IMG/VR virus record: IMGVR_UViG_3300034520_000280 | Location: 1-41,141 of that record | Reading direction: 5' to 3' (one strand) | Source of the DNA: a virus | Length of the DNA stretch: 41,141 bases | The notes under the pieces: generated by a model | Database searches by the model: none | Told to the model about the DNA's origin: nothing | What the model saw: the letters and a program-made list of their open reading frames with translations, nothing else | Part shown: in pieces, positions 1 to 41,141 of the stretch | How the letters are laid out: the number at the start of each line of letters is the position of its first letter | Numbering within the stretch: position 1 is the first letter of the stretch | Program-made: the position numbers and the translations under genes

Positions 1-127
1 AGGCCGGCAAGCCCGTGGATTTAATATCGCTAACGGAGGAATTGAGGTCCCGGGGCGTGCTGGACAGGGTAGGCGGTATCACCTACATTGCTTCACTGCC
101 AAATCACGTTGAAAGTCCTTTGCTGGC
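1..127. repeat. Terminal direct repeat, left copy (circular overlap)
   Basis: These 127 bases are identical to 41015-41141. The repeat lies inside dnaB, and joining the ends restores one uninterrupted DnaB reading frame. It is therefore an assembly overlap of a circular molecule rather than a biological terminal redundancy. The odd length of 127 is a common assembler k-mer size. Confidence 0.95.
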
Positions 128-1220
128 TAGGCACCACGCCGAGCTGGTGAGGGAGAAGGCCGTCCTGCGGGCGGTGCTTTCCAGGTGTCATAACCTGGTA
201 GAGCGTATATATGCTGGCACCCTGGACGGCAAAGAGGCCATGCAGGATCTGCAAAGAGCAGCCCTGGAATTGTCCGAACAGGATAAACAAAACGCAGGCC
301 TGCAACCAATCAGGCAATTGCTTCAAGGTGCAGTGGCAGGTATCGAAGAGCGGTACAGGAACAAGGGCAAGCTCCCGGGACTATCAACGGGTCTTGCTGA
401 CCTGGACAAGTTTACCGGAGGCTTGAGGAAGGGGGATCTCATTCTCGTCGCCGCCCGGCCAAGCATGGGAAAGACCTCACTGGTTGCCCAAATTGCAGCG
501 GAGGTGGCCAAATCGGGCGGGGTCGTGGCCCTGTTCACAACCGAGGTTAGGGGTACCCGACTGGCCGAGAAAATCATAATTCAGACAGCCAGGTTGAACG
601 GCCACGCCATACGGCTCGGTTACCTTGGGGAAAACGAGTGGTCGGGGGTATGTGATGCGTCAACAAGGCTCAGCACGATAAAGCTGTACGTGGACGACCA
701 CCCCCATCCAACGCCGGCACATATTCGCGCTCAGGTCCACAAGTTAAATGCCAAGCACGGGAGAGTTGACCTGGTTGTGGTTGACTACATCGGCCAGCTG
801 GATCCCGGAAAGAAGGTGGATACCAGGGTAAGAGAACTGGCTGAAATCACCCGCTCCCTGAAGGCAATGGCGAAGGATTTTAACTGCCCCGTTATAGCGG
901 CAAGCCAGCTCAACCGGGCAGTTGAAGCCCGGGGAGAAAAAAGACCGGCGCTTTCCGACTTACGCGACAGTGGAGACCTTGAGCAGGATTCGGATCTGGT
1001 GTTGCTGCTCTGGCGGCCGGAGTTTTACAACCCGGAGGACAGGCCTGGCATGGCCGAGATAATAATAGCCAAACAGCGGGAAGGTCCTACGGGCTCGATA
1101 TGGGTGGCCTTTGTAAAAGAGCATACCCGGTTCTACGATTTGGCTAATGGTGGTAATACAGATACCTTGCCCAGGAAAGAGCCTGGCAGGGTTAAGTCAA
1201 AAGTTTTAAAGCTGGTTTAG
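1..1220 (+). CDS. dnaB: Replicative DNA helicase DnaB (3' part; gene begins at 40849 across the circular junction)
   Basis: Joined with 40849-41014 this gives a 461-residue DnaB, the usual family length. The N-terminal DnaB domain lies on the other side of the junction. The RecA-like helicase domain holds the Walker A motif ARPSMGKTS (about residues 207-215 of the joined protein), a Walker B-like LVVVDYIGQL, and the C-terminal SDLRDSGDLEQDSD motif typical of DnaB. It is the ring helicase that unwinds the element at its origin. It directly follows the initiator gene, with start and stop overlapping, so the two form a replication operon. No separate helicase loader was recognised; the initiator may do that job (inference). 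Confidence 0.96.
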   Translation, partial: AGKPVDLISLTEELRSRGVLDRVGGITYIASLPNHVESPLLARHHAELVREKAVLRAVLSRCHNLVERIYAGTLDGKEAMQDLQRAALELSEQDKQNAGLQPIRQLLQGAVAGIEERYRNKGKLPGLSTGLADLDKFTGGLRKGDLILVAARPSMGKTSLVAQIAAEVAKSGGVVALFTTEVRGTRLAEKIIIQTARLNGHAIRLGYLGENEWSGVCDASTRLSTIKLYVDDHPHPTPAHIRAQVHKLNAKHGRVDLVVVDYIGQLDPGKKVDTRVRELAEITRSLKAMAKDFNCPVIAASQLNRAVEARGEKRPALSDLRDSGDLEQDSDLVLLLWRPEFYNPEDRPGMAEIIIAKQREGPTGSIWVAFVKEHTRFYDLANGGNTDTLPRKEPGRVKSKVLKLV

Positions 1221-1231
1221 GAGGTGGCCTT

Positions 1232-1420
1232 GTGGGCAAGAACGACGTGATAATAAAAACATGTAAAAGGTGCGGGAGACACTTTCCGGTAGCATATTAC
1301 CGCCGCAACCAGGTGTACTGCACGGGTTGCAGGTTTGCTAGGGATGTGGAGATCTACGAGAGGGTACTAGAGAAAAACAGGCGGTATTACAAGGCCAAGA
1401 TAACAGTGGGGAGGGTTTAA
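1232..1420 (+). CDS. Small zinc-ribbon protein
   Basis: A 62-residue protein starting at GTG behind a GGAGGTGG ribosome binding site, 11 bp after dnaB. It has two Cys pairs, CKRC (about residues 11-14) and CTGC (about 30-33), spaced as in a small zinc ribbon, followed by a basic helix. No specific family was recognised. Its position suggests a DNA- or RNA-binding accessory of the replication operon. Confidence 0.75.
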   Translation: MGKNDVIIKTCKRCGRHFPVAYYRRNQVYCTGCRFARDVEIYERVLEKNRRYYKAKITVGRV

Positions 1421-1425
1421 CGGCA

Positions 1426-1830
1426 GTGTTTGAAGCCTACTCCCGTAGCACCAGCATGGACTGTATCGAAGATGCCGTGGAAAAATGCAGGGAGATCCTG
1501 CGGTGGAACATAAACCCCTTTAACTGCGTTTACATGAACCCTCACAGGTATGATGTTATTACGCTAACGAGATGGACCCAAAACTACTGCAATAATCGGG
1601 CTTATATGTTGCTACTGCGGACGGCAGAAATTACAGGATATGAGCCGGTCCCTACTGAACTACTTCACCGCAATATAGCCAGGGATGGATATAAAAATCG
1701 CAAGGTTAGCATTGGTAAAAGTGCTTTTTATCTAATCAAACCGGAGGAAATGAAACCTGGCTTAAAAAAACGGTACAAGATGTTTAAGGAGCTTATGAAG
1801 CAGGTAAAAGAAGAACTTATGACGCGATGA
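1426..1830 (+). CDS. Hypothetical protein, 134 aa
   Basis: Starts at GTG 1426, 5 bp after the preceding stop, so it is probably translationally coupled. It is a soluble, mostly helical and basic protein with a lysine-rich C-terminal helix. No motif or family was recognised. It lies between replication genes and the putative late regulator at 1862, so a replication or regulatory role is possible, but nothing in the sequence fixes it. Confidence 0.7.
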   Translation: MFEAYSRSTSMDCIEDAVEKCREILRWNINPFNCVYMNPHRYDVITLTRWTQNYCNNRAYMLLLRTAEITGYEPVPTELLHRNIARDGYKNRKVSIGKSAFYLIKPEEMKPGLKKRYKMFKELMKQVKEELMTR

Positions 1831-1849
1831 AATAAAACTGAGTTTTATT
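1831..1849 (+). promoter_or_regulatory. Short perfect hairpin before the late-regulator gene
   Basis: AATAAAAC (1831-1838) and GTTTTATT (1842-1849) are perfectly complementary around a 3-base loop. They sit just upstream of the G-rich ribosome binding site of the TTG-started gene at 1862. It may be a weak attenuator or translational control element. Its function is inferred only. Confidence 0.4.
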
Positions 1850-1861
1850 GGGGGGCTGGAT

Positions 1862-2356
1862 TTGAAACGCGAAGATCCCTTCATGCTTGCAAACTACCGC
1901 TTTCTGCCGGCACGACTCAAGGGGAAGGTAACCCGGTTTTTCAGCCTGCTCGACCAGCCATACCGCGACTTCGCCCTTAAGAGGTATGCCCAGGGGAAGC
2001 CGATGGCGGTGGTAGCCGAAGAAATGGGCTATGCTGAGAGGTCCCTATACACCTTCCGCGACAAGGTCATAACCCTGTGGATGTTATACTGCGACCACGA
2101 ACGCTTTGAAGCCCACAAGCAGCGAATGATTGCCATGATTCGTAGGCACAGCCCGATAAGTCACAGCCGATTGATGATGAACATGAACTTGAAGCGATCC
2201 GGGTTAAGCAACGAAGATTTCCTGGACCTTATCGAGATTCTTGTGGCCACGGGGGAAATAGACCGCGTTCTCGTTTCACGGGGCAACGGGAAAATGGCAC
2301 GGGTTTATTACTACCGGGGGGATACACAACCTGAATTGGTCAATATTTTGTCCTGA
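1862..2356 (+). CDS. Helix-turn-helix protein, candidate ArpU/RinA-type late-gene activator
   Basis: A 164-residue protein that starts at TTG behind a G-rich ribosome binding site. Residues about 35-65 (pattern YRDFALKRYAQGKPMAVVAEE, then GYAERSLYTF) read as a sigma-region-4-like helix-turn-helix. ArpU/RinA-type regulators of Gram-positive phages have this design and switch on the late operon. The gene stands directly before the long late operon beginning at 2518, which fits. The C-terminal part (residues about 95-160) could be a second winged-helix-like domain. The assignment rests on design and position, not on a verified family match. Confidence 0.55.
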   Translation: MKREDPFMLANYRFLPARLKGKVTRFFSLLDQPYRDFALKRYAQGKPMAVVAEEMGYAERSLYTFRDKVITLWMLYCDHERFEAHKQRMIAMIRRHSPISHSRLMMNMNLKRSGLSNEDFLDLIEILVATGEIDRVLVSRGNGKMARVYYYRGDTQPELVNILS

Positions 2357-2454
2357 TATGACAAAGCAATTATGCAGCTTTATAAGACAAGCACTCTACA
2401 ATGTCTTAGTAACAGTAACTGCGATATTTCGCATAACAAAGAGCACATATCCTG

Positions 2455-2481
2455 CGGGAAAAGCTCATTGCGCTTTTCCCG
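2455..2481 (+). promoter_or_regulatory. 10-bp perfect hairpin at the head of the late operon
   Basis: CGGGAAAAGC (2455-2464) pairs perfectly with GCTTTTCCCG (2472-2481) around a 7-base loop. No T-run follows, so it is a poor terminator. It overlaps the -35 of the candidate late promoter. It could be an operator or, in a single-stranded form of the genome, a hairpin promoter or origin. Confidence 0.6.
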
Positions 2482-2497
2482 TTCATGTATCTAGAAT
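2468..2497 (+). promoter_or_regulatory. Candidate promoter of the small coat-protein cluster
   Basis: TTGCGC (2468-2473) and TAGAAT (2492-2497) are 18 bp apart. The -10 is good and the -35 is weak, as expected for a promoter that needs an activator such as the product of the gene at 1862. The first coat-like gene starts 20 bp downstream. The rest of 2357-2517 shows only short stem-loops and no gene. Confidence 0.45.
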
Positions 2498-2517
2498 CAG
2501 AATAGGGGATGATTAAC

Positions 2518-2673
2518 ATGAAATACCAGGTCCCCACCCCTCACGGGGTCTTTGAAGTGCTGCAATCCCTCTCCTACGGGGACATGATCATAGCCGGTAT
2601 CCTGGTTGTCATTGCGGTGATCCTTGCATTCAAAACCCTTTACGACATAGCGGACCGGGAGGGGTACATCTGA
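2518..2673 (+). CDS. Small single-span membrane protein, candidate virion coat protein (51 aa)
   Basis: ATG follows a GGGGATG ribosome binding site. The 51-residue protein has a short polar N-terminus, one strongly hydrophobic span (about residues 24-41, around AGILVVIAVILAF) and a charged C-terminus. There is no cleavable signal peptide. The stop overlaps the next ATG. It is the first of six adjacent tiny membrane proteins. This design matches filamentous-phage coat proteins, which sit in the membrane before assembly; the assignment is by architecture. Confidence 0.75.
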   Translation: MKYQVPTPHGVFEVLQSLSYGDMIIAGILVVIAVILAFKTLYDIADREGYI

Positions 2674-2798
2674 TGTGGACTGTTTTGGATGGTCATAGCC
2701 TGGCCGCGCTGTATGCGATTCTCTTTTTAGGCCCCTTCGCGGCCGCCTACATGGTGAACAGGCTGAAAGCCCTGTTCCGTTACCAGGGCTGGTGGTAA
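2673..2798 (+). CDS. Small single-span membrane protein, pVII/pIX-like (41 aa)
   Basis: The ATG overlaps the preceding stop (TGATG), so translation is coupled. The 41 residues contain one span (around LYAILFLGPFAAAYMV) and a basic, aromatic C-terminus (KALFRYQGWW). Its size and lack of a signal peptide resemble the filamentous-phage end-cap proteins pVII and pIX, which are 30-odd residues long. No sequence homology is claimed. Confidence 0.7.
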   Translation: MWTVLDGHSLAALYAILFLGPFAAAYMVNRLKALFRYQGWW

Positions 2799-2801
2799 GA
2801 A

Positions 2802-2924
2802 ATGGATTATAACTTTTCTTCCTGTGTCTTATGGTTTTTCAGCTGCCCGTGGATCATTAAAGCAGTTGCCCTGACTGCCCTTGGGTTATCCACGGCGGCT
2901 GTAGTCTTAAAGTTAGGGGGTTGA
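2802..2924 (+). CDS. Small single-span membrane protein (40 aa)
   Basis: A 40-residue reading frame starting 3 bp after the previous stop, with a poor ribosome binding site, so coupling is likely. The hydrophobic stretch covers about residues 10-37 and contains two Cys. It is the third member of the coat-like series. It is the least certain because of its weak start and lack of charged flanks. Confidence 0.6.
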   Translation: MDYNFSSCVLWFFSCPWIIKAVALTALGLSTAAVVLKLGG

Positions 2925-2928
2925 GGGG

Positions 2929-3084
2929 ATGAGTTTTAATGTCGATATGAGTGAAGTTTATCGTCAGTTTGCTAACGTCTTCGGCAGCATGACCCCCTTG
3001 CTCTGGCCCTTTATCGGTGCGTTGCTTGCACTCTTCGTTTTCGGAGGTATAATCACGATCCTGCGGCACTACACCAGCAAGTAG
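2929..3084 (+). CDS. Small single-span membrane protein, candidate coat protein (51 aa)
   Basis: The 51-residue product has an amphipathic N-terminal half (about residues 1-20), a membrane span (about 24-45, around PFIGALLALFVFGGIITI) and a basic end (LRHYTSK). Acidic amphipathic N-terminus, central span and basic C-terminus is the order seen in filamentous-phage major coat proteins, where the basic end contacts DNA. The GGGG ribosome binding site lies in the 4 bp gap after the previous stop. Confidence 0.75.
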   Translation: MSFNVDMSEVYRQFANVFGSMTPLLWPFIGALLALFVFGGIITILRHYTSK

Positions 3085-3093
3085 GCGGTAGCT

Positions 3094-3258
3094 ATGTCCT
3101 ACCTCAATTACGATATAACCAAAATGTACCAGGCCATAGCGGACACTATGGCCAGCATCTGGCCCATTGTGGCCCCGGCGTTCGCGATCATGCTTGCAAC
3201 GATGGTACTGGCCGGAATAGCCACGGTCCTATACAAGTGGATAGACGAAAGGCGTTAA
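3094..3258 (+). CDS. Small single-span membrane protein, candidate coat protein (54 aa)
   Basis: The 54 residues follow the same plan: an amphipathic N-terminus (about 1-20), a membrane span (about 22-46, around PAFAIMLATMVLAGIATV) and a charged tail (KWIDERR). It shares the pattern Q.....F/MAS/GSMW/TPxxxP with its neighbours at 2929 and 3314, which suggests that the three are diverged duplicates. Confidence 0.75.
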   Translation: MSYLNYDITKMYQAIADTMASIWPIVAPAFAIMLATMVLAGIATVLYKWIDERR

Positions 3259-3313
3259 GCCTTCTGGCTTAAACATAGAAAGCTAACCCAACCTAAAAAG
3301 GAGGTCATTTTAA

Positions 3314-3463
3314 ATGAGTCTCAACATTGTTCCTGCTGACGTCCTCAACTACATCGGGCAGGTCTTCAACGGTCTGTGGCCCATCCTGGCTATTGGCCTG
3401 GGCATCATGGCTGTCCCGATGCTGCTTGGCGCGGCCAAAGTCGTTTTCAGCCGTCGGCGTTAA
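3314..3463 (+). CDS. Small single-span membrane protein, best candidate major coat protein (49 aa)
   Basis: It has the strongest ribosome binding site of the series (AAAAAGGAGG) and is followed at once by strong hairpins, as gene VIII is in classical filamentous phages. The 49-residue product has a short amphipathic N-terminus, a membrane span (about residues 22-43) and the basic end VVFSRRR, suited to DNA contact inside a filament. Expression signals and architecture make it the most likely major coat protein; this is inference. Confidence 0.75.
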   Translation: MSLNIVPADVLNYIGQVFNGLWPILAIGLGIMAVPMLLGAAKVVFSRRR

Positions 3464-3484
3464 TCATCTCCTCCACCCCAAAGT

Positions 3485-3516
3485 AAGAGAGAGGCTTTTA
3501 AGTAAGCCTCTCTCTT
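3485..3516 (+). terminator. 13-bp perfect hairpin after the coat cluster
   Basis: AAGAGAGAGGCTT (3485-3497) and AAGCCTCTCTCTT (3504-3516) pair perfectly around a 6-base loop, 22 bp after the major-coat candidate. There is no long T-run, so it may stabilise the short upstream mRNA or act together with the next hairpin. Confidence 0.65.
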
Positions 3517-3552
3517 GCCAAGGGCTACCCGGGCCGTTTAGCCCGGAAAATC

Positions 3553-3579
3553 AACGGCCCACACGGGCCGTTTTTAATT
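3553..3579 (+). terminator. Rho-independent terminator
   Basis: AACGGCCC (3553-3560) and GGGCCGTT (3565-3572) form an 8-bp stem with a 4-base loop, followed by TTTAATTT. It separates the abundant small coat-like genes from the glycosyltransferase downstream. Confidence 0.8.
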
Positions 3580-3593
3580 TGGAGTTGAAAAAG

Positions 3594-4742
3594 ATGGAAT
3601 TATTTATGTTCATTATCTCTCTTTATTACCTGTACCACCTGCTCTTTTTGCTTTTTAGCCTGGGTTTGACTAAACCCCTGACCGGCACACCGGCGGGAAC
3701 AGGCCAAAACCGCCTGGCTGTTTTAGTGCCGGCCCATAACGAGGAAAACGTGATAGCATCATCCGTCCGTTCCATCCTGGCCTCCCGTTATCCCGGGAAC
3801 AAATTCGATGTGTACGTCATTGCCGACAACTGCACCGATAGGACGGGGGAACTGGCCCGGGCCGCTGGTGCCCTGGTCCTGGAGCGGGCAAATAAGGAAT
3901 TACGTGGAAAACAACACGCCCTCAAGTGGGCGTTTGAGCAGATAAACCTGGACGACTATGACGCCGTGGTTATCCTTGATGCCGATAACCACGTGCACCC
4001 GGGTTTCCTGGGCGTACTGGACCACTACCTGGTCGCCGGCCACAGGGTGGTCCAGGGTTACGTCGAAACCAAGAACCCCGGCGATTCATGGGTTACCGCC
4101 AACTACGCCTACATGTTCTGGTACCTCTGCCGGTTGCAGATGGCCCGCACCCGGCTGGGCCTTTCGGCCTGGCTGGCCGGAACGGGGCTGTGTATCAGCA
4201 CCGATGTACTGCGCCGGGTAGGGTGGAGTGTGACCACCCTGGTGGACGATGTGGAGTATACCTGCCAGCTCCTGCTGGCCGGTGAGAGGGTTGCCTTTGC
4301 TCCCGGTGCCGTGGTGTACGACCAGAAACCCGTAGGTTTGGGTGATTCGATGAAACAGCGCCTCCGCTGGGTTCGCGGCCAGACCCAGGTAACCCTGCGG
4401 TACCTCCCCCGGCTGGCATGGCACGTGGTCCGGTGCTGGTGGCGGGGAGATTTCGGCCAGGCAGTGCGATCCTTCGACGGTATTATGTGGGTTCCGATGC
4501 AATTGGTGTTGCTGACGAGTTTCACTGTTTCATTGTTGATGGGCGGTTTAAATTACCTGGCGGGAGTCCTGGTCTCCGTCCCTGTGTTCTATTTATTGCC
4601 GCTGGTTGCGGAGCGGGTGAGGATACGCCGGGCCTGGACTTATTTGCTGACGGCGGGGGCGTTTTTCTTATCCTGGATACCAATCACTGCCTACGGAGTG
4701 ATGACGTGTGATCAGAAAAGCTGGTGGAGGACGCCGCATTGA
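3594..4742 (+). CDS. Membrane glycosyltransferase family 2 (BcsA/NodC/hyaluronan-synthase-like)
   Basis: The start is ATG 3594 behind GGAG; the open frame runs further upstream, but that part crosses the terminator and the coat gene. The 382-residue protein has an N-terminal membrane span (about 3-25), a GT-A catalytic domain with VLVPAHNEEN, the metal-binding ILDADN (DxD-like), TLVDDVEYTCQL, and the QRLRWVRGQ motif of processive GT2 enzymes, then C-terminal spans (about 300-375). It would transfer sugars from nucleotide-sugars at the inner face of the membrane, perhaps exporting a polysaccharide or decorating particle proteins. It may alter the host surface to exclude other phages or change attachment. 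Confidence 0.88.
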   Translation: MELFMFIISLYYLYHLLFLLFSLGLTKPLTGTPAGTGQNRLAVLVPAHNEENVIASSVRSILASRYPGNKFDVYVIADNCTDRTGELARAAGALVLERANKELRGKQHALKWAFEQINLDDYDAVVILDADNHVHPGFLGVLDHYLVAGHRVVQGYVETKNPGDSWVTANYAYMFWYLCRLQMARTRLGLSAWLAGTGLCISTDVLRRVGWSVTTLVDDVEYTCQLLLAGERVAFAPGAVVYDQKPVGLGDSMKQRLRWVRGQTQVTLRYLPRLAWHVVRCWWRGDFGQAVRSFDGIMWVPMQLVLLTSFTVSLLMGGLNYLAGVLVSVPVFYLLPLVAERVRIRRAWTYLLTAGAFFLSWIPITAYGVMTCDQKSWWRTPH

Positions 4743-4774
4743 GTACAAACACAATAAATAAAAGGAATTCAGAA

Positions 4775-5248
4775 ATGGCCATATTCACGAAAGCAAAGGA
4801 ATTAATTTCTTTGACTTTTAATCTATCAGAAAATTGGCCGAAGAAATATAGATTTGATTTCACTTCCAGGGTACGTAACATTTCTATGGACATTTACGAA
4901 AGTTTACTGGAAGCCAATGAAATATACATAGACACCAAAATCCTCGATGTAAAAAAGTCACTGAATCCAGATAATTTAATCCCCTGTCAAAATATAAATA
5001 GTGGGATGTGGATGATGGCAGTTAACTTATTCAAAATATACAAGATGGAAGAATATATTGCTAAAAGACGCGAAAAACAGAACCAGGCTTTTGCAGGACT
5101 TAAAAAGCTTGATTACCTATTCTCGGAAGCATATTCACTTCGTTTAATAAATGCAAAAAAGTGGGAAAGAGTATCTGGTTTAATATCAGAGACAATACGT
5201 TTATTAAAGGCTTGGGTTAAATCAGACCACAAAAGGTTTGAAATTTAG
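4775..5248 (+). CDS. avd: DGR accessory protein Avd-like (four-helix bundle)
   Basis: ATG 4775 is preferred over the upstream start because AAAAGGAA stands just before it. The 157-residue product is almost entirely helical and has the Avd/four-helix-bundle pattern: a Phe/Pro-containing loop (ENWPKKYRFDF) leading into a long helix (RNISMDIYESLLEAN), then further basic helices. Avd forms a pentamer that binds the DGR reverse transcriptase and template RNA. The gene lies directly upstream of the template repeat. It is much more AT-rich than the glycosyltransferase before it, which suggests that the DGR cassette came from another source. Confidence 0.82.
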   Translation: MAIFTKAKELISLTFNLSENWPKKYRFDFTSRVRNISMDIYESLLEANEIYIDTKILDVKKSLNPDNLIPCQNINSGMWMMAVNLFKIYKMEEYIAKRREKQNQAFAGLKKLDYLFSEAYSLRLINAKKWERVSGLISETIRLLKAWVKSDHKRFEI

Positions 5249-5274
5249 TTTTAACATTCAGGGATAGGGCTGTT

Positions 5275-5379
5275 ACCCCTTATTCCGGCAACTCCAACAA
5301 CGTGTGGAACGTCAATTCTAATGGCAACCTGAACAACAACAACGCCAACAATACGGGTGGCGGCGTGCGTCCCGCTTTG
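5275..5379 (+). repeat. DGR template repeat (TR)
   Basis: These 105 bases match the variable repeat at 7043-7147 without gaps. The two differ at 15 positions, and at each one the TR base is A (8 A-to-G, 5 A-to-T, 2 A-to-C in the VR). Read in the frame of the target, the TR holds 13 Asn codons of type AAC/AAT, the classic DGR design that can mutate widely without making stops. The last 28 bases (5352-5379) are identical in both copies and form the initiation-of-mutagenic-homology-like end. Confidence 0.97.
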
Positions 5380-5543
5380 GTAGAAACCGTGAAGCTCATA
5401 GACTAAGGTCATGGGCTCAGAGGACTACCTATCAAAGGAGCCCTATTCCTTCCTCACATGAGGTAAACACAAAAATATGGACGCACATTCTGTTAGTAGG
5501 TTAATACCGAAAGCCGTTTGTGCTATAAGCCATATTAAAGGAA
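5380..5543 (+). ncRNA. Spacer of the DGR template RNA between TR and reverse transcriptase
   Basis: This noncoding stretch separates the TR from the reverse transcriptase. In known DGRs the equivalent spacer is part of the structured RNA that binds RT and Avd and primes cDNA synthesis. A small hairpin CCTCA-CA-TGAGG is visible near 5452-5463. No gene is seen. Its role here is by analogy. Confidence 0.55.
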
Positions 5544-6593
5544 ATGAAAAGAGTAAATAACCTCTATCACCTTGTATATGACTTTACAAATTTATATAGA
5601 GCATACCTGGCTGCTCGTAGAGGGAAAAGGAATAAGATAGAAATAATTAAATTTGAATCACTACTAAGCAGCAACCTCCTTCAGTTAAAAGAACAATTAA
5701 TGAATAAAAGTTATTGTCCCGGACCATACCGTGTCTTTGTAATCAGGGAGCCAAAAGAACGTGTTATAATGGCCCCTAGATTTCGTGATCGTGTAGTTCA
5801 GCATAGCCTTTGTGATAATGTTCTTAATCCTGTTTTCGAACGCCATTTAATACCATTTACTTTTGCAAACCGTAGGTATAAAGGTACCCATGCAGCTCTA
5901 TATACTCTAAGCAGGCAAATGCAAAAGGCATGGAAAGAATCAGGAAATAATGGTTGTTACATATTAAAGTGCGACATATCTAACTACTTTTATAGTATAA
6001 ACCATAGTATCTTGAAGGGGAAAATTAGGAGATTAATAAAAGACAAAGATATTTTGTGGCTTACTGACCTTATCATTGATAGTACACCAGGAGAAGTGGG
6101 CATTCCCATAGGTAATCTTACCTCTCAATATTTTGCTAATTACTTTCTCTCTGAAATGGACCACTTAATTAAGGAAAAATTGAGGATAAAACATTATGTG
6201 AGATATATGGACGACTTTACCTTAATACACCATGACAAACAATATCTTGTTTATTGCAAAGAATACTTATCCAACTACCTTGAACATATTGGTTTAACTT
6301 TTAATAAAAAAACGCAGGTATTCCCTCTTAAAAATGGTGTTGATTTCTTAGGTTTTCACACATATGTTACTGAAACAGGTAAGATAGTCCGTAAATTAAG
6401 GAGAAATAGTAAGAAAAAGATGAAGCGAAAGCTACGCTTCTTCCAAAGAGAGTATTCTGCTGGAAGAATAGATCTTGATAGAATTAGATCCTCAATTGCA
6501 AGTTGGATAGGTCATGCAAAACATGGCAATACATATAACCTCCGCAAGAAAATATTAAACAAATATGCTTTTTCAAGGGGGTTAAATCAATGA
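5544..6593 (+). CDS. DGR reverse transcriptase
   Basis: A 349-residue RT with fingers and palm domains only. Motifs seen are KCDISNYF (catalytic Asp about 144), GIPIGNLTSQ (about 186-195, the form typical of DGR and group II-like RTs), and YMDDF with the catalytic Asp pair at 223-224, followed by a basic thumb. It makes error-prone cDNA of the template RNA, misincorporating at adenines, and this replaces the variable repeat in the next gene. The ATG lies very close to an AAAGGA site, so translation may be weak. Its stop overlaps the target gene start. It is AT-rich like the Avd gene. Confidence 0.96.
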   Translation: MKRVNNLYHLVYDFTNLYRAYLAARRGKRNKIEIIKFESLLSSNLLQLKEQLMNKSYCPGPYRVFVIREPKERVIMAPRFRDRVVQHSLCDNVLNPVFERHLIPFTFANRRYKGTHAALYTLSRQMQKAWKESGNNGCYILKCDISNYFYSINHSILKGKIRRLIKDKDILWLTDLIIDSTPGEVGIPIGNLTSQYFANYFLSEMDHLIKEKLRIKHYVRYMDDFTLIHHDKQYLVYCKEYLSNYLEHIGLTFNKKTQVFPLKNGVDFLGFHTYVTETGKIVRKLRRNSKKKMKRKLRFFQREYSAGRIDLDRIRSSIASWIGHAKHGNTYNLRKKILNKYAFSRGLNQ

Positions 6594-8122
6594 AATTAAA
6601 AATACAACTGTTTATGATAATGCTTGTTCTGTGGCTGTTTCCTGCTGCTGCCTTTGCCGCAACTCCTTTGCACGACCTTCCCCCGGGCACCATCATCACC
6701 TTCTCCGGCAAGCAGTGGATGATTCTTGACCAGATGCCAGACGGCACTACTTATATCATTCTCAACTCCAATGATGGCAACAGGGCCTTCGATCCTGACA
6801 ACACCCAGTTATTCAACCCCAGCGACAGCAACAATATAGGCTACTACCTCAATAACACTTTTTACAACAGTCTATCTCAAAAGGATTTAATAGTTGACCA
6901 CTCCTGGAATAGAAAATACGAGAATGGCAGTGGCAGTCAGGCAAATGTAACGTGCAAAATTGCCCTAATCAGCTATGCTGAATACCAAACTTATCGCTCC
7001 CTATTTCCTGCCAATGGTACCGGTTATTGGTGGTGGACAAGAACCCCTTATTCCGGCAGCTCCAGCGGCGTGTGGTACGTCTCTTCTAATGGCGGCCTGT
7101 ACTACAGCAACGCCTACGCTACGGGTGGCGGCGTGCGTCCCGCTTTGTATCTTAAATCTGGACTCATGGTATCTGATACAAATGAAGTGTTGGGTGAACA
7201 AGCGACGCAACCATCCGCACCCGCCGGTTTATCAGGTCAGGCAATCGGACCCACAGAAGTGCAATTGAACTGGCAACCAAACACCGAGCCCGACCTGGCA
7301 GGTTACATCATCTATCGCAACGGCACCGAGGTAGCACGGGTGGGCAATAGCACCACATCGTATACAGACAACGGCCTGATACCTAATACCAGTTATACTT
7401 ACAGCATCAAGGCTTACAATACTTTCGGCCTGACCAGCAATATGAGCAACACGGTTACAGTGACAACGCCTAAGCCTCCGGTGCCCACCAACCTGACCGT
7501 GAGCAACATAACTTCCACGGGGGCTATGGTAACATGGGATCCGGTACAGGAGGCCGAATCTTATAACGTATACCTTAACGATTTCCTTTATGCCGCCTAT
7601 GTTACCGATACTTCTTACAACATCACCGGTTTGGACCCAGCAACGAGCTACACCGTTCGGGTAACTACGGTAATCAGCAACGTTGAGGGTGATCCGGCGG
7701 CCACGACCTTTACAACGCTTGTTGGCTATAAGCCCAAACTCACCGTCAGGGTTGACAACCGCCAAATTATCATGTCCTGGGAAAGCATAGCTAATAGTTT
7801 TATCGTTGAAGTAAACGGCCAGCAGATAACCACTACATCTGACAAACAGTACACGTACACGGCTGAACCGGGAACGTATGAAATAAGGGTTATTGCAGTT
7901 GTTGACGGGCAACAGTACCCCTCCGACCCGGTGACGGTGAACGTATCCGCTTTCAACACCCCCGGAGTGGTGGAGGCCGCAAAGGACATACTGGGCAACA
8001 CTGCGGCAGTAATATTCCCCTTCGGGGGGCTGATAGCCCTGGGGCTTGCGCTGAAAGCCAGTCCCTTCTTGATAGCAGCCATTAAGAACGGCATATTAAT
8101 CAGATGGTTCAGGGGGTGGTAA
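6590..8122 (+). CDS. DGR-diversified surface protein: lectin-like variable domain, FN3 domains, C-terminal anchor (pIII-like)
   Basis: This 510-residue protein has a signal peptide (about 1-23, ending AAAFA), a variable domain (about 25-190) resembling the DUF6273/C-type-lectin-fold target domains of clostridial DGRs, two FN3 domains (about 207-292 and 297-378), a third beta-sandwich (about 380-454), one membrane span (about 471-490) and the basic tail IRWFRGW. The variable repeat covers residues 152-186, with 13 positions open to mutation (157, 159, 160, 163, 165, 167, 169, 171-174, 176, 177). The secreted head with C-terminal anchor is the plan of filamentous-phage pIII, which binds the host and caps the particle. 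It is translationally coupled to the RT. Confidence 0.93.
   Translation: MKLKIQLFMIMLVLWLFPAAAFAATPLHDLPPGTIITFSGKQWMILDQMPDGTTYIILNSNDGNRAFDPDNTQLFNPSDSNNIGYYLNNTFYNSLSQKDLIVDHSWNRKYENGSGSQANVTCKIALISYAEYQTYRSLFPANGTGYWWWTRTPYSGSSSGVWYVSSNGGLYYSNAYATGGGVRPALYLKSGLMVSDTNEVLGEQATQPSAPAGLSGQAIGPTEVQLNWQPNTEPDLAGYIIYRNGTEVARVGNSTTSYTDNGLIPNTSYTYSIKAYNTFGLTSNMSNTVTVTTPKPPVPTNLTVSNITSTGAMVTWDPVQEAESYNVYLNDFLYAAYVTDTSYNITGLDPATSYTVRVTTVISNVEGDPAATTFTTLVGYKPKLTVRVDNRQIIMSWESIANSFIVEVNGQQITTTSDKQYTYTAEPGTYEIRVIAVVDGQQYPSDPVTVNVSAFNTPGVVEAAKDILGNTAAVIFPFGGLIALGLALKASPFLIAAIKNGILIRWFRGW
7043..7147 (+). repeat. DGR variable repeat (VR)
   Basis: The copy of the TR at 5275-5379, shifted by 1768 bp and in frame within the target gene. 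Eleven of the 13 Asn codons of the template have changed, to Ser, Gly, Tyr and Ala codons; no position other than a template adenine has changed. The 3' end is GC-rich and unmutated, as expected for the site where cDNA replacement starts. Confidence 0.97.
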
Positions 8123-8125
8123 TAG

Positions 8126-8758
8126 ATGATTAAAAAGTTGGTGGCCGCCGTGATCATCGGGGCCACTTTGCATACAGGCGCGGGGGTGGCATCTGCTGCC
8201 CCCCGCCAGATTAACTGCGCAGACCTCAAACCGGCCCGTGTTGTGGCTGTAAACTGTTCCGCCCTGGGTGTTTCCCGGCAGGATCCTCCGAAAGTTAACA
8301 AGGTGAACACCCGGGAAACCCGGCTGTCTTACTTCCCCGAGGTATCCCGGGGGATAACCGTCCGGCCACTCCTGGCGCGGCTTGCAGAAGATGTGCATAA
8401 CCTTATCGAGTGGGCCGCGAAAAAGGTAGGCCTGCCCTCATCACTGCTGCGGGCCGTAGCCCGGGCTGAATCCGGGGGTAACCACCGGGCCATATCCCCT
8501 TCCGGGGCGGTGGGTATAATGCAGCTCATGCCCTCCACGGCCCGGGCCCTGGGGGTTAACCCTTACGACCCCCGGGAAAACGTCCTGGGAGGGGCGATGT
8601 ACCTGAAGCGGCAACTGGACCGGTACCAGGGTAACCTGCCCCTGGCCCTGGCCGCCTACAACGCCGGTCCCGGGGCAGTGGACAGGCACGGGGGGATACC
8701 GCCATACCGGGAAACCAGAAATTACGTGGCTACGGTGATGAGCCTTTTGGGGAGGTAA
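8126..8758 (+). CDS. SLT-domain lytic transglycosylase, secreted
   Basis: A 210-residue protein with an N-terminal signal peptide (about 1-25), a linker, and a C-terminal SLT/LysM-type transglycosylase domain. Motifs seen are ARAESGGN with the catalytic Glu, [14 protein letters not shown], and [13 protein letters not shown]. It cleaves the glycan strands of peptidoglycan, presumably to let the particle or its assembly complex cross the wall. It starts 3 bp after the DGR target gene. A second copy of this domain lies at 11481. Confidence 0.94.
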
Positions 8759-8762
8759 GCCT

Positions 8763-9839
8763 ATGAATCAACAAACCAGGATGATGTTCTGGCTGGTGTA
8801 TTTGTTGGAGGTCCTGGTCTGTGTGTGCCTGTGCCTGGCCCTGGCCGTGGCCGCCCACGCCGCAGAACCCACCCCGGTGGAAGTTGTCAACCCGGTAACC
8901 ATAAGTCCACCACCTCCCCCGGTGGCCCCTTCAGAAGTTACCGTTTCCGGGGTGACTGATACTGAGGCTACGATCTCCTGGTCCCCGGTGGCTTACGCAA
9001 CCCAGTATTCTGTTTGGGTGGACGGGCAGCGGTGGACGGGGAGCACTTCCCCCGGGGTAACCATCCGGGGCCTACAGCCCAGCATGACTTACACGGTGTA
9101 TATCACTGCGGCAAACGAAAGCGGGGAAAGCGGACCGTCAGCTTCCGTTAGCTTTACCACCCTGCCCCCGGTCCCCACAGCCCCGGAGAAACCCGTGGTT
9201 ACGAAGGTAACCGACACCACGGCAACGGTGCAGTGGCACCCCCTGCCTCCGGACCAGCACATCCAGGCTTATCGGGTTTACGTGGACGGTAAGGCCGTGG
9301 CCGATGTGCAGCCGCAGGAAGGGATGCAGGTTGCCGAGTTAACCAACCTGAAGCCGGGAACCCATACCGTGGCTGTCAGTGGTTTAAATGCCAACAAAGA
9401 AGGCCCTCAATCACCGGCTGTAAGTTTTACCGTCCAGGCCGTTCCCGCTCCCACCGGCCTGCAAATGGTCAACCACTCCTACGACGCCGTCTGGCTGCAG
9501 TGGGATAAGGTTACGGGGGCTGAAAGGTATGAGATATACGTGGGGGAACAACTAACCGGCACGACTGACCAGACCAGTTATACTTTAACCGGCCTCCAGC
9601 CGGATCAGGAATACCAGGTAAGCCTGGTGGCATTGCTACCGGACGGCAACAGGAGCCAGCCGGCAACGTTGCAGGTAAAAACACTGCCGGCCCCCGAAGC
9701 CATAACCCTATCCGGGCTTAAGGAACGTATTTTCCCTTACGTGAATGATGTCATTCCTGCCCTGGTGGTTGTATTTGCGGTAGGGGCCGCTTTTACCATC
9801 GCCCGTATGGCCAGGATGCCCTTTTCGTGGAGGGTTTAA
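8763..9839 (+). CDS. Secreted FN3-repeat protein with C-terminal membrane anchor
   Basis: A 358-residue protein with a signal peptide (about 1-34, ending AAHAA), three FN3 domains (about 57-135, 140-220 and 223-305) with the usual Trp and Tyr core positions, and one C-terminal membrane span (about 326-346) with a short basic tail. Its head-plus-anchor plan matches the DGR target, but it has no variable domain. It may be a second tip or surface component of the particle. Confidence 0.85.
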   Translation: MNQQTRMMFWLVYLLEVLVCVCLCLALAVAAHAAEPTPVEVVNPVTISPPPPPVAPSEVTVSGVTDTEATISWSPVAYATQYSVWVDGQRWTGSTSPGVTIRGLQPSMTYTVYITAANESGESGPSASVSFTTLPPVPTAPEKPVVTKVTDTTATVQWHPLPPDQHIQAYRVYVDGKAVADVQPQEGMQVAELTNLKPGTHTVAVSGLNANKEGPQSPAVSFTVQAVPAPTGLQMVNHSYDAVWLQWDKVTGAERYEIYVGEQLTGTTDQTSYTLTGLQPDQEYQVSLVALLPDGNRSQPATLQVKTLPAPEAITLSGLKERIFPYVNDVIPALVVVFAVGAAFTIARMARMPFSWRV

Positions 9840-9841
9840 CA

Positions 9842-10996
9842 ATGAGGTTTTGTTTGAGGTTACTGTTAGTTTTTCTTGTTTCTCTATATATTGCTACCCC
9901 TGCACTGGCGGCAGTTGTATATGCAAACCCATCTTACATATTTACATCGCAGCCAAATACAACAATCATACAGAGTGAGTACCTTTGGGCAGATACTACC
10001 GGTTTGGAATCAACGCGATTTACAGAAGTAAAAGTATCGTGGGAACTGCAACCCGGTGACCAGGTAGGAATTAAGTTTTGGGATAGAGCCTTAAACCCCT
10101 TACCTTCGGCACATTTGGATACGAGCAATACGAGTGCAAGGGGAGTAAGCGTAAGTTTCCCTTCTAATGCATATTTTGCTAAATTAGTCTTAATGACCGG
10201 AGATGCTTCTGGAAACAGGTATTTGTGGTGGGACAGTGTCAGCAACACAAACGGTCATACTACTATTTTCGCGGCACCGGAAATATCAACACCACCACCT
10301 ACTAACGTAGGAGAAACACCTTCGTCGGGTACAAGTCAAACAACCATAAGCATAGACAATTCCGAAGTAGTTGCAGAACTTAGAAATATCGGAAACCAGT
10401 TATCAACAGTAATCAGTAACCAGGAAGAAGTAATTAGTCAACTTAATGATGTCAAAAGCAAGTTAAGCACTATAATCGGTCATCTCAGTCATATAGATGA
10501 CTACTTAACCATACCACGGCAGGCTGAGCCGCTGGACACAAGCTCCCTGGGGCCTGCACCCTCTGTAGACCCTACACCACCCCCGGTAACCGAACCGCCG
10601 CAGCAGCCGTACACCTATGACAGGCCGACGCCGCAAATGCCGCCGTTCGAGGATAGCCCCGGGCCGCTGCCGATAGCTCCGGATCCCACGGTAATGGAGC
10701 ATGACCCTCCGGCCGCAAGGGACAACCCCCGGGAGCTGGACCCGCCGAGAACACCGGACCCTGTAAGCATGGATCCGCCGCTGGCACGCGATCCGGTGAG
10801 CATGGATCCTCCCCTGGAACGTGACCCGGTATCTATGGACCCACCCCTGACCCGGGACCCGGTGGTTATGGATCCGCCGTTGAGCCGCGATGAACCGATA
10901 CAAAGAGATGAACCGCTTACGAGAGAAGAGCCATTGACCCCGGATCCCCCATTGACACCGGATCCTCCGCTCACCCCGGAACCGCCTTTGAATTAA
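9842..10996 (+). CDS. Secreted protein with coiled coil and Pro/Asp-rich repeat tail
   Basis: The start is ATG 9842, 7 bp after GGAGGG; the GTG further upstream lies before that site. The protein has a signal peptide (about 1-25), a beta-rich globular domain (about 26-140), a predicted coiled coil (about 165-210) and a long low-complexity tail of 7-10 residue units such as RDPVSMDPPL and TPDPPL. Such tails can act as stalks or wall spacers. No membrane anchor is seen. The domain order suggests a fibrous surface or structural protein; no family was recognised. Confidence 0.72.
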   Translation: MRFCLRLLLVFLVSLYIATPALAAVVYANPSYIFTSQPNTTIIQSEYLWADTTGLESTRFTEVKVSWELQPGDQVGIKFWDRALNPLPSAHLDTSNTSARGVSVSFPSNAYFAKLVLMTGDASGNRYLWWDSVSNTNGHTTIFAAPEISTPPPTNVGETPSSGTSQTTISIDNSEVVAELRNIGNQLSTVISNQEEVISQLNDVKSKLSTIIGHLSHIDDYLTIPRQAEPLDTSSLGPAPSVDPTPPPVTEPPQQPYTYDRPTPQMPPFEDSPGPLPIAPDPTVMEHDPPAARDNPRELDPPRTPDPVSMDPPLARDPVSMDPPLERDPVSMDPPLTRDPVVMDPPLSRDEPIQRDEPLTREEPLTPDPPLTPDPPLTPEPPLN

Positions 10997-11020
10997 ACCC
11001 GGAACCGCCTTTGAATTAAA
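10975..11020 (+). repeat. 23-bp perfect tandem duplication spanning a stop codon
   Basis: Bases 10975-10997 and 10998-11020 are identical. The first copy carries the end and stop codon of the Pro/Asp-rich protein; the second lies in the spacer before the next gene. It continues the repeat habit of the coding tail and looks like recent slippage. Confidence 0.9.
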
Positions 11021-11031
11021 AGGGTGATCTT

Positions 11032-11484
11032 ATGTACCAGTTTTTTCAGAGCCTTTTCCAGTATTTGATGAACGCTATAATCAATGCGGTACACTGGTTC
11101 GGCCAGCTATTTCAGAACATCTGGAATGCATTCAAGCAGTTCATCGCTATGATATTCCAGCCCCTGCTGCTCTTTTTCCAGGGGCTGTGGTACTTGATTA
11201 CGAAGGTCTTTGATATTGTAGTTTTGTCCGTGCAGGTCATTTTCGGCCTCTTCAAAGTTGTCTGGTCCATTGTGGCCGGGATATTTCACACTTTTGCGGG
11301 GCTGATGGGTTTTTCAGGCAGCACCGATTATTACTACTTACCCGGGGCATACCAGCAGGGTTGGGACGGGGTAGCCGGGTTTTTCCTGAAGACCGGGTTG
11401 AATACTATTGCCCTGGTTGCGTGTGTCTTCGTGTGGATTATGACGGCCTGGGCGGTGATTAAGATAGCGGGTGGGGAACGGTGA
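11032..11484 (+). CDS. Multi-span membrane protein, candidate pVI-like assembly partner
   Basis: This 150-residue protein consists of a long aromatic amphipathic N-terminal region (about 1-45), two hydrophobic spans (about 42-60 and 64-95), a loop, and a last span (about 122-145). Filamentous-phage pVI is a small protein with several spans that caps the filament together with pIII. Here the gene lies among the pIII-like genes, which supports a similar job. The similarity is architectural only. Confidence 0.7.
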
Positions 11485-12227
11485 GGGTTCTTGCCGCATT
11501 CCTTGCTCTTATTCCTGCCCTTGCCTTCCTCCCTTCTCCGGCCCTGGCCGTTCCAACCCCTCCCGACTACATGATCCCCTACTTCCAGCAGGCCGCCAGC
11601 GAAACAGGGGTGGATTACAACCTGCTGGTTTCGGTGGGGTACTGTGAAAGTGGCTTCAACCCCAACGCAGTATCCAGTGTGGGGGCCATAGGGGTAATGC
11701 AACTCATGCCGTCAACAGCGGCAGCATACGGGGCAAGTGATCCTTACGACCCCCAGCAGAACATCATGGCCGGGGCCCGGTACTTAAAATACCTGCTGGA
11801 CCGCTATAAAGGAGACGTGCAGCTTGCCCTGGCCGCCTACAACGCCGGCCCGGGCAACGTGGACAAGTACGGGGGTATTCCCCCCTTCCGCGAGACGAGG
11901 GATTACGTGAAAAAAGTCATGGCCAATGCCGGCCTGACATACGAAGAGAGGTCATACGGTGTGTTTCAGCGGATAGTGGATACTTTCTTTAACCCCATCA
12001 TTAACATCCTGGTTTCGGTGAGGGACCGCCTGGATTACGTCTCCCAGGTGGCCGCCCGGGGTTTGAACCTGGATTATTTCCTGGGTCCTGTGATGATGAT
12101 GGGTCCTCAGTGGAAGGTGTTAATAGTCTCAGTAGTGGCAAGCGCTTTCCTGCTGCTGACCGTCCTGGTGGCAAGGAAAGGCTACGGGATTTACCTGGCA
12201 CTCAAGGAGGGGGTTAAGTGGTGGTAA
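11481..12227 (+). CDS. SLT-domain lytic transglycosylase with C-terminal membrane span
   Basis: GTG 11481 overlaps the previous stop. The 248-residue protein has a signal peptide (about 1-23), an SLT domain with YCESGFNP (catalytic Glu), [14 protein letters not shown] and [13 protein letters not shown], then a linker and a C-terminal span (about 212-235). The membrane anchor would keep the peptidoglycan-cutting domain at the assembly site. It is clearly related to the SLT domain at 8126, so the operon carries both a free and an anchored form. Confidence 0.93.
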
Positions 12228-14230
12228 AGAGACTGAGGGCAAAGAAATTTGCGGCCTTACTTCTGATACTTGTCCTATTGTGCCTATTTCTCGTATCTTC
12301 GTCGGCAGTTTATGCAGAAGAAAACTTCACAAATGTGAGTTTAACTACACAGCCTGGAATGTCATATAGTGGGCTAAATAATATGCTTGACGCCAAAAAT
12401 GACACATACGGAATAATAACTCTTGAAAATATAGATTTGGTTGACCAGGGTGATTTGATAGCTACGTTTCATTTTGATCCTGTTTATGTAGGGTCAGTTA
12501 ATTTATATACATTAAATTGTGGGTTTACAGTTATTTGGACTTTCGCTCCTGAGCCTCCACCTGGGTCTGTAACAAACTTAAGAATTAGAAGTGATAAAGG
12601 AATACAATATGCTGGTGTATACTATAACTATTATATTGAGTGGGACTTTACGGGAGCAGAAGAATACAAAGTTTATAAAGATGGTCTATATTTTGGCTCA
12701 ACAACAAATACAGAAATTACAATCCCATTTGGTGGCAATGCAAACCCTAAAGTTATAGAAGTATCACCTGTTGTTAATGGAATAGAGCAAGCAAAAGCAA
12801 AACTAATTATTTCAAACTCAACAGCAACAATGTTTTCTGGTTCTTTTACAGTAAATGGCTTAATATCTGAAATAAAGGGTTACATGCTTACAAGTGATGA
12901 TATGCAATACAATGGTGCTGATTACCGCATAGATTACATTTCTTATGGTCTACCGTCACCACCTCCACCTGTAGTTAATCTCGATGTGACTAATATCACT
13001 AAAAATACGGCAACTGTTACATGGGGCGCTATTGATGCAGAGAAGTACAATATTTACCTAAACGGTTTCTTGGTGGGGACGACTACAAACACATATTATG
13101 ACTTAACAGGATTAACGCCTGGAACAACATACACAGTGGAAGTTTCCGGCGTCCGAGGAACGGTAGAAGGACCTAAAACTTCAAAGACATTTAGCACTAT
13201 TCCCCCGGACCCAGTAACAAACCTTACAATAACCGAAGTAACAAAAACTTCCGCAACCGCAACCTGGACCGGCACGGCGAACGCCAGCGAGTACAAAGTG
13301 TACCTCAACGGGCAACTGTTGGGGACGACTACGGATACATCTTATCCACTGACCGGACTTACCCCTGGGACAACCTATACCGTGGAAGTGTCTCCCGTTG
13401 AAGCTGGTGTAGAAGGGCAGAAGGCATCTAAAACCTTTACAACCCTCGCACCAGATCCGGTAACAAGCTTGGATGTGATAAACATAACCACCAATTCAGC
13501 AATCGCAACCTGGACAGGTACTCCTAACGCAAGCGAGTACAAAGTTTACCTTGATGGCCAGTATATTGGCACGACTACAAGCACAAATTACTCTCTGACC
13601 GGCCTAAGTCCCAACACCACCTACACCGTGCAGGTTTCCCCGGTGGAAATGGGCGTAGAGGGGTCGAAAGCATCAAAGACTTTTACCACCTTGCCTCCCC
13701 CGGATTTAAAAGTCTACTGGGTTGTTGGGGGCAATTATGTAAGGGTAGAATGGTCCAGTAATGGCTCACAGATTGATGCCGACTGGATACAGTTATGGCG
13801 CACAGATACGGCAACAGGAATCTGGATGCCCGTTAAAGACATAACAGGCACTGAGATAAACTCTTTCGCGTGGACGGACACGATGGTTAGCAGCGGCCTG
13901 AACTATAAGTACCAGGTCAGGGCTTATAACTCTTCTAATTGGTCCTGGAATGTGATCTGGGAATCAGACTGGGCGGTAAACGAACGTCCCTTCAACGCCC
14001 CAAGTGGCCTGAAAATTACATCCAAGAGTGATACCAGCGCAACCGTTACCTGGAATACCGTTCAGGGGGCTACCACCTACCAGGTGCAGGTCAGCACGGA
14101 TGGAGGTACTACCTGGCAGACTTCTACCGTCAGCGGCCCTCCCGTAACGGTCCCCAGGCCCTGCCAGGTGAGAGTTAAGGCCGGGACACATGCAAGGAGC
14201 CAGTGGTCCGGGATACTTACGGTACAGTAA
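12218..14230 (+). CDS. Large secreted FN3-repeat protein (670 aa)
   Basis: It starts at GTG behind AAGGAGGGGG and overlaps the previous gene by 10 bp. It has a signal peptide (about 1-33), a unique N-terminal domain (to about 115) and five or six FN3-like domains beginning near residues 117, 248, 329, 410, 493 and 594. The central ones repeat the frame [19 protein letters not shown] almost unchanged. No C-terminal anchor is seen. The DNA is AT-rich up to about 13200 and GC-richer afterwards, which suggests assembly from two sources. It is probably a secreted or particle-attached adhesive fibre. Confidence 0.85.
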
Positions 14231-14289
14231 AAGGAATGTTCGCTTCCAGGTTTGCATATTTGGCCTGTAACGCGAGATGTTTTCTCCTG

Positions 14290-14334
14290 AAGGTAATCAC
14301 ATTAACCCGGTAATTATCTGTTGCTACAGGGCAA
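14290..14334 (+). promoter_or_regulatory. Repeated leader element, copy 1
   Basis: It begins AAGGTAATCAC and ends TTGCTACAGGGCAA. It aligns without gaps to 19742-19786, with the first 11 bases identical and the last 24 nearly so around a variable 10-base middle. Both copies lie 20-30 bp before a gene start. It is probably a shared promoter or activator site. The surrounding gap 14231-14355 holds no gene. Confidence 0.5.
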
Positions 14335-14355
14335 ATTAGAAGGGAGGTGGGATGA

Positions 14356-14730
14356 GTGTTTTTTCAAACAGACGCTGGTGACGTTCTGAATAAATTGTGG
14401 ATGGTTGTGCAATTTCTAGCCCCCATATATGCGATAGCCTTTGGAATGCTTGGAGCACGTATGCTTATTGAATACGGCCTCGGGAAACTTATGGATAAGT
14501 TTTTCCCGGCAAAGCCCAAAAAACTAAAACTAAAAGTTCGACTGCTACCAGCCGCCGGCGTCGCCGGGCTTCAGTATACATCAGCTCGGAAAGAAATCCC
14601 CAAATCAGGAGAACTAAAACAGGAGTGTATGTTTACTATGATTAATTCATCAGGCCCCGGGGGTAACAAAAACCCGGGGCCTACACATTGCAAAAAGAAT
14701 GCAGTTTTTATTCATTGTGCGAAGGCCTAA
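14356..14730 (+). CDS. Small membrane protein with basic cytoplasmic tail
   Basis: GTG 14356 follows GGGAGGTGG. The 124-residue frame has one N-terminal hydrophobic span (about residues 14-38) and then a very basic stretch (KFFPAKPKKLKLKVR). The last 40 or so codons cross a strong hairpin and look less natural, so the functional protein may be mainly the first 85 residues. It is adjacent to other small assembly proteins and to Zot, so it may be an assembly-complex component. Confidence 0.6.
   Translation: MFFQTDAGDVLNKLWMVVQFLAPIYAIAFGMLGARMLIEYGLGKLMDKFFPAKPKKLKLKVRLLPAAGVAGLQYTSARKEIPKSGELKQECMFTMINSSGPGGNKNPGPTHCKKNAVFIHCAKA
14652..14682 (+). other. 10-bp GC-rich perfect hairpin inside a gene end
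   Basis: AGGCCCCGGG (14652-14661) pairs with CCCGGGGCCT (14673-14682) around an 11-base loop. It lies within the 3' part of the open frame from 14356 and has no T-run. It may be a partial terminator, an mRNA stabiliser or a DNA structure. Confidence 0.6.
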
Positions 14731-14762
14731 CATACCTCAAAATGGTATCAGGGGGTGTAATC

Positions 14763-14888
14763 ATGGGTGTCTTTGAGTTCTTCTTTTCGGCCACGGCAGG
14801 CATAGCGGCAGGGCTGGCCGTGGTGGTCATACCCTCCCTGTATATTTACAACAGGTACTTTAACCTCTCAAGGAGGAATAGGGCGTGA
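14763..14888 (+). CDS. Small single-span membrane protein (41 aa), coat-like
   Basis: The start is ATG 14763 behind GGGGGTG; the frame is open further upstream but has no ribosome binding site there. The 41 residues contain one span (about 8-30) and the basic end NLSRRNRA, the same plan as the coat-like proteins at 2518-3463. It may be a minor coat or end-cap protein. Confidence 0.68.
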   Translation: MGVFEFFFSATAGIAAGLAVVVIPSLYIYNRYFNLSRRNRA

Positions 14889-15235
14889 TCTTCAAACGTA
14901 AGAAAGAGGACATAACAGATGACGTTATACTGATAAACGAAAATGAGATAAGGATCCTCGAAGTGACGGCACTGGACGAAAACGCCGTCCATGCCGGCAA
15001 CCTTGTTCTTCCCCGGGCAGATGCCCAGGTGAGGTATTACCCCGGGGGTGGAAGAGCGTTTATTTACGGTTACAGCGGGCCCTACCTGGCCGAAAGTCAG
15101 AACATCGCGGAATTAGAAAAGTCTGTGGTGCTGCGCAATATGTTTAACTACGGATCGGCTGCTAAAATGCACAACATTCAGTTTTACGTCATGCTTGCGG
15201 CGTTGATCATAACCATCTTCCTTTTGCGCCACTAA
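14885..15235 (+). CDS. Tail-anchored protein upstream of Zot
   Basis: GTG 14885 overlaps the previous stop. The 116-residue protein has a charged soluble N-terminal domain (about 1-90, beta-rich) and a single C-terminal hydrophobic span (about 98-115). The Zot protein here lacks the membrane span that pI/Zot proteins normally carry, so this protein could supply the membrane half of the assembly ATPase. That pairing is inference from gene order. Confidence 0.65.
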   Translation: MIFKRKKEDITDDVILINENEIRILEVTALDENAVHAGNLVLPRADAQVRYYPGGGRAFIYGYSGPYLAESQNIAELEKSVVLRNMFNYGSAAKMHNIQFYVMLAALIITIFLLRH

Positions 15236-15248
15236 GGAGGCGAAATAA

Positions 15249-15593
15249 ATGGCTGAAGAAACCACCACCAGCGGGGGTAAAACTCTCCAGGATATAATGT
15301 CAAATGAGTTATTCGCCAGCTCCCGGGGTGACCTGGTGGAAACCCTGCGGTTTATGGAGAATCACGGCACCCCTTTAAGTGAAATGCAGGTGCAGGGGGT
15401 AGCCCTCTTGCGCTACCTCCAGACCAAAAGAGGGGAGAAAAATTATGAGCCCATTATTCAGACCATGACCAAGATGGCCAAAGATATTACACCCCCAGGA
15501 GTTTTCGTCGAAGTGATAGAGAAAATGACCCTGGGCGGCTTCGTGACGGGTAAGATAAACCTGCGGAAAGTCTTCGGGGGTAGCGACAAGTGA
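15249..15593 (+). CDS. Hypothetical soluble protein, 114 aa
   Basis: It starts at ATG behind AAGGAGGCG. The product is soluble and helical, with no membrane span, and was not recognised. It stands two genes before zot in a tightly packed operon, so a cytoplasmic role in particle assembly or DNA handling is plausible. Confidence 0.65.
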   Translation: MAEETTTSGGKTLQDIMSNELFASSRGDLVETLRFMENHGTPLSEMQVQGVALLRYLQTKRGEKNYEPIIQTMTKMAKDITPPGVFVEVIEKMTLGGFVTGKINLRKVFGGSDK

Positions 15594-15712
15594 AGCTTAT
15601 CAAGTTCTACCGGGAAGTTTCGAGGGAGCTGCTCAGGTTTGCCATATTGTTTCCGCGGGCGAGACTGTTTGTTGGAGCAGCTTGGGCAAGACCAAGGGGT
15701 GGACGTAAGTAG
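15590..15712 (+). CDS. Very small basic protein (40 aa)
   Basis: GTG 15590 overlaps the previous stop by 4 bp, a coupled start. The 40 residues are rich in Arg and Lys with a central hydrophobic patch (LLRFAILF) and end RPRGGRK. It could bind DNA or the membrane before extrusion, like the small DNA-binding proteins of filamentous phages. It is too short for a firm call. Confidence 0.5.
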   Translation: MKLIKFYREVSRELLRFAILFPRARLFVGAAWARPRGGRK

Positions 15713-15739
15713 AGCCATCATCGTAGTGGGGGTTTTGCT

Positions 15740-16447
15740 ATGTATGTCTGGGTTTTCCAGGGCAACCTGGGGGAAGGTAAGACGTTCGGAATGAGTGTCC
15801 TGGCCCACTACTTTGCGGCCAAGGCCCGCCGGGCCGGGATACCGGTGGATCTGTACGCAAATTACGGGCTGAAAGGTGCCCGGCAGCTGAACCATTACAC
15901 TGATTTTTACCGGGTGGCGAAAAGCCCAAACTCAATCTGCCTTTTAGACGAGGCCCACGTTAACCTTGACTCCCGGCTGTTCCACCGGGGGGCAAACATC
16001 TACATGACGCAGTTCTTTTTCTACCTCCGAAAGCTCCATTCTAGTCTTTTTATGACTACCCCTCACATTCGCAATCTGGATTCGCGAATGCGTCAACTGA
16101 CCAACATTCTGGTTGTCTGCCAGCGAGTAGGCGGCGGTTTCATGTACGACATATACGATTACCAGGCCGAAAGGCTCTTAAGGCGCAGGTTTATGCCTAA
16201 ATACATCGTGCAGCAGTTGTTTGAGGTAGGGTTGTACGATACCCACGCCATCATCCGCAGCATTGAGTTTCCGGCGAATGAGCGGACCTTTGATAGCTTC
16301 TTGACCAAACTCATAGCAGTTAGAGACGGAGCGGACTTAAACGCCGTAATGGGGAAAACAGAGGACCCGGAAGAGATGGAAGAGGGTGAAGAGGTTGAAC
16401 AAGAACCAGCACCAAGAAACAGAAAAAGAACGGCCCACGGCGTGTAA
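15740..16447 (+). CDS. Zot/pI-like assembly ATPase
   Basis: This 235-residue P-loop ATPase has Walker A GNLGEGKT (residues 8-15) and Walker B ICLLDEAH (66-73), with the early-Walker-A layout and length of Zot (pI) cytoplasmic domains. In filamentous phages this protein powers extrusion of the genome through the membrane while coat proteins are added. The usual membrane span and outer domain are missing; the protein ends in an acidic stretch and a basic tail. The neighbouring tail-anchored proteins may replace them. This is the key marker for a filamentous-type particle. Confidence 0.88.
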   Translation: MYVWVFQGNLGEGKTFGMSVLAHYFAAKARRAGIPVDLYANYGLKGARQLNHYTDFYRVAKSPNSICLLDEAHVNLDSRLFHRGANIYMTQFFFYLRKLHSSLFMTTPHIRNLDSRMRQLTNILVVCQRVGGGFMYDIYDYQAERLLRRRFMPKYIVQQLFEVGLYDTHAIIRSIEFPANERTFDSFLTKLIAVRDGADLNAVMGKTEDPEEMEEGEEVEQEPAPRNRKRTAHGV

Positions 16448-16562
16448 GTCTTTAGGAAATCCCTGGGGGACGGAACAGCTTGATTGGCGCATGGTTGACG
16501 GTAAGTGGGTCAAGGATCCGGGGTGGTGGAGGAAGATTCCCCAGGCCAAAAGACGCACATAA
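16395..16562 (+). CDS. Possible small protein overlapping the zot 3' end (55 aa)
   Basis: A +1-frame reading frame from TTG 16395 (or GTG 16386) to TAA 16562. The second half is Trp-rich (DWRMVDGKWVKDPGWWRK) and reads like a real small protein. An AGAGGG...GAAGAGG purine stretch precedes it. The overlap with zot and the weak start keep confidence low. Confidence 0.4.
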   Translation: MNKNQHQETEKERPTACKSLGNPWGTEQLDWRMVDGKWVKDPGWWRKIPQAKRRT

Positions 16563-16595
16563 CACCTTCGGATAATGTCTCTTAGGCGCAGTATC

Positions 16596-16634
16596 GGGCC
16601 GGTCCCGCAACAGAGTTATGCGGGTTTCCGGCCC
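16596..16634 (+). other. Nested perfect hairpin downstream of zot, candidate packaging signal or terminator
   Basis: GGGCCGG (16596-16602) pairs with CCGGCCC (16628-16634). Inside it CCCGCA (16604-16609) pairs with TGCGGG (16619-16624) around a 9-base loop. No T-run follows. Filamentous phages use an imperfect hairpin in the noncoding region after their assembly genes as packaging signal, so this is a candidate; a terminator is the simpler alternative. The gap 16563-16680 holds no gene. Confidence 0.6.
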
Positions 16635-16680
16635 TGCTATCTTGTAAAAATGACTTCGCATAATGCGGGAGGGGTAAATA

Positions 16681-16932
16681 ATGCGAGAAGCATTTACAAA
16701 AAGCAAGATAAAGTTATTAAAGTTATTTACCATTACCACTGTTTTGACCCCTTTCACGTTAAGATATGTTATTTCCCCCTTTTTCTACTCCTATTACGTC
16801 CAAGCGATGAATGATGGGAATAATTTGCTTATGTTAACATGGGTCACAGTGATGATTACATTGTCCTTAGCTTTGGCTTGCATTATAACTTTTAGCATTA
16901 TGGTTTTAAGCTCCTTGTTATTTCCCGAGTAA
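16681..16932 (+). CDS. Two-span membrane protein, 83 aa
   Basis: ATG follows GGGAGGGG. The protein has a basic N-terminus and two hydrophobic regions (about residues 15-38 and 50-80). Family not recognised. Its leader sequence ATGCGGGAGGGGT is almost identical to that of the next gene, so the two are probably regulated or translated alike. Confidence 0.65.
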   Translation: MREAFTKSKIKLLKLFTITTVLTPFTLRYVISPFFYSYYVQAMNDGNNLLMLTWVTVMITLSLALACIITFSIMVLSSLLFPE

Positions 16933-16950
16933 AATGCGGGAGGGGTCAAT

Positions 16951-17244
16951 ATGAGGTGGTACCCTGTCCGTGTTTACTTCCCCGAAGAGGGAATTCTGGC
17001 CGCGGTGATCCATGACGACTGGATTCTTGGGAGAACGCCTCTTGACGCGCTACGAAGGGCAATGCGGAACTGGCCCCGGGCCGTGTGGGTTGAAATCGCG
17101 GAAAAGAGGATTTTTTACCACTACGAGTTACCGCAGGAATGCAGAAAGTGCAGGTATAACCGGAAAAGTTACTGTGCCATTTTTGGGCGTATGTGGATCC
17201 CCAGTCGCGACGACTGCCTTTTCAGGGATGTGATATACGATTGA
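16951..17244 (+). CDS. Hypothetical Cys-containing protein, 97 aa
   Basis: It starts behind the same GCGGGAGGGGT leader as its upstream neighbour. Its C-terminal part has Cys at CRKC, then SYC and DDC, possibly binding zinc or an Fe-S cluster. The N-terminal half is beta-rich and resembles small phage proteins with a type-II-toxin-antitoxin-like fold (strand order WYPVRVYFPEEG), but no family can be named. Confidence 0.65.
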   Translation: MRWYPVRVYFPEEGILAAVIHDDWILGRTPLDALRRAMRNWPRAVWVEIAEKRIFYHYELPQECRKCRYNRKSYCAIFGRMWIPSRDDCLFRDVIYD

Positions 17245-17265
17245 TTAGAGAATGGGGGAAGTATA

Positions 17266-18096
17266 GTGGGGAAAATCCGTGCTGATAGGATTATCCGTCA
17301 GATAGCCCGACGTCATAAGGATGACCTGTTCTTAACTGAGGTAAAGAACGGGCCGACGCTATTTGGTGAAGGCCTCCTGATCATGGACGCCGTGGCCGTA
17401 AAAAAGTCCTGGAAAAAACCCTGCATTACAGGGTATGAAATAAAAACCAGCCGGCAGGATTTTCTGCGGGATAACAAGTGGCCCTACTACCTGAAATACT
17501 GCCACCTCCTGTACTTTGCCTGCCCGGCGGGATTGATCGCGCCGGAGGAGGTTCCGGAAGATGTAGGACTTATCTACTACAACCCTGAGAAGGACTGTAT
17601 CCACACCAAGAGGGCCGCCATCTTCAGAGCTATTGAGATACCTTGGGAAATGCTGTATTACATGCTCATATGCCGGTCCAAATCAGACAGGCACCCGTTT
17701 TTCAGCAGCCAGCGCGAATACTTGGAGGCATGGGTCCAGGATAAAGCCGAGCGAAAAGAGCTTGGCTGGCGGGTTAGAAACAAAATGACTGAACAGATCG
17801 AGGAATTGACGAAAAGGGTAAGGGATCTAGAGTTTGAACTTTCTTTACAAAAAAGAGAAATCGAGGTTTTTAAAAGAGTTAAAGATATCCTAGCGAGGTA
17901 TGACGTTAACATCTATAACGGCGATATAGAACGGAGTTTGGAGAATGCCCTGAGTCGCGGAACTCCTCCGGTATTTCGGGACAAGCTACGGGTAATCGCC
18001 CGGGAGGTGGAAAAACTCATGAAATTAACGGAAAGGATAACATGCCTGCCTGCGGAGCAATTAACATACAGCGCGATTAACGAAGGTGATCAATAG
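17266..18096 (+). CDS. PD-(D/E)XK nuclease-like protein (MmcB-type) with coiled coil
   Basis: It starts at GTG 17266. The 276-residue protein has an N-terminal restriction-endonuclease-like fold (about 1-130) with a candidate active site of MDAV (Asp) and GYEIKTS (ExK), as in MmcB-like DNA repair proteins, followed by a coiled coil (about 150-200) and a helical end. It may process DNA ends in repair, recombination or replication. Its stop overlaps the start of the tyrosine recombinase, so the two are co-expressed. The family assignment is tentative. Confidence 0.6.
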   Translation: MGKIRADRIIRQIARRHKDDLFLTEVKNGPTLFGEGLLIMDAVAVKKSWKKPCITGYEIKTSRQDFLRDNKWPYYLKYCHLLYFACPAGLIAPEEVPEDVGLIYYNPEKDCIHTKRAAIFRAIEIPWEMLYYMLICRSKSDRHPFFSSQREYLEAWVQDKAERKELGWRVRNKMTEQIEELTKRVRDLEFELSLQKREIEVFKRVKDILARYDVNIYNGDIERSLENALSRGTPPVFRDKLRVIAREVEKLMKLTERITCLPAEQLTYSAINEGDQ

Positions 18097-18941
18097 TGGA
18101 TGGGTTTCTTAATACCCTGGACGGTAGCACCGCCCGGGCATACCGGGAGGACCTGGCCGACTTCGCCCGGTGGTTCGCCCACACTAACGGTCAAGACCCC
18201 ACCCCGGAATTAGTGACCGGCATCGACCTGCGGGAGTACCAGGGGCACATGCTGGCGGTGCGCGGCCTTAAGCCGGCAACCGTGAACCGCCGACTGGCCG
18301 CAATCCGGGCCTGGCTCCGGTGGGCCAGGGAAAACGGGATAATAGAGGACCTACCGCCCTTCCCCCGCCGGGCAGCCGAACCCAAAGGGGCTCCCCGGGC
18401 GCTATCCCGGGTGGAAGAAGCCCGCTTCCTCCGTGCTGTGGAGAGGGAAGGGAGCCCCCGGGATCAGGCACTGATCGCCCTCATGCTCCACGCCGGCCTG
18501 CGGGTGGGGGAGGCGGTGCGGGTGCGGGCCGCCGAGGTGGAGATCAGCGATCGCAAAGGCCGGGTGGTGGTCCGGGCGGGTAAGGGAATGAAAAGGCGGG
18601 AGGTACCCCTGTCCGCCGAGGCCCGGGCCATGATCCGGCCCTGGCTCTCACAGGTTCAAGGGGAGTGGCTTTTTCCCGGCCAGGACGGGAAACATCTCTC
18701 CACCCGGGCCGCACAGGACGTAGTGAAGAAATACGCTTACCTGGCGCGGCTGGACGTTGATCACGTTACTCCCCACGTCCTGCGGCACACCTTTGCCACC
18801 CGACTTTTGCGGCAAGGGGTGGACATAGTAGTGGTTGCCGCTTTGCTTGGACATGCCCGGATAGACACCACGGCCAGGTACACCCGGCCCGGGTGGGCTG
18901 ACCTGGAAAGGGCCGTAGAAGGGGGGAACACTTCTTGTTAG
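18096..18941 (+). CDS. Tyrosine recombinase (XerC/XerD-like)
   Basis: GTG 18096 overlaps the previous stop. The 281-residue protein has an N-terminal SAM-like core-binding domain (about 1-95) and a catalytic domain with Arg136, Lys163, His227-x-x-Arg230, His253 and the nucleophile Tyr262. All catalytic residues are present. The element also has a serine recombinase, so this enzyme may resolve multimers or use a dif-like site, as many filamentous phages do through host XerCD. Its gene is GC-richer than its neighbours. Confidence 0.93.
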   Translation: MDGFLNTLDGSTARAYREDLADFARWFAHTNGQDPTPELVTGIDLREYQGHMLAVRGLKPATVNRRLAAIRAWLRWARENGIIEDLPPFPRRAAEPKGAPRALSRVEEARFLRAVEREGSPRDQALIALMLHAGLRVGEAVRVRAAEVEISDRKGRVVVRAGKGMKRREVPLSAEARAMIRPWLSQVQGEWLFPGQDGKHLSTRAAQDVVKKYAYLARLDVDHVTPHVLRHTFATRLLRQGVDIVVVAALLGHARIDTTARYTRPGWADLERAVEGGNTSC

Positions 18942-18967
18942 CTGTTTGTACAGGGGGTAGTCGGCAA

Positions 18968-19321
18968 ATGATAGACGAAATGTACCTGGTCAAAAACAGA
19001 AACTTATTTGGAAGGTTGGTTCGGGTAAAAGAGGATCCCTATAAAGGTTGCTGGATGGCGGATATTTGGAGAATCAACGATGGATTTGGAAAGAGAAGGC
19101 GAAGGCTCGGTTGTTTGGGAGCCGAGTATTTTTGCGAAAGCCAAGTAGATAAGGCCGTGAATCTCTTAGAACAACAATTGGGTAGAAAAGGTGCTTGGTT
19201 GAAGTATAAGTCCCCTCAGCAGATTGCTGATGAATTGTCAAGTGTTGGAGATACTCCAAAAAGCATAGAGGAGTACCAAGCTGAAATAGAAGAAGAGGGG
19301 GAACATCATGAAAGTCATTGA
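18968..19321 (+). CDS. Hypothetical protein, 117 aa
   Basis: ATG 18968 is preferred to the TTG at 18935, which lies inside the recombinase gene. The protein has a basic N-terminal beta-rich part and an acidic C-terminal helix (EEYQAEIEEEGEHH). No family was recognised. Its end overlaps the next gene start by 14 bp. Confidence 0.6.
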   Translation: MIDEMYLVKNRNLFGRLVRVKEDPYKGCWMADIWRINDGFGKRRRRLGCLGAEYFCESQVDKAVNLLEQQLGRKGAWLKYKSPQQIADELSSVGDTPKSIEEYQAEIEEEGEHHESH

Positions 19322-19748
19322 ACACAACGGCAGGCTAAAGGTAGACTGGCAGGCAGTACGAAGCCGGAACAAGGGTTGTATATGCGTCGAAAAAGACTAC
19401 CAATTCCCCGGGGGATTCTACCTCCGGCACAAAGAGACTCCTTACTACCTGACCGCAAGTAGATATGATATTGAGTGCATGATCGAAAACGCCCTGGCCG
19501 CCCTGGGGCTGAATACCGGGCCAATCATCGTGCCCACGCGGGAACAGGCCGACATGATCAACATGATGATCCAGCCTACGATGGAGATCCTGGACACCCG
19601 CCTGCCCGGGGCAAATGGGTGGTTTTTAAACCTCCTGTGGGCCGTCCTGGGTAAGGTGAAAGTACATCCCCGGGCGGCAAATATTGCTGATGGCACTGAG
19701 GCCGCCATAAATGGCCTGGAAGCACAGGACACTATGTTGCAAAGGTAA
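19308..19748 (+). CDS. Hypothetical protein, 146 aa
   Basis: ATG 19308 follows AGAGGGGG inside the preceding gene, so the pair is coupled. The protein has a mixed alpha/beta N-terminal half with Cys-Ile-Cys (KGCICVEKDY) and a helical second half. It was not recognised. The stop codon lies within the second copy of the repeated leader element. Confidence 0.6.
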   Translation: MKVIEHNGRLKVDWQAVRSRNKGCICVEKDYQFPGGFYLRHKETPYYLTASRYDIECMIENALAALGLNTGPIIVPTREQADMINMMIQPTMEILDTRLPGANGWFLNLLWAVLGKVKVHPRAANIADGTEAAINGLEAQDTMLQR

Positions 19749-19786
19749 TCACTCAAGGATTTAATTTATCTCTTGCTATAGGGCAA
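19742..19786 (+). promoter_or_regulatory. Repeated leader element, copy 2
   Basis: It aligns with 14290-14334: an identical AAGGTAATCAC start, then after about 10 bases TAATTTATCTCTTGCTATAG and GGGCAA. The TGCTATAGG part could be an extended -10. It stands 27 bp before the gene at 19814. Confidence 0.5.
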
Positions 19787-19813
19787 TTGTGAAAGACGTT
19801 TGGGGGAATAAAC

Positions 19814-20077
19814 ATGGAAGTGTCAAAGAGGTTTTATGTCCTGGCCGCCTCCCAGGACCCTCCCCCGAAGCCTAAAACCCACGGGGTGGTCGATTGGGTG
19901 CAGCTTATCTCCCGCCTGGACGAAAAACGCCGGCAGGCCCTATACGAAGCCCTGGGCGGCCGGGGGAAGGTAGACGGGTGGACCAGGAGAAAAGAAACGA
20001 TGCGGTTTCTTTTTGAGTTAACCCCGGAAGAAAGAGAGAAGCTTTGGGCGGTGGTGAGCGAGTGGAGCCAGAGATGA
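19814..20077 (+). CDS. Hypothetical protein, 87 aa
   Basis: ATG follows TTGGGGG. A small basic helical protein with the pattern RLDEKRRQALYEALG and FELTPEEREKLWAVV, resembling the helical ends of DNA-binding proteins; no family is named. It is the last + strand gene before a convergent gene block and ends before a cluster of terminators. Confidence 0.6.
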   Translation: MEVSKRFYVLAASQDPPPKPKTHGVVDWVQLISRLDEKRRQALYEALGGRGKVDGWTRRKETMRFLFELTPEEREKLWAVVSEWSQR

Positions 20078-20093
20078 GGCCCACCTTAATCCC

Positions 20094-20131
20094 TGTGTTT
20101 GGCATAATTTTTTGGCATATTTTTTGGCATA
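20094..20131 (+). repeat. Three short direct repeats TTTGGCATA, first with an IS21-end-like start
   Basis: GGCATA, each time preceded by a T-run, occurs at 20101, 20114 and 20126. The first copy reads TGTGTTTGGCA, identical to the first 11 bases of the left end of the IS21-family element at 26462. It may be a remnant end of a related insertion or chance; the T-runs could also help termination. Confidence 0.4.
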
Positions 20132-20141
20132 GAAATAATAT

Positions 20142-20161
20142 CCCCGGGGATTAACCCGGGG
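20142..20161 (-). terminator. Terminator of the minus-strand block
   Basis: CCCCGGG (20142-20148) pairs with CCCGGGG (20155-20161). Read on the minus strand it is followed by ATATTATTT. It closes the operon that ends at 20180. A second 8-bp hairpin lies just before it in minus-strand order (20171-20178 with 20184-20191). Confidence 0.7.
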
Positions 20162-20170
20162 AAAACCAAC

Positions 20171-20191
20171 AGCCCGGCATTACGCCGGGCT
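20171..20191. terminator. 8-bp hairpin at the convergent gene ends
   Basis: AGCCCGGC (20171-20178) and GCCGGGCT (20184-20191) with a 5-base loop. It overlaps the stop codon of the minus-strand gene and is probably part of a bidirectional termination region. Confidence 0.55.
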
Positions 20192-20647
20192 GATGTACCC
20201 CAGAATCTCCACCGGGACGGCCACCCCTTCTCTGTCCGGTGCCAGGGGGTGCAGTTCTGGCGGAAGCCAGTCTTTTATCCGTGTTCCTCTCCCGTCCGGG
20301 AGGGTGTGGCAGGAATCAAACCCTGACCGCCCCCGGATCAGCACCTCCAGCCAGCCAAGTATGGGCTGATCCGTGAGGGGGGAGTGCAGGGCCTCAAGAA
20401 CCACCGGGATGTCCTCTTCCTGTTCGTCAAAGCCGTCCCAGTTCCCGGGGAGATGCTGGAGTGCCTGGGCGACGGCGTTCCAGGTGGTGTGCACCGCCCC
20501 GTTTAGCATGTACTGCTCCACGAAGCGGTGAAGACATTCTTCTACCGCGCCGGACTGGGACGTTTTAAGCCACCGCACCACCCAGGCCAAATACCCCTGG
20601 GCGACGGGGGAAAGGTAAAAGCTATACGTTTTGCTTTTTTCGGGCAT
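20180..20647 (-). CDS. Hypothetical protein with ribbon-helix-helix-like N-terminus
   Basis: The start is ATG 20647, 8 bp after AAGGAG, rather than the longer frame from 20704. The 155-residue acidic protein begins with a segment (about 5-45, around YSFYLSPVAQGYLAWVVRWL, then TSQSGAVEECL) that resembles a short strand-helix-helix. The rest was not recognised. It is the last gene of the minus-strand block. Confidence 0.6.
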   Translation of the reverse strand: MPEKSKTYSFYLSPVAQGYLAWVVRWLKTSQSGAVEECLHRFVEQYMLNGAVHTTWNAVAQALQHLPGNWDGFDEQEEDIPVVLEALHSPLTDQPILGWLEVLIRGRSGFDSCHTLPDGRGTRIKDWLPPELHPLAPDREGVAVPVEILGYISPA

Positions 20648-20704
20648 TCTGATTTCTCCTTTTTCTTCTTTTTCTCCTTTACGTGGAAGATAAATCTCAA
20701 ACAT

Positions 20705-21484
20705 TTAGTCCACCTCTCCCCGGCGGCCGGGGAAGGGGTGCAGCGCCAGCCAGGATCCTTCCGGAACGTCCAGCGGGTCGTGGTCCGGCGATGTGATGCG
20801 GGCCGGACCGGTGAAACGGACGGCGCACATAATCCGGCCGGTGTACTCTACGGCTACCGGGCGGGCGAGGGAGCAGTCAGGAGTAATAAACTCATCTTTT
20901 TGCAGGGTGTGGTTGAAGAGGGCCTGTGACCCGTGCCACACCCCACCGATATCTAACCCGTCCCGAGGCACAATACGTAAGTGCCCCTGCTGGAGAACGG
21001 TGTCTTCCGGTACCTGGAACACCCCGTCTCCATCATCATCGGCAAGGTAAAATACCGGCTGGCGGAAGTGGTACCCCGCCAGGCGCGGGGTGAGCACCCA
21101 CGCCTGCACCAGTTTCTCATCCCGGACAGGGAAGGGAAGCTGAAAGAAAAGTTGCTGTGCCAGGTTGATAACGGGCCGGACAAAGGTAGCTGGTACGGAC
21201 AGTTCCACCCACTCACCCACCAGGCCCTCCACCGGGCGCGGGGCAGGGGTATAGGAAATGGGTGTGAGGGCAATCTCTACGGCGTGGCGGGAATTCCAGG
21301 CCCGCACAACTGCATACGGAATTTCCTGCGTAGCCGGGGAGAAGTCCACGGCATGGCGGCTGCGGCAGGGGCTGTTCAGGTGGCCCGCACGAGCCACCAG
21401 CTGGCCCACCTGCACCGATGGGGCGGTGCAGGTGGTGATGGATTCTACCGCGCTCTGTAAACGCTGTACGTCTATTAGCCGCAT
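20705..21484 (-). CDS. Hypothetical protein, 259 aa
   Basis: ATG 21484 stands behind a strong AAAGGAGG. The upstream extension of the open frame crosses a leader hairpin and is not coding. The product is soluble and mostly beta-strand, with an acidic DDDGDG loop near the middle that could bind calcium. No family was recognised. It is the largest protein of a block of otherwise small proteins. Confidence 0.65.
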   Translation of the reverse strand: MRLIDVQRLQSAVESITTCTAPSVQVGQLVARAGHLNSPCRSRHAVDFSPATQEIPYAVVRAWNSRHAVEIALTPISYTPAPRPVEGLVGEWVELSVPATFVRPVINLAQQLFFQLPFPVRDEKLVQAWVLTPRLAGYHFRQPVFYLADDDGDGVFQVPEDTVLQQGHLRIVPRDGLDIGGVWHGSQALFNHTLQKDEFITPDCSLARPVAVEYTGRIMCAVRFTGPARITSPDHDPLDVPEGSWLALHPFPGRRGEVD

Positions 21485-21502
21485 AATAACCTCCTTTCTT
21501 CT

Positions 21503-21523
21503 GCCGGGATTACGGATCCCGGC
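21503..21523 (-). promoter_or_regulatory. Leader hairpin type A, copy 1
   Basis: GCCGGGAT (21503-21510) pairs with ATCCCGGC (21516-21523). The stretch 21503-21529 matches 21948-21974 with one mismatch. It lies just upstream of the gene starting at 21484. Confidence 0.65.
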
Positions 21524-21575
21524 GGGCCGAATTTGGCTGGGCGTATTTGGACCGCCACCAAGCGGGGTTGTTAGT

Positions 21576-21911
21576 TTACCAGCAGTCTTCGTAATCAAGA
21601 AAGCGGTCGTCGGCAAAGAACTCGCTGACACTGACACGCTCCACGATTTTCTCGGGGTAAATCAATACCCCGTCATAAACCCGACCGATACGCCGTCCCC
21701 GGACGATGACAACTTCACAGTCCTCGTCCAGGTCGCGAACGCTAAGTACAGGATGAGCAAAGCTACGGATATAGTCCCGCAGTTCGCTAACGGTCTCGCA
21801 GGCGCAAAGCCCTTCGTGATGTTCTCCCTCACTCCCGCCGTCGGCGCTTTTGTGCGCCTGCATTTCCTCTAGCGAAATACCTTTACCTTGAATACGGAAG
21901 AATGTTGCCAT
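21576..21911 (-). CDS. Hypothetical acidic protein, 111 aa
   Basis: ATG 21911 follows AAGGAGGG. The product is small, acidic and beta-rich; the order VVIVRGRRIGRVYDGVLIYP suggests a compact sheet. Not recognised. It shares the individual ribosome binding site and leader style of its neighbours. Confidence 0.62.
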   Translation of the reverse strand: MATFFRIQGKGISLEEMQAHKSADGGSEGEHHEGLCACETVSELRDYIRSFAHPVLSVRDLDEDCEVVIVRGRRIGRVYDGVLIYPEKIVERVSVSEFFADDRFLDYEDCW

Positions 21912-21947
21912 AACGCACCCTCCTTGCCCTTTCTTTCCTCTCTGTTC

Positions 21948-21968
21948 GCCGGGATTACGGCTCCCGGC
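21948..21968 (-). promoter_or_regulatory. Leader hairpin type A, copy 2
   Basis: GCCGGGA (21948-21954) pairs with TCCCGGC (21962-21968). It is almost identical in sequence to the hairpin at 21503. It overlaps the end of the gene at 21955 and precedes the gene starting at 21911. Confidence 0.65.
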
Positions 21969-22245
21969 GGGCCGTTTCTATTACCCAGGGATGGCCGTCC
22001 TGGTCAGTAACCAGAAGGCCCTTCCTGAGGGCTGTAATAATACCAGGGCCGTCGAGGCGGCCTGTCAATCCGCCACCGCCCCAACTCACCCTGACTAACC
22101 GGGCGTTTCCCTCTCCCTGCTCGTCCCAGGAGATGTCATCTAAGACCTCCTGGGGCATGGGACGGTAACGGTAATCGGCGTTCCCATCCCATGCAAGGGG
22201 ATAGTTTACAAGATAGGCGCGCGCTGGCTCCATTGCTGGTTCCAT
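21955..22245 (-). CDS. Hypothetical protein, 96 aa
   Basis: ATG 22245 follows AAAGGAGGG. A small soluble protein with a Gly-rich turn (SWGGGGLTGRLDG) and a beta-strand C-terminus. No family recognised. Confidence 0.6.
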   Translation of the reverse strand: MEPAMEPARAYLVNYPLAWDGNADYRYRPMPQEVLDDISWDEQGEGNARLVRVSWGGGGLTGRLDGPGIITALRKGLLVTDQDGHPWVIETARREP

Positions 22246-22260
22246 TACGCCCTCCTTTCT

Positions 22261-22283
22261 CCGGCCACTTGCCCCCTGGCCGG
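22261..22283 (-). promoter_or_regulatory. Leader hairpin type B, copy 1
   Basis: CCGGCCA (22261-22267) pairs with TGGCCGG (22277-22283), with further similarity to 22913-22953 on the downstream side. It stands before the gene starting at 22245. Confidence 0.6.
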
Positions 22284-22344
22284 TGGGGAAGATTTGTTGG
22301 CGGGGAGGTTGTTAACCCGGCTTTGCTCCCCAGGCCGGGGCGGA

Positions 22345-22674
22345 TTACTCCAGCCGGGTGATAACCCGAATCTGGAGATCCTGCAATGATACATTCTGGT
22401 GCGGGCTGGTGAACCCGTCCACCGCCCGCATGCTCTTCCCCTGCTGGATGGGGAAGCAGATGGCCTGCTCCCCTACGGCTAGACCGGGGAAGAGTTTCTG
22501 CGGGGCTGGGACGGCGCCCAGGCTCTCTACGATGGCCTTTGTGTCGGGGTGACCGATGTAGTGCGGCACACCCACAAGGGACGGAATCTGACCGGGCGGC
22601 AGGGTTTCCACCCGGTAGACCCCGTCAACGGGCAGGACGGTGGTAGAGAGAACGGCAACGAACATGTTAATCAT
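22345..22674 (-). CDS. Candidate DUF1874/YddF-AcrIII-1-like protein (possible ring nuclease)
   Basis: A 109-residue protein. Its N-terminus (LSTTVLPVDGVYRVE) fits the first strand of DUF1874 proteins such as YddF and STIV B116, and residues 40-45 read IGHPDT with His42 matching the catalytic GH(D/Q)ST region of AcrIII-1. A LG..V segment, an ICFPI strand and a VITRL end follow in the family order. AcrIII-1 degrades the cyclic tetra-adenylate signal of type III CRISPR, protecting the invader. The usual EG(K/V) motif after the fourth strand is not clear. This is pattern recognition without a search. Confidence 0.5.
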   Translation of the reverse strand: MINMFVAVLSTTVLPVDGVYRVETLPPGQIPSLVGVPHYIGHPDTKAIVESLGAVPAPQKLFPGLAVGEQAICFPIQQGKSMRAVDGFTSPHQNVSLQDLQIRVITRLE

Positions 22675-22897
22675 CCCCCTCCCATGCGAGCGGCTCCCCG
22701 TTGTCCAGCCACCAGAATTCTCTGTTTTGATGTACCGGACGTTCTTCGCGCGGCTTCCACCCGCAGGACGGGTGGATACATGCTCCCTCCGGGTCGCAGG
22801 GCAGAAGGCACCCTGCGCCCAGGCGGGAACAGCGGTGGAGCGTTCCCGCAGCGGTTTTTCTGGATGTGTAGAAAGCGCAGGTCTTACAGGTCTGCAT
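22667..22897 (-). CDS. Small Cys-rich zinc-binding-like protein
   Basis: ATG 22897 is preferred because AAAGGAGG lies inside the alternative start at 22912. The 76-residue product has many Cys (CKTC, then HRC, GAGC, LPC, GAC, PSC), enough for one or two metal sites. Its end overlaps the start of the next gene by 8 bp. No family named. Confidence 0.62.
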   Translation of the reverse strand: MQTCKTCAFYTSRKTAAGTLHRCSRLGAGCLLPCDPEGACIHPSCGWKPREERPVHQNREFWWLDNGEPLAWEGDD

Positions 22898-22912
22898 CTT
22901 TCCTCCTTTCAT

Positions 22913-22934
22913 CCGGCCATTTACCCCTGGCCGG
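22913..22934 (-). promoter_or_regulatory. Leader hairpin type B, copy 2
   Basis: CCGGCCA (22913-22919) pairs with TGGCCGG (22928-22934). It stands just upstream of the gene at 22897 and shares GGGGAAG, TTGGCGGGG and spacing with copy 1. Confidence 0.6.
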
Positions 22935-22960
22935 CGGGGAAGTTTATTGGCGGGGGATTT

Positions 22961-23401
22961 TCAGGCAGACCCCCACTGCCGGCAGAACTCCTCCCAGGTC
23001 CACCGCTGGAGAACTTTCTCCGGGATGGCCAGGGGCTCCTCGTCCAGGCCGATGCCTACGGCCCGGCCCACGAATTCTACCACTTCCGCCCGATCCAGCG
23101 GGCATACCGCCTGCTGGTCGGTAAAGTACTCTATCAACTCCTCCGGCGTGCGGAAGCAGGATACCCCTTCCCGCCGGTAGGCCGCAACGTGTTCCGGGTT
23201 TTCCGGATCATAACCAACCCGGCCAGTCCCGGAACATAATTCGCAGAAAACCCATTCGCCCGCCTCCGGGGAGTAGTGTTCCCCTTCCCCGGAGCAACGG
23301 GGGCACTCCACATCCGCCAGCCAGACCGGTTCGGAGTAGTGCGGCCCGGCGAGAAATTCGTCGTTCGGCATGGTTTCTACGCGGTATAAAATGTCTTTCA
23401 T
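22961..23401 (-). CDS. Acidic protein with DnaJ-type zinc knuckles
   Basis: ATG 23401 follows AGGAGGGG. The 146-residue protein has two CxxCxGxG-type knuckles (CPRCSGEG and CELCSGTG, about residues 33-60), as in DnaJ zinc-finger domains, then an acidic helical C-terminus. It shares the phrase EPVW..DV and a P..(I/V)PE(K/E)VL segment with the next gene, so the two may be related. Function unknown. Confidence 0.65.
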   Translation of the reverse strand: MKDILYRVETMPNDEFLAGPHYSEPVWLADVECPRCSGEGEHYSPEAGEWVFCELCSGTGRVGYDPENPEHVAAYRREGVSCFRTPEELIEYFTDQQAVCPLDRAEVVEFVGRAVGIGLDEEPLAIPEKVLQRWTWEEFCRQWGSA

Positions 23402-23411
23402 TGTTCCCCTC

Positions 23412-23990
23412 CTATCCTCGGAAGCCAGGCCAAGCGGTGGCAAATGTACTCTCAACTTCTTCGGGGGAAATTTCGTACCAGTGCCGGTCGCGCGGGAGCA
23501 TGTGGCGCGCCTCCATCTCCCGCTGGAGTGCGTCCAGCACTTCCTCGGGCACTTCCACCGGGTTACCGGCAGGCTTCACCCTCCTGGCCCCGTGCTCTGT
23601 GCTCCAGTCGTCATCGTCGGAACCAATGACATAGCACGGGAACAGGTAGAGCGCATCTCCGGTCGGACCATCCCAATCGTACAGGGTGCGGATAAGTGCC
23701 TCCGCTGGCGTATCCCCCACCACGGCGCATAACCCCTCACGTGCCGGGAGGTAGCCGGAAAAACTCTCCGGCGGGTCGTCCGGGTCGTAGCCCAACTCTT
23801 CCATGAGTTCCTGTGTTTCGTGGTCGTACAGATCCCAGGGCCGGACGTCTTCTACCCAGACGGGTTCGCAGTCTGGGTGTTTCTGCCGGCATAGTTCCTC
23901 CGTTGGGTAGGGGATGATGCTGTTCCCAACGAAAGATTTTCCCCGAATGAAATCGGCAGTTATGTCGGATGTGGCTCTACAGGCCCACAT
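23412..23990 (-). CDS. Strongly acidic hypothetical protein, 192 aa
   Basis: ATG 23990 follows AGGAGG; the longer frame from 24191 has no ribosome binding site. By eye it has about 40 Asp/Glu against about 16 Lys/Arg, including a run of four Asp. Such charge is seen in DNA-mimic anti-restriction proteins, but no such family was recognised. It shares EPVWVEDV with the gene downstream. It is expressed from the promoter at 24272-24300. Confidence 0.62.
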   Translation of the reverse strand: MWACRATSDITADFIRGKSFVGNSIIPYPTEELCRQKHPDCEPVWVEDVRPWDLYDHETQELMEELGYDPDDPPESFSGYLPAREGLCAVVGDTPAEALIRTLYDWDGPTGDALYLFPCYVIGSDDDDWSTEHGARRVKPAGNPVEVPEEVLDALQREMEARHMLPRDRHWYEISPEEVESTFATAWPGFRG

Positions 23991-24051
23991 ATTAATTCCT
24001 CCTCTTCTCAGTTTTTGATTCTGGCGGGGCTTTTTAGGCTGACCCCAAGCC

Positions 24052-24237
24052 TTACGTCTGGACCACCCGCAGTACGGGGAGGTGATCCGTGGATCCGTGC
24101 CTCCGCAGAAGTTTGAGGTAGGCGTTTTTGTAATTATACGCCTCCTCTTTGTTGGGAAAGTCAGCGATAGTTTCCCACTCTGGCAGGTCATAGACCTTTT
24201 GTGTTATCAAGTCATTTTTCTTTTGCACTTGGAACAT
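24052..24237 (-). CDS. Small hypothetical protein, first gene of the minus block (61 aa)
   Basis: ATG 24237 is the first start after the strong promoter at 24272-24300, with GGAAGGGGG about 12 bp upstream. The product is basic and helical (NKEEAYNYKNAYLKLLRRHG). Not recognised. Confidence 0.6.
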   Translation of the reverse strand: MFQVQKKNDLITQKVYDLPEWETIADFPNKEEAYNYKNAYLKLLRRHGSTDHLPVLRVVQT

Positions 24238-24271
24238 TTTAATTTCGTTCCCCCTTCCGTGTTCTAATACA

Positions 24272-24300
24272 ATTCTAATAGATTCCTAATAGCATGTCAA
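24272..24300 (-). promoter_or_regulatory. Strong sigma-70-type promoter of the minus-strand block
   Basis: On the minus strand: TTGACA (24295-24300), a 17-bp spacer, TAGAAT (24272-24277). The -35 is perfect, the -10 matches five of six. It faces the genes 24237 down to 20180, so they form one operon that is probably expressed early or constitutively. Confidence 0.85.
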
Positions 24301-24333
24301 GAGGGTTTCTGAAAAATTTTCCCGCAATAAAAT

Positions 24334-24357
24334 CCCCCGGGGGATCAACGCCGGGGG
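24334..24357 (-). terminator. Terminator of the recombinase transcript (minus strand)
   Basis: CCCCCGG (24334-24340) pairs with CCGGGGG (24351-24357). On the minus strand it is followed by ATTTTATT. It would stop transcripts from the serine recombinase before the next promoter. Confidence 0.6.
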
Positions 24358-24370
24358 AGAGCAAGAAAAA

Positions 24371-24416
24371 GGGTATTACACGGGAATTCGCAGGTGCGTT
24401 CTCCCGCATAATACCC
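24371..24416. repeat. 46-bp interrupted palindrome next to tRNA-Pro
   Basis: The arms match in three blocks: GGGTATTA with TAATACCC, GGGA with TCCC, and CGC with GCG around a 4-base centre, separated by 3-base unpaired steps on both sides. Length and symmetry fit a recombinase or regulator binding site. It lies between the minus-block promoter and the tRNA gene. Candidate attP-related site or operator. Confidence 0.6.
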
Positions 24417-24449
24417 GCTACATCATTAAAAAATCGTTTTGATTACCGT

Positions 24450-24526
24450 CGGGGCATAGCTCAGTTTGGTAGAGCGCACGGTTCGGGACCGTGAGGTCGC
24501 ACGTTCAAGTCGTGTTGCCCCGACCA
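24450..24526 (+). tRNA. tRNA-Pro (anticodon CGG)
   Basis: A complete 77-base cloverleaf: acceptor CGGGGCA/TGCCCCG, D arm GCTC/GAGC, anticodon stem CACGG/CCGTG with loop TTCGGGA (anticodon CGG at 24484-24486), T arm with TTCAAGT, discriminator A and encoded CCA. It lies 6 bp after the 3' end of the serine recombinase on the opposite strand. It could be a working tRNA carried by the element, part of an integration site, or both. It would read CCG proline codons, common in the GC-rich late genes. Confidence 0.95.
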
Positions 24527-24532
24527 TTTTAT

Positions 24533-26218
24533 TTAGAAAAACATTACTTTGTCAGTGGAGTATACCGGGTAAATTTCCCGGTTGAAAAACTTGCCGTCCA
24601 GGGTTAGGTGGTCCTCATGTACGAGGATCTTTTTTATTACCGCTCTCAGGGCCGCCCGGCGCTCTACCATGTCCAGTTCCTGCCATGCTTCAGCCAGGTT
24701 CTGTATGGTAGCCTGGTAGGTGTCAATGTCGGCCAGGACATCTACACCCGGGTTATCCAGGGTGGCCAGCTTCCCCCTTAGTTCCTCTAAATCTGCAAGG
24801 TACTGCTTGTTCAGCCGGGCAAACTGTTCTGCACTGATGATCTGTTTCCGGTACCGGTCATCCTCAAGCTGGTGCAATGCCTGCTCCAGCTTTTTTATTT
24901 CCTTCTCAAGCCGTTTACGGTCCAGCTTTAGCGCGGCCTCCCGGGCCAGGGCCAGGTACTGGGCCCTGATTTCCCGCCAGAAGTCCTCATCCTGGGCCAG
25001 GGTGAGCACCTCCGTAACAATCCGTTTTTCTACGCTTTCCCCGTCAAGCATCTTTGAATCACACACAGACGGGCCGCGTAGCTTGCGGATCTTGTTTATG
25101 TACCTTGGGGGATGATGCTGGTCCTGGGTCTTGACCTGGTAGGGTGCCCCGTTCCGGGCATCGAACACCAGCCCGGAAAGCAGGTGGGGACTGCTCTTTA
25201 CCCGGCTGTGCCGGGCCTTGTCCGCCATTATTGCCCTCTGCACCTGATTCCACAGGGACACCGGTACAATAGGGCAGGGGATGGCCCAGTAATCCCTTTG
25301 CCGGGCCTCCTGTATTTGCTTTTGGGCTTCCTCCGGGGTCAATCCATGCTTGCGGACCAGGTAATCACCCCAGTCCTCGTATTCCACCCCATCCAGGATC
25401 ACAGGCCCGTCTATCCGCTCACCACCGTAATATAATCCGCTACGCTGCAAGAGGCCTATATATTTAACGTTAGTAAGCACATAGGCCACGGACGTACCGT
25501 CCCACCACTCGCCGCCGGCAGGGGAGGGCACCGGACTGGAAAAGCCAAAAATCTCGGGGGAGTTGTGCAGCATCTTGACCAGCAGTTCCCGCCCGTATCC
25601 GGCGGCCCGTTTCTCAAAAAGGGTTAACACCACCTGGGCGGCCACGGGGTCATTCTCAAAGACCTTCTTTTCCGGGTTCCACCTGGCTCCGTAAAAATCC
25701 CGGCCACCATTAAATTTCCCCTTGGCTATATTGGTTTCCTGGCTGTCGGTAATCCACTCGCTTGTATCTTCAGAGTAAAATTGATTAATTACCCCGATCA
25801 TATTGCGGAACATCCGGCCGGCCGGGGTGGAAGTATCTATGTCCTCCCGGACGGATACCACGTCACAGCCGGCCTCTTCAAACTTGTCCACCAACTCCTG
25901 AAAATACTTCCGCCCAAACCGGGAAAACTTGTAGACCAGCAGTTTCTTGATCTTCCCCTGCCGGGCCAGCTCCAGAAGTTCCATCAGCCCTTTTCGCTTG
26001 CTGTAGTGGATCCTGAAAGCTGACTTATTCAGGTCATGCCTGATATATTCCGGCGGGAGGATCCACCCCTTGCGCTCTGCATACCGGGTAAACTCTTTTT
26101 CCTGCATTTCCGGGCTGACCTTCTCTTCATCCCGTTCCACCCGGGAGCTGCGGACGTAGCCGCCGCAGACTACCGCCGGTTCTGGCATGGGCACGGTTTT
26201 TCTGTTTATCTTGGCCAT
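24533..26218 (-). CDS. Large serine recombinase (integrase) with degenerate zinc ribbon
   Basis: ATG 26218 follows GGGAGGGG. The 561-residue protein has the resolvase domain with YVRSS (catalytic Ser about 25) and KFSRFGR, a Recombinase domain (about 190-300), a zinc-ribbon region (about 355-400) and a long coiled coil (about 430-510). In the zinc ribbon the usual first CxxC is replaced by FDARNG and only one Cys of the second pair is seen, so metal binding is probably lost. It would integrate and excise the circle. It ends the repressor-ImmA-toxin-antitoxin gene row, as in many integrative elements. Confidence 0.9.
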   Translation of the reverse strand: MAKINRKTVPMPEPAVVCGGYVRSSRVERDEEKVSPEMQEKEFTRYAERKGWILPPEYIRHDLNKSAFRIHYSKRKGLMELLELARQGKIKKLLVYKFSRFGRKYFQELVDKFEEAGCDVVSVREDIDTSTPAGRMFRNMIGVINQFYSEDTSEWITDSQETNIAKGKFNGGRDFYGARWNPEKKVFENDPVAAQVVLTLFEKRAAGYGRELLVKMLHNSPEIFGFSSPVPSPAGGEWWDGTSVAYVLTNVKYIGLLQRSGLYYGGERIDGPVILDGVEYEDWGDYLVRKHGLTPEEAQKQIQEARQRDYWAIPCPIVPVSLWNQVQRAIMADKARHSRVKSSPHLLSGLVFDARNGAPYQVKTQDQHHPPRYINKIRKLRGPSVCDSKMLDGESVEKRIVTEVLTLAQDEDFWREIRAQYLALAREAALKLDRKRLEKEIKKLEQALHQLEDDRYRKQIISAEQFARLNKQYLADLEELRGKLATLDNPGVDVLADIDTYQATIQNLAEAWQELDMVERRAALRAVIKKILVHEDHLTLDGKFFNREIYPVYSTDKVMFF

Positions 26219-26243
26219 TTCCACCCCTCCCGAAAAATAAATA

Positions 26244-26264
26244 GAGGCCCCGCTTAGGGGCCTC
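26244..26264 (-). terminator. Terminator between relE remnant and recombinase
   Basis: GAGGCCCC (26244-26251) pairs with GGGGCCTC (26257-26264); on the minus strand TATTTATTTTT follows. It ends the toxin-antitoxin transcript just before the recombinase gene. The stretch 26265-26360 has GGCGCTC repeats and two AAAAGGTTA copies but no gene. Confidence 0.75.
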
Positions 26265-26360
26265 CTGGGCCTCGAAAAGGTTATGTATGGCTCTCTGGCG
26301 CTCGCGGCGCTCTGGTGCTCTAAAAGGTTACTTCGACGTCTGATCAATTATTCCTGCTTA

Positions 26361-26461
26361 TCATTTCTTATAGATGTCTCCACGTGGACCAATATTAAAG
26401 ATTTCGATTACTCTTTCCGAAAGATTAACTGCATAAGTAATTCGCAGGTTTCCAAGGTAAT
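26361..26461 (-). pseudogene. 3' fragment of a RelE/ParE-type toxin gene, cut off by IS21-family insertion
   Basis: On the minus strand it reads YLGNLRITYAVNLSERVIEI, then FNIGPRGDIYKK and a stop: the typical C-terminal sheet of RelE/ParE toxins. Its missing N-terminal part is at 28980-29166. Removing 26462-28979 and one copy of the 6-bp target duplication joins the halves in frame to a 93-residue toxin. Confidence 0.88.
26456..26461. repeat. Target site duplication GGTAAT, left copy
   Basis: Identical to 28980-28985 on the other side of the insertion. Six bases fits the 4-8 bp range of IS21-family elements. Confidence 0.85.
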
Positions 26462-26556
26462 TGTGTTTGGCAAGTAAAAAATGATGAATTCGGCAATCAA
26501 AAAATGCAGAGTTTGCCATCACGCTCGGTAATTATTCTCCCTCGAATCGGGAGATT

Positions 26557-27330
26557 TCAGTTCGCTGTGGTCGTAATCCTATTATCTTTATCTTCCGACT
26601 GGTTAATAGCTATGGCTGAGAGCGCTTTCTGCAAACGATAGCTCTCCCCTTCAAAGGCCAGGATATGGGCATGGTGGACCAAACGGTCGATGAGCGCCGC
26701 TGTGAGGCGGTTATCCCCCAGCACGGTGTTCCACTGACCAAACTGTAAGTTGGAAGTAACAATGATACTTTGTCGTTCATACGCTTGAGCTACAACGTTG
26801 AATAAGAGTTCAGCTCCCTCACGGAGAAGTGGCACGAAGCCAAGCTCATCGATGATAATCAGATCGACCTTCTCTAGCTCTCCCATCAGCCGCTGCAAAC
26901 GACCCTGGCGGTGACTTTCCAACAGGGCGTTGACGAGGTCCAGGCACCGGTAGAAACGGACGCTCCTCCCCTCCATGCAGGCCCGAACCCCCAGGGCGAT
27001 GGCCAAATGCGTTTTGCCGGTGCCCACGGCCCCGAGCGCCAGCACGTTTTCACAGCGCTCGATGAATGTGAGTTCTGTCAGATGGGTGATGGTGGTGGAG
27101 GCCGGTAAGGTCACGGGCTTCCAGTCAAAGTCATTCAGCGTCTTATGGGCCGGGAAACCCGCCTTCTTGATAAGGTGGCGGACTCTGTTAGCCCAACGCG
27201 CTTCCAGTTCGGCTGCGAACAGGTCGGTCAGGTATTGTTCCCGGTCATGGCAGGTGATCTCCAGGTAAATAGACGGGATATATGCCAGTTTTAAAGCCTT
27301 ACACTGCTCCTTCAACGACAACTTGGTCAC
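26557..27330 (-). CDS. istB: IS21-family helper ATPase IstB
   Basis: GTG 27330 follows AAAGGAGGTG and overlaps the end of istA. The 257-residue AAA+ protein has Walker A GAVGTGKTHLA and Walker B LIIIDELGF. It assembles on target DNA and activates the IstA transposase. Full length and intact. Confidence 0.95.
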   Translation of the reverse strand: MTKLSLKEQCKALKLAYIPSIYLEITCHDREQYLTDLFAAELEARWANRVRHLIKKAGFPAHKTLNDFDWKPVTLPASTTITHLTELTFIERCENVLALGAVGTGKTHLAIALGVRACMEGRSVRFYRCLDLVNALLESHRQGRLQRLMGELEKVDLIIIDELGFVPLLREGAELLFNVVAQAYERQSIIVTSNLQFGQWNTVLGDNRLTAALIDRLVHHAHILAFEGESYRLQKALSAIAINQSEDKDNRITTTAN

Positions 27331-28837
27331 GGAGTTCACCTCCTTTCCCGCCCGCCTGCGGCACCAGCCGGTCATAGATGTTGATCTCGGGTGTATAGCG
27401 CCTGACGCTATCCGGCGTATAGGTCTCGTTTAAGGCCTCCAGGGGAGCGTCCGGGAATGTGATGCGGTACAGCTTATGACGGATTAAGGCGCTATCTGCC
27501 GCCGGGTATTTTGCGGCCTCCTCCAAGACCCTGGCGATATCCTCGATGGTGAACCCTTCTTCCAAGAGGGTATGGATGAACTTTAGCCGTTCCCGGTATG
27601 TTTCCGGATCACATGCTTCCAGGTACTGACGAACCGGCTCGGGGAGGAACCGGTACATGGTCGCATGCCGGGCACCCCTTGGTTTACGGATGAAAATCCT
27701 AAAGTACCCTTTCCAGTCGATGGGTTGGGTTTTCAATGTGTAGTGGCGAGGGAGATGGGCTAAACGCTCTTGAGTGCAGCTGAAGACCTCCACGCAGTCC
27801 CACCAGAGCTTGAGAAGCACCGTCTCTCCAACCTGTGCGCTTGGCACCGGATAAACTTCTCCGCAGCATTGCACCTGGCCATACTTGTTCACACGGGCAG
27901 TCTCGAACCGGACTGGTTCAAAGGGGGTAGCGGGCAGGGAAAGGAGCGCTTTTTTGTCCTCTTCCCACAGTTCGGCAATTGTAACGCCCTTCTCGTAGTG
28001 GGAGCGCTGCATATCCTCTAAGGCCCGCCGGTAAAGCTCAGCCGTTAATTCCTCGTAACTTGAAACCGTCGGGTATGGTATGAGCCAGTTGCGCCGTGTA
28101 TAGCCCACTTTATTCTCAACGTGGCCTTTTTCGTTGCCCTTGCCGCTGTTACAGAACTTAGCCTCAAACCGGTAGTGGAGCATGAACCGGCGGAAAGTTT
28201 CGGTTAGTTCCCGTTGTTCGCCTTTCCCCACACCCACAACTGCTGCCGAAAGGTTATCGAACCAAATTTCCGGCGGAACGCCGCCTATCCACTCGAAAAC
28301 CTGGATCATAGCGTAGAGCAAGCATTCCGTATTTTCGCTGGGCACCGGTACGCAAAAACCGGCATTGCTGTAGGGGAAGGAGAATGTTAGGTACTTGATT
28401 TCCCTTAGTACTCCGTCCCATACCACGTGGCTCGTCCCGAAATCCACCTGGGCTTGTCCGGGTGGGTGCTCCAACCGCAAGTATTTCTCTTGCGCTCCAG
28501 TACGGAGTTCTTTCTTGCGGCGGGAAACGTATGCTCGCACCGTTCTCCCCGACCCCTTGAAACCATATTGCTCACGTAGTTGCCGGTAAATGGTAGCCGC
28601 AGTGCGGCGCTCCTTGCGGGGCTTGAGCATATCCTCCATGAGCCAGGTGTCCACGATGTCCACAAAAGACCCCATGACCGGCTGCCGGCGCCGGGTCTGC
28701 TGCATGGGCTGATTCCAGTCGTCTTTCTTGGCGTACTTAGCCGCTGTTCGCCAGTTGATACCTACCCGCCGGCTAATTTCGGCAATACTGCACTCTTCTC
28801 GCTCGTAAAGATGTTTGATATACTGTTGTTGGGCCAT
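27299..28837 (-). CDS. istA: IS21-family transposase IstA
   Basis: ATG 28837 follows GAGGTG. The 512-residue DDE transposase has an N-terminal helix-turn-helix (ECSIAEISRRVGINWRTAAKY), catalytic Asp in QVDFGT, Asp in WFDNLSA, Glu in GHVENKVG, and a C-terminal Mu-type beta domain. No frameshift or stop is seen, so it should be active. Confidence 0.95.
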   Translation of the reverse strand: MAQQQYIKHLYEREECSIAEISRRVGINWRTAAKYAKKDDWNQPMQQTRRRQPVMGSFVDIVDTWLMEDMLKPRKERRTAATIYRQLREQYGFKGSGRTVRAYVSRRKKELRTGAQEKYLRLEHPPGQAQVDFGTSHVVWDGVLREIKYLTFSFPYSNAGFCVPVPSENTECLLYAMIQVFEWIGGVPPEIWFDNLSAAVVGVGKGEQRELTETFRRFMLHYRFEAKFCNSGKGNEKGHVENKVGYTRRNWLIPYPTVSSYEELTAELYRRALEDMQRSHYEKGVTIAELWEEDKKALLSLPATPFEPVRFETARVNKYGQVQCCGEVYPVPSAQVGETVLLKLWWDCVEVFSCTQERLAHLPRHYTLKTQPIDWKGYFRIFIRKPRGARHATMYRFLPEPVRQYLEACDPETYRERLKFIHTLLEEGFTIEDIARVLEEAAKYPAADSALIRHKLYRITFPDAPLEALNETYTPDSVRRYTPEINIYDRLVPQAGGKGGELRDQVVVEGAV

Positions 28838-28965
28838 TGCTATCACCTCTTGTATCCCCTCCTGCCTTTGCCCAAGTCAGAAGGGTTATTCTAGAGCGTG
28901 ATGGCAATGCCCTCTTTTACACGCGCCATGCTATGCATTTTTGGCTGCCGTTTTATGCAATTCTA

Positions 28966-29166
28966 TTATGCCAAAAACAGGTAATAACGGTATTCGCCTT
29001 CTCTTCCTTTTAATTCTTTGATTTTAGGTCCCCGTAAAGGCTGTTTTCTGATGAACTCTATGGCCTGTCCAATCCGCTGCTGCGTATTACGGTCAGCCCT
29101 CCTGATATAATTCTCGGCACGTCGGGAGAGCCTAACCCTAAATATTGAGCTCTCTTTTGAGTTCAT
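28966..29166 (-). pseudogene. 5' part of RelE/ParE-type toxin gene, truncated by the insertion
   Basis: The start is ATG 29166, overlapping the antitoxin gene end by 29 bp. It encodes the N-terminal helices and first strands (FRVRLSRRAENYIRRADRNT, then LKGREGEYRYY), after which the frame enters the IS and stops at 28966. The normal C-terminal strands with the catalytic or target-binding residues are missing, so the toxin is probably inactive. The rest is at 26361-26461. Confidence 0.88.
28980..28985. repeat. Target site duplication GGTAAT, right copy
   Basis: Matches 26456-26461 and marks the right border of the IS21-family element. Confidence 0.85.
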
Positions 29167-29338
29167 CCCAGTCCACCCATTCACCACGGGCTATTTCCGC
29201 TTTTCCTGCCTCAATTTCGGCAATTTCTTCCGGGGTTAGCTCTTCTTCAAGTTCATGAGCATAGTCGAGTAACAACTTTAGTTTTTCAACGGGTAAACGC
29301 ATAATGATAGCTTCCAGCTCTTTTCGTATGACACTCAT
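29138..29338 (-). CDS. RelB-like antitoxin
   Basis: ATG 29338 stands behind GGGGTGA. The 66-residue protein is helical and acidic, with a central helix pair and the C-terminal pattern WVDWDELKREL found in antitoxins paired with RelE/ParE toxins. The partner toxin gene overlaps its end but is split by the IS, so the antitoxin is now an orphan. Confidence 0.78.
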   Translation of the reverse strand: MSVIRKELEAIIMRLPVEKLKLLLDYAHELEEELTPEEIAEIEAGKAEIARGEWVDWDELKRELNI

Positions 29339-29374
29339 TGATTTCACCCCTAACGACATTATATCAACTTTTGC

Positions 29375-30205
29375 TTACCAGTCCAATACGGCTTCCACCG
29401 GACCGTAGGAAACTGCAGGTATATCCTTTCCGAACCACTCTGACCAGGACGTGGCCAGTCGGCTATACAAGTTTCCCTTTTCCTTGACCAGCGCCAGAAG
29501 AACATTACCACTCAGGTACTTTGTGTAGTATTCCATTGTACCGTCCTCAAGCTCACGTTCGAACCAGACAAATTCTTGACCCTCGTAGATCGTCTTGTAT
29601 TCCTGAATCAAAAACTTTTTCATTTTTTCAAGGTCATAAAAGAAATCGGGGGTACTATAAGCAAAATAGAGCTTCCGTGGATTGTAAAGGAAAAAGGCTC
29701 CGTGAAAGATTCGTAACTCAACCAGCCTGCGAACAACGGCTTCCAGGCTGGCCCTAAAGACTTCGCGCATTTTTTCTATAAAAACAAAGGGGTGATCATA
29801 ATGCGCAGCGAGTTGAAACACGTGAGATTCAGGCATCATTATCTCTGTTGCAAACTGGTCGGCTTGCACACGTTCCAGGGGGTCTTCTTCACCGTTTATA
29901 CGTTCCCCCCACAGACGAAGAAGGCCTATCTTGTGCCCCAGGGCCAAATGCCCCAGTTCATGAAACCCTCCAAACCGCTGGCTACCATCAGGTCGGTTGG
30001 AATTAAGAATTATACGGATTTTTAAAAATTCCGGCCGGCAGTAGCATAGGGCTGTAGCTTGCACGGGTAGGGGCATAACGTGAAACTCTATGGGGCGGTC
30101 CACATATCCTTTTTCCGTTAGGTATTCAGCCAACAGGCCAAGAGGAAGGGGGAAAGGTGGGTTGAGATCCTTTAAGATCATTACTGTTAAAGCGTGTGGA
30201 TCCAT
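29375..30205 (-). CDS. immA: ImmA/IrrE-type metalloprotease
   Basis: ATG 30205 follows AAAAGGAG. The 276-residue protein has the zinc motif HELGH (about 82-86) in FHELGHLALGH and the downstream EDPLERVQADQFATEIMMPES motif of ImmA/IrrE peptidases. It probably cleaves the neighbouring Xre repressor on DNA damage or another signal and so induces excision and lytic expression, as ImmA does with ImmR in ICEBs1. The C-terminal half (about 180-276) is an extra domain of unknown role. Confidence 0.92.
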   Translation of the reverse strand: MDPHALTVMILKDLNPPFPLPLGLLAEYLTEKGYVDRPIEFHVMPLPVQATALCYCRPEFLKIRIILNSNRPDGSQRFGGFHELGHLALGHKIGLLRLWGERINGEEDPLERVQADQFATEIMMPESHVFQLAAHYDHPFVFIEKMREVFRASLEAVVRRLVELRIFHGAFFLYNPRKLYFAYSTPDFFYDLEKMKKFLIQEYKTIYEGQEFVWFERELEDGTMEYYTKYLSGNVLLALVKEKGNLYSRLATSWSEWFGKDIPAVSYGPVEAVLDW

Positions 30206-30302
30206 AAAATTGCTCCTTTTGTGACTATGTGAACTTAAATTTTACTATCGTCACAACGGAGGGAAATTTTAGGCCCATTATCCTGTAAATGGGAGTATGG
30301 GC

Positions 30303-30695
30303 CTATTCTTCATGTGTTTTTTTCTTTTGGGCTTTTCTCTCCTGCTCTTCGATTGCTTCAACCCACTCCAGGGCCTTCAGGATTTGTTCTTTGCCCGCTT
30401 TGCTCAGGCGACTTATACGGCCAAAAAGAAGCAGGGCTTCTTTGTCGGCATCTCCAGCAGGATCGGTGTGTGGGGGCAGGGTATAGGGAGTAGGATCGTC
30501 AGTGCGACCGAGGAGGTAATCTACTGAAACACCATATAATTCAGCCAAGCGGTTAAGCAAAGGAGTATCTGGGTCCCTCTCTCCTCTTTCATAATTGGAA
30601 AGAGCCTGGCTGGTAATACCGAGTAATTTAGCTACATATACCTGTGTACATCCTTTATTTTCTCTTGCTAAACGTAATCTCTGTCCCAGGCTCAT
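30303..30695 (-). CDS. Xre-family repressor (ImmR/cI-like)
   Basis: ATG 30695 follows AGAGGGGATGAG. A 130-residue protein: an N-terminal HTH_3 domain (about 1-65, with TQVYVAKLLGITSQALSNYE), a Pro-rich linker, and a helical C-terminus ending in a basic tail. It is divergent from the Cro-like gene at 30846 and followed by immA, the usual lysogeny switch of integrative elements. It probably represses the promoter at 30776-30804. Confidence 0.92.
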   Translation of the reverse strand: MSLGQRLRLARENKGCTQVYVAKLLGITSQALSNYERGERDPDTPLLNRLAELYGVSVDYLLGRTDDPTPYTLPPHTDPAGDADKEALLLFGRISRLSKAGKEQILKALEWVEAIEEQERKAQKKKTHEE

Positions 30696-30728
30696 TTCTC
30701 ATCCCCTCTTTAAATAATATCTTACCAC

Positions 30729-30739
30729 CGTTAAACGGA
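30729..30739. promoter_or_regulatory. Palindromic candidate operator in the divergent control region
   Basis: CCGTTAAACGG is a perfect palindrome with one central base, 34 bp upstream of the repressor start. The control region between the two regulators contains several related AACG/CGTT words, such as CAACG at 30754 and TAAACGTTTTGTT at 30782. Confidence 0.5.
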
Positions 30740-30775
30740 TTGAAAAATGTTTTCAACGAATAGTTAATTTTGATG

Positions 30776-30804
30776 TTGACATAAACGTTTTGTTGAAGTA
30801 CAAT
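30776..30804 (+). promoter_or_regulatory. Early rightward promoter with operator-like spacer
   Basis: TTGACA (30776-30781), a 17-bp spacer and TACAAT (30799-30804). The spacer contains TAAACGTTTTGTT, which recurs at 31072-31084 near the end of the Cro-like gene. A repressor bound there would block RNA polymerase. It drives the + strand early genes. Confidence 0.82.
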
Positions 30805-30845
30805 TATAGCAAGAGGCTTAAACAATACGTTGAGTGGTGAGACAC

Positions 30846-31124
30846 ATGGAGCACAAGAAAACCGTGCAAATAAGGCTCAGCATCGGAAAAAAAATTGCAC
30901 AGGTGAGGTCAAGCAAGGGCATTTCTCAAACATTTGTAGCCAAGAGAATGGGGAAAACCCCACAATGGCTCAGCAATATTGAAAATGGTCGTAGGCCAAT
31001 TGAAGCAGCAGAATTATATCAGTTAGCCGCAATATTAGGAGTAGATATAGTAATTTTTTATACGGATGAATTAAACGTTTTGTTTAATTGCAATGCAGAC
31101 ATTCCAAGAGTTGCTGGAGAGTAG
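30846..31124 (+). CDS. Xre-family Cro-like regulator
   Basis: ATG 30846 is preferred over the GTG codons upstream. The 92-residue protein is essentially one HTH_3 domain (about 15-75, with ISQTFVAKRMGKTPQWLSNIE). It is the first gene rightward from the switch, the position of Cro in lambda-like phages. A 17-base near-palindrome (31071-31087, TTAAAC-GTTTT-GTTTAA) inside its end may be a further operator. Confidence 0.88.
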   Translation: MEHKKTVQIRLSIGKKIAQVRSSKGISQTFVAKRMGKTPQWLSNIENGRRPIEAAELYQLAAILGVDIVIFYTDELNVLFNCNADIPRVAGE

Positions 31125-31423
31125 AAGGGGAGCCAATATCCCACATGCCTCACGAGCGCAAAAGAAAGATATGTCCAGTCCTACAGGCATACACCCGGGG
31201 CCTTCGGCCGGAAGAGCAAAATGCGTATAGTCCCGGTGCAGGTGGTGAATAGGGGATGGCTGTGCAATTCCGTGTGCTGGCTAGCTGACTCGGGCAATTC
31301 TCCTAAAGCAGATAAGGCCAGATGATAACTAGTTAACTTATTATATCACTGGCCCAGTTCAAAACTTGCCGAATTGAGGCTTAAGAAAAACCCCGCCCGG
31401 GGTTGCCAGTGGACGGGATAATA
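31125..31423. other. Noncoding gap between the Cro-like gene and the Mrr-like gene
   Basis: No convincing gene on either strand. It holds a small hairpin around CGGGGCCTTCGGCCGG (near 31197), an AT-rich stretch with AACTAGTT near 31328, and the Mrr terminator at the right end. Its function is not seen. Confidence 0.5.
31384..31404 (-). terminator. Terminator of the Mrr-like gene
   Basis: AACCCC (31389-31394) pairs with GGGGTT (31399-31404); on the minus strand TTTTTC follows. It stands 20 bp after the stop of the minus-strand gene. Confidence 0.75.
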
Positions 31424-32056
31424 TCAGTTTGCTTTGTGAGCTTTCCTGATTAAGTTACTCAAGTCTGTTCGATCCCATAGCGCAACGTGTAGTTTCTTAG
31501 CTTCTTCCAGCATTTGGTCAGTAAAGTGTTGGTTCGTTATAACAATGCTTCCATGACATTCATACCATCGTTGGCCTCTGGTAACTTCTCCTAGCACGCT
31601 GACACCAATTCTTCCATATTCCTGTAACTTCTTGGCCTGGATAGCGAATTTTCTGCCCCGTGTATCGATGATTATGAGATCAGCGCCATGGTCCTTCATC
31701 TCCGGGGTCAGGATAGTCTGGTAACCCAGTTTTTGAAAGAGTTTTTCCAGGAATTTTTCAAACTCACGGCCAGACATACGGTCAATAACTTTAAGAGCAA
31801 ATTTCGGGTTGTGCCAGGGAAAGTCATGGTCGTTAAATTTAGCTTTTGAACCTTTTGATGCCGTCTTTTTTCGTGTACCTCTCTTAGCTGTGGTTCTGTT
31901 GTCTTCTGAAAAGAAAATCCTCTTAATCGCATAAGCCAAACCGTAAATTAGCGATTCGAAAGCATTACGTAAGAAAACTAATACAAGTACTATGCCTGAA
32001 AATATCATCGCCCATATTAAGACGTCAAAGACCATTGACCAAGTAATTGGCTCCAG
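31424..32056 (-). CDS. Membrane-anchored Mrr-type restriction endonuclease-like protein
   Basis: The start is uncertain: GGGAGGG points to CTG 32056 (giving MEPITWSMVFDV), ATG 32032 is the next choice, and the frame opens at TTG 32101. It has an N-terminal membrane span (about residues 10-30), a basic linker and a C-terminal Mrr_cat domain with MSGREFEKFLEKLF, HGADLIIID (Asp) and FAIQAKK (QxK). Mrr-type enzymes cut DNA in a modification-dependent way; the anchor would place the nuclease where foreign DNA enters. It is transcribed against its neighbours, like a lysogenic-conversion gene for exclusion of other phages. Confidence 0.85.
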   Translation of the reverse strand: MEPITWSMVFDVLIWAMIFSGIVLVLVFLRNAFESLIYGLAYAIKRIFFSEDNRTTAKRGTRKKTASKGSKAKFNDHDFPWHNPKFALKVIDRMSGREFEKFLEKLFQKLGYQTILTPEMKDHGADLIIIDTRGRKFAIQAKKLQEYGRIGVSVLGEVTRGQRWYECHGSIVITNQHFTDQMLEEAKKLHVALWDRTDLSNLIRKAHKAN

Positions 32057-32058
32057 GA

Positions 32059-32125
32059 TTTTCCCTCCCCCCTCGGTCGAATTGGCAACCCCAACCAGCA
32101 AATTTCGACGCCGGGGGAGGGAAAA
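32059..32125. repeat. Inverted repeat carrying divergent ribosome binding sites
   Basis: TTTTCCCTCCCCC (32059-32071) is the exact complement of GGGGGAGGGAAAA (32113-32125), and similarity continues inward through TCGAA. Each arm presents GGAGGG in the direction of the gene it faces: the Mrr gene leftward and the Com-like gene rightward. Confidence 0.8.
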
Positions 32126-32148
32126 CCTCCCAAATAAGGCGGTGCGTT

Positions 32149-32289
32149 ATGACAGAACTGCGGTGTCCCAGATGCGGTAAGTTACTCCTTAAATTCCAAA
32201 TTAACGGCTCGGTTAGTCTGGTTATCAAGTGCCCAAGGTGTAAAAACCTTTGTTCCCTATCTATGGAAGTAAGGGGGGGAAACCCGTGA
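32149..32289 (+). CDS. com: Com-like zinc-finger regulator
   Basis: ATG 32149. The 46-residue protein matches the plan of phage Mu Com: LRCPRCGKLLLK, then VIKCPRCK, giving a CxxC...CxxC zinc finger. Mu Com binds mom mRNA and switches on translation of the DNA-modification gene. Here DNA methyltransferase genes lie 3.5 and 5.2 kb downstream in the same direction, but the immediate neighbours are not Mom, so its target is unknown. Confidence 0.78.
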   Translation: MTELRCPRCGKLLLKFQINGSVSLVIKCPRCKNLCSLSMEVRGGNP

Positions 32290-32465
32290 CACAACAGGAC
32301 AGGGCTGACATGGAAACTTTCTGCCGGCTAATGGCCATCGGAATACATAGACGTTTGCAGAAGGTGGTGAAAGAAAATGCCGCTCCGGAAAACGTGCTAC
32401 ATCTGCGGCCAGCACCCCAAAAAAAGGGTAAAAGACCCGTGGGGCAAGTGGCGGCGAGTAAGTGA
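32286..32465 (+). CDS. Hypothetical protein, 59 aa
   Basis: GTG 32286 overlaps the previous stop and follows GGGGGG. A small basic helical protein. It overlaps the next gene by 89 bp, which is long, so one of the two may end or start differently. Not recognised. Confidence 0.5.
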   Translation: MTQQDRADMETFCRLMAIGIHRRLQKVVKENAAPENVLHLRPAPQKKGKRPVGQVAASK

Positions 32466-32580
32466 CCTGCATCCGGCTGGAGACGGCCGGTGGGTATGCT
32501 CTCAGTGCATAGCTGCTATCGTCAGGAGCACGGTAGCATTGGCTTTTGGTCGGGAGAAAGAGGTGGAGGTGATGACTTAG
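32377..32580 (+). CDS. Small zinc-binding protein, 67 aa
   Basis: ATG 32377 follows GGTGGTGAAAG. Two Cys pairs (CYIC about residues 7-10, CSQC about 41-44) suggest a zinc finger of the HNH- or RING-like treble-clef kind, without nuclease His. Not assigned to a family. Confidence 0.62.
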   Translation: MPLRKTCYICGQHPKKRVKDPWGKWRRVSDLHPAGDGRWVCSQCIAAIVRSTVALAFGREKEVEVMT

Positions 32581-32581
32581 T

Positions 32582-32802
32582 ATGCCGCCATACAAGGCAC
32601 CTAATAATGGTAGGTTAATATATCGGGCTTACAATGGCAGATTTAGAAAAGCCACTCTTCAAGACATAGGCATACCTTCGTCGATGATCCAGCAAGGGTG
32701 GCTGTCTGTGCTGCATGCGGTTATGGAAGCGGAGAAGAAAAGTGGTATCCGATTCTTAAAACAGGTTACTGCCCAAAATGCGGCAGTCAAGAGAAGAGGT
32801 GA
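32582..32802 (+). pseudogene. Zinc-ribbon protein gene with an apparent frameshift
   Basis: The first part (from ATG 32582, with GRLIYRAYNGRFRKATLQDI) is in one frame. From about 32676 the sensible protein continues in the -1 frame: DDPARVAVCAACGYG, then WYPILKTGYCPKCGS and a stop at 32800-32802, giving a CxxC...CxxC zinc ribbon. The original frame instead runs on into the next gene, giving an unlikely 136-residue fusion. A one-base deletion near 32673-32682, a sequencing error or programmed slippage could explain it. Confidence 0.6.
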
Positions 32803-32806
32803 ACAT

Positions 32807-32992
32807 ATGAAAGTAACTATGAGAATCGAAGAAGTCCAGGAAGGCGACATCGTAAAAGGTAAAAAGGTTGTGGAGGTCCTGCACCGTTGTACGGGTTATG
32901 TGCGGCTGGTTTTAAAGGGTGGAGAAATAGTGGATGGTTACAGGGGGCAGAAGGTTGAAGTACGGACTAAAAGGAGTGGGTGCGTAACATGA
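32807..32992 (+). CDS. Hypothetical protein, 61 aa
   Basis: ATG 32807 follows AGAGGTG, and the upstream zinc-ribbon gene ends 5 bp before it, so this is a separate gene. A small beta-rich basic protein (KVVEVLHRCTGYVRLVLKGG), possibly an SH3-like barrel. Not recognised. Confidence 0.65.
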   Translation: MKVTMRIEEVQEGDIVKGKKVVEVLHRCTGYVRLVLKGGEIVDGYRGQKVEVRTKRSGCVT

Positions 32993-33375
32993 TTCATAAT
33001 TACGACCCTAATAATCGTTACGGAGAACATACTATTAAGGTGACCATCCAGAGATGGGATTACCGGGGACATATCTGGGTGAAAATCAGGGGCAATGTTA
33101 AAGGCTTTGCAGTAATGTCTGACATTACTGATGTGATCTTTGAAAAAGCAATTTGGAAGGCTGCTGATATTGACTCCGATTGCGACTTCACTGTAGATGA
33201 AGAAGGCTGGTATAAAGCCGTTCTCAAGAACACTGAGGGTGATACCCTTAAAGACGAAGGTGACGAGCGCGAATTTGAGGACGCTGTTGTAGGGGTTGAA
33301 ATTGTAGACTTTATACCTATGAAAACAGAAGTTATTACCGCGCCCTATTCGGAGGAGGCGCTGGCAGAGAGATGA
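32989..33375 (+). CDS. Hypothetical acidic protein, 128 aa
   Basis: ATG 32989 follows AAAAGGAG and overlaps the previous stop (ATGA). The N-terminal half is beta-rich and the C-terminal half strongly acidic (KDEGDEREFEDAVVGVE). No family recognised. Its stop overlaps the ASCH gene, in a tightly coupled early operon. Confidence 0.65.
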   Translation: MIHNYDPNNRYGEHTIKVTIQRWDYRGHIWVKIRGNVKGFAVMSDITDVIFEKAIWKAADIDSDCDFTVDEEGWYKAVLKNTEGDTLKDEGDEREFEDAVVGVEIVDFIPMKTEVITAPYSEEALAER

Positions 33376-33692
33376 TTTTATTCAAACCGGAGCATGTTCA
33401 GCCAATCATGCGTGGTGAAAAGACCCAGACCCGGCGCACCGGCAAATGCCGGTGGCGCCCCGGGTCTATACACCAGGCCAAAACCGATTTTAAGAAGGGT
33501 AGTAAGCCTTTTGCATTGCTTCGCATTGTTTCCGTACGCCGGGAGCGTCTGGGGAATATTTCTGAGGACGATGCCCGGAGGAAAGGTTATCCGTCTATCG
33601 AGGCTTACAAAGAGGTTTTTAAGCGGATATATGGATGGTGGGACCCGAACGAGCTGGTGTGGGTTGTAGACTTTGAGGTGGTATTGGTCTAA
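33372..33692 (+). CDS. ASCH-domain protein
   Basis: The 106-residue protein starts ILFKPEHVQPIMRGEKTQTR, the typical ASCH opening, and ends with the W(V)VDFEVV strand. ASCH domains are PUA-like RNA-binding or nucleotide-handling folds, common in phages; some are RNases or amidohydrolases of modified nucleosides. The exact role here cannot be told. Confidence 0.85.
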   Translation: MILFKPEHVQPIMRGEKTQTRRTGKCRWRPGSIHQAKTDFKKGSKPFALLRIVSVRRERLGNISEDDARRKGYPSIEAYKEVFKRIYGWWDPNELVWVVDFEVVLV

Positions 33693-33723
33693 AGTGTATG
33701 TCCTGAGAAAAGAGGGTGTGAGT

Positions 33724-34752
33724 ATGGGACAAACGAGGATAGAGTGGGCCACTCACGTATGGAACCCCGTTACTGGCTGTACCCCAGTTTCGGAGGGCTG
33801 CCAAAACTGCTATGCCCGGAGGATGGCTACCAGGCTCCGCGGTCGGTTTGGATATCCTGAAGATAATCCGTTCAGGGTAACACTGCATCCTGGCAGGGTG
33901 AGTTCGTTGGAACCAGCCTTGCGTGGCACGGGCAAGATCATTTTTGTTTGTTCAATGGGTGACCTTTTTCACCAGGACGTTCCGGAATCATTTATTCGAG
34001 AGATCCTGAAACTGGTTACCGCAACAGGTCAACACACTTTTTTCATGTTAACTAAACGTCCAGAGCGGATGCGGAACGTTTTTGAAAGTTATTATGCAAC
34101 AGGTGCTGCTATAATCCGTAATTTATGGCTCGGCGTTACCGCCGAGAACCAGGCCCGGGCCAATGAGCGCATACCGGTACTACTTCAAATACCGGCGGCG
34201 GTACGGTTCGTAAGCGTGGAGCCGATGTTGGGGCCGGTGGACTTATCAAAGTGGTTGGGGGAATGTAATTTTTGCGGTTCATCGGCTGCAAAATGTGGCT
34301 CAGATTTGTGGAAAAGAGGCAAGAAATGTTGCCCAGACTGTACGCATAACGGTGTTTACTTAAACTGGATCATCTGTGGCGGCGAGACAGGCCCAGGCGC
34401 CCGGCCCATGCACCCGGACTGGGTGAGGAGCCTGCGGAACCAGTGTCAGGAGGCAGGGATACCCTTCTTTTTTAAGTCTTGGGGGGATTATGGCATCTTT
34501 AAAACTTACCTTCATGCTTACAAAAAATATGCAGGTGAACTTGTAGAATTTCGGTGTGTGGCTAGTAGTGATTGTCATAGAGTTGGAAAGATAACGTGGC
34601 ATGCTTACCCTAAAGATGCTGCTGATGATTACCGTGATATTGAGATTATGGAGCGAATAGGTAAAAAACGCGCCGGCCGTCTCTTGGACGGCAGGACGTG
34701 GGATGAGATGCCTAAACCTTGGCTAAGGGGTGACAATGATGCGAGAATTTAA
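33724..34752 (+). CDS. DUF5131 (phage Gp37/Gp68-like) radical-SAM-related protein
   Basis: ATG 33724 follows GAGGGTGTGAG. The 342-residue protein begins with IEWATHVWNPVTGCTPVSEG, then CQNCYA, giving the three-Cys cluster motif of the family, and contains FVCSMGDLFH, TKRPERM, GVTAENQ, ICGGETGPGARP and FFFKSWG. The family is related to radical SAM enzymes and is common in phages and mobile elements. An extra insertion with Cys pairs (about 180-210) may bind zinc. The last about 25 codons recur twice downstream as fragments. Confidence 0.9.
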   Translation: MGQTRIEWATHVWNPVTGCTPVSEGCQNCYARRMATRLRGRFGYPEDNPFRVTLHPGRVSSLEPALRGTGKIIFVCSMGDLFHQDVPESFIREILKLVTATGQHTFFMLTKRPERMRNVFESYYATGAAIIRNLWLGVTAENQARANERIPVLLQIPAAVRFVSVEPMLGPVDLSKWLGECNFCGSSAAKCGSDLWKRGKKCCPDCTHNGVYLNWIICGGETGPGARPMHPDWVRSLRNQCQEAGIPFFFKSWGDYGIFKTYLHAYKKYAGELVEFRCVASSDCHRVGKITWHAYPKDAADDYRDIEIMERIGKKRAGRLLDGRTWDEMPKPWLRGDNDARI

Positions 34753-34921
34753 GCAATGGCTAGCCTCACAAACCCCAGACCCTACTATTATAAACCACAA
34801 ATGTGGGGAAAATCATATTCACTATCGAGATGGTACATGGTATATCTTTACACCACAACAGACACTACGACCTCTTAAAGAGATAATTAACTGTCCATTC
34901 TGTGGCAAGCGCTTGGCTTAG
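34736..34921 (+). CDS. Small zinc-ribbon-like protein, about 61 aa
   Basis: Starts at ATG 34736 (or 34739), overlapping the end of the DUF5131 gene, with AAGGGGTGA as ribosome binding site. It has a C-terminal INCPFCGKRLA knuckle and an earlier Cys-His pair (HKCGENHIH) that could complete a zinc site. Confidence 0.68.
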   Translation: MMREFKQWLASQTPDPTIINHKCGENHIHYRDGTWYIFTPQQTLRPLKEIINCPFCGKRLA

Positions 34922-34989
34922 TTCTTATAAGGGGGCAGAGTAAGCACTTACACAGGATTATCACTGACTGGCCGAGCAATGAACATTAG

Positions 34990-35097
34990 GTTATTGACCC
35001 TGAAGATTATTCGGTAAAAGTTGGCCGCAAGGCCGCCGGCCGCCTCTTGAACGGCCGGACGTGGGATGAGATGCCAAATACGGAGGTGTCTAAATGA
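34990..35097 (+). pseudogene. Remnant copy of the DUF5131 C-terminus, copy 1
   Basis: It reads VGRKAAGRLLNGRTWDEMP, closely matching IGKKRAGRLLDGRTWDEMP at the end of the gene at 33724. The frame is closed by a stop just upstream, so only the 3' tail of a lost gene or a tail cassette remains. Its last codons hold the ribosome binding site and the ATGA start of the next gene. Confidence 0.75.
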
Positions 35098-35279
35098 AAA
35101 TTAGGGTTTGCTATTCGGAGCTGGTCAGTGGCCCAGGCTACAACAACCGTAAAGCCGAGGCAGAGATTGAGGTAACTGTGGAAAACAAAGCCGACCTGGA
35201 CATTGCATATCAGAGAGCTTGGGAAAGGGTAAAAAGCGAGGTAAAGAAGCAGCTCAACAACGAAGAATTGCCGTTTTAA
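35094..35279 (+). CDS. Hypothetical protein, 61 aa
   Basis: ATG 35094 follows GGAGGTG at a good distance. A small acidic alpha/beta protein (AEIEVTVENKADLDIAYQRA) ending in NNEELPF, a style seen in phage single-strand-binding accessory peptides, but no family is claimed. Confidence 0.65.
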   Translation: MKIRVCYSELVSGPGYNNRKAEAEIEVTVENKADLDIAYQRAWERVKSEVKKQLNNEELPF

Positions 35280-35360
35280 GCCTATTACCCCTGGCAAGAA
35301 GGGCGGGTTAGAGGTCAATACAACCGAACAATCAGAGAGTGTTGGGTTAAGTCATCTTAT

Positions 35361-35432
35361 ATGGTTAAAGTTGGTAAGAAGATTGCTGGTAACATCTTAG
35401 ATGGGCGCATGTGGGATGAGATGCCAGTTTAG
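35361..35432 (+). pseudogene. Remnant copy of the DUF5131 C-terminus, copy 2
   Basis: It reads VGKKIAGNILDGRMWDEMPV and a stop, a second, more diverged copy of the tail of the gene at 33724. The stretch 35280-35360 before it shows no gene. Confidence 0.72.
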
Positions 35433-35445
35433 GAGAGAGCTTGGC

Positions 35446-35832
35446 ATGTGTAGGGTATATAAGTACACAAATCCCAATCCTAGAAGCAAGCAACCGTATG
35501 TTAAATACGTCCGTCTGTGCTACCGCTTCGGTGAATTGCGAGGAACCCATATCTATTTTGATGGAGAGCCGCCAATTGGACCATCAGGGCATTATATAGG
35601 GTATTGCCCCGTTAAGCCGAGTAGCATGGTACGAACCGGCCCGAAACGTGGTCCTAACCGCTGTTCTTTGTGTGGAGCGCCAATGTCAAGGCATAGGTTT
35701 GGCCTGTGTGAGGATTGTGAGAGAGAAAGGGGGGTGGATATGCGTGGGCCCGGTCCTCAAATACCCCGGTGCGAAGTGGAGTCTGGCCAAGTGGATAGTC
35801 AGCCACATGCCGCCACATCGGGTATACCTTGA
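35446..35832 (+). CDS. Zinc-finger protein overlapping the adenine methylase gene
   Basis: ATG 35446 follows AGGAGAG. The N-terminal half is basic and aromatic (VYKYTNPNPRSKQPYVKYVR). A zinc finger CSLCGAPM...CEDCERERG follows. The frame then continues 89 bp into the methylase gene with unlikely sequence, so the true protein may end earlier through a frameshift, or the overlap is real. Confidence 0.58.
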   Translation: MCRVYKYTNPNPRSKQPYVKYVRLCYRFGELRGTHIYFDGEPPIGPSGHYIGYCPVKPSSMVRTGPKRGPNRCSLCGAPMSRHRFGLCEDCERERGVDMRGPGPQIPRCEVESGQVDSQPHAATSGIP

Positions 35833-36577
35833 GCCTTTTTTCGGGTCAGGTGCAGTATTTTTCAATAAGCCACCAAGTCACGTAGAAACAATCAACGATA
35901 TTGACGGCCAGGTGGTGAACCTGTTCCGGGTTATTCGGGAGCGGCCGGATGAGCTGGCGTGGCTAATTGAAATGACACCGTGGGCCCGGGCCGAGTATTA
36001 CGAAAGCTATGAGCTGACTGGTGACCCTCTTGAAGACGCGAGAAGATTTTTGGTCAGGTGCTGGCAGGCATACGGTGCCAAGTTAGGTGACCAGTGCGGG
36101 TGGAGGAATGACATCCAGGGGCGCAAGGGTACAAATATGCCATTGCAGTGGAAGAGGTTGCCCATGCGAATATTGGCGGTTGCGGAACGTCTGAAGGATG
36201 CGCAGATAGAGTGCCAGTCGGCATTAAAGCTTATAGAGCGATATCGACACCCAGAAGTGCTTATATATGCTGACCCGCCTTATCCTCTTAGCACCAGGAC
36301 CCGGGCACTATATAGGCACGAAATGACTGAAGAGGACCACATTAAGCTCCTTGATGTGCTGGACAGGCACCCGGGCCCGGCTTTCCTCTCCGGTTACTCA
36401 TGTCCACTGTATGAGGAGAGATTAAGTCACTGGACTAAACGTACAGCCCGAGCCCTGGCAGAAGGCGGCCGGGAACGGGAAGAAGTTTTGTGGTTGAATC
36501 CGATAGCAACAGAAAAAATGAGTATGTCACTGTTTTGGAACCAGATATCGGAGGTGAAGTTGGATCCGCAAGGTTGA
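35744..36577 (+). CDS. DNA adenine methylase (D12 class, Dam-like)
   Basis: GTG 35744 follows AGGGGGGTGG and gives the normal family start GPVLKYPGAKW; the longer frame from 35648 is not needed. The 277-residue protein has the SAM motif EPFFGSGAVFF, the catalytic YADPPYPL (DPPY), and helical target-recognition segments of D12-type N6-adenine methyltransferases. With no partner endonuclease beside it, it probably protects the element from host restriction or regulates its genes. Confidence 0.93.
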   Translation: MGPVLKYPGAKWSLAKWIVSHMPPHRVYLEPFFGSGAVFFNKPPSHVETINDIDGQVVNLFRVIRERPDELAWLIEMTPWARAEYYESYELTGDPLEDARRFLVRCWQAYGAKLGDQCGWRNDIQGRKGTNMPLQWKRLPMRILAVAERLKDAQIECQSALKLIERYRHPEVLIYADPPYPLSTRTRALYRHEMTEEDHIKLLDVLDRHPGPAFLSGYSCPLYEERLSHWTKRTARALAEGGREREEVLWLNPIATEKMSMSLFWNQISEVKLDPQG

Positions 36578-36595
36578 TATAAGAGGGAAAGAACA

Positions 36596-36787
36596 ATGAT
36601 TGTCAAGGTTATGTTTTTCCGCACAAAACAGGAAGCTGAAAAGCATGCCCGCTGGATTGCGGGCAGTGCCTGGAGGCATTGCTGCAAAGTTGAACCAGCG
36701 GGATTCAACAAGAACAGTGGGTGGATACTTAGGATGTATGAGGCGGATAACCCTAAAGGGGGCGTAAGTTATGGCAAACATAGATGA
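36596..36787 (+). CDS. Hypothetical protein, 63 aa
   Basis: ATG 36596 follows AGAGGG. A small basic alpha/beta protein. Its end overlaps the next gene by 17 bp. Not recognised. Confidence 0.6.
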   Translation: MIVKVMFFRTKQEAEKHARWIAGSAWRHCCKVEPAGFNKNSGWILRMYEADNPKGGVSYGKHR

Positions 36788-36992
36788 TTTGCTTGGTAAG
36801 TTGGAAGTCCCCTGCCAGTCCTGCAAGGGTGAGGGATATATAGGCGGTGTTGATGATGATGGGATGATATATGAAAATGTATGCCCCGAGTGCAGGGGAA
36901 AGAAGTACATCCCGTCCGTAGCGGGGAGAAAATTGCTGGACTTTATCAGGAAATACCTTTGTGAAGAAGAAAACTGCAGGTGGTGGCTGTAG
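36771..36992 (+). CDS. Small DnaJ-type zinc-knuckle protein, 73 aa
   Basis: The 73 residues contain CQSCKGEGY and CPECRGKK (about residues 15-43), a pair of CxxCxGx knuckles as in the DnaJ zinc finger, followed by a helical tail. Single paired knuckles like this are frequent in small phage proteins; the partner is unknown. Confidence 0.7.
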   Translation: MANIDDLLGKLEVPCQSCKGEGYIGGVDDDGMIYENVCPECRGKKYIPSVAGRKLLDFIRKYLCEEENCRWWL

Positions 36993-37088
36993 ATGAAGTT
37001 ACTACGTTATCTTATTAGTCAGCTAAGAAGGCACAGGTATAAGAAGCACTGGAGAAAAAACTATTTCCGGGTAGAAAATTTAATCTAG
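36993..37088 (+). CDS. Very small basic protein (31 aa)
   Basis: An ATG-to-stop frame filling the gap exactly between its neighbours. Rich in Arg, Lys and His (QLRRHRYKKHWRKNYFR). There is only a weak GGTGG upstream, so it depends on coupling. Existence uncertain. Confidence 0.4.
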   Translation: MKLLRYLISQLRRHRYKKHWRKNYFRVENLI

Positions 37089-37097
37089 GTGGGGCTT

Positions 37098-37325
37098 ATG
37101 CGTGTAGTAAATACCAGGCATTGTGAGAAGAGGATAGAACAAAGGGGGATTAACCCCCGTGGGCTTCGCAAGTCTATTCTAAGGGCTTATCTCCGCAATA
37201 AAAGCGATGCTAAAACCATAAAGCTGGAGCTTTCCGGAGCGCATCAGGGAATAGTTGCCATATGTGAGGTTGTTCCGGCTAAAATCAGGGTAATAACCGT
37301 TTACTGGGAGGGGATAAAAGGATGA
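37098..37325 (+). CDS. Small protein with DUF4258-like pattern, 75 aa
   Basis: ATG 37098 follows TAGGTGGGG. The order H..KRIEQRGI followed by beta strands (IVAICEVV..KIRVITVYWE) resembles DUF4258/RelE-fold proteins. No antitoxin partner is evident, so a regulatory or RNA-binding role is equally possible. Confidence 0.6.
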   Translation: MRVVNTRHCEKRIEQRGINPRGLRKSILRAYLRNKSDAKTIKLELSGAHQGIVAICEVVPAKIRVITVYWEGIKG

Positions 37326-37498
37326 GAATGAGGACTTTAGTTGTAAGGCCGGGTATGTCCTTGATACACCTGCCTACAGGTAGAGAAGTCCGGGTAATTG
37401 AGGTTGAAGAGGAATATTTTGAGGTTATCTGTATTCCCGATGGAGAAAGGTGGAGACTGGCCTTAGAAGATATAAAGGAGTTTTGCCTGTTGTACTGA
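37322..37498 (+). CDS. Hypothetical protein, 58 aa
   Basis: ATG 37322 overlaps the previous stop. A beta-rich acidic protein of the small carbon-storage-regulator-like or SH3-like size (VRVIEVEEEYFEVICIP), but without a clear family signature. It precedes the cytosine methyltransferase. Confidence 0.55.
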   Translation: MRMRTLVVRPGMSLIHLPTGREVRVIEVEEEYFEVICIPDGERWRLALEDIKEFCLLY

Positions 37499-37513
37499 TA
37501 CTGGAGGTATAAA

Positions 37514-39178
37514 ATGAAAGAGTTTACGGTATTGCATTTATTCTCGGGAATAGGTGGGGCAGCTTTAGGCTTGCAACAGGCAGTAGAAGAGTATAAAGGG
37601 ATGGTAGGTAGGTTCAGAACTTTAGCTGGCATTGATGTGGACCCGGAAGCCTGTCAGGATTTCCGGACCCTGACCGGGGCCCCGGCGGTGGAGATGGACC
37701 TGTTCTCACGGGCAGACTACATAGCTTTTCACGGTCACGAGCCGCCGGCAGATTGGTGTGAAGCCACAGCGGATAACCTGCTGGAAGCGACAGGTGGCGA
37801 ATACCCGGATGTAGTGTTCTTAAGCCCTCCTTGTAAGGGGTTTAGCGGATTGTTGCCCTCAGAAAGAGCGGTCAGCGAGAAATACCAGGCGCTCAACCGC
37901 CTGGTGGTTCGGGGACTGGCGCTGACCATGGAAGCCTTTGGAGATAATCCGCCGTCAATCATCATGCTCGAAAACGTACCCCGCATAACCTCCCGGGGAG
38001 AATGGTTGCTACGGCAAGTCAAGCATCTTTTAGCACGTCATGGCTATCTCTTCCACGAAGGATACCACGACTGTGGCGAGATAGGGGGCCTGGCCCAGCG
38101 CAGGAAACGGTACCTGCTGATAGCCCGGCATCAGGAGAAGATGAGCGCTTTTGTGTACCGGCCGCCTCACCGGCGGGTTAGGTCCATCGGTGAGGTCCTG
38201 GGGCCGCTGCCTATGCCGGACGATCCATCTATGGGTCCGATGCACCGGCTACCACGGCTGCAGTGGAAAACATGGATGCGCCTGGCGCTGATACCAGCTG
38301 GCGGGGATTGGCGGGACCTGGAGAAAATTGCGCCCGGCCAGTACCGGCTTGAGTATATTCCACGGGATGGCGCTTTCCGGGTTGGGAGATGGGACGAGCC
38401 GGCCACTACAATAACCGGTTCGGCCAGCGTGCAGGGGAGTAACGCCCTAGCGGCTATTGCGGACCCACGGTTGCCGGCTAGAGATAACCGACATCCAGCG
38501 GTCTACCAGGTGGTGCGGTGGGAGGATTCTGGACCCTGTATAACAGGTACACGGTTTGGCAGCGGGGCGCCGGCGGTAGCAGATCCGCGCACAGGCTTTA
38601 AAAGCGGTACCCATACTGCAATATACAACGTCTGCGGTTGGAGCGAGCCCGCAAGAACGATAACCGGTTCTATGCGCCCGAATAACGGCGCTATATCGGT
38701 GGCGGATCCACGCCTGGGGTGCCGGCCACGAAATGGCACCTACAAAGTACAGGCATGGGACCAGCCATCAGCTACGGTTATTGGCGCTGGCGATATCCAC
38801 GCTGGGGCGGCCGCCGTGGCGGATCCGCGCATTCCTGCTGACGACGATAGGCCGGATCCTCCGCCGGTGATAATAGCCCTTGACGGGACATGGCACAGGC
38901 CGTTAACCACACTGGAATTAGCGGCGCTGCAAGGTTTCCCCGTGACCTTGCCAGACGGGAGGCCGTTGCAATTGGCCGGGAAGTCGGACGCTAGGTGGAG
39001 GGAGCGCATCGGAAACGCCGTCCCTCCGCCGGCGGCCCGGGCAATAGGGGAACAGATGCTGATGGCTTTACTGGTAAGTTCCCGGGGCGAATGGGCTTTG
39101 GGGAACACAGGGATATGGGTTGTTGGAAATAGTACGGAAAGAATGAGCATGTTTTCTAACAAGGGGGCTTGCTCATGA
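37514..39178 (+). CDS. DNA (cytosine-5) methyltransferase with four-fold repeat in the recognition region
   Basis: ATG 37514 follows CTGGAGG. The 554-residue enzyme has motif I (LFSGIGGAALG), motif IV SPPCKGFSG with catalytic Cys107, motif VI (LENVPR), motif VIII (QRRKRYLLIA) and motif X (RIGNAVPPPAA). Between VIII and X lie four repeats of about 40-45 residues, each with W..(P/S)..TI(T/I)G and ending ADPR, where a single target-recognition domain would be expected. It may give unusual or several target sites. It probably protects the element from restriction. Confidence 0.93.
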   Translation: MKEFTVLHLFSGIGGAALGLQQAVEEYKGMVGRFRTLAGIDVDPEACQDFRTLTGAPAVEMDLFSRADYIAFHGHEPPADWCEATADNLLEATGGEYPDVVFLSPPCKGFSGLLPSERAVSEKYQALNRLVVRGLALTMEAFGDNPPSIIMLENVPRITSRGEWLLRQVKHLLARHGYLFHEGYHDCGEIGGLAQRRKRYLLIARHQEKMSAFVYRPPHRRVRSIGEVLGPLPMPDDPSMGPMHRLPRLQWKTWMRLALIPAGGDWRDLEKIAPGQYRLEYIPRDGAFRVGRWDEPATTITGSASVQGSNALAAIADPRLPARDNRHPAVYQVVRWEDSGPCITGTRFGSGAPAVADPRTGFKSGTHTAIYNVCGWSEPARTITGSMRPNNGAISVADPRLGCRPRNGTYKVQAWDQPSATVIGAGDIHAGAAAVADPRIPADDDRPDPPPVIIALDGTWHRPLTTLELAALQGFPVTLPDGRPLQLAGKSDARWRERIGNAVPPPAARAIGEQMLMALLVSSRGEWALGNTGIWVVGNSTERMSMFSNKGACS

Positions 39179-39447
39179 CAACGGAAGAGTTTTTAACTTG
39201 GCTTGACAATATACAGATGGAAATAGAAGGCGGGCTCTTGGAAGAAGGCTATAGCTACAGGGATATTGAGGATGCAAAGACTGCTATAATGGCCATAACT
39301 TCCGAAGAAGAAAAAGAAGCAAGACAATCTCTTCTCTCACGCTTTAAAAAGGAGAAACTTGCACTATTGTTTTACATGGTTGGCAGGATGGATGGCTTGA
39401 TAGATGGGTTTAAGCAGGGGTACAACGAAGCGGTGAAAAGTAGGTAA
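39175..39447 (+). CDS. Hypothetical acidic helical protein, 90 aa
   Basis: ATG 39175 follows AAGGGGG and overlaps the methyltransferase stop. An all-helical acidic protein; unrecognised. Confidence 0.6.
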   Translation: MTTEEFLTWLDNIQMEIEGGLLEEGYSYRDIEDAKTAIMAITSEEEKEARQSLLSRFKKEKLALLFYMVGRMDGLIDGFKQGYNEAVKSR

Positions 39448-39470
39448 CGCTTATAAGAGGGTGAGAAAAT

Positions 39471-39683
39471 ATGTACCTTAAGATGGTTATTGAGGGTCAG
39501 GATGATAATCTTGAGATAACAGATGACGGTCAAAAGCTTACGTTTTTAGTGGTACCAATAGATTGCGATAACCCGGTAGGCCCAGAATTTAGTGTACCTA
39601 AAGAATGGTTTTTCAGAATGATTAAAAGGTTATCTCCCGATGAATCTATAGATGCCAATAACGAAAATAACCGAAAGGAATGA
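39471..39683 (+). CDS. Hypothetical acidic protein, 70 aa
   Basis: ATG 39471 is preceded by GAGGGTGAG. A small acidic beta-rich protein with an Asn/Asp-rich tail. Not recognised. It stands 5 bp before the initiator gene. Confidence 0.6.
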   Translation: MYLKMVIEGQDDNLEITDDGQKLTFLVVPIDCDNPVGPEFSVPKEWFFRMIKRLSPDESIDANNENNRKE

Positions 39684-39688
39684 ATTGA

Positions 39689-40849
39689 ATGTCCCGCAAG
39701 AGGTATATAACCAGTGAAATAAGTACGGATGAAAAGATAGCCGCCTTAGCGGAAGAGAATCCAACGGCGGCCTTGATGTGGCCTTGGTTTATTACAGCAT
39801 TCGATGATTGGGGAAGGATGAGCGCTAATCCCATAGAGGTCAAACTTACTCTATTTCCCGCTTTCCCTTTTACTTCCAAGGATGTTGCACTGGCAATGAG
39901 CCTATTTAATAAGTATGGCCTGGCATATCTTTACGAAGTAGACGGCAAGCCATATATGGCCGTTAATCCGGCGACATGGTACAAGTACCAGACCTATATA
40001 AACTCTGGGCGTAAGGAAAAACAGGCTTCAAAGTATCCTGCGCCCCCGAATCCCCCCTGGAATCAGCAACATTCTGCGAACGTTGCAGATAATCTAAGAT
40101 TTCCATTAAATGAAACTGGTGATGTCGCAGATAATCTGCAATCTCTCACTGCGGATCCCGAGGATGAATCTGCGAATGTCGCAGATAATCTGCGAACATC
40201 TGCGATTATCTTACCTTCACCTTCACCTTCACAGTATATAAATATACTGGCTTGCAACGCCAACGCGCCTGACGGCGCGGCGGTGCCTGACGGCACTCGC
40301 CAGGGGGATGATTCTTTGCCTTTGCCAAACGAGGGCGAAAGCCAGGGAGAAATCACGCAAGAAGGAAACAGCGAGGAGACCCCCCCTGTTATCCCTATGT
40401 CACCTGTTGAAAATGTCGTAACCCCTGCTGAAGGCGGGGGCTCTGATGATAAAGTTACACCCCTTAAACTCAAGAGAGCAAGAAACAAGGCCGACCCCAG
40501 GGTAAGGCATGTCCTGCGCTATTTCCAGGACGTTGCGGTAAGGCATGTGGGACTTACACCTGTTATTGACTACGGGAAGCATGGGAAGCTGGTCAAGCAG
40601 CGCCTGGCTGCATTGGACCACGACCATGAGGACCCTGATGAATCACTGTCCGAAATGTGTCGGCTAATAGATGCATTTTTCGTGACGGACGATCCCTTTG
40701 TGTCCCGTGCCGGCCGCACCATATCAGTGTTTCTTGCTGCCAACGTGTTCGAAAAGCTGCGTCAAACGCTTGCCCGGGCACAACCGACAGTTAGTCAGCG
40801 AACATACGAGCGACCTGAGTTCTTAGATTGGGAAATCGGGGGTGCCTGA
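39689..40849 (+). CDS. Replication initiator-like protein (phage O/DnaD-type) containing the candidate origin
   Basis: ATG 39689 is preceded by GAAAGGAATGA. The 386-residue protein has an N-terminal winged-helix-like domain (about 1-110, phage replisome-organiser style: TDEKIAALAEENPTAALMWP), a long low-complexity middle (about 110-270) and a helical C-terminal domain (about 275-360). It directly precedes dnaB with overlapping stop and start. As in lambda gene O, repeats inside the coding sequence of the linker look like the binding sites of the protein itself. It probably melts the origin and delivers DnaB. Confidence 0.82.
   Translation: MSRKRYITSEISTDEKIAALAEENPTAALMWPWFITAFDDWGRMSANPIEVKLTLFPAFPFTSKDVALAMSLFNKYGLAYLYEVDGKPYMAVNPATWYKYQTYINSGRKEKQASKYPAPPNPPWNQQHSANVADNLRFPLNETGDVADNLQSLTADPEDESANVADNLRTSAIILPSPSPSQYINILACNANAPDGAAVPDGTRQGDDSLPLPNEGESQGEITQEGNSEETPPVIPMSPVENVVTPAEGGGSDDKVTPLKLKRARNKADPRVRHVLRYFQDVAVRHVGLTPVIDYGKHGKLVKQRLAALDHDHEDPDESLSEMCRLIDAFFVTDDPFVSRAGRTISVFLAANVFEKLRQTLARAQPTVSQRTYERPEFLDWEIGGA
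40076..40213 (+). repeat. Iteron-like repeats inside the initiator gene (candidate replication origin)
   Basis: The core GT(T/C)GCAGATAATCT occurs at 40082-40095, 40124-40137 and 40178-40191. In the last two copies GCAGATAATCTGC is a perfect palindrome. A partial inverted copy (ATCTGCGATTATC) follows at 40198-40210. In the protein the repeats appear as NVADNL/DVADNL in the nonconserved linker. They are followed by an AT-rich stretch, as expected of an iteron origin. Confidence 0.75.
40233..40248. other. AT-rich near-palindrome, candidate DNA unwinding element
   Basis: AGTATAT-AA-ATATACT lies 42 bp after the third iteron-like repeat, in a region without conserved protein sequence. Position and base composition suit the duplex melting site of an origin. 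Confidence 0.55.
40265..40296. repeat. Twin small hairpins with identical TGAC loops
   Basis: GCGCC-TGAC-GGCGC (40265-40278) and GTGCC-TGAC-GGCAC (40283-40296) follow the AT-rich stretch. Paired small hairpins beside an origin may serve in priming or helicase loading; alternatively they only reflect repeated Pro-Asp-Gly codons. Confidence 0.5.
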
Positions 40850-41141
40850 TGGGGAAAAGAGTGCCACCGCAGTCTATAGACGCGGAGCAATACGTGCTTG
40901 GCTCTTGCTTGTTGAGTGCGGAAGCTGTAGACGCAGTATCGGAGATACTTGAGCCGGACGACTTCTACCGTGCCGACCACAAGCAAATATTTCAGGCTAT
41001 ACTCGACCTGTACCAGGCCGGCAAGCCCGTGGATTTAATATCGCTAACGGAGGAATTGAGGTCCCGGGGCGTGCTGGACAGGGTAGGCGGTATCACCTAC
41101 ATTGCTTCACTGCCAAATCACGTTGAAAGTCCTTTGCTGGC
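40849..41141 (+). CDS. dnaB: Replicative DNA helicase DnaB (5' part; continues at position 1)
   Basis: ATG 40849 overlaps the initiator stop (TGATG). It encodes the DnaB N-terminal domain, opening with VPPQSIDAEQYVLGSCLL. Bases 41015-41141 duplicate 1-127, so the unique coding part here is 40849-41014, and the gene continues at position 1 through 1220. Confidence 0.96.
   Translation, partial: MGKRVPPQSIDAEQYVLGSCLLSAEAVDAVSEILEPDDFYRADHKQIFQAILDLYQAGKPVDLISLTEELRSRGVLDRVGGITYIASLPNHVESPLL
41015..41141. repeat. Terminal direct repeat, right copy (circular overlap)
   Basis: Identical to bases 1-127; marks closure of the circle of 41,014 bp. Confidence 0.95.

Follow-up and report, generated by a model that had tools for sequence, protein, structure and literature searches.

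A DGR-diversified lectin on a coat-like anchor: a probable pIII-type receptor-binding protein of a large inovirus-like phage

The analysis of the window (the whole stretch of 41,141 nucleotides of viral DNA) revealed a complete DGR, consisting of Avd, TR, RT and VR, directly upstream of and inside the ORF 6590-8122. Judged from its sequence and from comparison with related elements, the product of this ORF is probably a receptor-binding, pIII-type surface protein, diversified by the DGR, of a large temperate inovirus-like phage of Gram-positive bacteria. Hypermutation of a receptor binder may here be seen for the first time in a filament-type virus. The window corresponds to an IMG/VR record whose ends share an exact repeat of 127 bp, so that it represents a circle of 41,014 bp. 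Its relevant features are listed in Table 1.

Table 1. Features of the DGR, its target and the surrounding genes in the window
Feature	Position	Strand	Remarks
Six small single-TM proteins, 40-54 aa, pVIII/pVII/pIX-like	2509-2673, 2673-2798, 2802-2924, 2929-3084, 3094-3258, 3314-3463	+	one hydrophobic segment each; conserved
GT2 glycosyltransferase with TMs	3594-4742	+	adjoins target in relatives
avd accessory protein	4775-5248	+	NCBIfam DivGenRetAVD 2.8e-11; Pfam bAvd 1.1e-6; both under curated score cut-offs
TR	5275-5379	+	105 bp, 29 adenines, 13 AAY codons
DGR reverse transcriptase (RT)	5544-6593	+	RVT_1 9e-20; motifs IGNLTSQ and YMDD
DGR target, 510 aa	6590-8122	+	signal peptide 1-24; DUF6273 lectin 25-200; three FN3 206-452; coat-protein-like anchor 464-506 and basic tail
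VR	7043-7147	+	target residues 152-186; 11/13 AAY-derived codons changed
Coat-like anchor, target residues 464-506 (43 residues)	7979-8107	+	end-to-end alignment with 49-aa coat-like protein 3314-3463
SLT lytic transglycosylase, signal peptide	8126-8758	+	Pfam SLT 2.3e-28
FN3 x3 protein with C-terminal TM	8763-9839	+	conserved in relatives
Secreted protein, Pro/Asp-rich repeats	9827-10996	+	conserved in module
150-aa multi-TM protein, pVI-like by position	11032-11484	+	
SLT domain fused to conserved 88-aa TM protein ending GVKWW	11481-12227	+	88-aa part is a separate gene in most relatives
Secreted FN3 protein 'F'	12218-14230	+	N-domain varies among relatives: kelch-like, DUF6273
TM and basic protein	14356-14730	+	N-terminus resembles coat-like protein
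Two conserved module proteins: 116 aa with C-terminal TM, 114 aa soluble	14885-15593	+	
Zot/pI-type morphogenesis ATPase, stand-alone	15740-16447	+	assigned by Pfam Zot and homologs
Tyrosine recombinase	18096-18941	+	conserved beside module
Theta-type replication	39689-41141	+	initiator 39689-40849; DnaB helicase from 40828, continues 3-1220 across the 127-bp circular joint

The cassette is arranged in the order avd, TR, RT and target with VR, and there is a 4-nt overlap between the ATG of the target and the stop codon of RT. Comparison of TR with VR identified differences at 15 out of 105 positions, all 15 of them at TR adenines; the 76 non-A positions are identical without exception. The chance of all differences falling on the 29 adenines is 1.4e-10. 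The divergence between TR and VR is adenine-specific and the cassette is intact, with the RT, Avd and target ORFs all open; the DGR is presumably active at present. The initial annotation had named this ORF as a DGR target with 13 variable positions, and these correspond to the 13 AAY codons of TR, 11 of which are changed in the present VR. A second VR was not found in the window. The RT is 52% identical to that of the DGR phage nd12, which is among its best relatives in annotated phages.

Pfam analysis of the target detected DUF6273 (8e-12) and two fn3 matches (1.9e-21). The AlphaFold2 model (mean pLDDT 82, pTM 0.46) contains a signal helix, a globular N-domain with VR, three beta-sandwiches and a helical C-terminus; confidence is low in the C-terminal helical region, which includes the anchor. 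These data agree with the signal peptide and lectin-like variable domain recognized initially, and refine the count of the FN3 domains, also recognized then, to three. Structure prediction had been suggested as a check of the C-type-lectin fold. It returned a globular N-domain; the fold itself is taken from Pfam and the literature, because Foldseek with the whole target chain gave FN3-dominated matches. A profile search with the lectin matched no solved structure. DUF6273 has been modelled as a C-type lectin (PMC10743442), and on the basis of this modelling and of the Pfam match VR sits in a C-type-lectin-like domain.

A hydrophobic C-terminal segment followed by a basic tail is predicted in the window target and in all six relatives checked. 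The initial annotation had described it as a membrane span with a basic tail; this prediction holds, but the segment is not just a membrane span, since it is coat-like over its whole length. Alignment of the anchor family with the 49-aa coat-like family by hhalign gave a probability of 94.4 (P 9e-8), compared with 0.9 for the 88-aa protein used as a control. Pairwise scores between the anchor and the coat-like protein were 57-65, versus a maximum of 44 over 64 unrelated TM segments. When all were compared against all, the target C-terminus scored well only with the coat-like protein and, more weakly, with the TM-basic protein. Part of the multi-TM protein, included as a control, reached z 5.6 in the shuffle test but 2% in hhalign. 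A generic TM effect was ruled out as the source of the similarity by the 64 unrelated TM segments and the other TMs of the module. The likeness of anchor and coat-like protein is the best evidence that the target would be made to sit among coat subunits.

The N-terminal part of the target is exchanged between relatives. The N-domain is a kelch propeller in L047, beta-helix-like in L013, a discoidin domain in L066 and a lectin in L014, L012, L048 and L062; the FN3-anchor C-terminus is kept despite these differences. In most relatives where both genes are visible the target gene directly follows the GT2 gene, and only in the window are DGR genes interposed. Comparison with the near-identical prophage G070 located the limits of the exchange: homology extends as far as the GT2 stop codon and starts again with FN3-1, and the avd-TR-RT-signal-lectin block of the window stands exactly where G070 has a signal-kelch block. 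The GC content of avd and RT is 33-34%, against 45-62% in the other genes measured, so that these two genes look imported. A viral-contig scan using the target alone gave no match. Overall, exchange of the N-domain on a kept anchor, the position of the target after the coat-like and GT2 genes and the coat-like nature of the anchor support a pIII-like role, as far as such comparisons can indicate. With the Zot module described below, they favour the pIII-type reading that the initial annotation had put forward. We infer that the protein is present on particles, is located at the tip and binds a receptor.

The same anchor allows a variant of this reading, in which the target is carried on the particle along the side of the filament, in the manner of Hoc or the tentaclins, and does not cap the tip. 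Such a location would suit an anchor that resembles the coat-like protein itself, and a comparison with the Hoc capsid protein was made for tentaclins, whose lectin-FN3 architecture is the same (PMC10743442). A tip protein is also compatible with the exchange of a single domain, which is typical of receptor binders, and we regard a lateral position as unlikely.

A different fate of the protein would be to remain in the envelope of the host as an adhesin, encoded by the phage, diversified by the DGR and acting in lysogenic conversion, cell-cell or particle adhesion, or superinfection exclusion, without entering the particle. On cells, DGR targets anchored in the membrane are common (PMC8144416). 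Moreover, the nearest RT among those sampled (60% over 149 aa) was found on a host chromosomal contig, where it has the same RT-target overlap, a secreted lectin as its target and an adjacent surface protein. However, the window target ends in a conserved anchor that belongs to the phage itself and aligns with the coat-like protein; the gene occupies the same structural-gene slot in relatives, and in G070 this slot is filled by a kelch domain. An envelope adhesin seems to us quite improbable.

The genes around the target are consistent with a pIII-type protein of an extruded particle. None of the six small proteins matched a named coat family. They are conserved across loci, and the possibility that they are spurious ORFs was rejected; the product of 3314-3463, which has an SRRR end, is the best major-coat candidate. 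The Zot-like protein of the window scored 19.1 bits with Pfam Zot, just under the cut-off of 20.3, and all seven of its homologs match Pfam Zot (best 9.1e-6). A profile search with this ATPase found no solved relative and its structure model was of unusable quality (pLDDT 52). Of replication initiators and helicases, the theta-type initiator and DnaB were the only ones found in the window, and RCR Rep was not detected. Because of this, its size of 41 kb and its theta-type replication, the window is not filed as a standard inovirus.

The set of module genes is conserved in loci of Desulforamulus, Desulfosporosinus, Peptococcaceae and Syntrophomonadaceae and in further genomes, and the module occurs also in prophages of several Gram-positive lineages. 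Homologous modules are found in inovirus-like genomes of 10-12 kb, and sibling elements have sizes of about 20 and 28 kb. A distant cousin prophage, L053, encodes a Rep_trans rolling-circle initiator (1.6e-46) and a Zot protein above the cut-off (3.2e-9), together with homologs of the 150-aa multi-TM, 88-aa, 116-aa, 114-aa and small coat-like proteins. A search with the 88-aa protein identified 14 further IMG/VR contigs of 5-14 kb, every one of them with Zot and most with further module proteins. Zot homologs are also present on Gram-positive plasmids of 10-25 kb; both plasmids inspected carry the 150-aa and 88-aa proteins as well. Two IMG/VR cousins have D5-type primase-helicases. The filament-type setting proposed at the outset is thus favoured by the stand-alone Zot/pI ATPase, the run of coat-like proteins of 40-54 aa, the multi-TM protein and the lytic transglycosylases, which form a conserved group accompanied in one element by an RCR Rep. 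The true pIII could also be another FN3-TM protein, that encoded at 8763-9839.

The closest described relative is Moorella phage MCACPph1 (OR602863.1, 19,989 bp), in which nearly the whole module matches the window in the same order. Identity is about 70% for Zot and up to 88% for small proteins, and the lectin of the target is 83% identical in nucleotides over 538 bp. MCACPph1 differs from the window in its size of 20 kb and in having no avd, TR or RT (no RT is annotated). Its homolog of the target is WPA89766.1, and WPA89764.1 is a coat-like protein of 51 aa. The available text of the MCACPph1 study describes a culture that was filtered (0.45-um), DNase-treated and pelleted, from which the active 20-kb region was recovered; the 20-kb genome was DNase-protected in the 0.45-um filtrate (PMC11328732). 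Micrographs of the phage were not found in this text.

According to the same text, an assignment of MCACPph1 to Caudovirales was suggested by its authors because of a 'tail fiber J' annotation (PMC11328732). This annotation falls on the FN3-TM protein. The assignment, and the FN3 matches to tail proteins in general, could suggest that the element is a tailed phage or a satellite and that the target is a tail or head protein. Terminase, portal, capsid and tail-assembly genes were not found among the scanned ORFs of the window, the remainder of which are replication, integration, regulation and methylation genes or unassigned. The FN3 matches are domain-level only, and the Zot module is common to inovirus-like genomes. 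FN3 matches to 'tail' PHROGs as a sign of tails, and a tailed-phage origin of the module, were both rejected, and a tailed phage is very improbable here.

The DGR itself was not found in the relatives sampled. Neither TR nor a DGR RT was found in nine module-bearing genomes searched; judged by their size and identity, the RT matches in these genomes resemble group II introns, and they were rejected as DGR RTs. RT is absent also from all 14 inovirus-like IMG/VR contigs. No significant hairpin was detected downstream of VR (z -0.43), a feature that is not present in every DGR. A non-functional relic, to which the missing strong hairpin and the sampled relatives without a detected DGR might point, is hardly credible when the RT, Avd and target ORFs are open and VR departs from TR at adenines only.

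In MCACPph1 the region equivalent to VR differs from that of the window at 39 of 105 nt, with 20 non-synonymous and 4 synonymous codons. At the 13 AAY positions the third base is always kept, and eight of the 13 have a new first or second base. This is the pattern that DGR mutagenesis leaves, though no RT is annotated in this phage. These observations can be combined into a wider proposal, for which we see the arguments as evenly balanced. Extruded phages of Gram-positive anaerobes, large (20-41 kb) and replicating in the theta mode, would form a lineage that changes tropism by swapping whole binding domains on a coat-derived anchor and by DGR hypermutation of one domain captured together with Avd-TR-RT; repeated loss or action in trans would account for the signature in the RT-less Moorella sibling.

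If the target is a pIII-type protein, the following sequence of events can be envisaged. The protein would be secreted and held in the membrane by the C-terminal segment resembling a small coat protein. Through this segment it would be built into the particle while the Zot-type ATPase drives extrusion, and the FN3 stalk with the hypervariable lectin would be left facing outward. From TR RNA the RT would make a copy that has random bases at the adenine positions, and this copy would replace VR, so that progeny could gain new binding faces at up to 13 codons (about 15^13 combinations). The lectin would bind a ligand on the host surface, and its variants may widen or shift tropism.

A DGR on an extruded phage, if true, would show targeted hypermutation to be independent of tails. 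The host cell survives the release of inovirus particles, so that tropism would vary during a chronic infection without lysis. M13 phage display would have a natural counterpart in a filament with a self-diversifying lectin. The sibling phage MCACPph1 has a described host strain, Moorella carbonis ACPs (DSM 116161), which makes particle shape and protein location directly testable.

The pIII of Ff and CTX has a signal peptide, an N-terminal binding domain and a C-terminal membrane anchor, and its gene is placed after the coat genes. By sequence features and prediction the target shares the signal peptide, the N-terminal domain, the C-terminal anchor with a basic tail and the position after coat-like genes. 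It differs in its lectin and FN3 domains and in an anchor that resembles a small coat protein, and no sequence match to pIII families was found in Pfam or PHROGs. In the DGR of Bordetella phage BPP-1, RT and Avd direct adenine-specific TR-to-VR mutagenesis of a receptor-binding lectin fold; BPP-1 is a tailed phage and its VR is at the C-terminus of the tail protein Mtd. In the window, in contrast, VR lies well inside the protein (residues 152-186 of 510) and the target follows RT. The element as a whole resembles inoviruses (Tubulavirales) in its Zot/pI ATPase, small TM coat-like proteins, long minor-coat-like gene after the coat genes and integrase. It is unlike them in its 41 kb, theta-type replication without a detected RCR Rep, many FN3 proteins and DGR. 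Inoviruses normally have about 5-15 kb of ssDNA (PMC6813254), and Firmicutes-targeted inoviruses with a stand-alone Zot have been described (PMC8530359).

Most DGR targets known from phages are tail proteins, or receptor-binding proteins of another kind, in tailed phages (PMC8144416, PMC10743442); in a large DGR survey viral targets were tail-type and cellular ones membrane-bound (PMC8144416). The tentaclins of gut phages nd4 and nd12 are like the target in having an N-terminal DUF6273 lectin with VR followed by FN3/Ig domains (PMC10743442). Attachment of tentaclins was proposed to proceed via the C-terminal Ig domain, whereas the target ends in a coat-like hydrophobic segment. The report on tentaclins mentions no filamentous phages, signal peptides or TM segments (PMC10743442); the target has both a signal peptide and a coat-like anchor and is encoded in a Zot module. 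In the literature searched we found no earlier report of a DGR joined with an inovirus-type element or target. The lectin-FN3 architecture is already known from the tentaclins; the inovirus-like setting, the coat-like anchor and the cassette swap are new.

The Zot-type module of the window is also present in its closest deposited relative, Moorella phage MCACPph1 (OR602863.1, 1-19989), which PMC11328732 assigns probably to Caudovirales. No tailed-phage assembly genes were found in the annotation of that record except for FN3-based names. MCACPph1 is probably a misclassified inovirus-like phage. The equivalent of the window's variable region (MCACPph1, 11150-11254) carries a DGR signature, yet no reverse transcriptase (RT) is annotated in this phage, which suggests that the DGR has been lost or acts in trans.

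Most relatives encode the conserved 88-aa GVKWW protein by a gene of its own, unfused; in the window it is joined to a lytic transglycosylase (SLT) domain. A GTG at about 11961 immediately precedes its first codon and could allow internal initiation. The second secreted FN3 protein may be a second binding protein, because its N-domain is also swapped among relatives: kelch-like at locus L014, tandem DUF6273 at L012 and DUF6273 at L048.

Further features of the window
Feature	Position	Strand
SLT domain and 88-aa GVKWW protein, in-frame fusion, GVKWW part behind SLT	11481-12227	
The module's second secreted FN3 protein	12218-14230	
Minus-strand ORFs	20180-24191	-
IS21-type IstA/IstB genes	26557-28846	

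The near-identical prophage G070 is without the IstA/IstB genes at the matching position. The scanned minus-strand ORFs (20180-20704 and 20705-21637) gave no family match.

Genome G026 carries the module's Zot gene three times (L049, L050 and L051). In two inovirus-like contigs of 10-12 kb (L091, L095) no RCR Rep was seen; both encode a D5-type primase-helicase. A DGR fragment was observed on a chromosomal contig (L085, 2-1578), its target being a secreted DUF6273 lectin adjoining a surface protein; the RT-target overlap is identical in this DGR and that of the window.
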